Source: Antedon mediterranea (Eukaryota; Echinodermata; Crinoidea; Comatulida; Antedonidae). Taken from it: a stretch of 64,000 bases of DNA. Of the stretch, positions 1 to 64,000 are shown piece after piece. Made by a program: the position numbers and the translations under genes. The stretch spans positions 7,505,001 to 7,569,000 of the forward strand of contig NC_092674.1 in NCBI RefSeq assembly GCF_964355755.1. Direction: 5' to 3'. Numbering within the stretch: position 1 is the first letter of the stretch; each line of letters starts with the position of its first letter. Below the pieces are notes generated by a model. It searched no databases and was not told the origin of the DNA. It was given only the letters and a program-made list of their open reading frames with translations.

Positions 1-499
1 TTAGAATTTTTTCAAGGTTACATAGGATAAATGTCACATATAGCCTGTACTAGTAGTAATGTGACTTAATTACGTTTTTAATCATTATCTGCATCCATAG
101 AGATATTATAACTGAAAATCAATTTTAATATTGAGTGAGCTTTTTAGTAAAACATTTTTATAAATGGTATGAGCTTAACGATCTGTGACATTTGTGTAAA
201 TTCGCTAATGCTCATTGAAATGAATAAACAAACAAATGCATACGTACATACATACTGTATACAATGTTATTTTTAGTATAGTAAAGTACAGTAATGATAG
301 TTTTACATATTTTATCATATTTTCATTGTAAATTTTTTTTTGGTCTGATCTAAATATTTACAATAAAAAATCACAATTTTCTCACGCTTTATACTTATAA
401 ATGTAGGCTATTGTTTTTTTTATTTAAAATAAACCTATCATCATGGTATAGAATAGTGTACGTGTATTTAATGCGAATCTTTGTAGAAAAACAATTCCA
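1..499. other. AT-rich sequence, no gene seen
   Basis: I see no coding potential, no RNA gene and no clear repeat boundary here. The sequence is AT-rich with short poly-T runs and leads into the tandem array that starts near 500. Confidence 0.4.
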
Positions 500-1203
500 T
501 AAGTAAGAAACTACCATGTGTGTTACTGTTCGTGAGCCGCACCAATCGTTAGAAAAACAAATCCGAGCGAGCCGAACGATTGTTGTAGAAATTCCATTTG
601 ATGTACACGCACTCATATGGTAAGAAATTACCACGTGTATATTCATCATGCGAGTTTGTTGCCCGAACGCCGAACGACTGTTGTGAAATTCCATTTGATG
701 TACATGTACCCCTCTGTTAAGAATTTACCACATGTATATTCATCATGCAAGTAACAAGTTTGTTATCCGAACGCCAAACGACTTGTGAAATTCCATTTGA
801 TGTAAACGTACCCCTCTGGTATAGGTTGGTTCCCACTGGCGAAGCAATGTAACGCAATTTGCGCAACGTAAGCAAATGCCCTTCTAATAATTGTGTTTGC
901 CCCGTCTGCATGAAATCAAACCTGCGATGTTTCCAGCACTGTTGTATTTTGTTCCCACTTGTGATTACGCAAATACGTCGCTGCGTTGCGTTCCAGTGGG
1001 AACCACGCTTAAGAAATTACCACGTGTGTTCACCATGCGAGTTTGTTGCCCGAACCAACGAGTGCTGTGAAAATTCCACTTGATGTACACGCGCCCCTCT
1101 GGTAAGAAATTACCACGTGTGTTCATCATGCGAGTTTCGCCGCCGAACGAACGATTATTGTGGACATTCCATTTGACGTACACACACGCACCCTAAAAAA
1201 TTA
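500..1203. repeat. Imperfect ~95-bp tandem array, about five units
   Basis: Successive units begin with TAAGAAATTACCACGTGTGT-like sequence, run through a GCGAGTTTGTTGCCCGAACG block and end with ATTCCATTTGATGTACACG and CCCCTCTGG. Units start near 500, 621, 717, 1010 and 1102, with a partial sixth near 1193. The third and fourth units are separated by a foldback element. The first unit is longer and more diverged. Open frames on both strands here are by-products of the repeat. Confidence 0.75.
824..1011. mobile_element. Foldback MITE, family FB-A, inserted in the tandem array
   Basis: The ends are inverted repeats: GGTTCCCACTGGCGAAGCAA on the left and, on the right, GCGTTGCGTTCCAGTGGGAA. The element sits exactly between two units of the surrounding array, so it is younger than the array. 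Related copies are at 44.8, 49.2, 54.9, 57.8, 57.9 and 60.2 kb. No coding capacity. Confidence 0.65.
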
Positions 1204-3222
1204 ACATGTGTGTTCATGCCTGTATAGTACCTGTCCGTTTCTGCTGACAAAATTGGCAAAACATTAACATTTTTTCATCAACAGTGTCAGCAGTAGGCTA
1301 TAGTTTCGCGCTAGCTCAGCGGCGATCACATGTGTTTTGCGCTCTAGTCGAATTCTCTGGATAGAAGAAATATACTTAATTAATAAATGTTTAATTACCA
1401 AAATGTATTTAAAATTAGTTTCATAATCATACATAGGCCTACGTTACTGTTTGTTGTTAACAATAAAAATATTGTCTTATTTTACAACTCCCTGGTCTGA
1501 GTGAGATTGAGCCAAACGAACTCAAAATATAAAAAAAACACAGAAATTTAGTGACGAAGTATGACGTTGCAGTAGTGGATAGGCTATTTCCTGGAATGCC
1601 AAAAATGTCTTTAACACGCCGCCGCTAAAAAGGGAGAAGTCTATGCGTTGCTGTTAAACCATGTGCTGCGCTAGGAACATGTTAGGTCTATAAAATGGAC
1701 TATACTATTTTACGAAACTATAAAGAGGATGGGTTGTTATGATAATGATATGGGGCGTGTTTATGAATACATTTTCAAAAGAACCGTAAGACTATGTATA
1801 CGTTATCGGGTATATATATTTTTTCACAATACTGTAATTGCCGGTGGTTAAGTTGAAAATCGAGGAAACATGCAAATAGACAGGCCAGGGAGTTGTAACT
1901 CCCTGGACAGGCTAATGCAAACGTGGCATGCCCTTGCTAATAAAACGTGTTGGGTTGGGAGTTATACAGAACGTAATGGAATTCTGTACCGTGTCCTGTG
2001 ATGTACAGTATTTGATATATTTTTTTATATTTTTTATTAATATACATTATATAAATATATTATTAATACTAGTGTAGGCTAGGTACTCGGCAAGCTAGGC
2101 CTATACGTGTATTGTATATATACAAAAAAGACGTCAGCTCTGTACAGGCTCGTCGAACGGTCCAAGTTTTATTTTCTCGCACAAAGATTGTAATTGTAAA
2201 CATCGGACGCTAACAGTCGGTCAACATGCGGCACATGGTGTGGGCGGATCATCTTATCAGGCGGGTAAGGGAAGTCACCGATGTGACGGCGTATTGTCAT
2301 TCTTCAAAGAAAACACTGCTTTTGAATAAACCGCCTTAATTAGGATAGCGCGTGCCAACTGTTTATTTATAGTAAATCCAATTAGTTTTTGCTTCCTTCT
2401 ATTGTTTAAAGATCCTTAAAATACTGTCGATTTAGTATCGACGCATTGTCTAAATACTATCGAATTACTGTCGGTAACTAACTGCAAGTTCGACGTCGAA
2501 CTTTTTTTCAGCGGGTATGTCTTTATTAATATATGTAACAACAAATGTGGTTTATGACATTATACGCAGAGGGATCTTTGATCGGATTGTGATACCGGCT
2601 ATTGTATTCGCGTTAGCAAGGTCCTATCATATATTATAAATAATTAAAGATTCTGAGAAAAACAATCAATCAATATATCTTTAAAAAATCAATTATCTTT
2701 ATTTAAATCAATGCATATAACCTATAATTCGTCATAGTGACGAATTAAATCTAGTTATTGTTATTACAATTATTACAACAGTATTTCAAATGTCAGATTC
2801 ACTGGTGTTGTCTTGTGGTGGTAGAGGTAGACCTTGAAAACCATTTTGAACAATCAAAACACAAATGAAATCACAATTTTTAATTGATCAACATTTTATA
2901 AACTACCATTTAGTCATTATAATATGGCATAGATATACTTGGCATCCTGAAAAATGTAAAGCTATTATATAAATAATAAATTATGTCGCTATCAAATGTG
3001 TATAGGCTTACAGTAATTAACATGGTATAGGCCTCTAATTATACTGTTGCTATCAAATATTATGTAATCCATGATTTCCAGGATCAGGTGAAAACCCTCG
3101 CGTACATACATTACAAACAATCGTTAATGTTACGTGCAAGTTTGTTATTACTGCCGCAAGAGTAAATACTAATATTGCACCCTTTATTGCTTTTAAGGTT
3201 ATTTAAGAGGTGTTTGTTCGTC
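1204..3222. other. Intergenic, no gene recognised
   Basis: About 2 kb of AT-rich sequence before the first TRIM-like gene. I found no coding exon and no RNA gene. A short phrase, 'actccctgg', recurs near 1485, 1888 and 1898 and may mark edges of old insertions, but no inverted ends could be placed. The promoter of the downstream TRIM-like gene, if it ever had one, would lie here; no motif is convincing. Confidence 0.35.
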
Positions 3223-4449
3223 ATGGCATCTAAAGAAGTGATTAAAGGAATTGAAGCTGCAGCACTAGAGTGTTCTTTATGTTTGCATCGCTTCACAAAA
3301 CCAAAGACACTCACGTGTGTCCATTCGTTCTGTCTTGAGTGTCTTGAAAAATGGGTTAAAGAAAGAAATGGAGTACTCAGCTGTCCAATATGTCGTGAAG
3401 TCTGCCTGATTCCAGAAGGAGGGCTTGAAAACCTGAAGAATAATATATTTACCAGAATCAAAAATGAAGATGTCACAACATCATCGAATCATTACAATGA
3501 GAGAATACGCAACCATTGATCCTTTGGAACGCTTGGCTTCTAAACCTGTGTTATGCTCTGAACATGAAATGCCATTTCATTTCTACTGCGACTCGTGTAA
3601 GATTCCAGTATGCGTTGGATGTACACAAATTAAACATTCTAAATCTGATTGTCATAACATAGTCGAAATTAAAACTGCGTTTGAATCATTCTCAACACGT
3701 TCAGAAAGCTTAATTAAAACAGCAGATGAAAGATTAGGAAGCCTTCAATCAATTGCTAATGAACTGAAAAAGAAAGAGGCATTAGAAATGTCTACTTACA
3801 AGAAACTCCAAGCGACAATTACAGAAGAAGCAGATAAAGCGCACCAATTGATTGATCAGTATAAAACGGAACAGTTACAAGATCTCGAATCAAAATTACC
3901 AACGCAATCTTAAGTTACTTAATGCCCATGTAAGTGATGTTGAATTAGCTATTGCTAAATTCTCCAGTATGCAGGGAATTGCACGTACCTTAATACATAG
4001 CCCAAACCATGCTATGGCACTAAGGTCCAGTTCTAATGTTTCCAAACGATTTACTGATGATATGCAGAAACCGAATGTTTCAAAGTACAATAACACCAGG
4101 TTAGAAGTATTAGTGAAAGCTGCAGATATTTCAAAATCAACATTTGGAAAATTTTTGCTTTTATGTAAGTTTATAACAAGGGATTCCAAAGGAGCAGCTG
4201 TCTATATGAAAGATGTAAAAGTGAAATGCTTCAAAATAAACCCAAGTAATTCAAATAATATATCCAACTGCGTGTCATCATGTATCACTGATGAACACAA
4301 TGGATATTACAACATTGATAATAGTTTTTTTGTGTTCAAATTGTACTTTAATCTGTCTAATTATTAATGGATCTGATGTATTATTCAAAACTGTTAAGTT
4401 TGATTCAGATGGCTTGATTGTAGAACAATCAGAATTCACACTTCTTTAA
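3223..4449 (+). pseudogene. TRIM-like RING/B-box protein gene, frameshifted copy A (B-box 1 lost)
   Basis: TRIM proteins are ubiquitin E3 ligases built from a RING finger, one or two B-boxes and a coiled coil. Frame 1 encodes a complete C3HC4 RING: C17, C20, C32, H34, C37, C40, C54 and C57, counted from the ATG at 3223. The frame then runs out near 3519. The reading continues in another frame from about 3464 with a complete B-box 2 (CSEH...CDSC...CVGC...H) and a helical, Lys/Glu-rich stretch, and breaks again near 3895. A third frame (from about 3890) carries the C-terminal domain, and a last shift near 4360 is needed to reach the TAA at 4447-4449. Compared with copy B, almost all of B-box 1 is missing: RING sequence joins straight to the end of B-box 1. 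There is one apparent coding block after a possible 5' splice acceptor just upstream. At least three frame breaks make it a pseudogene, unless the assembly has errors. Confidence 0.8.
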
Positions 4450-5657
4450 ATAAGAAATATTTGTTTATTAAAAAACCTGTTTCTAAAATGATAGCATGGT
4501 ATACGGAAAAAATAACTCAAATTATTTTGTATTTATTTTGACCGTATTAAATACAAATTACTGTCGCACAACGAACCTAGTTATTAAAACAATTTAAATA
4601 ATGTTAATAGATGATAGGCAATATGTTTGTAAATAGACGAGTCAACAGAAAATAATGTTAAAAAGGAGAGAGAGGAAAGAAACACAAATGTTTATGGGTA
4701 GAAAATTGTTAAAAAATAAAGTTAGGATGTAGACAACAAAATATTAATCGTGGTTATATGTTCGTAATGATGATAAAATATGTTAATTAGAAAACTTGTA
4801 TACAGACATTAAAAACAACTTTTCATCCTTACGATATAAAAATATGCAAGTTTACAGATGTAAAATATTAATTTAATAAAGGTGGCGTAATCTACGAAGG
4901 ACAATCACTGTGACAACGCATTTACCACGAAATACACAAACATTCATTTTTGAATGGCGAAATATATACGGTACATATATATTTCAGATCTTTAATTGAA
5001 TATTTCAGTATATTTCAGTCACTTTATTTCATAGTAGGAATTATTTCCGTCGAAATTGATATTTCGTTCATTATGATAGTAGAAGTTCAAGTAAAACTAT
5101 GTACACAATAAGCATAACTATTCAGGCCAATAATAAATTTTAGCAAAATTGAATTTGTAAAAACAAGAGGAAAATACATTCATATGAAATAAAATGTTAC
5201 ACTGTTGTTTTTGTATGAATTCAGAGCATTTTAATATTTCATTTAATAGCCATCATTATTAATATGCCAGTGTATACGACATAATGATCACCAACAGATC
5301 GGTGTTAAAATAAATATGAAATTTAGGCACAAAAATGGATCATTATTATATGTACGGTTATTATTTTATAGCAAAGTTTTTGCTTATTTATGAACACAAG
5401 AAAGTGGTTTGATGCTTGTTGCAACAGGCGGAGGAAAATAAATTTGGTACTTGCTGGACGTCTATTACAAATTGGGCGTGGCATTTCTCAATTAAAAAAA
5501 CAACATGTTCTCATAATACTGTAGTCCATATGCCCTTAAAAATATTTAATATAGTAACAATGTGTAGATTGATATGGTACGGTAAGGTATGATGGAAAGC
5601 AACACATATTTCAATTAAAATCGACTTGTTCTGTATACTTTTCAGAATAAGACTACC
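4450..5657. other. Spacer between the two TRIM-like copies
   Basis: AT-rich sequence with no open frame of note. The last 20 bases before copy B read like a splice acceptor (pyrimidine-rich, ending TTTTCAG at about 5645), so the coding block of copy B may once have been preceded by a non-coding 5' exon in this spacer. Confidence 0.4.
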
Positions 5658-6895
5658 ATGGCATCTAAAGACCTTATTGAAGGAATTGAAGGCGCAGCAC
5701 TTGAGTGTCCTTTATGTATGCATCGTTTAGACTATGTTACAACATTGGAACAGAACACCGCTCTATCTTGTAGTCTTTGTAGTACAGCAGCATGTTTCTT
5801 CTGTCAGGACTGCGATGAGTTATATTGCACACCGTGCAAAACTACTCATGCAAAAATGAAGATATTAAAAAATCATTGTATTATCAAAATGAAAGAATAT
5901 GCAGCGATTACACCTGTTGAACGCTTTGCCTCTAAACCAGTGTTATGTTCTGAACATAATATGCCGTTTCATTTCTACTGTGACCCCTGTGAGATTCCAG
6001 TATGCGTTGGATGTACACTCATTGAACATCCTAAATCTTATGATCATAACATCATCAAAATATAAACTGCGTTTGAATCATTCTCAGCACTTTCGAAAAT
6101 CTTTATCGAAGAAGCAGATCAAAAATTAATGAGTTTTTGTGAATTTACCAATCAACTGAAAAAGAAAAAGGCATTGGAGATATCTACATACAAGAAGTGG
6201 AAAGTGACAGTTATAGACGAAGCCAACAAAGCACAGCAATTGATCGGTATAAAAAAGAACAACTACAAGACCTCGAATCAACTCACCAACACAACCTGAA
6301 GTTACTTAACGCCCACGAAAGTGATGCTGAATTAGCTATTGCTAAATTCTCCAGTACGCGGGAAACTACAAATAGCTTACTGATTAGTCCAAACCATGTT
6401 ATGGCACTAATGTCAAGTTCTGCTGTTTCCAAACGAACGAATGGATGACCTTTCAAAACATATTGACATTACTAGTGACTTAAAAAATACAAGAGAACAC
6501 AATTATAATTTAAGGTTTAAAGTAGCATTGAAAGCTGGTATTGATATTTCAAAATCAAGATTAATAATTATATACAAACACCCTCCTTCAATGAGAGTGC
6601 TTCTTCAGTATACAAATGTACTCCCGAAAATATTGATAAAAACACGGAATGAAGTCGGAGAGGATGTGTACATAAAAGATTTGAATATGATATGCCGTAG
6701 AACAAATGAAACTAAAGATAGTAAAGACGATAAAACTTGGATGTTATTAGCGATATCAAAATTCCCTTGAAAAGTTGTACTTTGACGTGTGAAATAATTA
6801 ATGAACCTGATAAATATATCAAAACCATGACGTTTGATTCTTCTGGAAATTACTCTTTTCCGCAGTTAGAATCAGACTTTGAGTGTATAAAATGA
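5658..6895 (+). pseudogene. TRIM-like B-box protein gene, broken copy B (RING mostly deleted)
   Basis: The start, MASKDLIEGIEGAALECPLC, matches copy A, but only the first Cys pair of the RING is left. The frame then enters a B-box 1 (CSLC...CQDC...CTPC...H) and a B-box 2 (CSEH...CDPC...CVGC...H) that align with copy A. A TAA at 6063 stops the frame where copy A continues into its coiled coil. The coiled-coil part follows in the same frame and shifts near 6240; further shifts occur near 6440 and 6765 before the terminal TGA at 6893-6895. Copies A and B are in tandem, in the same orientation and about 1.2 kb apart, so they come from a local duplication. The RING loss means that even a restored frame would lack the E3 core. 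Confidence 0.8.
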
Positions 6896-8032
6896 ATATT
6901 GATAATATGCCTACACGCATGCAGCAGAATTTAAAGAGCAACAATGTCGTTGCTTGTAAATTAAAGACGATAAAGTTACATATTATTGATTTTTAAATTA
7001 TGTTCAGAAGATAAGATATATTTTCTTCACCAATATTACACATGATGACTATTCACACGTGTCTTTCAATATGTTTATTTTTACCCTTTTTCTATAAATT
7101 ATAATGCAGACGGTTACGTATAAAGATCTGTCCACACTGTGAAACTAGTTTGATAACAACAATTGTGACGTGGCCAAATATGGTATTGATATGCTGAAAT
7201 ATGGTAGTGATATGACATCATAATGTCTATATATGGGCACATCACATTTTTGTCACATAAAGTTTGATAGTGTAGACAGGACTTAAGTTTATCTAATAAT
7301 GAATGTATGAGTTTTAATATGGTAGAACTTCTAGTCTATCTAATGTATTTTCAGAACTTCACTTTTTAAGTTAGTAACGGTAATTAGCCATATTCCCATT
7401 ACTGTGTTTTGAGATACATAGGCCTACCCATGATAAATAACAGATACATTTTATTTTACGAATTTTAAAAATAATAATATAAATAAAAGTAAAAAATGTG
7501 AGTAGAATAGTAATGCTTTGTAAAGAGGCGTAACATTTGTTAAAGGTAAAATAAAATTAAAATAAATACAAACAGGTTACGTGATGATTTTTTTTACTGT
7601 TTATCTTAAAGATTAAAGGCCTAATTGTATTTTCCCCCCAAAAAACATGGAAAATGAAGATTATTTAAATCAGACTTTGAATAGGTTATTTTGTAGTTTT
7701 AATAAAGTTAATCACTTCCGTAAAAAAAACCCCAAAAATAATGTTTTCACTTATAAAATGACAAAATAAATGTTTAAATTCAACCAAAAATCCATTGGCT
7801 GGCACTGGCACCCAACAATTTACTATTTTTTGCTTTAAATCAGTTTTATCAAGTAAATACAATTTTTTTCCAACACATATTTGGTAAAAGTGGATAACTA
7901 TTATGTGACATTAAAATGGCATATTCAACAGACAACATTTTAATAATTTAAATTTAATTAATTTTTTCAGGGGTACAATTATTGTATTATATTATTATTA
8001 ACTATTATAGTTAATTATTTCAACTAGATGGC
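6896..8032. other. Intergenic, one MITE, no gene
   Basis: AT-rich sequence downstream of TRIM copy B. Apart from the MITE at 7122-7286 I see only homopolymer runs (poly-T, poly-A, a short C run near 7633) and no coding potential. Confidence 0.4.
7122..7286. mobile_element. MITE family M1 copy
   Basis: The ends are inverted: AAAGATCTGTCCACACTGTG on the left and GTTTGATAGTGTAGACAGGA on the right. The interior carries the family signature 'atatggtagtgatatgacatcat' plus a TATATGGGCACATCACA-like stretch. Five more copies lie at 29.6, 34.1, 38.9, 41.8 and 53.5 kb. It is non-coding and about 165 bp long. Confidence 0.7.
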
Positions 8033-8323
8033 ATGCTCGCTTCGCTCGCGTACCATCTAGGTCGTGCCCACAGATGGTTCTCGAATACACAGTATTTCCA
8101 GCGAGAAAAAAATGGAGATTTCAAATGTACGTACTGCAGGACTATAATACATTGTCGTTTACAGAAACGAATAAATATACACAATGATTTATGTAGTCAA
8201 CCAAAATTAGCACCCTGGGAATTACTTCCGATAGAGAAACAAAATGAGTCAAATTTTTTTATTTGGACTCATTTAAACAAACCCAATTTGTGTTTTGTAT
8301 GTAACATTAGGCCTAAGGGTTGA
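8033..8323 (+). CDS. Tentative open frame with a BED-like Cys/His pattern, unrecognised
   Basis: A 96-codon frame contains CTYC, then a His and a Cys spaced as H-x3-C (FKCTYCRTIIHC, then INIHNDLC). This resembles a BED-type zinc finger (C-x2-C...H-x3-5-H/C) of the kind found in hAT transposases. A second pair, CFVC, lies near the end. The first codons overlap a short palindrome (CTAGATGG...CCATCTAG), and a possible splice acceptor (TTTCCAG) precedes the Cys-rich part, so the real start may be there. No further coding sequence follows. It may be a transposase remnant or chance. Confidence 0.2.
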   Translation: MLASLAYHLGRAHRWFSNTQYFQREKNGDFKCTYCRTIIHCRLQKRINIHNDLCSQPKLAPWELLPIEKQNESNFFIWTHLNKPNLCFVCNIRPKG

Positions 8324-9297
8324 GGGATGGGGGAAGAAGATAGGTACAAAGAGGAAACATTTTAAAATATATTCTTATCCACTCAGTAACGAAATATTGT
8401 TTTTAATGTTTTATAGGCCTATAAATAATATACCACTAAATACAGTAAAACATTTACGATTTAATACTTTGTTAAAACTCTCACTGTTATAGTCGATTGA
8501 AATAGTAAACGACGTTTATATATTTTTAAATTATTAATTAATACAAACGTTGAGAAGCAACTGTCAGTAATAGCGTTTATTTATTTGTATATTATATGTT
8601 TATAATCTAACAGTAGGGCCTACCCACACTCACAGTAATAAAGTTTATTTGTATATTTGTTTATATTATATCTAACAGTACCAACACTCACACAGTAAGA
8701 AATTTGCGATTCAAATTGCGATCAAAAGTGGTTAATACCTTAACAGTATTGTACAGCATTGCAATACCATTTATGTTTATTCTCCAAGGGGGCCCATAAA
8801 TCTAAATCTATACCTGTATGGTTAAACCAAATAATTTGGAATGTTCCATTCATCACAAATCAATACATTTGTAAAAACGTATATTACATGTATCAAAATA
8901 GCATTTTTTAAAGAAAATCGGCCTGTCTTCAACATTATGATGCTGTACTCGAACTGTTCAACCGGTTTTCAGCTATTAAAAACAATTATCGTAGGAGGAG
9001 ATAGGAAAATGCGAAGTGTCCTCGTATTATTGTGTGCGGGTATTTTTTCAAATTGACATCCATTAGACAGTGTATACCACGATCGGAAAACACCCCTATT
9101 TGGGGAAAATCGTTGAACCTAAATTCGTTTTAATCGTCAATAACTAATTATCGAACTCAATTTAATTAGTAAACAGGGTTACATCAGGTCGTTAAAATCA
9201 GTACCGAAGTACGAACCAACTTTATATACCATCGAGTAAACATTCTAGAAGTAACGCGCGATTTACCGAATTTTGCCCTTACGTAAATTAATATATA
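8324..9297. other. Intergenic, no gene seen
   Basis: AT-rich sequence between the tentative zinc-finger frame and the large inverted-repeat element. A short direct repeat ('ttatttgtatatt...tctaacagta...cactcacagtaa') occurs twice near 8580-8700. Confidence 0.35.
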
Positions 9298-10129
9298 GAT
9301 ATTAAGAGCCATTGTCTGTAAAAATCAAAGATTTGGTGGCAGATGTAAAAAAATGGATTTCTCTCAAATTTTTACCATGAATAGACATTTCAATAAAAAG
9401 CATATCTACAACATTCATTTCAATTTTTAGCCTCCGTTGCCATGACAACGGTCAATTATCCACATTTTGATGTTTTTGCCATTTTTCACAGATTTTCTAT
9501 AGTGAAAAAGTACAAACTTGTATACTTATTTTAACCAAAAATACTTACAGTATACAGTTTTTGTTTATAGCAGTGTAAACAACATGTATTGAGTTCCATT
9601 TAATGTAGAAAAAAAAAAAATTACAAAATGGAGTTTGGTTGATACCATTATTTTAAAAAGGGGTGTTTTTAAAAAATATTTTTTTTATAAAAGTATACCT
9701 CATAAACGTACCTATAACTTCCAAAGTGGTGTTTTTAAATCAATGAGGTTTTTTAATTTGATAGTCAATAGGTTTGTCAACAATAATCACGAAAAAAACA
9801 CTGGGGTAAATTTCGTACATAGGTTTTGTGTTGCCAGGAAAATACGAAAAATACAAAAAATATAACAATGATATCAACAAACAAAACACATGAAACACAA
9901 TTTAAATATGGCTAATCCAATAATAAAATGTATATGTGGCTTCTCTTAATGCTACTAGAGTCATACAAATATTTTAGATTAAATAGGAGAATGTGTAGCC
10001 AGGTTTATTTCAATTAATTGCCAGAAAAACAGTATTTTGCATTGAAATATGTAATTGATGGAAAATAATGTTAAACTTGGAAATAATTGCGTCAATGGTT
10101 TTTATAAATTTTTAAATCTATTTTGTGTA

Positions 10130-11810
10130 AAGAGATACAGAAAGACCTCCCAAAAAATCTGACCTTGTAAATAGGTCATTTGAGGTCAAAAGGGGTCAGA
10201 ATGCAAAACAGGACAGGTCCCCACTTTACTACAACTATTAATGTTTGATCAAAATTTACAAGATAGTTCATAACAATTCTCAACAATTTTCTTATTTTAC
10301 CTATAGTGTTACCTTAGCAACCATTTCTATGTGTAACTAAGGAAAGTAATTTTTTTTTTAACGTAAAAAATGGCGTTTTTATAAATACAAAGAATTATTG
10401 ATTGCATTTGTAATTTTTCTCAATTTTACTTCTACTGCATTCCATTAATGACAAACTTGACCTTGTAAATTCATTCATTTTGAGGTCAACATTTTACCCT
10501 AGTAACTGTTTCTATGCGAAAATTTCAAAAAAAATAAGGGGTTTTTCATAAATACAAAACATTTTTTCTACATAGTTTTACAAATTACATTTCTACTTTT
10601 TGCCAAATTAACTTTAAATACTGAATCCTAATAATCTCATTAAGAAAGTCTTGACGAATCTGAATAAAGGTAAAAAAAATGACCTTTAGTGTTATCTTAA
10701 ACCTGTTTACGTAACAAATGATATTTAAAAAAAAAATTAAATATGGATTTTCATGAAAAAAAAAATTGTTTACATATTGAGGTCAAATGACATCAACATT
10801 TTACCTATAGTGTATTGTAGCAACTGTTTCTATACGTAACTAATACAATATTTTTAATATGGGGTTTCATGACTACAAACAATTGATTATACATAGCTTT
10901 ACTACCTTTTCCCAAATTTACTTATCTACTGAATCCCAGAAAATGTCTGACCTTGTGAAAGGGTCATTTGTTGGGTCAAGTTATGTCAAAATGTATTATT
11001 TATGTTATCTTAGAACCTGTTTCTATGCATAACTAAGGATAATTGTTTTTTTAAATACAGTTGAACCACCCGTAAGTGGCCACCCTCGGAACCTGGAAAA
11101 GTGGCCGCTTACGGGCGGTGACCCCTTACGGGAGGTTCTGCCGATAAAGGGCCAAAATCACTTATTATGGCTATATACGATATTCTTAACGAAACGAGCC
11201 TCTCAATTTTCCAGCTAATTGTAGGCCTATTATTATTTATAATCAGGTGGTTTAGTATTTTTTAGCATTTTCAGACAAATTTTAAAAACTTTTATCATAT
11301 GAAAAATGGTCGGTCAAAATCTGTGTAGTTTTCTCATCTCTTCACAGTAATGTTTTTAAAACCTCTTCAAAATAAAGCTAATATATAAAGAAATACAATA
11401 TACATGCACCTCTAATTCATAGGTCCATGCAATAAGTATCGCATTTTTCGATTGGCCGCTTACAAAAAATCTCATTTTTAGTATAAAAAGGTGCCCGCAG
11501 CTGCTTACGGTAATCACCAAATGCACTAATTAGATAGGAAGAACAAACAGGCTTTTCAAAGTACGTCCGTTAAGGGAGGTGGCCGCTGTAAATAAAATAT
11601 GGGGTTTTCATGAATAAAAATAATCACAGAAGAAAGTGCTTACGAATATGACCTTGTGAAACGGTAATTTGAAAATGCAAATAAGGCATGCCTGCTAATA
11701 ATCTACAAATTTAAATTTGTATGAGATAAATATGCAAAATCTAAAGAATATCTCATTTTTAGTTACCATAGTAACTGTTGCTATGCATAACTAAGGGAAA
11801 TTAAATAATT
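10130..11810. repeat. Degenerate internal tandem repeats of the large element
   Basis: A motif pair recurs five to six times: TGACCTTGTAAA...TCATTTGAGGTCA (near 10160, 10459, 10947 and 11650) and, further on, 'accttagcaaccatttctatgtgtaactaagg' variants (near 10310, 10495, 10690, 10810, 11005 and 11765). Spacing is irregular, about 130-300 bp, and copies are strongly diverged. The array is interrupted at 11058-11588 by a separate element. Confidence 0.55.
11058..11588. mobile_element. pogo-like MITE (TA target, CAG ends)
   Basis: The left end is CAGTTGAACCACCCGTAAGT after a TA. The right end reads GGGAGGTGGCCGCTG before a TA. Ends beginning CAG and a TA target are typical of Tc1/mariner-pogo type elements. 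The phrase 'gtggccgcttacgg' and its inverse recur inside. It is inserted in the tandem repeats of the larger element, so it is younger than they are. Confidence 0.6.
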
Positions 11811-12109
11811 ATCAGATAATTATTAATTTATAATTAATACTGAATCCAACCATCACAGTAAAAAAAATATAGAATTTAAAACCAATATTTAATAATAAAG
11901 TGTGATATTTTACATGCTGACCTTAAATGAAATGAAATTTCAAATCAGGGCTTCAATATTTGTTATGTAGCATTAACATACCTGAGTATATCATTGACTT
12001 TTGATTGGTTCTATTTTGGGGAGGGGAAAGTGGTGGATCCAGGACTTTTAAATAGTTAGGGGGTTGAAGGCGAGGGTCTAAAAACTTGCAGTTTATCTTA
12101 TAGTTGGTC

Positions 12110-12135
12110 GGGGTGGGGGGGGGGGGGGGGTGGTA
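12110..12135. repeat. Poly-G tract
   Basis: A run of mostly G on this strand (GGGGTGGGG followed by about 14 G) that could form a G-quadruplex and is prone to length error in sequencing. Confidence 0.8.
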
Positions 12136-13193
12136 GTCGAAAGTGGTGGTGGATGGGCATGTGGGATCTGCTTAGGTTAGCAAATAAAAGAAGTAAACAA
12201 ATGAAAGAGGAGCTTCAAAATAAGAGAGGAGTAATCTGTTGCAAAGATTAAAATTCACAACGATCTGATAATTTATTCAAATTTCCCGAGGATATAACCT
12301 ATAAAATGACATTAAAACTGGGAATTACAGAATCTATAATTAAAAATATTTTTTTTTCTCACAACACAACTAGAACTATATAAATCATTAAGAATTTTTC
12401 TGACCAATGAGTTTCAAATCAAATAATCAAAGAAAATAAAATGTTTTTACTAATATACCATGTTTTTTTTTTATAAAAATGCCTATGTTTCTCGCAACAC
12501 TGCTTGTAGATTTTAAATTTACCCCAGTATTTTATTTTAGAAATCAATTATTAAACATTAGAACTACCTATTTGTAATAAATCAGCTAAAAAAATACACC
12601 ACTTTGGGCGTTATGGTGAAGTAAAGTTTAGTTGCATTGAACAATTTAAAAAAAGTGAAAAATACCCCTTTTTAAATAAATGGTATCTCCCAAGGTATGA
12701 AATAAAAAAAAATAAAAAAAATTGAAACAGGTACACAATGCATTTTTATTATGCATACACTAATTATTTTGTATAATTAAATGAACAACACAAAAATATC
12801 GTTCATCAAAGTAGTACCAATATCCATTTTAAAAAACCTTAAAAAAGGACAAAATTTGTCAAAAACACAAATTTGGCCGTTGCCATGGAAATATACGTGT
12901 GAAATAAAAAATACTTCATATCTGATTTCTCTCAACACATATATAGCCATGTGCAAAATTTGAAAGAAATCCATTTTTTTGAGTCTGCCACTCTTTTTGA
13001 TATTTCTTTGATTCTTACAGACAATGGCTCTTAATATGTTAATTTGCTTTCTATAGAGGGCGGCCGTGTGTTATTGATATTCTTTGAGCCAATTTAGTCA
13101 TTTAGTATTAGTATACCAGTATACCACCGATACAACAACTGAGTAAGAAGGAAATAACAAGTAACGCTAAAACAACATTAGAATTTTAAGAAA

Positions 13194-16100
13194 ATGAAGT
13201 TTGTTTTATTATCAGCATTATGTTTTACTAAATTACAGTTAATGTATGCTGCACTTGAACCAGGCGTGTTCAAGTATACTGTTTACGTAAGCTTGAAATT
13301 GACATGTTTATATAGATAATAAGGCCTAAAAAATAAAAGAAGAGTTATAATACAGATAGATGGCTCTGGCAATTGAGCGCGGCTAATTCGTAGGCGTCCT
13401 CACAGATAGGCCAAAAACACGAGGGTGGGAACCAGCAGATTAGGATTGGTTTGGGAGGGGGCGGGTGGGGAAGGAAAGTGGTATAGGAAGGGAAGTGGTG
13501 TTGTAGGTTGGGATCAGGTGCCGTTTTCGGCCACCTCGACTTATATGGACTATACCATTATTATGATAGGGGTGTGGTGTATTATGTTTTATGAAGAGAA
13601 GGGTGTCTATTAATGGGAAGATCGACAATACAATTGTTCTGTTATGTAACCTACAGTACAAACTACAAGGAACAATACAGAACATCAACAACTAGCATGT
13701 TAAAAAGGCATGTTATTATTAGGTAGGCCTACTGTGTTAGGGAATGCCAAGATTTTGTAACAATATTACTATATTAACTAAAGATATTTTATATAAAACA
13801 AATTTTATAGACAAATTTAATGAAGAACCATCTACTAACTGGATAAAGCCATTTAGGAAAATTAGTAAACAAGTTGATCATAACGAGTGGTTTTCAAAGG
13901 CCCAAAGCAAAACGAAATTCCATGCAAAACAACGTTAACGGAATATACTATGTATAAAGGAACCAAACCTTGAACAATATTTGTTAGATAAAACTAATTT
14001 TAAGAGTATCAATTTAATTTAAAGCAAGATCAAACTCTCTAGATCGTGAGGGTCGTAGAAAATCCTGGTCAAATCATAACACAGGATTATGTAAGATGTG
14101 TAGTACAAACGAAAAAGAAACAGTAAACCATTTTTTAAAGCCATTTAGGAAAAATAATAAACAAGTTGATCATAACGAGTGGTTTTCAAAGGCCCAAAGC
14201 AAAACGAAATTCCATGCAAAACAACGTTAACGGAATATACTATGTATAAAGGAACCAAACCTTGAACAATATTTGTTAGATAAAACTAATTTTAAGAGTA
14301 TCAATTTAATTTAAAGCAAGATCAAACTCTCTAGATCTTGAGGGTCGTAGAAAATCCTGGTCAAATCATAACACAGGATTATGTAAGATGTGTAGTACAA
14401 ACGAAAAAGAAACAGTAAACCATTTTTTATTTAAATGTCCTTCGTTAAACTCTGTTAGACAATAATTAAGTATGTACCGGGATAATTTTAATTGTGGACC
14501 TCAGTTAAAACACCACTTTATGCTAGACAATTTATTCACTGAAAATGAAACATTAGGAAAAATCTTTGTCTTTTATTGTAAAACATATTTAATGAAAGCA
14601 TGGGTTACTAGATCTACAATGTTATCCGCATTATACCTCTCTCAACTAATTGATTAATATAGTAAACAAGCTACAGACATCTCTATGAGGATGTATCTGT
14701 AAGTTTTATTTATTAGGCCTATCCTGTATTTTTGTTGTTCTGTTTTTATTTTTTTAGTTATATATATTGTACAATTTACGTATTTTGTATTTTCATACAG
14801 ATCTAATTAATTACTTTACATTTTGTTTTGATGTTATGTATTAGTATTTAGAACTTTGTGGCTTATGTTATTTGTAATTTTGTCTTAAATTGGATGCACC
14901 ATTAACTGATAAATGTGTGACACCGATATAAAGGTGATTCCTATGAATAAATACATAAATAAAAACTATATAAGTAGGTATACTTACTTATTATATATAA
15001 AAACTAAACTAAACACTACAGTATAATCAAAATTAAAGCATATTAAATACTAGGCCTATGTTATTCCTATCTAGATTTAAACACTTTAAATTTCAGTACA
15101 ATCGGATTCGAAATTAGACAATCTTAAATACTACAATACAATCGGAATTAAAATATCCTAAATACTACACTACATTACAATCGGTTAAATTACCTAAACT
15201 CTATAATGTTGTGAAATATGTAAAAGAATGTTGGCAAATGCATTCTAATCGGCCCAATCCTATCGGTAGATAAATCATATTTTTTATTTTCTTGAACTAA
15301 ACATAAATAAAACGAAAGAAATAAGGATAGATTTTCGAAAACATAATTGGTCTGACAGTATACATTAATTAAAGTAAAGGAAGTAGAGATTGTTAACAAT
15401 TATTGATAAGTATCTGGCAGTAGTGTTTGACTAAAGCTAAATGGGTGGACATGTTGATCGTAGTTAAGAAGTTAAATACAAGGCTGTACTGCTTGAGGAA
15501 ACGGTTCTTTGGGGTAAAGCAGAATATTTGTACTATAGAATGTTTATGTTTTACTAATCAGTGATGTTCTATTTGGGCATATTGTATATTGGGCTAGGAA
15601 TATCAGTAAGGGAATGTAAGGGGGATAAAGACCGAATTGAGATGGTGCTGGGTAGAGCGTGGAAAGTAATTGGTTTGAGTATGCAAATGCTTGACTCGTT
15701 CTACATGCAGCGAACAGCTTGCCGATGTATTCCATGCTATATTGGAAGACACCAATCATCCTCTTCATGGCGACATTATCAGCTCCGTTTTGCATTCGCT
15801 ATTATAACGTTTTGATGCAAACGTTGTTCAATTAGAACATGTATTTCTACACAGAAACGTTTAAAAACGTGTTTAAACATTTTAGAAAGACCAAACCTAA
15901 AAACATGCAATGCCTAACGCTGTGTTTTCTGGGAACAAAATGGTACAGATTCATTAACAAAATTATAATGTTTATTTGTTTTACTGATTACCTAATAATC
16001 AGTATGTGATAAATGTACTACTGTCATCCTTATTAAATGTACTACTGTGTTATCGTTAGGTAAATTATATTTTTTATTTGTAATTGGAATAAAAACTTTC

Positions 16101-19100
16101 TTTATATACTTTCTGTATCTATAAATCTGTAAAAATTATATAGAAATAAAGAGTCATAATATACTGCATTAACTTGAAAACTGAAATTAATTCTACAGCA
16201 TGCAGGGCGTAGTTGTTTTCCCTTTGTTGCTGAAACAACAAGAAAAACAAAAGAACAAAAGGAGCAGTATTTTAACACATTAACACACTCAATTAATAAA
16301 TGGGACACCCCTATTTTCCCATCTTTTTATAATGGTATAGTCCATACAAGTCGAGGTGGCCGAAAACGGCACCTGATCTGGGGTATCTCCCCATAGTGTG
16401 GGGAGTAGTGTAGGTTTTCAGCGGGTATTTTTCCATAAAATAAAAAATAATAAATAAAATAGGCTGGGAAAAAGCACCGCTTGTTTTTTTGAATTTTAAA
16501 ATAATAATAATATCTTGACACATTTTGATTTTGTTTATTTTAGGGTAACGAGGTAGTTGCTATTTCGAAGAGTATGTATAACAACACCAAGGTGATAGTG
16601 ACAAGTATGTTATCTGCTTTAATTTTTCAACATTTTAAAATTATTATTTTTTTTCAAATATCTAGATTATTGTATAGGCCTACCTATGTCCTATGTGGTT
16701 AATGTTGGAGTTAATAGAACTTTTAAACTTTTAATTATTTATAATAATAATTAACATAAATATCAAAGCACCATTGGTGGTCTGCAAAAAGTCAGAAAAC
16801 TACATGTTTTTAATTTCAGCCAATTGCCAGCAAGATGATTGCAAAATCAACCTAAAGTGGGTTCTCCGTTTCTCTGATTGTGATAATGCATTTGTAGATA
16901 ATGTGAGTAATTCTCAAAGAAATTAAAATTTTAATTGAACATTTCTTTTTATTGTAAATGATTAACTTTCAATCAGTAAATAAATGTTTCATTTTCGACA
17001 ACAAAAGTAACATTGACTATTCATTATTTTAACTATTATTTATACAACACGCTATTCACGCATATTCAACACGCCTACGAGAAGTGTGTTGTATACATCG
17101 AAGAGATTCCGTGTAATGAGATTTTAATTGCAAAAAAGGCTACTTGGCTGTATCCTAAAATTTTGTTGATTCCCGGTGCTGTTGGTGTGTTGGTGTATTG
17201 TCCTCAGGGTATTGTTTTGACCGCTCGTTAAATATAAGCATGTGCTGTGAAAATGTTGACCAAATCTAGTAGATAATTGTGCTTTTTTTTGCATATTTTA
17301 ACTGATTTAGCACTTAACATTAACGCTAATCAAAGGTTGGCATAATTTGGCAAAATGTAGCATAGTTTTATCCTAATTCTAAAACATTTTTTTTCTAATT
17401 TCAAAAGCAGATTTAAAAAATCAATAACTGAATAAACTAAATTTTAAACGAAATCATCCATTTTATTAAAATCCTTAATAAACTAATATTAATTCATAAT
17501 GCATGCGAGTATAATACAACTTAGGATTATGAACTATGGTATAACACGGTATTACGATTTAATGTATAACTGCAAGGTTTTTGTGGGGTTGACCTCGGCC
17601 CGTGCAACACGCTAAAAATTAAAGACATGTTCAAATTTAGGGTGTTGTAGTGTATAAACACAGCCATAGATAAATTTCCAGTCATACCCTGATGAGGAGA
17701 GCCTCACTCAGGTGTAATAAGTTATAACAGCTCAGAGCCATGTCTGTAAAAATCAAAGATTTGGTGGCAGATGTAAAAAAATGGATTTCTCTCAAATTTT
17801 TACCATGAATAGACATTTCAATAAAAAGCAAATCTACATCATTCATTTTAATTTTTAGCCTCCGTTGCCATGACAACGGTCAATTATCCAAATTTTGATG
17901 TTTTTGCCATTTTTCACAGATTTTCTAATTAAATGAACAAAACAAAAATATCGTTCATCAAATTAGTACCAATATCCATTTTAAAAAACCTTAAAAAACA
18001 AAATTTGTCAAAAACACAAATTTGGCCGTTGCCATGGAAATATATATAATAATAATAAATAAATAAAAAACACATAATTATACAGGATTAGATACCTCAT
18101 TACAATTTTGACATGTTAAATTACCTTGGTTCAAAATCAAATGTATAGGTCATGTGTTTAAATCTTGTAATATTTGATATAAATGATTTAAGTTTTTTTT
18201 CTCAATATCCAGAGATTAAAGTGTGAATATAATATGATTTTGTTTTAAAATTATATTTATTTATAAACTGTTAGAAAACTTTCTTTTTTTAGATAAATAC
18301 TTCACTCTTGTTGAGCAGCCCTGAATCATCAATGCTACAATTTGAAGAAATAATCAGATTTCAACAATCTATTGTGGGCAATGAGACAGAAACTTGTGAC
18401 CATAAAACTATGTTTCAGGTAACAAATGTCTTTAGCTATTGAAGAATACAAACAGGTAATACAATGCTTCCTCCTTAGGAAGGAATGAGGGAATACCCAG
18501 ATCTGGCCTGCCCACCTGCAACCCCCCCACCCCCCACCGTTCAGGTTACAAGCCCCGAAAATAGCACACTTTGGTTAAGAAGGCAAATTCAATGCTTATT
18601 ATAACCAGGGGAGGACCCAGGGGTGTTTCCCTAGTGGCCCCGGCAGCACCCTTTAATTTAGTACTAGAGGTTGTTTCTGCCATTAAATTAAAATTTAGTT
18701 CCATTTCATCGTATACAATATCCATCCGGACCTGGAACTTGATAGGCTTAGTAGTTACAGAGTTGCAGGGCATTTTATCATTGTTGAATGTTTTGATGTT
18801 AGCTTATAATTGTTAAAATTTGTAAAAGAAGTAATATAATGCTGGCGCCAACAAATTTAACGACCTTCACAACCAAAATATTTCTTTGTAACAAAATTTA
18901 TTTTAAATGGAATGCTACGAAAATAATCCTCTGCTTCATCAGTGCATGAGTACCTAATAACCAGACAAGGACGTATCTTTGTTACGTTTTACTATCAATC
19001 CATTTTCATTTCACGCAATCCATTTTTCAACAATATAATAGTATAATAATAACATTTTGATTGAATCGTGAGGGATTAGTTATAGTGTTCGACTTTGAAT

Positions 19101-22100
19101 ATTAACCATTGGTAATTTACCGAAAATCCAAAATGAACTTGTGTTATAAAATACAAACAAAATTATTCAATTAAAGAAATGCTCTACTACACATGAGAAA
19201 TAGGCTGTGTTTATACAACACGCTTCTTATTTACACGCATGTTCGTAGGATGCGTGTTATCACAGATCAAGGTCAATCCCCTAATCTGCATCGTTCATAC
19301 ATAAAAAATGAACTACCGTGTTGAACGTTCGTGTGTGCTTTGTGAACAGGAAGTTTCGTCAGATACAATAGTATTAGGCCAAAAAAAATTAAAGAAATTT
19401 GTTGGCCACGCCCGACCGACCCTAAAGTGACGAAAATGAAGGTCGGCTTTTTTTTTGTGAGCCAAACGGCAATCGTGAAACCAAATAGTGAAAACATATT
19501 GTCTTATTCGCCAAATTGGTGAATATATTTCACCTCTGCCAGACGTGTAAAAAAGAAGTGTGCAACCAACCGTGACTCAATCATGCGATAACCGGAATAC
19601 GCGATTATTAATTTTGGGGGGATCAAAGTTTTAACTAAATAAACGCTTTGATTACATAGTGGTTGAGACAGGTTTTTAATAGTTATCACATTTTTAAACA
19701 CCCTCATAATTAATGGACTCTACCAATGTTGATCTGCAAAGATCGTACATCGCACGAGGTTGTTAAGGCGGTGTTTTTTGGTTTTACCAAAGAGTATATT
19801 CGGTTTTACTGTACAGAGTACTACGATCCGATTACGAACTTGTTAAACGAGTCGCCAAGCAAATAGGCCTATACATTTAATAAAAATTTACCTAAGATAA
19901 GATTGTCGTAAGCTCTTATGTTCAAACTTGTTATTTATATAGCGATATAATCCACCCGTTCCGGCATGCATGTTAGGCCTCTCTAGCCTAGGCTTACTCC
20001 TCGCGATCGATCGATGTCTCTCCTGGTGGGGAATTACTTTAAAAACGATAAGCGGCATCTTTTGAATACTTATTTTGGTATCAGTCCTTCCTGAATACTG
20101 TAGGCATAGGCAAGGCTGTTGATTATTACCATGGAGATGACATAATATCCGACGAAAGCTGGTTAGTAATAATTTATTACATTGGAGAGGTCAACTTGTC
20201 CCCTGGACTTCCCCCTCCTCTCGCAATGAACGGCAGTACAGATCTTCCCTATCTAGGCTCTATATTCATTCCTTTTAAATCTTAGGCATATTGCCAAGGC
20301 TAATAATCGATTTGTCCATAATTATTTTTATTTTTCCATAATCTAAGTCCAATTTTTAGGCCAAATCATAATTGTGCGTATAGTTTTGTATTTCCGTTGC
20401 GTGTAGTAGCCTATTTATCTTCATTTCCGTACGTCCATAAATATTAGGCCGAATTTCCGTCGTAATTTATGGACATTTCAAAATTTGAACTGTCGTGTTA
20501 AACCGGTAGCAGAGCAAAGTTTGCTTCTTTTTGCAAATGTCCTATTATTATTTTCTTTGATTTATTTGGGAGTGTGGTTTAAAACAACATTTTTGTAAAG
20601 TTTATAGTGAATAAATAAAAATGAATTTTTGGAAATTGTGGTTTTAACATCTGACTTTATTTAGCATTTTTAAAGGAATTAAAATTCAAAATAATACAAT
20701 TTAACGTTTGCTCAATATATTTATATAGCAACAGCTTCATATTTTTTGTATAACTTTAACAAATTATTAGTTGATAATTAATTTACATTAATTGAGCACA
20801 GTTATTAGAATGTATTACCGTACCAAAAGTACTGTACCTTCATCGGGAACTTCCATGTGACATTCACATGAATTTTACGTCCGATCAGCAACAAAATTAT
20901 TAATTGATAATTCAAAAATTAAAAAAAAAATTCCAAAAATCTTTTATTGTCCAATTGCATACAAAATACATACATGCCATTGGAAATGTGTCGTTTGATA
21001 CACTACATACATAACAATTAAAATTATATAGAGTTATACTGTACATCATTCACAATACTTGTTACAAGAAAAGAAATAAAAAATTTAAATATAGAAAAGC
21101 ACACGTAACTAAAACTAAATGCATTGTGTTGAGGAAAGACTAGGCGTATTGCAGATTATTGTAAATTATTGAAGTATTGTATGTACTATATTAAAATATC
21201 ATAAAAAAATACTCTATTTAAAAATGTAAAATATCGCAAAATCAGTCCATTCATAATTGTATATTTATCTATTGCACTGCTTTAAATTAAAAGTTTTAAT
21301 TGAACTTGGTACAAACGATTTACTATATCTCGTAGTTCGTGAGAGAATACTCCGTAAACGGCACCCTGACCTTAAAAAGTTATACTCGGCATATAATGGA
21401 TGGTTTGTATTTGTCATTATTCGTTTTACAAGTGATAACACTGATTCATCAAATCTTATATTAAGATCTGTTTCAGGGATATTTAGCATTTTACTAGCTC
21501 TTCGTACGATTCTATATAGTTTTCCCTTATCTTTTACATTGAGACTATTTCCCAACACAGCATAACAGAAAGATATCACGCTAAGTACCATCAATTTGTA
21601 AAACATGGTTAGAATTTTGTTATCTACTTTAAATTTCTTAAGTTGATGCATTAGGTGCAGTCGTTGCTGACCCTTTTTATATAGCATGTTTGTATTTTTG
21701 CTCCATTTTAATTTATCATTTATGATTGTTCCTAAGTACTTGTATTCTTTGACAACTTTTATACATTCACCATCAATTACTACATCATCATGATTACTTT
21801 GTTTCTTTCTAAAATCGATAATCATTTCTTTGGTTTTCTTAGAATTTAAAATAAGATAGTTTTCTTTACACCACTCTGTAAACAACTTTATTTCGGTAAA
21901 ATACTTCGAAAGCGATTCAGCATCTTTAATGTTACCAGCTATGCAAGTGTCATCGGCATATTTTATCAAACGGCAGGAGTCGGTGGCATTTCTACAGTCG
22001 TTTGTATACAGAATGTATAACAAGGGAGACAGAACGCAGCCTTGTGGTGAGCCTGTATTGGTAAATGTGGTTGTTGATGTACAGGTAGCATTTCCGAATT

Positions 22101-25100
22101 TAACTTGTTGTGATCTGTTTGTTAAAAAGTCTTTTATCCAGAGAATGATAGAAGAGTTTATATTCATGTTAATAAGCTTGGACAGGAGAATGTGAGGTTG
22201 TATTGTGTTGAAGGCGGAACTGAAGTCAATGAAAAGAAGGCGTGTGCATGTGTTGTTCTTGTCGAGATGTTGTTGAGTGTTGTGGATGAGAGTGGCTGTG
22301 GCATTGTCTGTCCCTCTGTGTGCTCTATATGCGAATTTGCATTGGATCTAACAGGTGGTCACTTTGATCTTTAACACGCTTACTAATTATTCTTTCCATG
22401 CATTTCATAACCAGGGACGTTAGGGCAATTGGTCTATAATCATTAAGCGTTTTAACATTATTTAATTTGGGAATAGGTACAATCAAAGAGTGCTTCCAAA
22501 TTGCTGGGATAGTGGTTGTACGGAGAGAACATTCAAAAAGTTTCTGAAAGACATGTCCTATCTGAGCAGCGCACTCTTTCAAAAGTTTTCCACATAACTT
22601 GTCTGGGCCACCAGCTTTGTTTGCATTTGTTTTTTTCAGAAGGTTGACAACATCATTCTCTGTGAAGTAATCTGCATCATCAGTTTATACGTCAATATTC
22701 TTGCAGGTATCCGCTAACTGCGACTTAAAGTCATGAGCATCAAACCTACTGTAAAATAAGTTGAGTTCTTCAGCTAGTTGCAGATCATTGTATCCTGATA
22801 AAAGTTTGGGAGGACATGTTTTGTTTGATCCTCCAATTATATATTTTATGTCTTTCCATGCTTTCTTCGTCTGCCTATTATTTATATTCCTTTCTAATCT
22901 GTTTCTGAACTTTTCTTTGCCTCTTTTTACAGCCATATCAAGCCTTTTCTGTGCTTCTTTTAACTTAATTTTGTTTTTACTTGCAAAAGCTAGCTTCTTT
23001 TCTACGATTTATGTTTTTACCTCCTTGGTCAGCCAGGCTTTATTATTTGGATACTGCTTTACTTTCTTGGTTGGTATAGTGATATCTTGGCAGAAGTTTA
23101 AATATGATGTTACTGATTCCGTCATTTCATCAATACCTACAGAAGAGTCAGTAAAAATATCCCAATCTGTCGCTTCCAGGCATCCGCGCAACTTTTCGAT
23201 ATTGTCTGTAGACCATTGTCTAACATACTTTATTTGAATCTTTTCAGTTTTTAATCGTTGTCTGTATAAAGGTAAGAGATGTACGACATTGTGATCTGAT
23301 GACCCGATGCTTGGCTTTACCATAGATTTGTAGGCGTCTTTGATGTTTCCATAGCAGAGATCTATAATATTGTCACCTCGGGTTAGACACGTGACATACT
23401 GCTGAAAATTTGGAAGGATATCATCGAGTCTGCACTTGTTGAAATCTCCTAAGACAAAAATTGGACACTCTGGTGACTTTCTTTGCGCGATGTGGATTTG
23501 CTCAGCGATTTTTCCTCGGCTGCTGTTGATGCATTTCCGTCTGGTGGTACATATACGATTGCTACCTTAACAGAGCCAAATTCCCGTGGGAGGTAGAATG
23601 GTCTCATTGACAAGAAGAGGATTTCAAAATCGGGGGTACATTGACGGTTGATTATATTAACATTTGTGCACCACGAGTTATAAATGTAGGCACAGACTCC
23701 ACCTCCTTTGGATTTGCCTGAGTCATCGGTCCTGTCTGCTCGCACAACAGAGAAACCATCCAGGTTTATAACAGAGTCAGTAATATTTTCCGTCAACCAA
23801 CTCTGCCGCTGGAGGAAAATATCTATCGTGTTTAATATTTTTTAAAGTGGGCGCCGAACGTGAGCAGATAGCTCACTAAAAAATTCCATTGCGCATGACA
23901 TGATTTATTATAGTATGTTAGCACGTGCCGTATACCTGTAGCATAGTAAAGTAATAAAATCGCGTTTAGTGTGCGTCCGATAGAACGCGTTCAAAGTTTG
24001 CGGCAAATTTTGTTGTGAGCCAAGTGTTACTCGTGCCAGTTGGCTCAGCCGAAAGCTTGTGCGCCAGGCTTTAGAGGAAAAGAAACTTGTTGTATGTGTC
24101 ATTATGATTCACACCGGTGCGCAATTCAGCCCAGTAGGCTGCGAGTCACAAGTTATTCCCCTCCATTTACATTTAAAAAAAAAATGTTTATTTGCCTCTA
24201 TATTTTCCAGTGTCTTTCTGTTTTACAAACCATTATTGCATTAACGTAATTGAAGTTGACCTTCATTCAGTATCTCATTACAATCTTATGTATACTGCAG
24301 TATATAATTTTAATTGCAGTTTGCAGTACGTGACATAACAATTAATTATGTGCTATAATTTTATTTTGAATTTCGTAGGATCAATCAAATCTTGCAGAAA
24401 TATACTGTTTGAAAAATCATGAAGGTGAGCTTGAGCTTTGCGAGGGCATAAAAGGAGGCAACAAAGAAAAAGGAACAAACTTTAAAACAGAAGTGAGTGA
24501 ATTCTGAATTTAAAACTGGTCAAAAATATTATTATTAAGGTAGTTAATTATTATTAATGATAATCTTTGTTTAATAATTAGTCATTTGAATAATAGTAAT
24601 TAAAAATTTATTCCCCAAAACATCATAAATAATGCTACATATAAAGCTGCATACTGTATTAAAAAGACCAGCTGTCTGTCGGCTATAATTCGTGACGTAG
24701 CAAATAGTCTTTATTATAGAGACCATTGCTATACCGTGGTCTAACCTTTAAGCGGTTTTAAAAAATAAAGGAGTCTTAAAACAGTCTTAAACCTCTCCTG
24801 TTGCTTGTACGTATTATTAGGGACTTTACGAAACACGACGGAAAGCCATAGGACGGTTCTCATGAATAATTTATGCATGAGCTTTTACAATGTGGGCAGA
24901 GCTTAGCGTGAAAGTCTGTTACTTAATTTTACATTTAAACGATAAAGTTGCCATTTTCCCGTTTATGGAGAACGACTATAAATAATGTAGGCCTTATATA
25001 ACCTTAAATATACAGTTCAAATTACACTTAAAAACATGGAATTTTCAAAACTCTAAATAATATTTGAACTTCTAATTTAATTGTTCAATGAAATAACATT

Positions 25101-28100
25101 TTTATTGGATTAAAATGTTAAAAGTGGCGTTTGAATGCGAGGCCCAAGCTATGAAGGCTAGGCCTATGTTGTATCACCAGAGCCAAGCGACTCAGAAGGG
25201 TCCTGCGATACGAGACAGGGGAGGAAGGGATACTGCCGGTTGACGTCTTCGCGAAAAGGTGCGTAACTAATAAAACGGCTATTTTGACTGTATATGATTT
25301 TACACTCTAGCGAACACAGGATATTCGTCGTCCTCCCCTAACCGACATATTTCGTAAAGGCCCTATTGATCGTGAAAGACAACCAATTTAACAAGTTTTA
25401 AGTGAAAATCAAATGATAAGTGTGGTGTGGACTGTTATTATTGATATGATGATTGATGAGGTGGCTTTATAGAAATCTGCCCCAGATTAAAGTTTGCCAG
25501 TATAGACCAGAAATGATGACAAGTGAAAAGAAAAATCCAAAGGCAAATTACTGAAAAAATGACAATGCTGTGGGTATTAATTAGTTTTATTAGTTACGCA
25601 CCTTTTCGCGAAGACGTCGACCGGCAGTATCCCTTCCTCCCCTGTCTCGTATCGCAGGGTCCTTCTGAATCACTTGGCTCTGGTGGTACAACATAGGCCT
25701 AGGCCTGGGTGTCACGAAACCTAAGACCACGAAAGCTAAGACCCCCTAAGACCTAAGATCACGAAAGCTAAGACCCAAGACCTAAGATTACAAATTCTAA
25801 GATATACTACAGCTTAAAAACAATACTTGTTTATCCATACATAATTTTAAACATAGTAGGTTTCATTTATTACCATAAATATAATTAAATACTACCGCAA
25901 AACATAGATAAACTCACGTTATTTTCGCCCGTTGAGTAAATGTATATTTTTTCTTTACAACAAACAAACTTGACGGATTGTTTGTTGGTATATATTTACT
26001 CCAATTGTGTTGGTTCAGAGGATTTTTTTCTTTCGCACCTGCCTTTCTTGTATTTTGACTCCAAATTTGTTAACTGACTTTATCCTGAATACCACACTTT
26101 AAAATTAGGACTTATAAACTTTCAGAAGGAGAAACACATAAAAACAAATAAATAAATCCTTTAAATTGATGATTTTACAGACGTGTTTCTTTGTATACTG
26201 TAACTCCTCCCATGCTCAATGTTTTTGTTTCTATGGAGCGCCAAAAGAGCAACAATAATAGAACAAGTATAAAAACAGAAAGAAAACGAAAAAAAAAAAC
26301 AAAAAAAACTTATTATCATGATTTTTAAATTAAAATTTATTTGCGAGTATTTATTTCTTCGTACTAGCATGATTATACTATTATCATTACAATTTTAATT
26401 TTACATTGTTCCATCCACACTGTAGATGGACTCCACAGAGTTTTCAGCCCTCAATATAATTTTTGCTCTTTTGACGTTCCATAGAAACAAAAACATTGAA
26501 CATTGGGTAGGCCTACAGTCAAAAAAAAAAAAGCGAAAAGCTAAATCAAAATGTAAAACAGCCAGAAAAGTTAGCAGAGCTTTTTGGGCAACACTAGCCC
26601 TTCATCAGTGCAAGTGCAAGTTAAAAGAAAAATATATATAAGTTGAATTTACCACTAGTTAAATTAATAACATTTACATATTATCATTTTATATCACACT
26701 AGTCTTATTAGTAGGATTAGGATTCTGCAGATGATCAAATCTTCCTTCTTTTTAGCCTCCAAATAAAGTGACCAAAACATGGCAGGATGGCCGATATATT
26801 TTTGTGTTTTCCATTGAGACCGATTGTATCAATAAAGTTGACAGTAAGTTGTCTGCATTTACAGTCAACTCTCCCAATACCGGACACCTTTGGGCTGGCC
26901 AAATATGTCTGGTTTTTCAGAAAGTCTGGTATTCGGATTGTGTTTTTAATGGTAAAAATGAATTGGGGACTGTTTAGACTTCAAGAAAAGTCTGGTATTA
27001 GTAGAGTTTCCGGTTTTCAGAGATTGACTGGGGAGAGTTGACTGTATACTCATGTACCGTATACTGTATTTTTTTTTTAAAAGTTAATTCTGGCTTGTGT
27101 AACGTCTGCTTGAGGGGGAGAAGGGTAATCTGTTGAAATGAGGATGGTCATCTAGCAAAGTTCACATTATACTGTGCTGTATTTTATAAACGCAATACAT
27201 TTATTATGTTTTTTTTTCAGTTAATATTGAATTTCAAAATGAGCATGGATACCTATCAGCAACGCAAAGACCCCTGCTTACTGTAGGTTAAATTGTTTTA
27301 CATTTTTACCACATTGTTACAACAGCCAAACCCTGACACTCCAAAATTTGGTGTCGCCATGAATAAACCAAATTTTACTCATGTTCATAAATTTTACTCA
27401 TGTTCATAAATTTTACTCATTTTCATAAATTTTACTCATTTTCATAAATTTTACTCATGTTCATAAATTTTACTCATGCTCATAAATTTTACTCATGTTC
27501 ATAAATTTTACTCATACATTTTACTCATGTTCATAAATTTTACTCATGCTCAAAAATTGTACTCATGTTCATAAATTTTACCCATGTTCATACATTTTAC
27601 TGATGCTAAAAAAATTTTACTCATGCTCATAAATTTTACTCATGCTCATATATTTTACTGAGGTTCATAATTTTACTCATGACTCATAAATTTTACTCAT
27701 GCTCATAAATTTGACTCGTGTTCATAAATTTTACTTATGCTCATAAATCAAATACTCATACTCGTAAATTTTACTCATGCTCATAAATCTTAATCATACT
27801 TATAAATCTTAGTAGTCATGTACATTTTATGGCATTAAAATCATATTTTCTACCAGTCTTTAGTAATTTCATCACATTTCATTTCCTTTCAATTTCTTAT
27901 GCATCCTTTCCTATGCACACAGCTACAGATATTACATTAAATGTGCCAATTGCTTTTCTGTTAAATTTAAATACAATTCAGGAAATTTCATATCAACCAC
28001 CATCAATCATCACCGCATATAAATCATATAAATTAATTCTAGTTATTTCAAATTTATGCTCTTCATATTTTACAGAGTAAATAACAAATTAAATAATATG

Positions 28101-31100
28101 TTGAATATATATTTTGGATTGACCTTAATTGTAAAATTTACAGAATTGTGTTGTCCTTGCCAGTGTGTTAAATAATAAAAAAAACTGTTTTTATCCATAG
28201 TTTTATGCAGTGATGTGTGCTGCATATGCTATATTAGCAGTGCTCTACCTTGTCATGATGGTTTATCGATGGAGAGATATGCTTAGAGTTCAGTATTGTA
28301 TCTGTGGAGTTATTATATTAGGTAAAATCATTGTTGTCTTCTTTTTTATTTACTTCTCACTAAGATGTACATACATTAATAAAGGTGGTAAACACCTCTA
28401 AAACGGTCCAGTCCCAATTACACAGTGGTAGTACACTGAGGTAACCCCGTACTTGTCTCGAAAAATATACTAGGTTCTTCAAAGTGTACATGAGCTAGAT
28501 GTGTACACTGGACCTACGGTTTATAGTTCTAATCCAAGAAGACTCGTTCTACCACCAGAACCATGGAGTGAATGAGCCTCAAACCTTTGCCGATGTTATG
28601 GCTATGTAGTTACGGTTCCACTGTCTTAACCGCTCGGCCTCTTATCCACTCAAATACTTAATTGACAACATGCCTACAGTACTGTATGACATGGTTGGCT
28701 GAACTAAGGATGGCATACACAAGTATCTAAGGTGCACAGATTTTGTTTAATACACATCTTTTTTGAACCATCATTTCTTTAAAACGGCTTTTAATGAAAC
28801 TCTCAATGAGCATCTATGACCTTTGCTTACACGTAGTTCATATATATTCCTTTTTTCCATGGGGATATAATATGGTTACCTACTTGTGTGTAGAAAAATG
28901 ATTAAATCCATATTGCATTTGGAAATTCATTTAATTTTTTTTATTTCAAGATATAGCACTATAGACTAAGCACTGTGGCCGCTAAAGAAATATGTGAGAA
29001 CTAAAACACTGAAAGTTTTTTAGATTCAACAGCTTCATAGGCTAGTGTTGTGAAAAAAAGAACCTATTAACTGTCCCTATTTACATATTGCCATGAGGAG
29101 AATTCCCTCTTTTTACGAGCATGTAGGCAAGTGCATCTATGGTTTTAGAATAAGAGTTTTGAATAGTGAAAATGATCTTGTTAGGTGTACTATGAACCAT
29201 CTGTTACGATCTTCAAATCTCTTCACTAAATGGGAGAAAATCCTATTTTAGTGTGATTTTCCATTTTGTATTTGTTGTATACAGTATATGGAATATTCTG
29301 AAATAAAGTGATCAATCAATATTTTTCAATTATACTTTAGGCCTCCTTGAGAAAGTAGTGTTCTACTCCGAGTACCAGCACATGAACGTGACTGGTTTCT
29401 CCTCTCCAGGTGCTTTGATCTTTGCTGAATGGGTCTCCTGTCTGAAGAGGACAGTCGCAAGAATGCTTGTTATTATTATTAGCATGGGATACGGAATTAC
29501 AAAGTAAGTTATTACTTTTTGTTAACCTCTGTAATAAATAAACCACTTTTGAGGTTATAGTGTAAAGCTTTGTCTACACTATCAAAATAGTTTGACAAAA
29601 AAAAGTTTGATGTTCCCAAGTATGGTAGTGATGTGACATCATCATGTCCATATATGGTGACATAACATTTTTTTGTCATATAAAGTTTGAGCTTTAGATG
29701 ACTGTACAGTACTTCAGAGGACAAAAATATAATTGCTGCATTACAGTGTAAACGGTTAATGTGAGTGGTCTTTATATTCTTTGGAGCGGAAAGGCAGTAG
29801 TGCCATAAAATGTAGCAATACAATTGGCACAGGTTCAAGGCTCTTCATGACAATATTTCTTTGACAAAGACTTAAAACTGGAAGTCAAGTGTACAGTAAA
29901 CTCTATGAGAGCCCGGAAGAATAGGAGATTACCCTGGTGCACTGGTCCGTCTCAGCTTCTGTTGTTCGTGGTTGTGTCTGCAGTGGGTCTTTCCCCAATT
30001 GAGGATGAATATTAATACAAAATACATAAATGTGGTACAGTAATTATAAATAAACAAACAAAAACAAACAGAAAGCTGTCTATGTTAATGTATACAATTC
30101 ATAGAAAATGGTGTGAATGCAACTCATGCATTTTGTTGCTATTTTTTTTTATTGATTAAACTTATCCGTGAGACAATTAAGATTTGTTTTTACTTTTGTA
30201 TATAGTTTAGATTTCTTTTAGTTTTTTTTTTCTCTCATTATGTTTTCCTTTTTTTGTTTCTTTTTCAAATTGTTATGTTTTGTTTTTGGACCGCTGCACC
30301 GCATGTTGTGAGTGCCACCGATCCAAAGGTGAATGAGTCAACAAATAAATAAATAAATAAAGTATGTACTGTACTGTACCAAGTGCAGATCCAGAGGGAT
30401 AGCTAAAAATTATGAAGTACTGTACTATTTTTTGTTTGAAACAATTCTGGATCTGCACCTGTGTCCGTCCAATTAATTAAACTTAGTTCATTTACAAAAT
30501 CTGTCAACCTTTCATTTTTCTGTTTATTCAGACCACACCTAGGACCTCAGTTGTATCGTGTGATTGGAGTTGGATTTTTATTCTTTGTGCTAAGCTTAAT
30601 TGAAGCTTGTTTGCGTGTACAAGGCGTAAGTTAATTCGTTTTAGAATCTTTATTTAAGTTGTTAGTATAATTATGTGTTTTTTAAAAAAACTTTGATTGT
30701 GATTTATTATTCGAACTGGTCACTTGTCAATTGTTAAATGGTTTGCATTGCATCTACGTCCTTGCGTTGCATCCTAGTGGGAACCAATCTTTATACTAGT
30801 TTATTGTTAATTGTTATGGTCTAACCCATATGTTAGTCCCATATGAATAGTCCCGGGCCGAATCGTCTGTGGCCGAATCGTGTTGGGGGGCCAAATCGTG
30901 TTGGGACCTTATCATCCCACTACTGTTTTGTTTGTCGTGGTCAAGGATAAGCCTGGTATTCTAAATAATAGAGAGATTCAAACAATTCAATACAAACAAG
31001 TATTGCACCCTTTTAAATAACTTGTTGTTTTATTATGTTTCTAGAGTTTACAGCAAGACCTTGTGGCAATTATACCTCCTGCTTTTCTTGATTCATTTAC

Positions 31101-34100
31101 TTTTAGTTGGATATCCTTTTGACAATTTTACTAATATATACAAATAATGAACGTTTATATTCATGGAATGGTACAAATAATGGCATGAGGTGAATAACGA
31201 AAGGATATATTTCAATGAGGAGAAGCAGAGTTGAAATGTAATCTTTTGTCATTCACTGAATGACTCTTTTTACCATCCCACGAATGTAAACATTCATTTT
31301 TTACTCGGGGTACCCGAGTCTAGGACTTACTCATTTTCTCCTCTTCTTCCTCCATCTGGACACTATTAAGTAAAAAGTGCGATTTTTAAAGTACTACTCC
31401 TCCCTTATTCGTTGTAATATTGAGCTGGGATTTGGCATGAATATACTACAGGGACATGTCCTCAAAGCTATAGAGCCATATTTTTAAATTTCAAACCGGA
31501 TGCAGCCATATCACGTCTCAAAGATGGTACCGTATAGCCGTATTTGGTAGAGGTTATTGATGTGTATGTGGCGTCATATCCCGTCATATGACATAATTAC
31601 AGCTTCTTTTGCTGCACCCCGAGTATCGCACATTCGTGCTTTTTTGTTAATTAATTTGTTTAATTAAGAAGCCACAATGTGTGACACACACCACAGCGTT
31701 ATGTAGTTATATGCGGCTTCTTGGCGTAGTGGTTATCACGTCTGTTTAACACGCAGAAGGTCCCCGGTTCGAGCCCTGGCGAAACCTTTTTTTTTTTAAA
31801 CTTTATGGTGAAAAGTACTGTATACGCAATATGATATACAGTATATCTTATTTTTATTATTTTAAAAAATATTTATTTTGTGTAATCGGTAATTATCACT
31901 TTTACACATGTTTATCTTGCTTTGTGCTTATTACCATAATAAGTTATTTGTAATTTAAATGGATTAAAAAACTTTGTGTACTCCACATTTTTGGTGTAAG
32001 TGGTTTCGTAGTGTAGTGATTATCAAGTCTTCTTAACACGCAGAAGGTCCCCGGTTCGAGCCCTGGCGAGACTATTTTGCTTAAACTTTATGGTGAAATA
32101 TACTATATACGTAATATGATATAGAGTATATATCTCGTTTTATTACTCGGTGTACCTGAGTCTAGGACTCTAATCTTTTCCTCTTCTTCTTCCATCCAGA
32201 CACTATTGAGCAAAAAGTGCGATTTAAAAAGTACTACTCCTCCCTTATTCGTTGTAGTATTGAGCTGGGAATTTGGCATGAATATACTACAGGGACATGT
32301 CCTCAAAGCTACAGAGCCGGATTTTTAAATTTCAAACCGGATGCAGCCATATCACGTCTCGAAGATGGTACCGTATAGCCGTATTTGATGTGTATGTGAC
32401 GTTACATCCGGTCTTATGACGTCATTACAGCTTCTTTTGCTGTACCCCGAGTATCGCACATTCGTGCTTGTTGTTTGTTGTGTTTTGTTTTGATCGTCCA
32501 ATCAAATGACAGGAATTTATTTAGGTGTTATATAATACTATTATTTTATTTACTAATTTACTAGTACTAAAATTTTACTATTTAAGATTACTATTAAATC
32601 CTATTGACCATTTTGCTTTAAATTACAGTTTTTTCAGGTAAATAATTTGTTTTTTGGATCCAATTTTAGGTCAAACTAATATGTGACATTAAGATGGCAT
32701 TTTCAGCAAAAACATTTATAAAAATGTTTTTTTTAGTGGACAATACATCTTTAACCCTTTGCATAAACATAAGACAATTTCTTTTGTTTATGTAGGAAAA
32801 ATACATATTTATCGTCAATCATTTTCGTCCTAGTATAAATCAGTTATGTTTGAATTACTAAAAAATTTTTGAGATTCCAGTTTCTGTATGTTTTGGTCAA
32901 GAAAAATTCTAGTAAATTACTTGATCCGAATTTTATTTTATAAAATAAATTTGTATTTTCTACTGTAGACTGTACATCAAGACCTTGTGGCAAGTGTTCC
33001 TCTTGCTTTTCTTGATTTATTTATCTTTTGCTGGATATCCTTTTGACAATTTTACTATTTTTATGAACTATCGTTCCCAGACACAGACATCTCCATATGG
33101 TGAACTGGGACAAAAGTGTAGGCAAACGGCAAAGGTTTTTCAGTTTTAAATGAATGTTGTATACGTTTCTTTATAACGTACAACATATTAACCATCTGCA
33201 TACACCGCCTTCATAATCAAATGAGTATTAATATGCAAATTAGCTATAAAACCCCATATTTTCACAATATCTCCAAAACTAATATTCCATTCATTACCAC
33301 TTTTGTGGCAAACCATTTATTAAAGTAAAATGCTAAGCATTTTCATTGACCAATTATCATGCATGTGTAAAAGGTGAATAGGCAATTTTAGTCATGCTTA
33401 AATGATTTTTGTCAATTTTTACCATTTAGTTAACTACAGCATAGTAGAATAAAGTATGTTAATTATATGACTCGGATTACTGTCCTTACATATATATTCA
33501 CATTGTTAAAAACATGAGGAACACAAGAAAAATATTGCTACGCCGTAACCTTGCCAAGTTCTCATTGTACCGCCATTTCACCAACTGTTTTGTTTTCAAC
33601 ATCGTTGCATCCATTGTTTTCCTTGTTTGGTCTTTAAAGGAGCATAAAGCATCTGTTTGTGTCACTGTAAGTGTTTATATTTGACATTTCACTAGCATTA
33701 TTAGGTTAAGAGAAGTAATAATATTTTGAGTGAGGGGCTGAGCAGCTAAATAAGACAGTGGAACCATAATTACATAGCCATAACATCCGCATGTGTTTGC
33801 GGCTCAATTGCTCCATGGTTCTGGTGGTAGAACATATTAAGGCAGAAAAAGACTTGGAGCACGGGTAACTGCTAGTACTATTTAATAATGTAACAGTTGT
33901 TCTTATTATTGTTTGTTCTGCTTATTACATTTTTTTTGTGGTAATTTTAGAAATGGAAAACCCTTTGGTTAGATGATGCATTCTGGCATATTCTATTTTA
34001 CATCATGTTGGCCATTATCATTATTTTGTCCAGCAACCAACATTATGCTTACTCACCACTTACTGATGACCTTGATGGCGATGATGAGAAAAAAGATACT

Positions 34101-35045
34101 ATGATCCCAGACTCATTTCGTATGTTTAAAATCCTTTGTCTAAAGCTTTGTCTGCAATATTAAACTTGTTCAACAAAACAGTGTGATGTGCCCAAATATG
34201 GTAGTGATATGGCAAAATATGGTAGTGTTATGACATCATCATGTCCATATACGGGCACATTTGATAGTGTAGACAGAGCTTTATACATTGGTAAAACCAA
34301 TATATGTATCGAATTGGAAGAAATTCATAGCATTTTTTTTACGCCTAAATGTTTGCTTTCTCCACATTTACATTATTAATTAATTTGTTTTTTTCAGAGG
34401 GCATGAAGATGCGTAATGTAAAATACACAGATTCTGCAACAACTGAAGTCGAAGAAAATGTGTAAGTATAAAGCAATGAGATAGTTGTAACTATACCACT
34501 GGCAACTGGTTTTTAAAAAACTTGAGGCAGATCCAGGTTGTTTGGAAATAGGGAAGTGACCAAAAAAAAAAATTACTTTTTATTGATTGATTGTATGCAA
34601 CTCAACTTCCTATCCACCTGGTTTAAACACAGCAACTACTCTTATACCCTTTTCACATCTGCATAGTATTGTTTGTGATCTCCTGATTTATTACATTACC
34701 CTGAGAAGTCTTGGAAGGAAAGCATAGTTGCACGCTATTTGATTACTATGATTGGTCAGTTTAATACCAGGGCTATACATGTGTGCGCAAAGAACTCAGG
34801 AACATCTCGGAAAAATCTGGGGCCTCTCATCAGTGTGTTTTTCTCCTGAGATTTCACAGGGGATCTCTGTTTTTTCCACAAAACTGTACTCACAAACCTG
34901 GTTACAACTTGTTAAATTTTGTGAAAAGGGTATAAATCAAATTTATATGGTATACATTTATACACATCATAGTATTTATTTCTTTTCTAGGACTGTTCCA
35001 CCTGCATATTATGATATTGATGAAAAGACACTTACAAATATGTAA
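13194..35045 (+). CDS. TMEM87 (A/B not resolved): TMEM87-like GOST-family seven-transmembrane Golgi protein, 15 exons
   Basis: Exons read in one continuous frame: 13194-13286, 16544-16604, 16820-16902, 18293-18418, 24379-24492, 26756-26843, 27221-27282, 28201-28321, 29341-29503, 30532-30625, 31045-31110 or 32969-33034, 33502-33666, 33951-34119, 34398-34461, 34991-35045. Except at the U12 intron, all junctions are GT-AG and phases match. The product is about 507 aa, slightly shorter than the ~555 aa I recall for human TMEM87A. The N-terminus ([19 protein letters not shown]) is a signal peptide. A luminal GOLD-type domain with paired Cys follows, then the seven-helix core beginning [20 protein letters not shown]. 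Family hallmarks are [33 protein letters not shown] and W-LDDAFW. The tail is acidic ([11 protein letters not shown]). Family members sit in the Golgi and have been linked to retrograde transport and cation conductance. The start is the first ATG before the signal peptide. Several introns carry LINE, MITE, SINE and minisatellite insertions. Confidence 0.9.
13511..13575. repeat. Left arm of a ~60-bp inverted repeat pair
   Basis: ATCAGGTGCCGTTTTCGGCC and the following bases to about 13560 reappear inverted at 16325-16377 with few changes. The pair encloses 2.75 kb that includes a LINE fragment. It may be the ends of one transposon or two separate copies of a small one. Confidence 0.55.
13744..14962 (+). 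mobile_element. 5'-truncated non-LTR retrotransposon, C-terminal end with 3' tail
   Basis: Broken frames encode the C-terminal end of a LINE ORF2-type protein. They include a zinc-ribbon pattern ([20 protein letters not shown]) of the kind that follows reverse transcriptase in many LINEs, then a tail ending [12 protein letters not shown] before a TAA at 14655. Stops occur at 13936-13938 and 14462-14467. A 3' UTR of about 300 bp ends in GAATAAATACATAAATAAAA, a typical simple LINE tail. It lies in intron 1 of the TMEM87-like gene in the same orientation. The reverse transcriptase itself is absent. Confidence 0.6.
13845..14428. repeat. 292-bp tandem duplication inside the LINE fragment
   Basis: The block beginning AAAGCCATTTAGGAAAA at 13845 starts again at 14137, and the two copies are almost identical over about 290 bp (one visible change is 'agatcgtg' against 'agatcttg'). 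The duplication repeats the zinc-ribbon coding part and adds to the frame disruption. Confidence 0.85.
16322..16385. repeat. Right arm of the ~60-bp inverted repeat pair
   Basis: TATAATGGTATAGTCCATAC through GGCCGAAAACGGCACCTGAT is the inverse of 13513-13560. It sits about 160 bp before exon 2 of the TMEM87-like gene. Confidence 0.55.
17035..17666. mobile_element. Possible MITE with TTTATACAACACGC-like ends
   Basis: The left end has TTTATACAACACGCTATTCA and the right end, inverted, gives GGCTGTGTTTATACACTACA. A related left end (GGCTGTGTTTATACAACACG) is at 19203. The ends are imperfect and no target duplication is clear. It lies in intron 3 of the TMEM87-like gene. The open frame inside (to 17231) is not recognised. 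Confidence 0.35.
17733..18047. mobile_element. Short, internally deleted relative of the 3.7-kb element
   Basis: The first ~190 bp match the left arm of the element at 9298 (CTGTAAAAATCAAAGATTTG onward). At about 17926 the sequence jumps to the part of the right arm seen at 12776-12895, ending at GTTGCCATGGAAATATA. The outermost part of the right arm is missing. It lies in intron 3 of the TMEM87-like gene. Confidence 0.7.
20943..23838 (-). mobile_element. Non-LTR retrotransposon (Rex1/CR1-like), 5'-truncated and frameshifted
   Basis: Read on the minus strand from about 23838. First comes the end of an APE-type endonuclease: [40 protein letters not shown], then GDFNKCRL and SSDHNVV after a frameshift near 23520. 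A linker follows, then reverse transcriptase: [58 protein letters not shown] and the catalytic KYADD. Stops or frameshifts occur near 23450, 23010, 22685 and 22320. The C-terminal frame ends at 21265. The 3' end carries AATAAAAG near 20945. The element is antisense within intron 4 of the TMEM87-like gene and cannot encode an intact protein. Confidence 0.85.
24660..24818. mobile_element. Left part of a MITE (family D), split by a later insertion
   Basis: GGCTATAATTCGTGACGTAG and the following bases match the MITE at 35255-35662. The match stops at CGTATTATT and resumes at 25360 with ATTGATCGTGAAAGACAACC. Confidence 0.6.
24819..25362. mobile_element. Insertion with AGGG(A/C)CTTTACGAAA ends inside the family D MITE
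   Basis: The left end AGGGACTTTACGAAA and the right end TTTCGTAAAGGCCCT are inverted repeats. The flanks read ...CGTATTATT and ATTGATCG..., giving a 3-bp ATT duplication relative to the uninterrupted MITE at 35 kb. No coding capacity is seen in about 545 bp. Confidence 0.6.
25163..25706. repeat. Inverted repeat, ~110-bp arms about 310 bp apart
   Basis: GGTCCTGCGATACGAGACAG and its surroundings (25163-25275) return inverted at 25580-25706 with over 90% identity by eye, including the distinctive TTCGCGAAGACGTC. The left arm lies inside the 24819-25362 insertion and the right arm lies outside it, so the order of events is not simple. Confidence 0.7.
25711..26519. mobile_element. Foldback transposon family C, 3'-truncated copy
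   Basis: It begins GTCACGAAACCTAAGACCAC followed by repeats of CGAAAGCTAAGACC, and matches the complete copy at 51722-52821 almost base for base until about 26519, where the right arm stops. Part of the palindrome is present (GGAGCGCCAAAAGAGCAA near 26236 and its inverse near 26464). It lies in intron 5 of the TMEM87-like gene. Confidence 0.75.
26862..27044. mobile_element. Short pogo-like MITE, 183 bp
   Basis: The left end CAGTCAACTCTCCCAATACC and the right end GGGGAGAGTTGACTG are inverted and flanked by TA on both sides. The interior repeats TCTGGTATT/GTCTGGT. The left end lies about 18 bp after the donor of exon 6 of the TMEM87-like gene. Confidence 0.75.
27371..27815. repeat. Minisatellite, 19-20 bp unit, intron 7 of the TMEM87-like gene
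   Basis: About 20 copies of TCATAAATTTTACTCATGT with small length and base changes; the copies near the 3' end are the most diverged. No function is evident. Confidence 0.9.
28402..28650 (-). mobile_element. SINE with tRNA-Leu-like head
   Basis: On the minus strand the head reads GGCCGAGCGGTTAAGACAGT, the A-box region of a tRNA-Leu. A body follows with GCCATAACATCGG and CCATGGTTCTGGTGGTAGAA. A related fragment in the opposite orientation is at 33735-33846. Both lie in introns of the TMEM87-like gene. Confidence 0.6.
29564..29697. mobile_element. MITE family M1 copy
   Basis: It begins TAAAGCTTTGTCTACACTAT and contains 'tatggtagtgatgtgacatcatcatg'. The right end (AAAGTTTGAGCTTTA) is shortened. 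It lies just after exon 9 of the TMEM87-like gene. Confidence 0.7.
30285..30362 (+). repeat. Probable LINE 3' tail with (AAAT)n
   Basis: GTGCCACCGATCCAAAGGTG followed by AACAAATAAATAAATAAATAAAG resembles the 3' end at 14920-14962 (ACACCGATATAAAGGTG...AATAAATA). It is only a tail fragment. Confidence 0.4.
30745..30797. mobile_element. End fragment of foldback family FB-A
   Basis: TACGTCCTTGCGTTGCATCC followed by TAGTGGGAACCA is the right end of FB-A. The left arm is absent. Confidence 0.6.
31045..31110 (+). CDS. Alternative exon 11a of the TMEM87-like gene
   Basis: It encodes [20 protein letters not shown] plus SW, part of a membrane helix that aligns with the VVLDDIILAVIDSIFVW part of human TMEM87A, quoted from memory. 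The acceptor is ordinary (TTTCTAG). The donor is ATATCCTTTT, a perfect U12 AT-AC type donor. The exon is 66 nt, phase 0 on both sides, and shares 13 of 22 residues with 11b. Confidence 0.8.
31301..31640. mobile_element. MITE family R, copy 1, between exons 11a and 11b
   Basis: The ends ACTCGGGGTAC and GCACCCCGAGT are inverted. The interior matches copy 2 at 32142-32468 over nearly its whole length (AAGTGCGATTTTTAAAGTAC, GATGGTACCGTATAGCCGTA). Confidence 0.7.
31715..31787 (+). tRNA. tRNA-Val(AAC)-like sequence 1, probably a pseudogene
   Basis: A D-arm region (GCGTAGTGGTTATCA), an anticodon loop TTAACAC with AAC and flanking stem TCTGT/GCAGA, and a B-box GGTTCGAGCCC are all present. The acceptor pairs at only about five of seven positions and the T-stem has one mismatch (CCCGG/CCTGG). 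A 12-base T tract follows, as for a Pol III terminator. It may be a decayed gene or a SINE head. Confidence 0.45.
32002..32074 (+). tRNA. tRNA-Val(AAC)-like sequence 2
   Basis: The acceptor GGTTTCG pairs with CGAGACT, allowing wobble. The D-arm is GTGTAGTGATTATCA, the anticodon loop TTAACAC and the B-box GGTTCGAGCCC. There is one mismatch in the anticodon stem (TCTTC/GCAGA) and the same T-stem mismatch as sequence 1. The shared mismatch and similar 3' flank (AAACTTTATGGTGAAA) show that the two copies are related by duplication or belong to one repeat family. No long T run follows. Confidence 0.5.
32142..32468. mobile_element. MITE family R, copy 2
   Basis: It is parallel to copy 1 and begins ACTCGGTGTACCTGAGTCTA. 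The right end is GTACCCCGAGT followed by the same ATCGCACATTCGTGC flank as copy 1. The shared outer flank suggests that the element end lies slightly further out or that a larger segment was duplicated. Confidence 0.7.
32969..33034 (+). CDS. Alternative exon 11b of the TMEM87-like gene
   Basis: It encodes [20 protein letters not shown] plus CW. It has the same length, phase, U2-type acceptor (ACTGTAG) and U12-type donor as 11a. The first 23 intron bases after the donor are identical to those after 11a, so the exon was duplicated together with its donor. The changed residues (I/S, P/L, S/L, T/I, S/C) fall within the membrane helix. Confidence 0.8.
33035..33501 (+). other. Putative U12-type AT-AC intron feeding exon 12
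   Basis: The donor is ATATCCTTTT at 33035 (and at 31111 for exon 11a). Exon 12 must be read in the frame giving KFSLYRHF. Reading upstream in that frame, a TAA stop occurs at 33460-33462, and no AG dinucleotide exists between it and about 33516. AC at 33500-33501 keeps the frame; AC at 33488-33489 also would. A U12-like branch sequence, GTCCTTACA, lies 13 nt before the first, though it matches the TTCCTTRAY consensus only partly. Confidence 0.7.
33735..33846 (+). mobile_element. SINE fragment related to the tRNA-Leu-like SINE
   Basis: GGCTGAGCAGCTAAATAAGA, then GACAGTGGAACCATAATTAC and CCATGGTTCTGGTGGTAGAA match the head and body of the SINE at 28402-28650. It is truncated after about 110 bp and sits in the intron after exon 12 of the TMEM87-like gene. 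Confidence 0.55.
34141..34284. mobile_element. MITE family M1 copy
   Basis: The ends are TAAAGCTTTGTCTGCAATAT and GATAGTGTAGACAGAGCTTTA. The interior includes two 'atatggtagtg' repeats and GACATCATCATGTCC. It begins about 20 bp after the exon 13 donor of the TMEM87-like gene. Confidence 0.75.
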
Positions 35046-35254
35046 CACAGTCCGATGAAGATATAGTAACGATTATTAATGTATAGTTCAAATCAAATCA
35101 AATCATAGAGATTATGCACGTTTGTATCTTAGTAACATTTAAAAAATTTGCAATTAAGGTATTTTAGAAATGTTGACACATCTGCACCTGATCAAGCTAC
35201 CTGTTATTTTTACTTGCCAATATTATGAAATAGTGCCTGGTGTCTTTGAAGTAA

Positions 35255-35662
35255 ACGGTCTTATCGCTTAGCTGGTTATAATTCGTGACATAGCCAATAC
35301 TCTTTATTATGACCATTGCTATACCACGGTTTAACCTGTAAGCGGTCTTTAACATTAAAGCCCACTCGAAGGAGTCTTACTGTAAACCTTTCTTTTTGTT
35401 GCTTATACGTATTATTGATCGTGAAAGACAACCAATTGAATGAGTTTTAAGTGTTAACGGTGGTCTTTCTTATTTAGGCCTAGAATAGATTTTCTCCCGT
35501 AGAAATGTATGTACTGTTGTGATTGTAAATTGAGCAAGCGTGACGAACATTACCATATTTGGTATTTTTACGCGTAAAGTATGCCCTTTAATTTGTTAAG
35601 GTACACGGTCTTAAGACTGTTTTATAGCAATGGTCTAACAGGGGTGACTTTAGTAAGACCGT
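35255..35662. mobile_element. MITE family D, uninterrupted copy
   Basis: It begins ACGGTCTTATCGCTTAGCTG and ends TAAGACCGT, its inverse. The first ~190 bp match 24660-24818 plus 25360-25395 and give the uninterrupted target of the insertion there. It lies just downstream of the TMEM87-like gene, perhaps inside its 3' UTR. Confidence 0.6.
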
Positions 35663-35978
35663 CTATCTGATAAAGCTGGCTTTAATCAGGGAGTTAAGAC
35701 CATCAGTTGAGACTGTTTTATAGCAATCCGCCCCAGGATTGCCTGACAGGGGGAATGCAAGCCGGGAGACATTACAGTATAAGCAAAAAAAAACACATTA
35801 TATGCTGCTCTGATAATAAGCCAACAGTACAGTGTCTGTGCAATAACTGTACATATAAATAATGTAATACTACTCAAATGCAATTACTTATACAGTATAG
35901 TATGTCCAAAAGGTTAACCGTGTCGGAACTGTGATATTTAGCTCACTTGTAATTGTATTCCATCTAATTTAGAATTAC

Positions 35979-35984
35979 AATAAA
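35979..35984 (+). terminator. Candidate polyadenylation signal of the TMEM87-like gene
   Basis: AATAAA about 930 bp after the stop codon. It is one of several weak possibilities, and no T/G-rich element was used to choose it. Confidence 0.25.
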
Positions 35985-36364
35985 ATGTATTCCAGTAATT
36001 TACTTAATACAAGTCTGAGGGTTACAGATTGTACTTAGTTATAGTTAAGTCAACACATCACAATTCTTAAAACTTGCCACGCCTCCTCCACATCCACTAC
36101 AGTATTTTACAATCTTGGACTTTTACATATGTAATATTATTTTAAAATATATTTTTACAACTTTATGTCTTGATGGACTGGAGACATAGAGTAAATATGT
36201 TTATATATTGCTATCGTTTTTGTAAATTTTATTTATTTTATTGCACTGTAAATAATTGTTTTTATTAGATATATGGAAATACAATGTTTTTCTAGTAGTG
36301 AATTATAATTACTGACATGCAATTATGGTCACTAAATTAAAAAGCTTTTTGTTCGTCTTGTCAG

Positions 36365-36658
36365 TGAGGGCAGGTGGCGCAGTGTGTTAGACGTTCGACT
36401 ACTGATTGTGAGATCGAGGTTCGAATCCAACTCTCGTTGCATTGCTTGTATCCTTAGGCAAGATATTTTACTTAGGTTGCCTCTCTCCACCTAGGTGTAT
36501 AAATGGGAACCCGGTTAGATCAAGACACAACCTTGCATTAATTACTCTGCATTATGGGAGTATGTTTCCATACGTGTTTTATCAAAATAAAATGACTGGG
36601 ATAATTTTCAGCGCTTAGAGGTTTCACAACATAAATCCAGATACATTATTATTATTCT
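36365..36658 (+). mobile_element. tRNA-derived SINE (family S)
   Basis: The head has an A-box (GGTGGCGCAGTGTGTTAGAC) and a B-box (GAGGTTCGAATCC). The body contains TCCTTAGGCAAGATATTTTA, CTCTCTCCACCTAGGTGTAT and 'tgggagtatgtttccatacgtgtt', and the tail ends in ATTATTATT. A second full copy is at 51345-51656 on the other strand. Confidence 0.75.
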
Positions 36659-37383
36659 ATTTATTGGGATTGCAATATTTAGATTAACAAATAATTCATG
36701 AAAAACATATGTAATACAGAATGTGGTAAAGGTATGGAGAAATAGGTTATTTCTCAATGGTAAAGGTATATTATCCTCACGCTTAACTATAATTAATATA
36801 TTATTAGACATAGTTAAAGACATCTTTTTTTAATAAAATATAGCTGAGTTGTATTTTTCTCTGTACTTATTTTATGTTTATAAAAGTGGAATTATTTTAC
36901 ATTATGGTTTGTTGAAATGGCCATTGAAAGAAACATGCAAATATTGAAGAATGTATATGACTTTATTATGACTGAAAGCCTAGCATAAAAGTCCATCTTT
37001 ATTTATGTGTAACTGCACGACAGTTGACATATCCACAGAGAGAGGTATTTAAAACAAAATATCAGAAAACTAGGGTTGTGTTCTCACATGGAGGTATAAA
37101 AAAGATACCTCCATGGTTGGACAAAAGTTTATGCTCATATTACGTCATCTGTAAAACGTGCGTAGAAGAATTTTTGTTGCCATTTAGAGATGTTGGTGAT
37201 ACAGACGGTTTCTCTCGTGGATGATTTACACGTCCTATTTTCCACAAGCACACACGCTCACAGAGCGACTGGAGCACAGAGTCTAGTCGAGAGAGCTGTG
37301 CTGCTGAATCCAGAGGGCCGGGAGAGAAGACAACAACGAAAAAGAGGAAATTTTTGTTTTAAAAAAGTGTTGTAATTATCAAC
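36659..37383. other. Region upstream of the 260-aa gene, no coding feature
   Basis: AT-rich until about 37200, then a more GC-rich stretch (37230-37350, including CACACGCTCACAGAGCGACT) directly before the start codon at 37384. This is a plausible promoter and 5' UTR, but I see no TATA box. Confidence 0.35.
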
Positions 37384-40300
37384 ATGAACAGCGAATCTTT
37401 AGTTAAACCATGTAGTTATGATCCGTCTTTCAAAGGTAAATAAATTAGTTTCTATCTTGTTAAAGTTTTTGTATATAGGCTAGGCCTATATAACTTAAAT
37501 TATCAATAATAGTAGGCCTACTAGGCCAGAGTAGCTAACCCTGGCCTAACCTAGCTAGGCCCGAGGAGGCCTAAGCCTAGCTAGCCTAGTAGGCCTAGCC
37601 TATTCAGCAGCCCTAGCCTAATAGCCTAGGAGTATTATTGGAGCCTAGGCTAGGCCTATAATAGAATACTTGTCAGACCTAGCCTATCCTCTAGGAACCT
37701 AGTCATGCTAGCAAACACAATTTCCGTTTTTCAATTTCTGCTTGCTGATATTGTAATTAATGTTAGGTTAGGGTTAGGCCTCCTCTAGGTAGACTAGGCC
37801 ATACACTAACATTTTCTTTTGCCATCTGATTCCAAAACAAAAAAATATTGTACTTTAATTTAGAGTTTAAAATACTCCAGTAACAATGAATAAAAGTACT
37901 GTAATTTCTTTCTTGCTTTAGTTGACATACGTTCTCATGAACCTTTGTGGTGCTGTGCAATGACCTCATCTGATGTTCTTGTAGAGATGTCTGCCCTTTT
38001 ATCACAGCTAGAGTCAATTTGTAGGAAAGAAAACGAACCCTCTTCACAGGTACAGTACTTCTCATTTTAAATTTGCAATTGATTAAGGCATTTTTACTTT
38101 ATCAGATACGTTGAGAACCTTTGGTGGAAAAGTTTGCGCATACAAGTTATTTTTAGTTTAGTTTAGTTATAATGGGAAAGTTTAGGCGAATGCCTTTTTA
38201 ACCCCATATCAACTACATTGTGTCGATGCGATTCTTGAAGGTGTTAGTGGTCTCAGAATTAACAACGTCAGCTGGTAAACTGTTCCAATGGTTTATTACT
38301 CGTTGCGAGAAGGTATGTCTTCTACAGTTCAATCCTTTATGGAAAATAGGCTTGAAAAATCTCAGGTGATGTCCTCGAGTAATTCGGCTAATGTTACTTC
38401 TCATTTGGAAAAAGTCATCCTTGGCTACACCCTCGAAATCTTTAACAATTTTATATGCTTCAATCAGGTCACCTCGAATTCTTCTGTCGTACAAGGTTGT
38501 TAGGCCAAGAAGCTTTAGTCGATCTTCATATGAATATGAACGGATACATGGAACTAATTTAGTCGCACGACGTTGTACTCTTTCAATTACATTTATGTCC
38601 TTTTGAAGATACGGATTCCATACTTGAACACAAAATTCGAGATGTGGGCGTACATAATGCTTGTAGATGACGTTAAAACAATCCTTATCCATATATACGA
38701 AAGTCCTTCTGATGCTTCTTAAACAGTTCATGGCCCGTTAAATTGTTAAATTGATTATTTTTAGTATTACATTCCCATAAAGTACACCGATTGTTAAATT
38801 AGAGTATTGAAAAGGTACAAATTATAAAACTACTAATTTAATAACTATTTTGATTTTTCAACAACAATGCTCAATCAATTGTACCATAATGGGCAGCCTT
38901 CTTTAGTATTTTAAGCTATGTCTACACTAATCAAACTTTATGTGACAAACAAAATGTGATGTGCTCATATATGAACATGATGACATCATATCACTACCAT
39001 ATTTGGGTATATCACTACTATATTTGATAGTGTAGACAGAGCTTTATACATGTTGAGGTACATGTATTTCACATTGTACAATGTAATCCTTTTTAATAAT
39101 AAATGATATCTGATTGTAGGTAAGCCAACAAACCGGAGGAAAAAGAAAACGGCATTACAGCAATACATTCCAAAATCATGGTGAGTGCATTCAATCCAAC
39201 TGAACAACCGGGAGCTTTTGATTTGCGACAAAATATGACTATAAATTAATACATGACATCATTTTGTTATGACATCATTTGTTGTCCAATCCTGTTTGAA
39301 AATACAAGTTTACAAGCTCAAGTGGTATACGTATGAAATGCCATAATGCCAAAATATTTATCTTTATACTAATATTATGTCTAAACTCCGTCTAGAACCC
39401 AGACTACCCAAAAAGGTTAAATTGCGCATATCTGTAATAATAAATCTGGGTATAGAACATGACTACAATTTACAAACCAAACTCTACATGCGAATTAGTA
39501 TCTCTAGAGACTAGAGAAAATGACAATTGAGGATTAGTTTTAAAGTGCTTTATTGAAAATTGAAATATTATGATTGTTATACTTTGAAGGTATGGTGCTC
39601 ATTGAAAGAATGACCAACTTATTACAGAAGACTATGTCACCAGTTCCAACATTATTAGTAAGTTTTACAGTAGATATTTAATTATACAGAAGTTGAAAGT
39701 GAAAAAGGAACCCACTGACTGAAGTTTAACTGGACTGAGTTGGTCCACTAAGACTGAGTTAATCCGCACTGATAACTGAGTTGATCCACCTTGACTAAAT
39801 TGATCCACCAGGTGGCTGAGTAGATCCACCATGTAGCCAAGTTGGTCCACCCTGTGTTTATCTCAACTGAGTTTAATCTACCCTAACTGAGATGATCCAC
39901 CCTGATGACGGAGGTAATCTACCCTGACACAGTTGATCCACCCTAACAGAGTTGATCCACCCTCACTGAGTTAATCTACCCTGACTGAGTTAATCTACCC
40001 TGACTGATTTAATCTACCCTAACTGAGTTAATCTAACCTGACAGAGTTAATCTAACCTGACTGAGTTAATCTACCCTGACTGAGTTAATCTACCCTGACT
40101 GAGTTAATCTACCCTGACTGAGTTATTCTACCCTGACTGACTTAATCTACCCTGACTGACTTAATCTACCCTGACTGACTTAATCTACCCTGACTGACTT
40201 AATCTACCCTGACAGAGTTAATCTACCCTGACAGAGTTAATCTACCCTGACTGAGTAAATCTACCCTGACTGAGTTAATCTACCCTGACTGAGTTAATCT

Positions 40301-42914
40301 ACCCTGACTGAGTTAATCTGCCCTGAGAAAGTTAATCTGCCTTGAGAAAGTTAATCTGCCCTGAGAAAGTTAATCTTCCCTGACTGAGTTGTTGTCAAAA
40401 GTCTTCTTTTTTCATTTCAGGAATACCTTGAAAGTAACAGTTGTGCAATTCTATTCCCGAGGGCAGTGTTATACGTCAAGAATCCAACTGCTAAGCATAC
40501 TCCCATTAAAAGGACGCCTATGGATGGTTAGTATTACTTGTAGTAGTATTTTAGCTGGGTAGTTGAATTTATTTCTAAGATTGTGAGTTTAAATTTCTAA
40601 AACATTTTTTTTTCATTGGAAAGAAAGATGAAACACTCCAAACACTTAATTGGAGTCATAGTTTTCTAGACTTGCAACAATAAATTACTGCAGTAATTCC
40701 CAAAAGACTTTACTTTATTTAGAGCATATTGTGTATATGTTTGTCTGTGAACATGATTGTCACTTTTAGGGATAGTGAATTAATTTACTTATGGTTATTC
40801 TTGGCAATTCAAGAAAAGTTATTGGTCCACTTAAACTGGAAATTCATTTTGTTTTTTCATAATTCAATATAAATCAATACAACTACAAAGAAATATACAT
40901 CAAATTGCACAATTTCTAAACATAGAAAAAAGCTTTTCAGTGTTTTATTTTAATAATAGAAAATAATATTGTAGCCTACGTATTGATATTACGGTAATAA
41001 TTTTAGTGTATTATACATGACTCACAAACTCTGAAATACCGAGATGGATGAAATTTAGTTATTCCCAAATGGTTTGTGTTGCAGGTTATTTTAGCCAAGC
41101 TACAGCATTGAACCAACTGATATCATTATGTCACCAACTGCAGCATGATGTTACAACAATGACCAACCACAAGTACATAGCGCATCAAATTGCTCTGCTA
41201 TATGTAAGTAATCCTCATCAAACAGTCATTGACACGTATGATAAAACAGTACTCACTTGTGAAATGGATTTTGTGTTTTCACAAAGTAACACTAATGTTT
41301 AGCTTTAATATTAATTAAATTGATAACAATATTACAATTAACTGACATTTTTTAATAGCTAAATTTTCTAGATTTAAAGGAGTGAAATAAAATATCAAAT
41401 GGCATTTTTTAAAGCTAAAATTATTTGTTTTTTATTTGACTTCAATCATGGTTGGTTTTGGTTAGTGTCACTTACACTAATGCTGTCACTAACGATATGT
41501 TTACAAACTTATTTTATTTTGAATTAAATTTAAAATACCTTTTTCATTGTAATTTTTTTGACTGATTTTATATTGAAAATATCATTTAAGATTTCTTTCA
41601 TTTTGTCTTCTTCAGCAATCTATCAATCAGCTTGGCAACCCAAAGGTGCTTTTGGATCACAGAACAAGCATTGAAACAACATTTAAGAAAATTAAAGCTG
41701 AACTGGAAAAAGAAGACGAAAAGCCACCTTGTCTCAACTCAGAGTTGATCTTCTGGTGAATAAACCTTATTTATTGTCACTCGATCGTCTTAAGATCTGT
41801 CTACACTATTTTTATTTTTTTTAAATTAATTTTCAATCTTTCGACAATCAGAAACAAAAAAGTTGAACTATCAAACTTTATGTGACAAAAAAATGGGATG
41901 CTCCTATAAATGGACACGATGATTTCATATTACTAGCATATTTGGGCATATCACTACCAATGGTAGTGATATGCCCAAATATGGTAGTAATATGATGTGT
42001 CCATTTATAGGCACATCACACTTTTTTTTTGTCAAACTAGTTTGATAGTGTAGACAGAGCTTTATGTGATGTTAGCAGTTAAATCTTGTGCAGTAGTTCA
42101 CTTGACTTGTGAGTTTAAATCTCCCACTGTAGTTCATTTGGCCTGTTTTACTTACTTGAGAATTTTTTTTTCCATGAGTTTAAATCTTGCATTGTGGTCC
42201 ACTTGCCTTGTGAGTTTAAATCTGCCATTGTGGTCCACTTATCTTGTGAGTTTAAATCTCGCATTGTGGTCCACTTATCTTGTGAGTTTAAATCTTGCAT
42301 TGGTGTCCACTTCCCTTGGTGAGTTTAAATCTCGCATTGGTCTCCACTTGCCTTGTGATTTTAAATCTCGCATTGGTTTCCACTGGCCTTATGAGTTTCA
42401 ATCACACTGTAATCAAACTGCCTTCAAGTGAGTTTAAATCTTGCATTGTGGTCCACTTGCCTTGTGAGTTTAAATCTCCCATTGTGGTCCACTTATCTTG
42501 TGAGTTTAAATCTCCCATTGTGGTCCACTAATCTTGTAAGTTTAAACCTCGCTTTGGTGTCCACTTTCCTTGTGAGTTTAAATCTCGCATTGATTTCCAC
42601 TTGCCTTGTGAGTTTAAATCTTGCATTGTGGTCCACTTATCTTGTGAGTTTAAATCTCGCATTCGTGTCCACTTGCCTTATGAGTTTAAATCTCTTTGCT
42701 GTCTTAATAGTGCGTTGCTGATCTGTTGCAGTATGCAAATGAATAAAGATACTTCTTTTACATGAACCACAAACAGTATCTATAATAGTTCTTATTCTCT
42801 TTCAGGCTGCAGAACTTAACTTCATCACTGGTTCAGTCTGTTAAAATGTTATCAGCTGAACTCACAAGCCAAATGCGACCAGCCATGAAGTATATCTTAC
42901 AATCAACAACCTGA
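37384..42914 (+). CDS. Unrecognised 260-aa protein, 8 exons
   Basis: Exons join in one frame with GT-AG sites throughout: 37384-37435, 37922-38049, 39120-39180, 39590-39657, 40421-40526, 41085-41203, 41616-41755, 42806-42914. The product starts MNSESLVKPCSYDPSF. It has a possible nuclear signal (GGKRKRHYS) encoded by exon 3, a central block EYLESNSCAILFPRAVLYVK, and a largely helical C-terminal half (YFSQATALNQLISLCHQLQH; ETTFKKIKAELEKEDEK; SSLVQSVKMLSAELTSQMRP). It has no signal peptide and no membrane segment. The helical, charged character suggests a structural or complex-forming intracellular protein, but I do not recognise a family. The start is the first in-frame ATG after a GC-richer stretch. 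Introns carry a CR1-like fragment, two M1 MITEs and two minisatellites. The even exon phases and clean splice sites make it a convincing intact gene. Confidence 0.8.
37470..37790. repeat. CCTAG/AGGCCTA-rich low-complexity block in intron 1
   Basis: Dense overlapping variants of TAGGCCTA, CTAGCCTAG and AGCCTAGG on both strands, far denser than anywhere else in the window. There is no regular period. Confidence 0.7.
38155..38731 (-). mobile_element. 5'-truncated CR1-like LINE, C-terminal reverse transcriptase end
   Basis: A 172-codon minus-strand frame encodes the region after the reverse transcriptase core: IYKHYVRPHLEFCVQVWNPY, IERVQRRATKL, YEDRLKLLGLTTLYDRRIRGD, HTFSQRVINHWNSLP and a final TTNTFKNRIDT. 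The 3' end has AACTAAACTAAACTAAA-type tail repeats (38150-38170, read on minus). It is 5'-truncated, antisense in intron 2 of the 260-aa gene, and otherwise undamaged, so it is fairly recent. It is a different family from the element at 21-24 kb. Confidence 0.85.
38911..39046. mobile_element. MITE family M1 copy
   Basis: The ends are TTAAGCTATGTCTACACTAA and TTTGATAGTGTAGACAGAGC. It lies in intron 2 of the 260-aa gene, about 70 bp before exon 3. Confidence 0.75.
39711..40389. repeat. Minisatellite, 19-bp unit, intron 4 of the 260-aa gene
   Basis: About 35 copies of a 19-bp unit, TGACTGAGTTAATCTACCC. Copies in the 5' third are diverged (GTTGATCCACC), and the middle is nearly uniform. The array ends about 30 bp before the acceptor of exon 5. 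Confidence 0.9.
41791..42064. mobile_element. MITE family M1, long copy with internal palindrome
   Basis: The ends are TAAGATCTGTCTACACTATT and GATAGTGTAGACAGAGCTTTA. The centre is a near-perfect palindrome, GGGCATATCACTACCA followed directly by its inverse (41950-41981), so two half elements are joined head to head. It lies in intron 7 of the 260-aa gene. Confidence 0.75.
42100..42690. repeat. Minisatellite, ~37-bp unit, intron 7 of the 260-aa gene
   Basis: About 15 copies of GTGAGTTTAAATCTCGCATT followed by GTGGTCCACTTGCCTT, with CTCGC/TTGC/CCC variants. All three frames are largely open with repeating SLNLALWSTC-type peptides, a by-product of the repeat. Confidence 0.9.
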
Positions 42915-43011
42915 ACTTCCAATTCATTGACCAACAATGCAATGAAATTTTTTTCCACGGTAAGATTGAACAAATTCATCTTTTAAAGATTTCAGTATGC
43001 AGAATGTGTTT

Positions 43012-43017
43012 AATAAA
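43012..43017 (+). terminator. Candidate polyadenylation signal of the 260-aa gene
   Basis: AATAAA about 100 bp after the stop codon, the nearest good match. Confidence 0.4.
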
Positions 43018-43018
43018 A

Positions 43019-43420
43019 ATGAGATCGAATTTCTTTTTTATGAAAACGTCTATTGCTGGGATTTGAAAGCAGTACTTTATTGGTGTATTTAACTCTTCTT
43101 GGAAAATATTGCACACCACGTCACATTTTTACTGGGAGCAAAGTGAAAATAAGATTGAATTTACATTTTATGAAAACATCTATTGCTCAGATTTGGAAGC
43201 AGTACTTTTTTTAGTGTCGGTGTATTCAAATTTACTCGGAATACATCCTCCAGTACAATTGCAGACATGTTGTCAGAGTTTACCCTGAGCCAAAGGAAAA
43301 TGACATTGAATTTCCATTTTTTTAAAACGTCTATTGCCGGGATATGGAAGCAGTACTTTTTTAATTGTCGGTGTATTTACGCTCTCTGTTAATATGTTGC
43401 TAGAGGTCGCCTGGAACCAG
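43019..43420. repeat. Three imperfect ~145-bp tandem units after the 260-aa gene
   Basis: GAATTTC/ACATTT, AAAACGTCTATTGCTGGGAT, GGAAGCAGTACTTT and GGTGTATTTA recur in the same order starting near 43024, 43155 and 43303. Units are diverged at their 3' ends. Confidence 0.65.
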
Positions 43421-44810
43421 AGTGCTTACTGCCCTCAGTTTTGGCTAAAAATATGTTCATTCTATTCAATGATAGTGTGACTGCTGGTGTATGGTGTATG
43501 ACTAAAGACAATAACTTTTGAGTACATTTTTTTCAATGGATTGAATTCACTGGCTTGAGAAATATTTTCATTATATTCTATGGTAACACTACTCCCACTA
43601 GGTCATGTATTATGACGTAGGTGGCATGACTAAAAACACTAACTTCTAATACATTTTTCTCAATGGATTGGATTCGCAAGCTTACATGTTTGGCCACAGC
43701 CAGTACCATATTGCATGTTGTCTCTGTTGTCATATCTCTTGACAGTCATTGGATGGATGGTTTAAGTGTTTTTCAATTCAGAAATATATTTATTTCTCAA
43801 ATGCGATGTACCAATAATAACTTATATTTGTATCCTGTACTGTAAGCATAGCTTTAATTGTTGGATGCAGCTACTGGAAGAAGAGCTATACATTTAGGTG
43901 TAATTAATCTTAAATAATGTTAATGGGTACTATGTCAATCTTATCAACTGACATGGTACATACTGTACCACTTGAAGTGTGTCACAGTAACTCTAAATGT
44001 CAGTCTGTTATAAATTGAAGCAGTGTAGGTCGTTGCTTTAATGAGTACATGATTATTGATGATTATTATTGCATTAGGTCAAGATACTCGCCAAGCAGAA
44101 TGTATACTGCCTGTATCATAAGCAAAGTTTGTAATACAGTGTGACATAATGTATCACACATGTGATTCCTGTATCATAGGCCTGAAGCTTAACCTTTCCA
44201 CCCTGAACAACATTTCAATATGGTACTCTTCTGGATTAAGAATTATTACAGAATTTGACAAGTAATTATGTTCTCTGTCCTACCATATTAGCTTTAGCCT
44301 TTTACGATGTGTTATATTTTTTTACAGTTTGCAAATTTAAACGGTACTTCAAATTATGCCCTGCTCAATCAATGAGGTTGCTAGAACAGATGAATCTTGA
44401 TAAATGATTATAATTATGATTTAATTAGTATGAGATTGTAAATATTGTTTAATTGATCCTTATTAAATACAGATAAAAAAGAAAAGAATTTACACACCCT
44501 GATGTTACAAATTGTGTTCATTATAAACCATGAGAAGTTTTCTAAATAATCTTCCTCTATGATAAAACAAAATATTTACATGAATGAGATAGTAATATAA
44601 TACAGATAACCTCTTAACCATTATTCACAATGCATATTTTCATTTGAACACACTGTACTAATTAAAAGAAAATTACCGAAATGATGTAGTAACCACGGGC
44701 GAATGAAACGTATAACATCAGTTTGTAATTGTGTCATATTAAGATTTTTGTCTATTATTCCGGCAGCGCCCTCTATAATCGATTATTTCGATAAACTTTT
44801 TATAGACTAA
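43421..44810. other. Intergenic, no gene seen
   Basis: AT-rich sequence. A short palindromic stretch around 44130-44170 (ATGTATCACACATGTGATTC) is similar to a phrase in the 54-kb tandem array. No coding exon or RNA gene was found. Confidence 0.35.
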
Positions 44811-44943
44811 AGCTTGGTTTCCATTAGAACGCAACGCAAGCACAACGCTAGTAATTGACCAATCATGGCACGATGGAAAATGTGAACAATCGCATGTGAT
44901 TGGTCAATTCATTTGTGTTGCGCTTACGTCCTTGCTTTAAGGC
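44811..44943. mobile_element. Foldback MITE FB-A copy
   Basis: The left end AGCTTGGTTTCCATTAGAAC leads into ACGCAACGCAAGCAC, and the right half has GTTGCGCTTACGTCCTTGC but lacks the last bases. Inverted CCAAT boxes (TTGACCAATCA and GATTGGTCAA) flank the centre. Confidence 0.6.
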
Positions 44944-46570
44944 GGCAAACCGTTGTTTGTAGGATGTAAATTATGTGCCATGGATTTGACTTGTGGTTAA
45001 CATGGCCTATGATTATTCAAAGAAAGTTCTGAGTGGCAAACATTATCGGTCGAATACGGGAATGTATGGTTAGTCTGCGGACCCTGCCCTGGTCGGATAA
45101 TATACAGTATACAAACAAGCAAAGTTGCCGACGGTTTAAATTCTAAGAAACCGGCTCAATACTGCATGCTGCGGTGCAATGTTTAAATTCAAATTTATGA
45201 CAAATCCTGCTCAAGTGTAAACCTGTCTTCCATTATCATCATGCGAATTCGTACAAATATAAGTGGATGTTTCGACTAGAAATGAAGATGTAGATGAATG
45301 AAGAAATTATATACCAAACACTTTCGTTGCGTCCTTATTGTATAATAGATTTTTATTTATTAATTTAAATATGTAAAAAATTGTAATAGTGTCTTGGGTC
45401 ATAGACCTATGTGTGGAAAACACTTAAAAGAAGTTTAGAATAAAACCGGACGGAAATGATACATACAGTATCTAAAAATATGAATGTCGTACGTGCCAGT
45501 TCAAACCATCATGTGGTTTGAAAGCCTTTAGTGCAGAAAGCGTAAAAACTGCGCAGTAGTATGATAACAACCAGTATGTACGTATGTAGCGAAGCTTTTA
45601 TGCAATCAGTGCATATGGTTATTAATACATACAAGCGGTTGGTCGAAAGACAGCTTTAATATTAACCTATCCAGCCGTGTAAACTGAAGGCATTTCGTTA
45701 TTTTGCTTGTCTGTTGTGTACGCTAGACTACAGGAAATTGAGCAGATGCTAGCTTGAATTCTAACCAGAATCATGTCGGTAAAACGAAGACCAGCTTTTA
45801 ACTCTTCTCAGTTAATTGAATTTCATACTATGTTTAGACAGCTTAAAGATAGAACTTGGATCGTATTGTAAACGAGGACAGCGGAGGAAATGGATAGATA
45901 AAGACTCAAACGAATTTGAATTTATTTCAGTGAAATACAACAAATTGGCTATCAAATATCATTTTAACTATTGACTTTAATGTTATGATCATATGAATAG
46001 TAAACAAGCAATTAATATCAACAGCTGCCGCTGTTTTCTATCATCTTTATTCCATGATTGTTTTTTAAATGTTTCTAATAAGGGGTTATTATTTATCAAG
46101 TACACGTTGGTTTAACCAGGCCACAGTTGAAACACTGACTACTTGGCTTTATTTGATCACAGTGCACAAATTGTTGACACATTTCATTATGATATTGAAT
46201 CACAAACGCGCACTTGCGTTAAGTTTCGTATGTCCTACCTTTGGGCAATACTGATTATTATTCACTGTTTGCTAGTTATTATACATTACATATGAACTTA
46301 ACATACTTTCCGACATTGTAATTAACATGAATTTGTCTTGGGAAAACCAATAAATCCGAATATATTGTGGTATGGATAAATCAGCTTTGATGATCATCCG
46401 GTGATACGACGTGGTGCATCCTCCGGACGCCACCCCATCTTTTATTCTAGATTTATTATAAAGAAATAAATGGGAATGCGCATAACACAATGATAAATCG
46501 AAAAAAATGTTTATTATGTTCTAATAAAAAACAAAACTAGTTACATGCATTGGAAGTACATCAGACATTT
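44944..46570. other. Intergenic, one weak exon candidate
   Basis: A 32-codon frame at 45774-45872 starts MSVKRRPAFNSSQLIEFHTM. Its start lies after a pyrimidine-poor region, no strong donor follows and no continuing exon was found. Nothing else is recognisable. Confidence 0.3.
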
Positions 46571-47013
46571 ATTAATCACGCATAACAAAGAGTAACTAGC
46601 GCCATCGCAGAGCATAAGTCGTTAAAAAATACATTATTTATCATTAAGGGGAAAATATTCCCATCCTAAAATAAAACTTAATTAATCTTTATGATACGCA
46701 GTACCATCAATGGGTATTAGGGTTGCTACGTATTTATACCGTTATGCATGACGTCATTCTATAAATTAATCACGCATAACAAAGAGTAACTAGCGCCATC
46801 GCAGAGCATAAGTCGTTAAAAAATACATTATTTAGCATAAAGGGGAACACATTCCCATCCTAAAATAAAGCGTAATTGATCTGTATGATACGCAGTACCG
46901 GTAAACCAAGCTTGCTACGTATTTATACTGTTATGCATGACGTCATTCTATAAATTAATCATGCATAACGAAGAGTAACTAGCGCCATCGCAGAGCTTAA
47001 GTCGTTAAAAACT
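46571..47013. repeat. ~190-bp tandem array, two and a half units
   Basis: Units start at 46571, 46765 and 46954 with ATTAATCACGCATAACAAAG and run through AGCGCCATCGCAGAGCATAA to TATGCATGACGTCATTCTAT. Each full unit ends with a perfect TGACGTCA. A relative of the unit junction is at 59563-59632. Confidence 0.85.
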
Positions 47014-47017
47014 TTAT

Positions 47018-47090
47018 TTACAAGATACAAGATACAAGAAAACTTTATTCATCCCAACTTGGGAAATTGTGTTGCTGTCTAATAACAATG
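47018..47090 (-). repeat. LINE 3' tail fragment
   Basis: On the minus strand it reads CAATTTCCCAAGTTGGGATG, then AATAAAGTTTTC and repeats of TTGTATC. This has the form of the 3' end of Rex1/L2-type LINEs (hairpin, AATAAA-like, simple repeat). No coding part remains. Confidence 0.5.
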
Positions 47091-49041
47091 CCGTATTTAA
47101 AAGAGAGAGAGATTTATCACATTTATAACATATTTGCATCCTAAAATAAAATATTTATTATTTGCCTTTATAGAAACATTACGATGTGCACAGTGAGAAG
47201 CGCTCAGTTATTTCAATGTCATCGACACTAGTATTACATTCTATAGAATTACGTTCGTCTCTAAGCGTTTGTTCCAACAAGGTCTTTTAAACAAATTAAC
47301 TATTGAGATTCCACTTTAAAAAAAATGTCATTTCAAGTGGTAATTTATCTACAAATACAGAGATTTCTTCCATTTGCGCGACAGCTGCGCGACAATCGCA
47401 AGGCTTCAACTTGATATTATTTATCGGTAAAGGATGAATGCACGGGAAATACTATTCGATTGGAATATAAATAACAACCAATTTGTATCCCGAACCGTTT
47501 ATTTTAATTGAACAGATCGGCACGTACGTCGTCTTGCTAAGTAATAGAAATAGCGTAATACTTTAAAATCTCGTGTGAAAAAAAAAAGAAGAAAAATTGA
47601 TTCCTTTCGCTATAATCAAAGTAGTACGGTTATCGTATATTAAAACGTATTTTCAACGTATAACTTATTTTATTGTATTGTGTATTTAACGTACAAAATA
47701 CAGCATATTTAACACCGTTACATAATGTATAATAAATAATTGTTTAAATTTGTTTTTGTATATGCCATATTAATGTCACATAATAGTTTTCCACTTCGAA
47801 CCAAAATTGAATCGAAAAAAATTGTATTTATATGAAAAAATGTAATTTAGGCCTAAAATTTGATTTTGTCATTTTATATGAGAAAACATTATTTGTTTTC
47901 GTTTTTTTTACCAAATGGGTTAGTTTTTATTAAAACTTAAAATTACAAAATAACCTATTTAAAGTATGATTTAATTAATCTTAAGACTAGGTGCGAGCAA
48001 AACAATTCTATTGATCATACATTCCAATAATTATCAATCTATAGTTTCCCCTATGTTTTATAAATTTTTGGAATTTTATTTGTGTTGCACCAGCTTGTTG
48101 AAAATAAGCGCTTTTTTTATCAGTGGATGTATAGTTCAAATTACACAGTAAAATCTCTATTCCTTTGTACACAAAGTCGTAAATAGAGAGGCATTTTTTA
48201 AAAAACTGTGAAAAATAAACGGTGTTGTAAATAATGTTATCAGATTACTAAATATAGGTAATATAACTTGAAGTTTTGCTATTATTTTTTAAGAGTTTTA
48301 TTTTCATGCTATAGCAAAAATTACCGTATCCACCGTATATCCACTATCTTTTTCACCTTCTAGGGAGTCACCAGACATGTAATTTTAACATTAGGGTAAA
48401 CTACCTTACTACTGAAAAAAAGTCTTCCTTGTTTTTATAGCAGAATTTTGCCAAACTTTGTATTTTAACATTTTAAGGGAAATTCATTTTTCTTCGTCTT
48501 GATATCTATTACACGTACAAATATTTGATTTATGTACAACCATTATATTCAAAATTCATTCTTGTACCTGAGCTTTATTAAAGAATGTCCAATGTCCTAG
48601 CTTTTATTAACCAAAGTAATTCACATTTGCCAATTATTCAATGCATAAAGATGATATAAATAAATATCGAAAGCATTGACACTTCAATGGTTATCACGTG
48701 ACCCTTTGATCAAATTACAATATTTTCAATACAGTATTAGCTTTTAATCGGAAGAAGGTTGAGTATATTAATATAAAGTGTCAGAATATCACCTTTAACG
48801 TGTAAATTAATAGCCTGCCGATGATAGTCAGCTGGTTGGGCTGTCCAACACTTTGTTAATTGGCCAGCTTATTAACAACGATACCAATGACCGTCCCAAT
48901 GACAGATTTGACCTTCTATATTTATATCGAAGACTTGTAAGCAAATGATAATTCGGCGTACCGTGCAGCTATAATTAAAACTGACTGTGGTCAACCGGTA
49001 TCACCTATTAGTATTATTTGTGTTTGCGAGATCATTTTTAG
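47091..49041. other. Intergenic, no gene seen
   Basis: About 1.9 kb of AT-rich sequence, with no repeat family recognised and no coding frame longer than chance. Confidence 0.35.
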
Positions 49042-50103
49042 ATGACAATGCCAAACACTATAAGTGAGTATAAAGAGGGCCTCCAACATTGTGGAACAAG
49101 TGAATTCGAAAACATACCCATGAATTCCGAACATAAAAAATACGAATTCAAAACATATTAAAAATGATTAAGAACCGTCATGTATAAATGAGAAATTGGG
49201 TATGCATGTTACCACCGGTAAAGCTTGGTTCCCACTAGGACGCAACGCAAGGACGTAGACGCAACGCAAGCGTGTTGACCAATGACAAGCGACAGTTGGA
49301 ATAATCCATCGATTTTGATTGGTCAATTCACTTACGTTGCGTTAAACGTCCTTTTGTTGCGTTTCTAGTTGGAACCAAGCTTTAGTTATAACATCAAGGC
49401 CTACGTCCAATGAAAACTGACTGAAATCTTTGACCAAGATATAAATAAATTGGACTGGTAGTAAATAGAGCATATTTAATATACCAGACTAAACTAATAA
49501 CACACAATTATAATGATTTATAGAAACCGCCTGTACTTTAATTTTAGTCGTGGGCTGACAAGCGATGATACTATCTGCTAACAAGTTTGTCATCTGTCAA
49601 ATTTCAACCCAACATGACGTATAGATCAGGCATTCGGTCCAACGTCAGGCCTCTGTTCTTCGTATCAATTGGTCTACTCATTTGCTATATATAAATATTG
49701 TTAAATTATATATATAGGCTGTTGTAAATCACACGTAGAAGGCAGGATAAATTGTTTTTGCAGGCAGTCCCCCCAACAAGATACCTAGCGTTGCTGAAAT
49801 AAAATAATTACGATAAGCGTGCGAAGCTCGTGCCGGCCACACATTCAGTTTTCTTTGCGGCCGGAATTGAAGAGAAATTATCTTTGACAAGAGAAATTAG
49901 TGATGAATTACCTGGACCACGTGAATTAATTCAGAAATATGTGTAAATGTTTTTAGTCAAATTAAGTCAAAATTTCATTCGCTTTTCAGGTATTACTTCA
50001 TCAAATTTATCAGGGATTGTTGATAACACCGTTGGTGGTTTCGAAGGAGTTGAAAATGAGTTGCAATTACAACGGAGCATTATCAGTAATGAGTCCGATG
50101 TAG
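49042..50103 (+). CDS. Possible 5' end of an unrecognised gene (two exons)
   Basis: An ATG at 49042 opens MTMPNTI and is followed after one further base by GTGAGT. The next candidate exon, 49990-50103, has a good acceptor (CTTTTCAG), an open frame ITSSNLSGIVDNTVGGFEGV continuing through ENELQLQRSIISNESDV, and a donor GTGCGT. Phases agree (1 to 1), and the junction makes a Ser. No next exon was found up to 64 kb, so the gene would run beyond the window or be false. No family is recognised. The second exon is the stronger part of the call. Confidence 0.35.
49219..49383. mobile_element. Foldback MITE FB-A, complete copy
   Basis: The ends AAAGCTTGGTTCCCACTAGG and TAGTTGGAACCAAGCTTTA are inverted, with ACGCAACGCAAG and its inverse further in and TTGACCAATGA/GATTGGTCAA around the centre. 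It lies in the intron of the tentative gene at 49-50 kb. Confidence 0.85.
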
Positions 50104-51344
50104 GTGCGTTGTTGATAGCCTGATTGCTTGCTTATTTCATTGGCTACAATTTACGAGACACAAAGTAGACGCGCGCGTGTAAAAGCCGCCCGATTTCATC
50201 ATGATAATCGCGCGTTTCAGTCAGGTAACAACTACCCGTATGTCGTTAATCATTTCGATCCGTTATATTCAATGTCTCACCACCCGTGATGATATACTTT
50301 ATGTATATTAAGAGCCACAGCATGCTATGAGTAGGCCAGACACTAAAGCCGAGTACAAGTATTTCTCCTTGATGACATTTTAAAGGTATTTTACTGAATC
50401 GTTAAAACAAAAAACAATTATAAATATTATGTGAAACAAACCCATTTCAATTATTGTAAATTATAATATTCGTTTAATAGATATTTCGAGTTAAAACCCT
50501 TGCAGCTGTCATAAACTCGGCTAATTATAATAGGCCTAACAATCACATCAAGCCATTTTGATCCAGTACATCAAGTATTAATCAGAGTATGTTTCAGAAA
50601 TGGGATACAGTGGGCGACTAAACGAGTCAAACGATTATTGATATTAGCGACATTGATTATGTATGGTTATTCATTAAGTACATTATTATGTTACTAGCCT
50701 ATGACATGCGTATGGAGAGAAAAGGGCGTGTGCTCGGAACGCATGGACTCTTGCACACTGAACTGACGCGTCAAACGTCAAATCGAAGCGAGACGCGTCA
50801 AATCGAAGCGAGACGCGTCAGTGTGCACTGTTTTTTTGGCCCCTGGTTTGGATACAAGGGGAGGAAAAGGTGTGTGCTGCTCGGGTTGCATGTTTCTCCG
50901 GCACCCTGACAATTCGACAAGGCTAGGCCTATATCCTAGTAAAAGTATATACGTTTACTTGTTCTTAAACATAATTATATAAACATAGGCCTATATAAAA
51001 TAAAAAATAAATACTTGCACCAAAGAACCAGCACTAAAATGTATAGTTACTACGGTATTTAGGCCTATACATTTTTAAATAGACCAATTTAACTGTGTTT
51101 TTCTACTTTTAATGAAGTTTTATATATGACATTTTACATTGTAATCTTGTTATTTTACTTTATATAATATTTATATAATATAATTTAATAACATGACGTC
51201 AACAATAATAAAAATGAACGAAACACCAGAGAAAATAAATATAATATAAAGATATAAATAAGCTGTGATTAATTACCGAAATCTATCATTTTAGTATTTA
51301 TTTAGACTTGTATTATGTAGATTATAACCACTTAGGCCTAAATA
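50104..51344. other. No gene seen; small GC-richer direct repeat
   Basis: AAATCGAAGCGAGACGCGTC occurs twice in direct succession (50779-50820) in a short GC-rich stretch. The rest is AT-rich with no coding frame recognised. Confidence 0.4.
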
Positions 51345-51656
51345 TAATAATAATAATAGTTCATTCTTATAGCGCTCTACAAGCAAGCTTCTCTAATATA
51401 AGCGCTGAACATTATTACCCCAGTTATTTTTTGTGTGGATCAAACACGTATGGAAACATACTCCCATAATGCATAATCAGCGCAAAGTTGTGTCTTGATC
51501 TAACTGGGTACCCATTTATACACCTGGGTGGAGAGAGGCAAACGTAAGTAAAGTATCTTGCCTAAGGATACAAGCAATGCGGCGAGAGTTGGATTCGAAC
51601 CTCGGTCTCACGATCAGTAGTCCAACGTCCAACACCCTGCGCAAAACGCCCTCACG
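51345..51656 (-). mobile_element. tRNA-derived SINE (family S), complete
   Basis: Read on the minus strand: GAGGGCGTTTTGCGCAGGGT head, B-box GAGGTTCGAATCC, body as in the copy at 36365-36658, then TAGAGCGCTATAAGAATGAA and an (ATT)n tail. Confidence 0.8.
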
Positions 51657-51721
51657 TATTGTCCCTTGAAAAAATAATTAAAAAAAATGTTTGTGTTGAA
51701 CACTGCCATTTTAATGTCACA

Positions 51722-52821
51722 TGTCACGAAACCTAAGACCACGAAAGCTAAGACCCCCTAAGACCTAAGATCACGAAAGCTAAGACCCAAGACCTAAGAT
51801 TACAAATTCTAAGATATACTACAGCTTAAAAACAATACTTGTTTATCCATACATAATTTTAAACACAGTAGGTTTCATTTATTACCATAAATATAATTAA
51901 ATACTACCGCAAAACATAAACTCACATTATTTTCGCCCGTTGAGTAAATGTATATTTTTTTCTTTACAACAAACAAACTTGACGGGTTGTTTGTTGGTAT
52001 ATATTTACTCCATTGTGTTGGTTCAGAGGATGTTTTTCTTACGCACCTGCCTTTCTTGTATTTTGACTCCAAATTTGTTGACTAACTTTATCCTGAATAC
52101 CACACTTTAAAATTAGGATTTATAAGTACTTTCAGACGGAGAAACACATAAAAACAAACAAATAAATCCTTTAAATTGATGATTTTACAGACATGTTTCT
52201 TTGTATACTGTAACTCCTCGAGCTCCCCCATGCTCAATGTTTTTGTTTCTACGGAGCGCCAAAAGAGCAACAATAATAGTACAAGTATAAAAACAGAAAG
52301 AAAACGAAACAAATCATGATTTTTAAATTAAAATTTATTTGCCAGTATTTATTTCTTCGTACTTGCATGATTATACTATTATCATTACAATTTTAATTTT
52401 ACATTGTTCCATCCACACTGTAGATGGACTCCACAGAGTTTTCAGCCCTCTATATAATTTTTGCTCTTTGACGTTCCATAGAAACAAAAACATTGAACAT
52501 GGTAGGCCTACAACTGCTACTGTACTGTAGGCTAGTCATGCGAAATTCGCAAACAGTTTGTGTGCGAGAAAAACGTCTGTAAAATCATCAATTTAAAAAT
52601 GTATTTGTTACTTTTTATGTGATTCTTTTTCATAAAAGTGCCAATTCTAAGGTGTGGTATTCAGAATAAATGTTGGGAGTTAAAATACAAGGCAGGTGCG
52701 AAAGATAAATATTTGTAATCTTTGGTCTTGGGTCTTAGCTTTCGTGATCTTAGGTCTTAGGGGGTCTTAGCTTTCGTGGTCTTAGGTGGTCTTAGCTTTC
52801 GTGGTCTTAGGTTTCGTGACA
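51722..52821. mobile_element. Foldback transposon family C, complete 1.1-kb copy
   Basis: The left end TGTCACGAAACCTAAGACCA and the right end GGTCTTAGGTTTCGTGACA are inverted. Each end is followed inward by several CGAAAGCTAAGACC units. The palindrome extends through most of the element: TTGATGATTTTACAGACATG on the left pairs with an inverse near 52570, and GGAGCGCCAAAAGAGCAA with one near 52459. The small centre is unpaired. No open frame is meaningful. A truncated copy is at 25711-26519. Confidence 0.85.
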
Positions 52822-53522
52822 CCCTCAAATTGGTTGCCAGCCAATGGATTTTTGATTAAAGTTAACAATTTATTTTGTCATTTTATAAGTGAAAATATTA
52901 TTTTTTTCATTTTTTTTTTCTATGGAAGTGATTAACTTAATTAAAATTACAAAATAGCCTATTCAAAGTCTGATTTAATATATGTTCATGTTTTTTGGGG
53001 GACAACACATCAAAAGTAACTTTTAAATCGAATTCTAGATACACCGCGTTGACTAATATGCCCAAGTATTTTGACCATTCAAAAACAATGTTTATAGATC
53101 AACCCAATTATTGTGAAAACAGTCGTGAACATAAAAATCAATATTAAAACAGGTGAACGGAGGTAATAAAATTGTTATTGAATATAATAGTTAAATTGAT
53201 ATTTTTATTTGTCATTTTCATCTCGACGATCACTAGTTACTTACGAATACGTAAAGCTCTGTCAACAATGACAATGACAATGATTCTTTATTTCTTTATC
53301 GACCCTTTTTCAGGGTATGAAAGAACATTCTTTCAATCTTATACAGAAACAAACTAAACACTTCCAGACATAAATATTTGGTCTTATACATAATTGATAT
53401 ATCGAAAAGCAACATCTAACTTAAAAATACAAAATTGTACGAATAACTTTAGCTAAGTTTGATTTTTTGGATCTGGTATTAAGTAATTGGTGCATTTTGG
53501 TGTTATTTGGGCGGGTCTATCA
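52822..53522. other. Intergenic, no gene seen
   Basis: AT-rich sequence. A stretch near 52830-52990 (CCAATGGATTTTTGATTAAA) resembles one at 7680-7800, read in the inverse direction, so an old repeat is likely here. Confidence 0.4.
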
Positions 53523-53677
53523 AACTATCAAACTTTATGTGACAAAATGATGTGATGTGCCCATATATGGACATGATGATGTCATATCACTACCATATTT
53601 GGGCATATCTTTACCATATTTGGGTATATCACTCTTTTTTTTTTGTCAAACAAGGTTGATAGTGTAGACATAGCTTT
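53523..53677. mobile_element. MITE family M1 copy
   Basis: It has AACTATCAAACTTTATGTGA on the left and GGTTGATAGTGTAGACATAG on the right, with 'tcatatcactaccatatttgggcatat' inside. The outer left end is missing. Confidence 0.7.
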
Positions 53678-53953
53678 AAACACTTCGGTCAGAAATAACC
53701 GAGTATATCAACATATGTGCTAACATACAGTACTTTGATTAAGCGGCATGCTAACTATATATCATGGGTGCCCCTCTTTTATGCTCTTTGGAGTAAATGA
53801 TAACGTAAATACATGTAATGAAAAATAAAAGTTTAGGTTTATTGATGATATTGATATTGCACTACCAGATTTGCTGTGCATCTTCATAAATACGACAAAA
53901 TTGCCCATGAGAGTATCATGGGAAAATCGGTAATCGTACACCATCACATCTCG

Positions 53954-54490
53954 CTGTATCATGTAAAGTTAGGCAAAGGGTTAGGTTATAGGCGATATAT
54001 GAAACATATGATAATGTATTAGCGAATTGTCCTGTTACTTCGAAATTCGTATGTGGATTTACAGTACTGAGCATCGGGTGGCATTACACTGTATATAAAT
54101 GTGATGCTTTACTCTTCACATGTTGCCTGTATCATGTAAAGTTAGGCAAAAGGTTAGGTGATGGTCTAGGCGATATACATGTGAGAAACATGTGATACCT
54201 GTATAGCGAATTGTTCTATGTTACTTGGAAATTCGGATGTGGATTTACAGTACTGAGACTCGGGTGGCATTACACTGTATATAAATGTGATGCTTTACCT
54301 ATCACATGTTGCCTGTATCATGTAAAGTTAGGCAAAAGGTTAGGTTATGGTCTAGGCGATATACATGTGAGAAACATGTGATACGGTATTAGAAAATTGT
54401 CTTATATTACTTGGAAATGTGGAGATACAGTACTGTGAATCGGGTGGCATTACACTGTTTATAAATGTGATGCTCTACCTATCACATGTG
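53954..54490. repeat. Tandem array, three units of 173-186 bp
   Basis: Units start CTGTATCATGTAAAGTTAGG at 53954, 54127 and 54313. They contain GGATTTACAGTACTGAG, CGGGTGGCATTACACTGTAT and TATAAATGTGATGCT. The spacer ATACATGTGAGAAACATGTG is itself palindromic. Confidence 0.85.
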
Positions 54491-54856
54491 ATGCGTTACC
54501 TAGGCTTTATCTATTATCGACCGTGTGTCATAGACATGATACATGTCTACATGCTAGTAACGAGTCATAAATTAGATAACATTACAAGTGTATGTAGTAA
54601 GTGGATAAAATACCTACAATTATCACGTTTGTATCGTTTTATGAAAATATGTTATCTACGTCGCCATCCCAATTAAGTGCTTTTTTAGCCTACGTTGATA
54701 TTTATGACGTTCTGAAATATAGTTCTAAAAATATGTTTACTTAAGTGCTTTTAATATAAATTTGGATAGAAAGATTAAAAAAAATATATTTTTAGATAAT
54801 TGAATTTAAATAGAAACAATTTGAAATAGTATAATAGACGTATCATGCGGTATACA

Positions 54857-55057
54857 TTGGTTCCCGCAATGCAAAGAGGTGTACGTGCATGAAAACATGT
54901 AATTTGACTGACGTCCTTGTGCTTGTTCTACTGTGGGTGTAAAAATCGGTTACCCCTTGCATTGAGTTGACCAATCACAAGCGACAGTTTGAATGATTCA
55001 TCGTGTCATGGTTGGCCAATGCGGTTACGTCCTTGCGTTGCGTCCAAGTGGGACGAC
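54857..55057. mobile_element. Foldback MITE FB-A, degraded copy
   Basis: The right part (TTACGTCCTTGCGTTGCGTC, then CAAGTGGGA) and the centre (TTGACCAATCACAAGCGACA) are clear; the left end, near GGTTCCCGCAATGC, is diverged. Confidence 0.5.
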
Positions 55058-56074
55058 ATATACTGTGGTGGAGAATCGGTTGAAATATATTCGTATAACG
55101 AGTGAATGACATTTTATTTCTTTGCCTTTGTAGGCATTTTTTGTAGGTCTAACCACAAAAGTTGAATGGATATAGGCCTAACAAATAAATCTATTAAGCT
55201 GCAAATCTTGTTTTTCTACAAGCCCCTACACTCATTTAAAAAATAAAATCCACTTTGAGGACGTTGATCTTGTGGTGAAATGATGTCATGCCATTTTGTT
55301 TATAATGATAACTGGCATTTTTTTTGTATTTTGTTGGTTATTGGAAACTAAACCATTGAACTATTACATCATCGAGAGTGCAATTTCTCTATTTTCGAGT
55401 GCAATTTCGTTATATCATAGAGAAATAAGTTATTAAAGTGAGTAACGTAACGCGCGACACGTGACCATAAGTTGTTGAATGATCGCTTTTAGTCCACCAA
55501 TCGGCGTTTTGATTTTTGCCTAGAATCTAAATTATTATAGTATTATGAAACGCCATAAGCAAAAATATTTATCTTTTTCTAGAACCTAGCGCCCTCTATA
55601 ATGTCCAATTTTACGTCATATTAATGCTAATGAATAATTCATGATTTTGCCGTAACCTCATAGGAAAAAAATGATGCGACCCGGGTTGCTTTGTGTTTAC
55701 TGTTACCCCACGGTTGGCATTGTGTTTCACATTTTCACGACGCTTATCCGATCATTTTTGATAGGCCTAAATCCGCCTTTTCGATATACTACCTCAAATA
55801 CAGACAGACGTATAGGCCTATATTTAACAACACATGAGTTCCGGGATACAATCTTAACAACAATAAATTCGTTGTTCCACACGAATTTTACTGTTTTTTC
55901 TATTAACCATGACGAACTTTCAGTTAATTTAAATCTTTTAATGTAATTTTAATGATAGTACACGCACACAAACAAAACCACATCCTTCCCTATAACATAA
56001 GTACTTGTTGTATATGAACTTTTACGTTGTTAACTATGTATGACCATACAGGATATAAGTATGCACTCTTAAGG
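55058..56074. other. Intergenic, no supported gene
   Basis: There is one 91-codon open frame (55671-55946) with no recognisable motif and no splice context. Otherwise AT-rich unique sequence. Confidence 0.35.
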
Positions 56075-56458
56075 AAAATTTACACAGAAAAAAGGGCGGT
56101 AACGGTAATACAAATATAGAATTTACGTTATTCCTTATTATACCATTTACACACGTCACAACGCGGAGCTGACGGGCCGTTTCCGCTCAGGATATACGAA
56201 TTCTACGTGTGACATGCTACGCGGTTTTTTTTTTGCTTACCGTTTGTCTGTGTAAATTGGCCTTGATCGGTAATAACCGTAAGCGGTATATAAAAAAACT
56301 AAAGTATAGCATCTATGTTAATTATTTTTTCCATTTACACAAACGTGGACGGGCGGGTAAACGGAAATCCGCTAAAGATAGATACAGATTCTACGTGGGA
56401 TAAGCTACGCGGTTTCCGCTTACTATTACCGCTTGTCTGTGTAATTGGCCTTTGAGGA
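56075..56458. mobile_element. Possible MITE with internal tandem repeat
   Basis: AAATTTACACAG...GCGGTAACGGTAAT on the left is the inverse of ATTACCGCTTGTCTGTGTAA on the right. A ~180-bp unit (ATTTACACA...ATTCTACGTG...GCTACGCGGTTT...GTCTGTGTAA) occurs twice, at about 56150 and 56330. Confidence 0.5.
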
Positions 56459-57756
56459 AAAACCTGCAGAGACCAAGCATAACATTTTTAGTTTTCAATC
56501 GGGTTTTAAGTGACCATCTGTAATAAATGAAATGAATATAGTTTATGCAATTATTTATATATGTTTATTTATTTCATTACTATACAACAGTGAACACCAA
56601 TCATAGGATAACATATAAAATATACAGAGCATCATAAACACATAGTGATTATTGTTTGATTATTAGTTGTTCAATCTCGACCAGTCTAATAAGCTAACCA
56701 AATTGATTATTGACATAATCCCATGTAATATCACATATTGACGTTTTATAAACTACATGGACCTTGAAGTTAAGGGTGATGCAATTTACCTTTAAAATTC
56801 GTCTGATCATTAAATAAAAATTATTATTCAAGGGGCCTGTGAGGATTTAATTATTGACGTTGGAATTAATATCAAGGTATCACAGGGTATTAATTTAAAT
56901 AAGATTTTCACGGCCTAATATATTAGGCCTTCAGTTAGGTAGAATTAGATTTCGGTGTCATTCTTCTTTATGCTATACCGTAGTGTTGTCAATAGTTCAA
57001 TTACCATCTGTATAGTGAGTGTGAGTTAGGCCTGTGTAGTTTTATCGAGGTCAAACGGTCAAAAGTGGTATTTCTGTTAATTTTTGGATGAAACTTGATT
57101 AAGATAAATATAAATATGTATATTATGGACAATTTGAGACCATAATTGAGTTTCTAGAGTAAGCGGTTGTCAAGATATATGATATAGGCGGCCATTTTAA
57201 AAGAGCGCCTCCATTCGGTAAAAACAGATCTACAAGTTGGACACCAAGTTGAAATTTGTTTCTTATGATGTCATTGACCACATGAAAGTTAAAAATCAAG
57301 CATGGCAAATTGCATTAAGTAAAATACAAATGCTGCCTGACTAATCATGACATAATTATGACGTTGTTTTATACAGGGTTTTTTTCTGTTAAGAAAATAA
57401 ACGATACAGAGTAAACACAGCCTCATCTTGCGTATTGTTTTGTTGCATGAGATACATGGCTTCACAAACCAACCTTAATGTAAGCTAGCAAATCAATATT
57501 GAGGATTCCCGAACCACGACAGTAGACCCTTGATAAACCATACACAAACAAATACAGACTTTTTTCTCTTCTTTCCCTTTTCATGGAATTTATTCAATCA
57601 AGTACAGACATACAAACTATATGAGTTGGAATACAAATGTAAAAGCCTTACAATCTGAATTGTAAATCTAAAAGTATACCTGTATAGGCTTACATAACAA
57701 TTAAACTTAACAATAAACTTATCTAATTTACGCGTAGGCACTTAAACTTGGTTTTT
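56459..57756. other. Intergenic, no gene seen
   Basis: AT-rich unique-looking sequence with no coding signal. No repeat with a match elsewhere in the window was noticed. Confidence 0.35.
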
Positions 57757-57938
57757 AAGCGTGGTTCCCACTAGCGACGCAACACAAGGACGTAACGCAA
57801 CGCAAGTGAATTGACCAATCACAAGCGATGGCTTATTCGCTTGTGATTGCTAACTGTCTATAACTTCGCTTGTCATTGGTTAAAACGCTTGCGTTGCGTT
57901 TACGTCCTTGCGTTACGTTCTAGTGGGAACCAGCTTTA
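57757..57938. mobile_element. Foldback MITE FB-A copy (first of a head-to-tail pair)
   Basis: The ends are AAGCGTGGTTCCCACTAGCG and TAGTGGGAACCAGCTTTA. ACGCAACGCAAG/CTTGCGTTGCGT and paired ACCAATCACAAGCG/CGCTTGTCATTGGT blocks are inside. The second copy follows directly and shares the AGCTTTAC end. Confidence 0.85.
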
Positions 57939-58075
57939 CTAGCGAGGACGTTACGCAACGTAAGTGATTCGACCAATCACAAGCGATGGATTATTCGAAC
58001 AGTGGTTTGTCATTGGTCAAGTCGCTTGCGTTGCGCGTACGTCCTTGCGTTGTGTATCTAGTGGAAACCACGCTT
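57933..58075. mobile_element. Foldback MITE FB-A copy (second of the pair)
   Basis: It starts at AGCTTTACTAGCGAGGACGT and ends CTAGTGGAAACCACGCTT. Its centre (GATGGATTATTCGAACAGTG) differs from the first copy, so the pair is not a simple recent duplication. Confidence 0.8.
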
Positions 58076-59027
58076 CACTTGAAAAGGTAGCCGATACACG
58101 TTTATGTATGATGCATTAACATTATATATGCATATATTAAAATATACAAAATTGAGCATTTTATCTAGTGATGATAACGGTACAACGGGGTTTTTTACAT
58201 CACGCACGTGTACAATATGCCTCATTTAGGTAATCCGGCATTTTGTTTTTAAATTGTAATGTAATGATCGATTTATAAAGCGCTTTACAAAATCAAAAGA
58301 TTGTTCCACAGCGCTGGAAATTGGAAATATATGATGGGGATTTGTCGTGAAGAGATTTATATGAAATTAACATTAGTTTAAACATAATTCTTTGTTTAAT
58401 TGGAAGCCAGTGAAGTTTATATAATATTGGTGTAATATGAGCAAATTTTGAAGTGCCGGATAAATATTGTCAATGTGATTTTATTGATGTAGCTTTTCAG
58501 TTAAAACATTCTGTATATACTGTACTTTAATGTGTTTTTGTGTGATGTGTTTATTTCGAAGACTAATTCCTGTTTTTTTGTTAAATCACGTAGATGCCTG
58601 TCTATCCAATTAGAACAGTCTATCTCTGTTCACACTGTACCTAATTCCCAATTTATGCTTTGTAATATCATTTTGTATTTGTCTTGTCTCTTTTAAATCA
58701 TATCTGTATGGTACGATTTAAGAACTTAAGCAATTTATGAACTCCGATTCCTATTTGTCTTCTTAGTTGGTTATAGAGGTTTAGAAGAATTATTTCAGAT
58801 ATTGTAATCAGCCATATTTGTAATAACTGTCGGGATAGATTCACCGACGTATCATTGTAATGTCATAGTTAATATCGAGCGTGCTTACGCGGCATTGTCT
58901 TACGAATTGAACATTTCATGTAATTATGGCTATATATACCTCAGAGGAAAAATTGCAAAATTGGATGGAGCAATTGACTCAAATTCGTAGTTTTTATAAT
59001 ATATATGCGGAGGTTAATTAAGGTTAA
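58076..59027. other. Intergenic, no gene seen
   Basis: A stretch near 58258-58320 (TTTATAAAGCGCTTTACAAA) resembles the 3' region of tRNA-derived SINEs. A 32-codon frame at 58925 (MAIYTSEEKLQNWMEQL) has no supporting context. Confidence 0.35.
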
Positions 59028-59250
59028 TTATGACAGAATGTCCACCCGACTCTGCAGCAGCCATTAGGCAGTTCATAACTTACTGTTGACAGTCATCTGT
59101 GTGCATGGTAAGTACTTTTGATACATGCTATCCACATACGAAACGTATTAAATGTATTTTTAAAATACACATAGACTCGTATCTAGATGACTGTCAATAG
59201 TCCGTTAGGATCTACCTAATGACATCTGCAGAATCGGGTGGATCGATAGG
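59028..59250. mobile_element. Small foldback element
   Basis: TCCACCCGACTCTGCAGCAG and CATTAGGCAG on the left pair with CTGCAGAATCGGGTGGA and CTACCTAATG on the right. Inner parts also pair (GACAGTCATCT/AGATGACTGTC; TATTAAATGTATTTTTAAAATA is a near palindrome). One copy only in this window. Confidence 0.65.
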
Positions 59251-60235
59251 ACAATGACAAAAATGTACGTTCATTATTAATCGTCACAAAATAGTAAGTC
59301 TTGTCGTTCAATCATTTGTGATTATGAAGTTAGACACACATTAGTTTGTCCTTGCATTTAGTTGGTTCGTATCATGTGCCGTTTAGTATAATAGTTATAT
59401 TGCACTTAAATGCGATGTTTATGGTTATTGCACGTTGAGATTGTTAGGTGTTTTTTTAGGAATTTTGTGCCACACGAAAACCAAATGTATTGTGCGCCGT
59501 CTATTATTCTTTTAATTCGCGGAAAAAGTCCGACTGCTTCATTTGAATGGCCTTATTTCCTATTTATGCCCGTTTATGCATTACGTCATTCATTAGTTAC
59601 TTATGCATAACGGAGTGTAACTAGCGCCATCGTATCAGTATTTCTAAAACTACATTACATAAAGTAACTTTACCATCTAATCTACTTAAATACATATTTG
59701 AAAGATGGATTTAAGATCTTACTAAACTCACGGATTCATCCCACACGTTCTTAAGCTACGTGATTTAGTAACAGCGCGTTATTTTTAAATTATCTTCGTA
59801 TTCATAGCATGTACATAGATTCAAAACTTGATACATTTCTTATTCTGATTTCAATATTTTAATGATTTCATCATTTAATTGTCATTTTACACGTGTCGTG
59901 TAGACCAGCCCTAGTTTCGCGTTCGAAATTTTTTTATTAACGTTCATTTATTTAGATGTGCATAAATTATTAAAACACTCCATTTTTTAATGATCTCTTA
60001 GAATTGATACAAATGGGATTATATGAAAAAAAAACATAATTATATATACATAAAGACAAGAAACAATAACATCAATTTCGGTTGCAAAGAACGTTTATTT
60101 TAAATTACAACTGTGTATATAGCAACATAATGTACTAAAATGAAAATAATGGGGAAATAATTTCACAAATTTCGTTTAGATTTTGAAAATAATATGCATG
60201 ACCAGATATTAATCTCTGATATAATTACAGTATTG
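59251..60235. other. Intergenic, no gene seen
   Basis: AT-rich. It contains one relative (59563-59632) of the 46.6-kb tandem unit: GCATTACGTCATTCATTAGT, then TATGCATAACGGAG and AACTAGCGCCATCG. Confidence 0.4.
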
Positions 60236-60368
60236 TTGAATTGACCAATCACAAGCGATGGCTTATTCGCTTGTGATTGCTAACTGTCTATAACTTCGCT
60301 TGCCATTGGTTAAAAGGCTTGCGTTGCGTTTACGTCCTTGCGTTACGTTCTAGTGGGAACCAAGCTTT
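60236..60368. mobile_element. Foldback MITE FB-A, right part only
   Basis: It matches 57811-57938 almost perfectly from TTGACCAATCACAAGCGATG to GGGAACCAAGCTTTA. The left arm is absent and replaced by unrelated sequence. Confidence 0.8.
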
Positions 60369-61339
60369 AGGCTTCCTAATAATATACCGGCGGAAGAGTG
60401 TGAAAGTTTAAGCAGTTAGTTGTGTTATAATAATTTATTATGAAACTGAAAAACTCTTCTTTAACAAGGAGTGTTTAAAACTTCTGGGTTTTTCTCTTCC
60501 TTTCATTGACGCCTGGCTGGATTGACTACGGAAGTCGCATGGTTAATGGGTCTTTCACACCTGCTCCGGTCCGGCTCCGGCAAATAGAACGTCAATGTTT
60601 CGTTTTCACGATCGACGATCCATACGTACTTGGTCGCTAAACATGTTTGCCTTCCTATTCCAAGGTACCATACCATATATACAAGATAAAACGAAATCAT
60701 AATAGATCAGTTCCACCTGTAACTCGTATCAGAGTAATTCCTTTTCTGAATCGGAAATTATATTAGCATAATAGTATTTCTTAAAGCTACCCATTTTTCT
60801 ATACTTTGTTTTTTATTGTATATGTTTCACATTCAATGTTATATAGCATATTGATTTTAAATGAATTCCATAAAGATTTACCCACTGGCTTATTTAATGC
60901 TGATAACATTAATAGGCCTATATATTTTAATATGATAAATTTTCAAAAATAACTTTATAAATATTGTTTAACAGGTTAGGAAGGCGAAAGTCACTCACAC
61001 ACCCAATGGCTGAATGAATTATGATTGGCTCAACTGAAAATATCGGGGAGTTCCCCATTTATTTAGCCTACTATTGGTATTTCATTTTGGTTTACTTAGA
61101 ATCATTAATTGTTTCCTTTGTATTTTTAGAGGACTTAATCGTGTTCAGAGTTATCATTATTAAATAATAATAATTTATAAAGATAAAATTCTCTTTAATG
61201 GATACATTATAATTATACGATAATGGTTATAATAAGCCAATTGATTTTGAAGGATTCTCGTTTGACTTTTAACATTAATACATTTGTTAACTTTCACTTT
61301 GGCATCCGTGATATAGTACTGTACACTTAATAGTAATTT

Positions 61340-62053
61340 ACCTCCGCCAAGGAGGTATATGTAATCGATCGCGTGTGCTTGTTTGTTACTTGGCCAAATT
61401 GAAAATTGGCCAAGTATGTTGATCGGTGCGGTTTGTGTATTTGTTTGTCATCACTCTGCGCTCACAAATTTTGATTCAAATGACTCCAAATTACTACCGT
61501 ACATGTCGCCTGGTGCAAGGACGACACTGCTCAATTTTGGTGTAAATCCGGACCACGGTCCCAATTCTGGACCACTTTTTAAAATTATTTTCAGACCTGC
61601 AATGTTAAGAGATGGGACAGAACTTTCAAAAGGCGGTGAGCAGTCTTAAAGTAACAAGTAAACTTTGGTTTCATGGTTTTTGGCTTTCATTTTTTGTACA
61701 AGAGGCAAGAGTTATGATTGGTGATTTGTAATTTTAAAACATAATTTGATTTAATGTGCACCTTTTTTGATGTGAGTAGTTTAAAAAAACCTATTTCTTT
61801 TCAAATTCACCCGTTTGATTTTCGCGTTGCTGTTCTATTGTTACTCAACTGAAGCTGTTAATTGAAAGGCTTGTTACATAACCATAACACCAAACTTGCA
61901 TACACATGCTTGTAGTGAAATTAGCCTAAATCACAAACAGCATTAAGACACACACAAATATATATATATATATATATATATTTCCCGGAGAAATCTTATG
62001 TAGGAGAATTTTACAGTAGGCGGAGGTATGCATTCTCGGAGTGACTTTCTAGT
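61340..62053. mobile_element. Repeat with ACCTCCGCC/GGCGGAGGT ends
   Basis: The left end ACCTCCGCCAAGGAGGTATA and the right part GTAGGCGGAGGTATGCATTC, ending at GACTTTCTAGTTTT, have the form of a very widespread invertebrate repeat, as I recall it. Inside are inverted TTGGCCAA blocks near 61390-61415 and a (TA)n run at 61958-61981. The 88-codon open frame at 61383-61649 belongs to the repeat. Confidence 0.7.
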
Positions 62054-62725
62054 TTTCATAGTTATTGATTATTATAGTTTTTTTTTTCTCTTTTGTGGGG
62101 GCAACCCACTTTTATTGCAATGATAAACAATATGGTGAAGGTTACAGTATATATGTCTATCTATCTATTTATCAATGAATATTTAAGTGATATTACACAG
62201 ACAGAGGTTAAAAGATTATATAAAATATTTTGATATTGTGTTGAAATCTAGATAAAACAAACATGTATACAGAGAAAATTTATATTACAGAGCTAAAACG
62301 ATATAAAGATTGATATTCAGTATTAAAAATAAATTTGATATAATATAAATATATATGATAAAATGGTATATTGCATTATAAGATTATGTTTTGTTTGAAT
62401 AATTTTATAAAATTGTATAGTTTTACATTTTGAATATAATATTGCTTTTATTATTTATATGATAAAATAACAAACTAATAAATATTGCAAAGCTAAACCC
62501 AAACCGAAGTATGGGGATACGCCCTCGTCGCTAGCCAGGTTTATTTTAATAGTTCTAGTTTAAATCCTGGCTAGCACCAGTTGCGTCTCGGTCATCCCGG
62601 ACTCGGGCGCCTCCTAGAAAACAATAATATAATAATGATGGTAAATTAACAATTGATCTAAATCAAGAAAATATACTGTATACCGTACGTTTATGTTTAT
62701 TCTTGTGTATTTCTTAATTAAATTT
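62054..62725. other. 3' flank of the LINE fragment, no gene
   Basis: Extremely AT-rich, except for 62510-62620, which has GC-richer phrases (CGTCGCTAGCCAGG and the inverse-like CCTGGCTAGC). The latter may be part of the LINE 3' UTR or a small foldback. Confidence 0.35.
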
Positions 62726-63421
62726 TTAGATAATTGATTCAAGGAGTTTTTCTTTAACGTTGTTCCATTTTCTTTCTGCTTTGTTTAGATTACATAAGTA
62801 TTCGTTTGAAATTAAATTTTTTAGTTCTATCTTAAATAAATTCCAAGTGATAATCCGTTTGCTTGTTTTATAAATAATGCAAGATTTGTAAATACTAAAT
62901 GTAAATAAAGAGATGAGTTCATTAACAAGCGTGTTCTGAGTTCCTAAAACTATGTCTGACCATTCGGGGAAACTTGGCCGTAATGTTTCATTAGTCGGAA
63001 TACATTTAACGATCAGTTTACGGAACTTCCCTGATTGAATGCTATTACAGGTGTACAACATATGTTTTTCACTTTCTATTTCTATACAACACTTTTCGCA
63101 ACAATCACTTTCATTAAGATTCCACTTCTTTAAGTTTTTTCTACAAGCTAAGATACGATGTAATAATTTAAAATTAAATTGGGCGATTTTTGGTAAATGT
63201 TTCATATTGTGAACTTTACAGTACCATGTCTTGTCCCAGTCTATTTCATTTTTACCTAACTCAACTTCCCACTTTGCTTGTATATTGGGGATTTTAGCAA
63301 CCTTGCTAACAAAAAGGGTATAATGAAAAGATGCCTTGTGTTTTTTATGAAATACGGTTTCTTTGACTTGCAGATTATCATAGTTATTGCTTATTACATT
63401 ATGTATTACTTGTTCCTTTAT
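62726..63421 (-). mobile_element. C-terminal end of an L1/Tx1-like LINE, truncated
   Basis: The minus-strand frame is open from about 63421 to the stop at 62726, without needing the internal ATG at 63205. It includes AKWEVELGKNEIDWDKTWYC, FNFKLLHRILACRKNLKKWN and a zinc-ribbon pattern CCEKC...EKHMLYTC that lies after reverse transcriptase in L1/Tx1-type elements. The catalytic part is missing (a stop lies just upstream). The second zinc-ribbon LINE fragment in the window, at 13.7-15.0 kb, appears to be a different family. Confidence 0.75.
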
Positions 63422-63579
63422 TCATTGTGCTGATGTAATAAATAACTTCGTTCATGTCATGTTATCACAGTTATCTGTTATAATAATATTGATTGTTAAC
63501 AAACACACTATTATAGTATTAATTACGTTTTAACTGAAGTCATAATAGTTAAGAAGGTCTTAAGTGGAAACTGTGACTT

Positions 63580-63620
63580 ATTTATTTATCTATCTATCTA
63601 TTTATTTACTTATTTATCGA
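63580..63620. repeat. Imperfect (TTTA/TCTA)n microsatellite
   Basis: TTATTTATTTATCTATCTAT followed by CTATTTATTTACTTATTTAT. Confidence 0.85.
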
Positions 63621-64000
63621 ACGAGTTCTTTGTAAAATGAGAACCGTCATCTGAAAACAATATTTGCTTAGTACTTTAAAAACTGACTTAAGCAAATGCA
63701 TTAACTTACAACAAAGTTAAGATGATTTTTTTTTCTAAGCATATTTGGTTATAATATAATTGACTCTTGTTGTACTAATAGTTCATATTACTTTTGATAT
63801 TGGAATTCTTGGATATCTTTTCATGCTTCTTAAATTTCAAAATTAATTTTCGTGTATCTTGCTACTAGTCCGAGTAATTATGTACCTGTGGCCTATAAGG
63901 AATTCTATGAAATTGATATGGCATAAGCAATATCTTTCAATCTACTTATAGATAGGCATCTCCCGTCTTTTCTTTCTGAGGTGGCCAATTTATTTTATCG
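63621..64000. other. Window end, no gene seen
   Basis: AT-rich sequence with no coding signal and no repeat recognised. Confidence 0.35.

Follow-up and report, generated by a model that had tools for sequence, protein, structure and literature searches.

Two adjacent homologous exons of equal length and phase, with incompatible splice sites between them, lie in the window (the whole 64,000-nt stretch of Antedon mediterranea DNA that was analysed), and they raise the question of whether one mRNA can carry both and of when the pair arose. They are likely a mutually exclusive pair in a TMEM87 gene, produced by tandem duplication of exon 11 in this lineage, apart from the mammalian one.

The host gene was modelled as 15 coding exons on the forward strand (13194..35045) from splice sites and an open frame. 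Exons 1-5 were placed at 13194-13286, 16544-16604, 16820-16902, 18293-18418 and 24379-24492, exons 6-10 at 26756-26843, 27221-27282, 28201-28321, 29341-29503 and 30532-30625, exon 11 as either 11a or 11b, and exons 12-15 at 33502-33666, 33951-34119, 34398-34461 and 34991-35045. The gene matched human TMEM87A, the sole between-species comparison (PDB entries), over residues 32-486 of 507 (E 8.3e-88; full-length similarity), and its protein matched PF06814 (GOST_TM; membrane part) at 195.2 bits with 11a and 198.6 bits with 11b (cut-off 25.2). It is a member of the TMEM87 (GOST) family, and the description of the gene as TMEM87-like in a first-pass annotation of this DNA was borne out.

Exon 10 ends in a U2 donor (GTAAGT). 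Exon 11a (31045..31110, + strand; 22 residues) is preceded by a U2-type acceptor (ttattatgtttctag, 31030..31044; best branch-like score -0.3 within 60 nt) and followed by a U12-type donor (ATATCCTTTT, 31111..31120). Exon 11b (32969..33034, + strand; 22 residues) has a U2-type acceptor (ttgtattttctactgtag, 32951..32968) and the same U12-type donor (33035..33044). Common to both is a U12-type branch-like element with an AC acceptor (TGTCCTTACA, 33481..33501) before exon 12, whose frame agrees with human TMEM87A from I378 on. Exon 12 starts at 33502 and is preceded by ...TGTCCTTACATATATATTCAC, with the AC ending at 33501, so the introns downstream of 11a and 11b are both AT-AC. The two exons are 66 nt each in phase 0 and are identical at 54/66 nt and 13/22 residues, with identical codons at all 13 common residues; the 23 intron bases past the donor are also identical. 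Coordinates, length, phase, residue identity, AG acceptors, donors and identical intron bases were all exact in the first-pass annotation when rechecked. Chance resemblance was ruled out by a genome-wide search, in which the 11a region as query found the 11b region at E 3.6e-24, and by the extent of the repeat (92 nt at 87%). Most of TM5, which lies next to the lipid slot, is encoded by exon 11.

The pair recurs (11a', 11b') in a tandem copy of the gene (copy 1), which has matches to all 15 exons and an early stop in the last. Copy 1 had been considered a truncated pseudogene (no exons 1-4 in the ~9.6 kb upstream of exon 5), and this was rejected on the matches to all 15 exons in wider sequence. 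It occupies C5:7454224-7481530. In a third TMEM87 gene (C10) a single exon 11 could be detected, and its U12-type donor is the same. Neither the pair in the tandem copy nor the single detectable exon 11 of the third gene had been picked up in the first pass.

An ancestral exon 11 with a U2-type acceptor upstream and a U12-type donor downstream would have been duplicated in tandem. The U2 donor of exon 10 would then join the AG of 11a or 11b and not the AC of exon 12, and the U12 donor that follows each copy would join the AC of exon 12 and hardly the AG of 11b. The predicted products are 10-11a-12 or 10-11b-12, with one of the two exons and not both or neither, and the choice would depend on whether the U12 donor of 11a or the U2 acceptor of 11b is engaged first. 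Because this wiring would disfavour both 11a-11b joining and 10-12 skipping, one copy per mRNA is expected from the splice sites; the wiring agrees with the original proposal that only one copy fits, the 11a U12 donor being set against the 11b U2 acceptor. That skipping of both exons would be blocked by the same logic had been missed. As in mouse, the choice is probably under tissue-dependent regulation. Inclusion of both exons and skipping of both each keep the reading frame, so frame is not the enforcer of the choice, and frame and NMD were ruled out as enforcing mechanisms; steric closeness was ruled out by the 1858 nt between 11a and 11b.

The premise that a U12 donor can be joined to nothing but a U12 acceptor had been overstated: AT-AG combinations of U12 introns are 'disfavored' yet possible, and other termini occur (excerpt of PMC3584512). 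11a might now and then be joined to 11b, by U12 splicing or through a hybrid event, with an in-frame product. Such leakage is very improbable, as no branch-like match in the 43 nt nearest the 11b AG exceeds -3.8 bits and a second TM5 would be expected to upset topology.

U12-type introns have the donor consensus RTATCCTT and a branch site near TTCCTTRAY. Donors of the RTATCCTT type were found at both 31111 and 33035. On both strands of the window ATATCCTTTT occurs twice against 0.39 expected, and 4/100 shuffles reach 2; the count alone is weak evidence, and the donors gain weight because both are placed exactly at homologous exon ends. The branch-like GTCCTTACA before exon 12 departs from that consensus; scored with a hand-written matrix, it reached 1.1 bits and its C10 counterpart TTCCTTACA 3.9 bits. 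The same matrix gave 8.5 bits for the ordinary U2 acceptor of exon 2 and therefore discriminates poorly. Before the 11b AG the best branch-like match was 5.2 bits at 44 nt away and the next best -3.8; the exon 12 site scores below that chance-like match. At the exon 12 acceptor, the A of TTAC is followed by 13 intron bases, and the optimum U12 branch-to-acceptor distance is 11-13 nt (excerpt of PMC3584512). The branch-like motif is kept between the C5 and C10 TMEM87 genes (C10 form, TTCCTTACA...TTCAC) and is the same in copy 1. The organism has a minor spliceosome, given by U11, U12 and U6atac snRNA genes (3/3 with genome matches above cut-off).

A mutually exclusive TMEM87 exon 11 pair is itself already known in mouse, and the new part is the origin of this one. 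Mouse Tmem87b exons 11 and 11a, 72 bp each, are mutually exclusive by RNA-seq, with isoform use by RT-PCR (Olthof et al. 2019, PMC6717393, in excerpt), and the available part of a 2021 review describes TMEM87a and TMEM87b likewise (PMC8329584); the first-pass statement that there was no report for TMEM87 was wrong. The mouse pair is like the present one in gene family, exon number, equal length and the combination of U2 acceptor and U12 donor. No 11-11a reads occur for Tmem87b and the choice depends on tissue, as is predicted here. The mouse pair differs in exon length (72 bp against 66 nt here) and in that transcripts are shown, the present pair being read from genomic sequence. A literature search, with most subscription journals outside its scope, gave no report of a TMEM87 exon pair outside mammals among the matches listed and nothing for TMEM87 with exon duplication; TMEM87 is not named in the main text of a 2022 human survey of tandem-duplicated exons, nor in a 2017 human survey. 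The parallel with JNK drawn in the first pass was correct: exons 6a/6b (7a/7b) of MAPK8/9 have interlocked U2 acceptors and U12 donors (Chang et al. 2007, cited in the available part of PMC8329584), which force one of two exons as proposed here. MAPK8/9 are unlike TMEM87 as genes, being unrelated (kinase). The twintrons of Drosophila prospero and dUrp, unlike 11a/11b, are not known to involve a duplicated exon. Their overlapping U2 and U12 introns compete (PMC3584512, in excerpt), a competition like that proposed here.

The age of the pair was judged from dS, each value resting on ~14-15 synonymous sites. dS between 11a or 11a' and 11b was 0.15-0.25, and dS of 11a, 11a' and 11b each against C10 exon 11 was 1.5-3.4, near saturation; Fisher tests on rounded synonymous counts gave 3/14 vs 11/15 (p 0.009) and 2/14 vs 10/15 (p 0.008). 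An intron flank is common to 11a and 11b and absent from C10. Given the single detectable exon 11 of C10, the low dS of 11a/11b and the pair in the tandem copy, the duplication looks lineage-specific and parallel to the mammalian one on within-genome comparison; it appears to postdate a split of paralogues within this genome and hence to be separate from that in mouse. Exon-to-exon gene conversion could disguise an old duplication as young. An ancient duplication shared with vertebrate 11/11a, with one copy lost from C10 and conversion keeping 11a and 11b alike, would account for the exon number that mouse shares and for the matching order there with respect to the U12 intron (PMC6717393, in excerpt), and the uneven divergence of the tandem copies along the gene makes conversion plausible. 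It is nevertheless unlikely, requiring one loss plus repeated conversion, and against it stand the intron flank that 11a and 11b share and C10 lacks and the unlike lengths (72 bp for the mouse Tmem87b exons, 66 nt here).

With a lineage-specific duplication preferred, we lean towards the wider reading that duplication struck this TMEM87 exon two or more times in animal evolution, because any exon preceded by a U2 acceptor and followed by a U12 donor turns mutually exclusive as soon as it is duplicated, with no regulator needed. If true, U2/U12 hybrid exons would be primed to found exon pairs, and evolution would have returned to TM5 of TMEM87 to vary the lipid slot. The locus would offer a young, apparently separately evolved case of a splicing logic that is rare, at the counterpart of the mammalian exon, and would make it possible to test directly whether a position at a U2/U12 border predisposes exons to form mutually exclusive pairs.

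Constraint on each exon was compared between the tandem copies. 11a is identical at 63/66 nt against 105/132 in the intron just downstream (p 0.003), whereas 11b is identical at 47/54 with 12 nt lost against 138/145 in its downstream intron (p 0.06). The 11b upstream flank is identical at 80/100 or, by a second alignment, at 128/139 aligned over 150 nt, and 11b conservation is about like that of this flank. 11a looks constrained between the copies and 11b does not, and 11b' of copy 1 carries N in place of the D371 found in the others. Such a pattern would suit the use of only one copy, the other exon, more likely 11b, being a duplicate in decay that seldom or never enters the mRNA. We consider this rather unlikely: 11b of the window keeps its open frame, acceptor, donor and D371, has V2, S9 and L12 in common with C10, and gives the better Pfam score (198.6 vs 195.2 bits), and copy 1 has the derived state at the 11b/11b' differences polarisable by C10 (A8 to T, D16 to N). 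The nonsynonymous share was higher between 11a and 11b (nonsynonymous:synonymous, 9:3 against 44:46), a result suggestive of positive selection and not significant (p 0.13).

With alternative use of both exons still preferred, the exon choice may affect the lipid slot. In phospholipid-bound human TMEM87A, D371 of TM5 coordinates the lipid phosphate (PMC11239671, in excerpt), and this residue is kept in 11a, 11b, C10 exon 11 and 11a'. The pair points to TM5 as a site favouring two versions. This is relevant to what TMEM87 does, a matter in dispute, for which excerpted reports suggest a hydrophobic cargo carrier (PMC9711517) or a Golgi channel (PMC11239671). 11a is the more polar of the two exons, with S/T/S at human positions 372/374/376 and an extra proline at 367, and 11b is closer to the C10 form.

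A gene model of 15 exons (13194 to 35045), with the frame open throughout, was assembled within C5:7505001-7569000 of the 354-Mb genome. Human TMEM87A matched its 507-residue protein (11b version) at E 8.3e-88, and against PF06814 the membrane part scored 195.2 bits in its 11a version and 198.6 bits in its 11b version. Exon 10 ended at 30625 with a U2 (major spliceosome) donor, GTAAGT, and was followed by two copies of exon 11, 11a (31045-31110) and 11b (32969-33034), each of 66 nt and phase 0 with a U2-type AG acceptor and a ATATCCTTTT donor; exon 12 started at 33502, preceded by AC. By window-gene numbering, the pair is exon 11 and the U12 (minor spliceosome) intron lies between exons 11 and 12, as is likewise stated for mouse Tmem87b. 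The copies shared 54/66 nt and 13/22 residues, with identical codons at all 13 of these residues, and the first 23 intron bases after the two donors were identical; the first-pass annotation had this anatomy exactly right, from lengths and phase to splice sites, shared residues and intron bases. This donor motif occurred twice in the window against 0.39 expected (at least two in 4/100 shuffles), a count that alone is weak evidence; its weight lies in placement at the ends of both exons.

The reading frame was preserved with both exons included and with neither, so frame is not what enforces the choice. Joining exon 10 to exon 12 would pair a U2 donor with a U12 AC, and joining 11a to 11b would pair a U12 donor with a U2 AG; these site mismatches would enforce inclusion of exactly one copy. 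AT-AG combinations are described as disfavoured, other termini as rare, and the optimum branch-to-acceptor distance as 11-13 nt (PMC3584512). Around the 11b AG the best branch-like score was 5.2 bits, 44 nt off (runner-up -3.8), and at the exon 12 acceptor 13 intron bases followed the A of TTAC. The branch motif was imperfect (GTCCTTACA in the window gene, TTCCTTACA in the third TMEM87 gene, on C10) and scored low (1.1 and 3.9, respectively) with an ad hoc matrix that discriminates poorly, since exon 2, whose acceptor is an ordinary U2 site, reaches 8.5 there. Matches above the Rfam cut-off were found in the genome for U11 (2, best 88.6 bits), U12 (1, 125.7 bits) and U6atac (2, 136.6 and 33.7 bits) snRNAs. 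Judged from its splice sites, the mutually exclusive pair appears real and mechanistically sound.

Both the mechanism and its use in this gene are already known. In mouse Tmem87b, RNA-seq showed exons 11 and 11a (72 bp each) to be mutually exclusive, and isoform use was followed by RT-PCR; Tmem87a is listed beside it among genes skipping the exon upstream of a minor intron (Olthof et al. 2019, PMC6717393). A 2021 review presents MAPK8/9 and TMEM87a/b together as cases of U2/U12 incompatibility (PMC8329584), so the earlier statement that no report existed for TMEM87 was mistaken. A human survey gives U2/U12 incompatibility in five cases, 0.79% of clusters (PMC5740500).

Three TMEM87 genes were found in the genome. 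The tandem copy (copy 1, C5:7454224-7481530) had matches to all 15 exons, with 11a' of 66 nt and 11b' of 54 nt after an in-frame loss of 12 nt. 11a' differed from 11a at 3/66 positions and 11b' from 11b at 7/54, and cross-pair differences were 11-12/66 and 15-16/54; the exons pair like with like, and the exon duplication is therefore older than the tandem gene duplication. Between tandem copies 11a was far better kept than the neighbouring downstream intron (63/66 vs 105/132, p 0.003), and the 60 nt upstream matched at 33/60. 11b was not better kept than its downstream intron (47/54 plus the 12-nt loss vs 138/145, p 0.06); its upstream flank matched at 80/100 in one alignment and 128/139 over 150 nt in another, and in 11b' asparagine replaces a conserved aspartate. 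Because of this, the case for two working exons is stronger in the window gene than in copy 1. A nonsynonymous excess between 11a and 11b was not significant. In copy 1, an early in-frame stop in the last exon (C5:7481476-7481530) shortens the tail, and the window gene, too, differs from the C10 gene in its C-terminal tail; intron 12 of copy 1 carries a reversed 52-nt piece (C5:7479622-7479673, minus strand) that matches the end of exon 8 at 94% identity.

The C10 gene encodes 548 residues, the canonical length. A single exon 11 was detected in it, with the donor that 11a and 11b also carry. In the fetched 9-kb C10 stretch, which spans the entire exon 10-12 interval, TATCCTT occurred once and the exon 11 match (E 1.1e-6) stood well above the rest (next other place 0.10). 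dS was 0.15-0.25 for 11a' or 11a against 11b, and 1.5-3.4 (near saturation) for each of 11a', 11a and 11b against C10 exon 11. Elsewhere in the window and C10 genes (exons 4 and 8-10, plus the final 135 nt of exon 12) it was 0.29-0.79; these values, calculated without 11b', rest on few sites. The synonymous contrast gave p 0.008-0.009 with counts rounded to integers, and the intron flank common to 11a and 11b was absent from C10. Duplication of the exon thus appears to postdate the C5/C10 split, and therefore to be separate from the mammalian 11/11a duplication, which presumably predates the TMEM87A/B split. Gene conversion could mimic such a young, separate duplication; identity between tandem copies was uneven along the gene (introns 6 and 7, 367/374 and 902/914; intron 11b-12, 416/456; intron 12, only 203 of 273 aligned positions, in 934 columns). 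A parallel origin at the matching exon, the new element here, is suggested by this within-genome comparison as probable.

With exon residue k numbered as human TMEM87A 355+k from k=7 on, the exon covers most of the fifth membrane helix (TM5), where D371 coordinates the phosphate of bound phosphatidylethanolamine and contacts with its acyl chain come from C375, W376 and F379 at the gap between TM5 and TM6 (PMC11239671); an earlier structure describes a slot between H5 and H6 (PMC9711517). D371 was kept in 11a and 11b, which differed at 364, 365, 367, 372, 374, 376 and the first three exon residues. Over the final 12 residues, hydropathy averaged 0.34 for 11a, 1.88 for 11b and 1.61 for C10. Inclusion of 11a would give a more polar TM5 with an extra proline, facing the lipid slot.

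The 11a-11b intron holds a pair of tRNA-Val(AAC) sequences, either genes or tRNA-derived repeats (31715-31787 and 32001-32075, plus strand; 84% alike over 82 nt) and a block of ~340 nt present twice (31297-31644 and 32139-32472, plus strand; 87-96% in pieces), possibly a mobile element; the 11a'-11b' intron of copy 1 is only 475 nt. Retroelement pieces lie at 21265-22167 and 62726-63205 (minus strand), with reverse transcriptase (PF00078) plus a sub-threshold zf-RVT match (24.5 bits vs cut-off 27.5). Two reading frames with B-box zinc fingers (TRIM-like) were located at 3464-3913 and 5658-6065 (plus strand). A further GOST-family gene, which we take to be perhaps GPR107/108-like, lies at C4:8176682-8179448.
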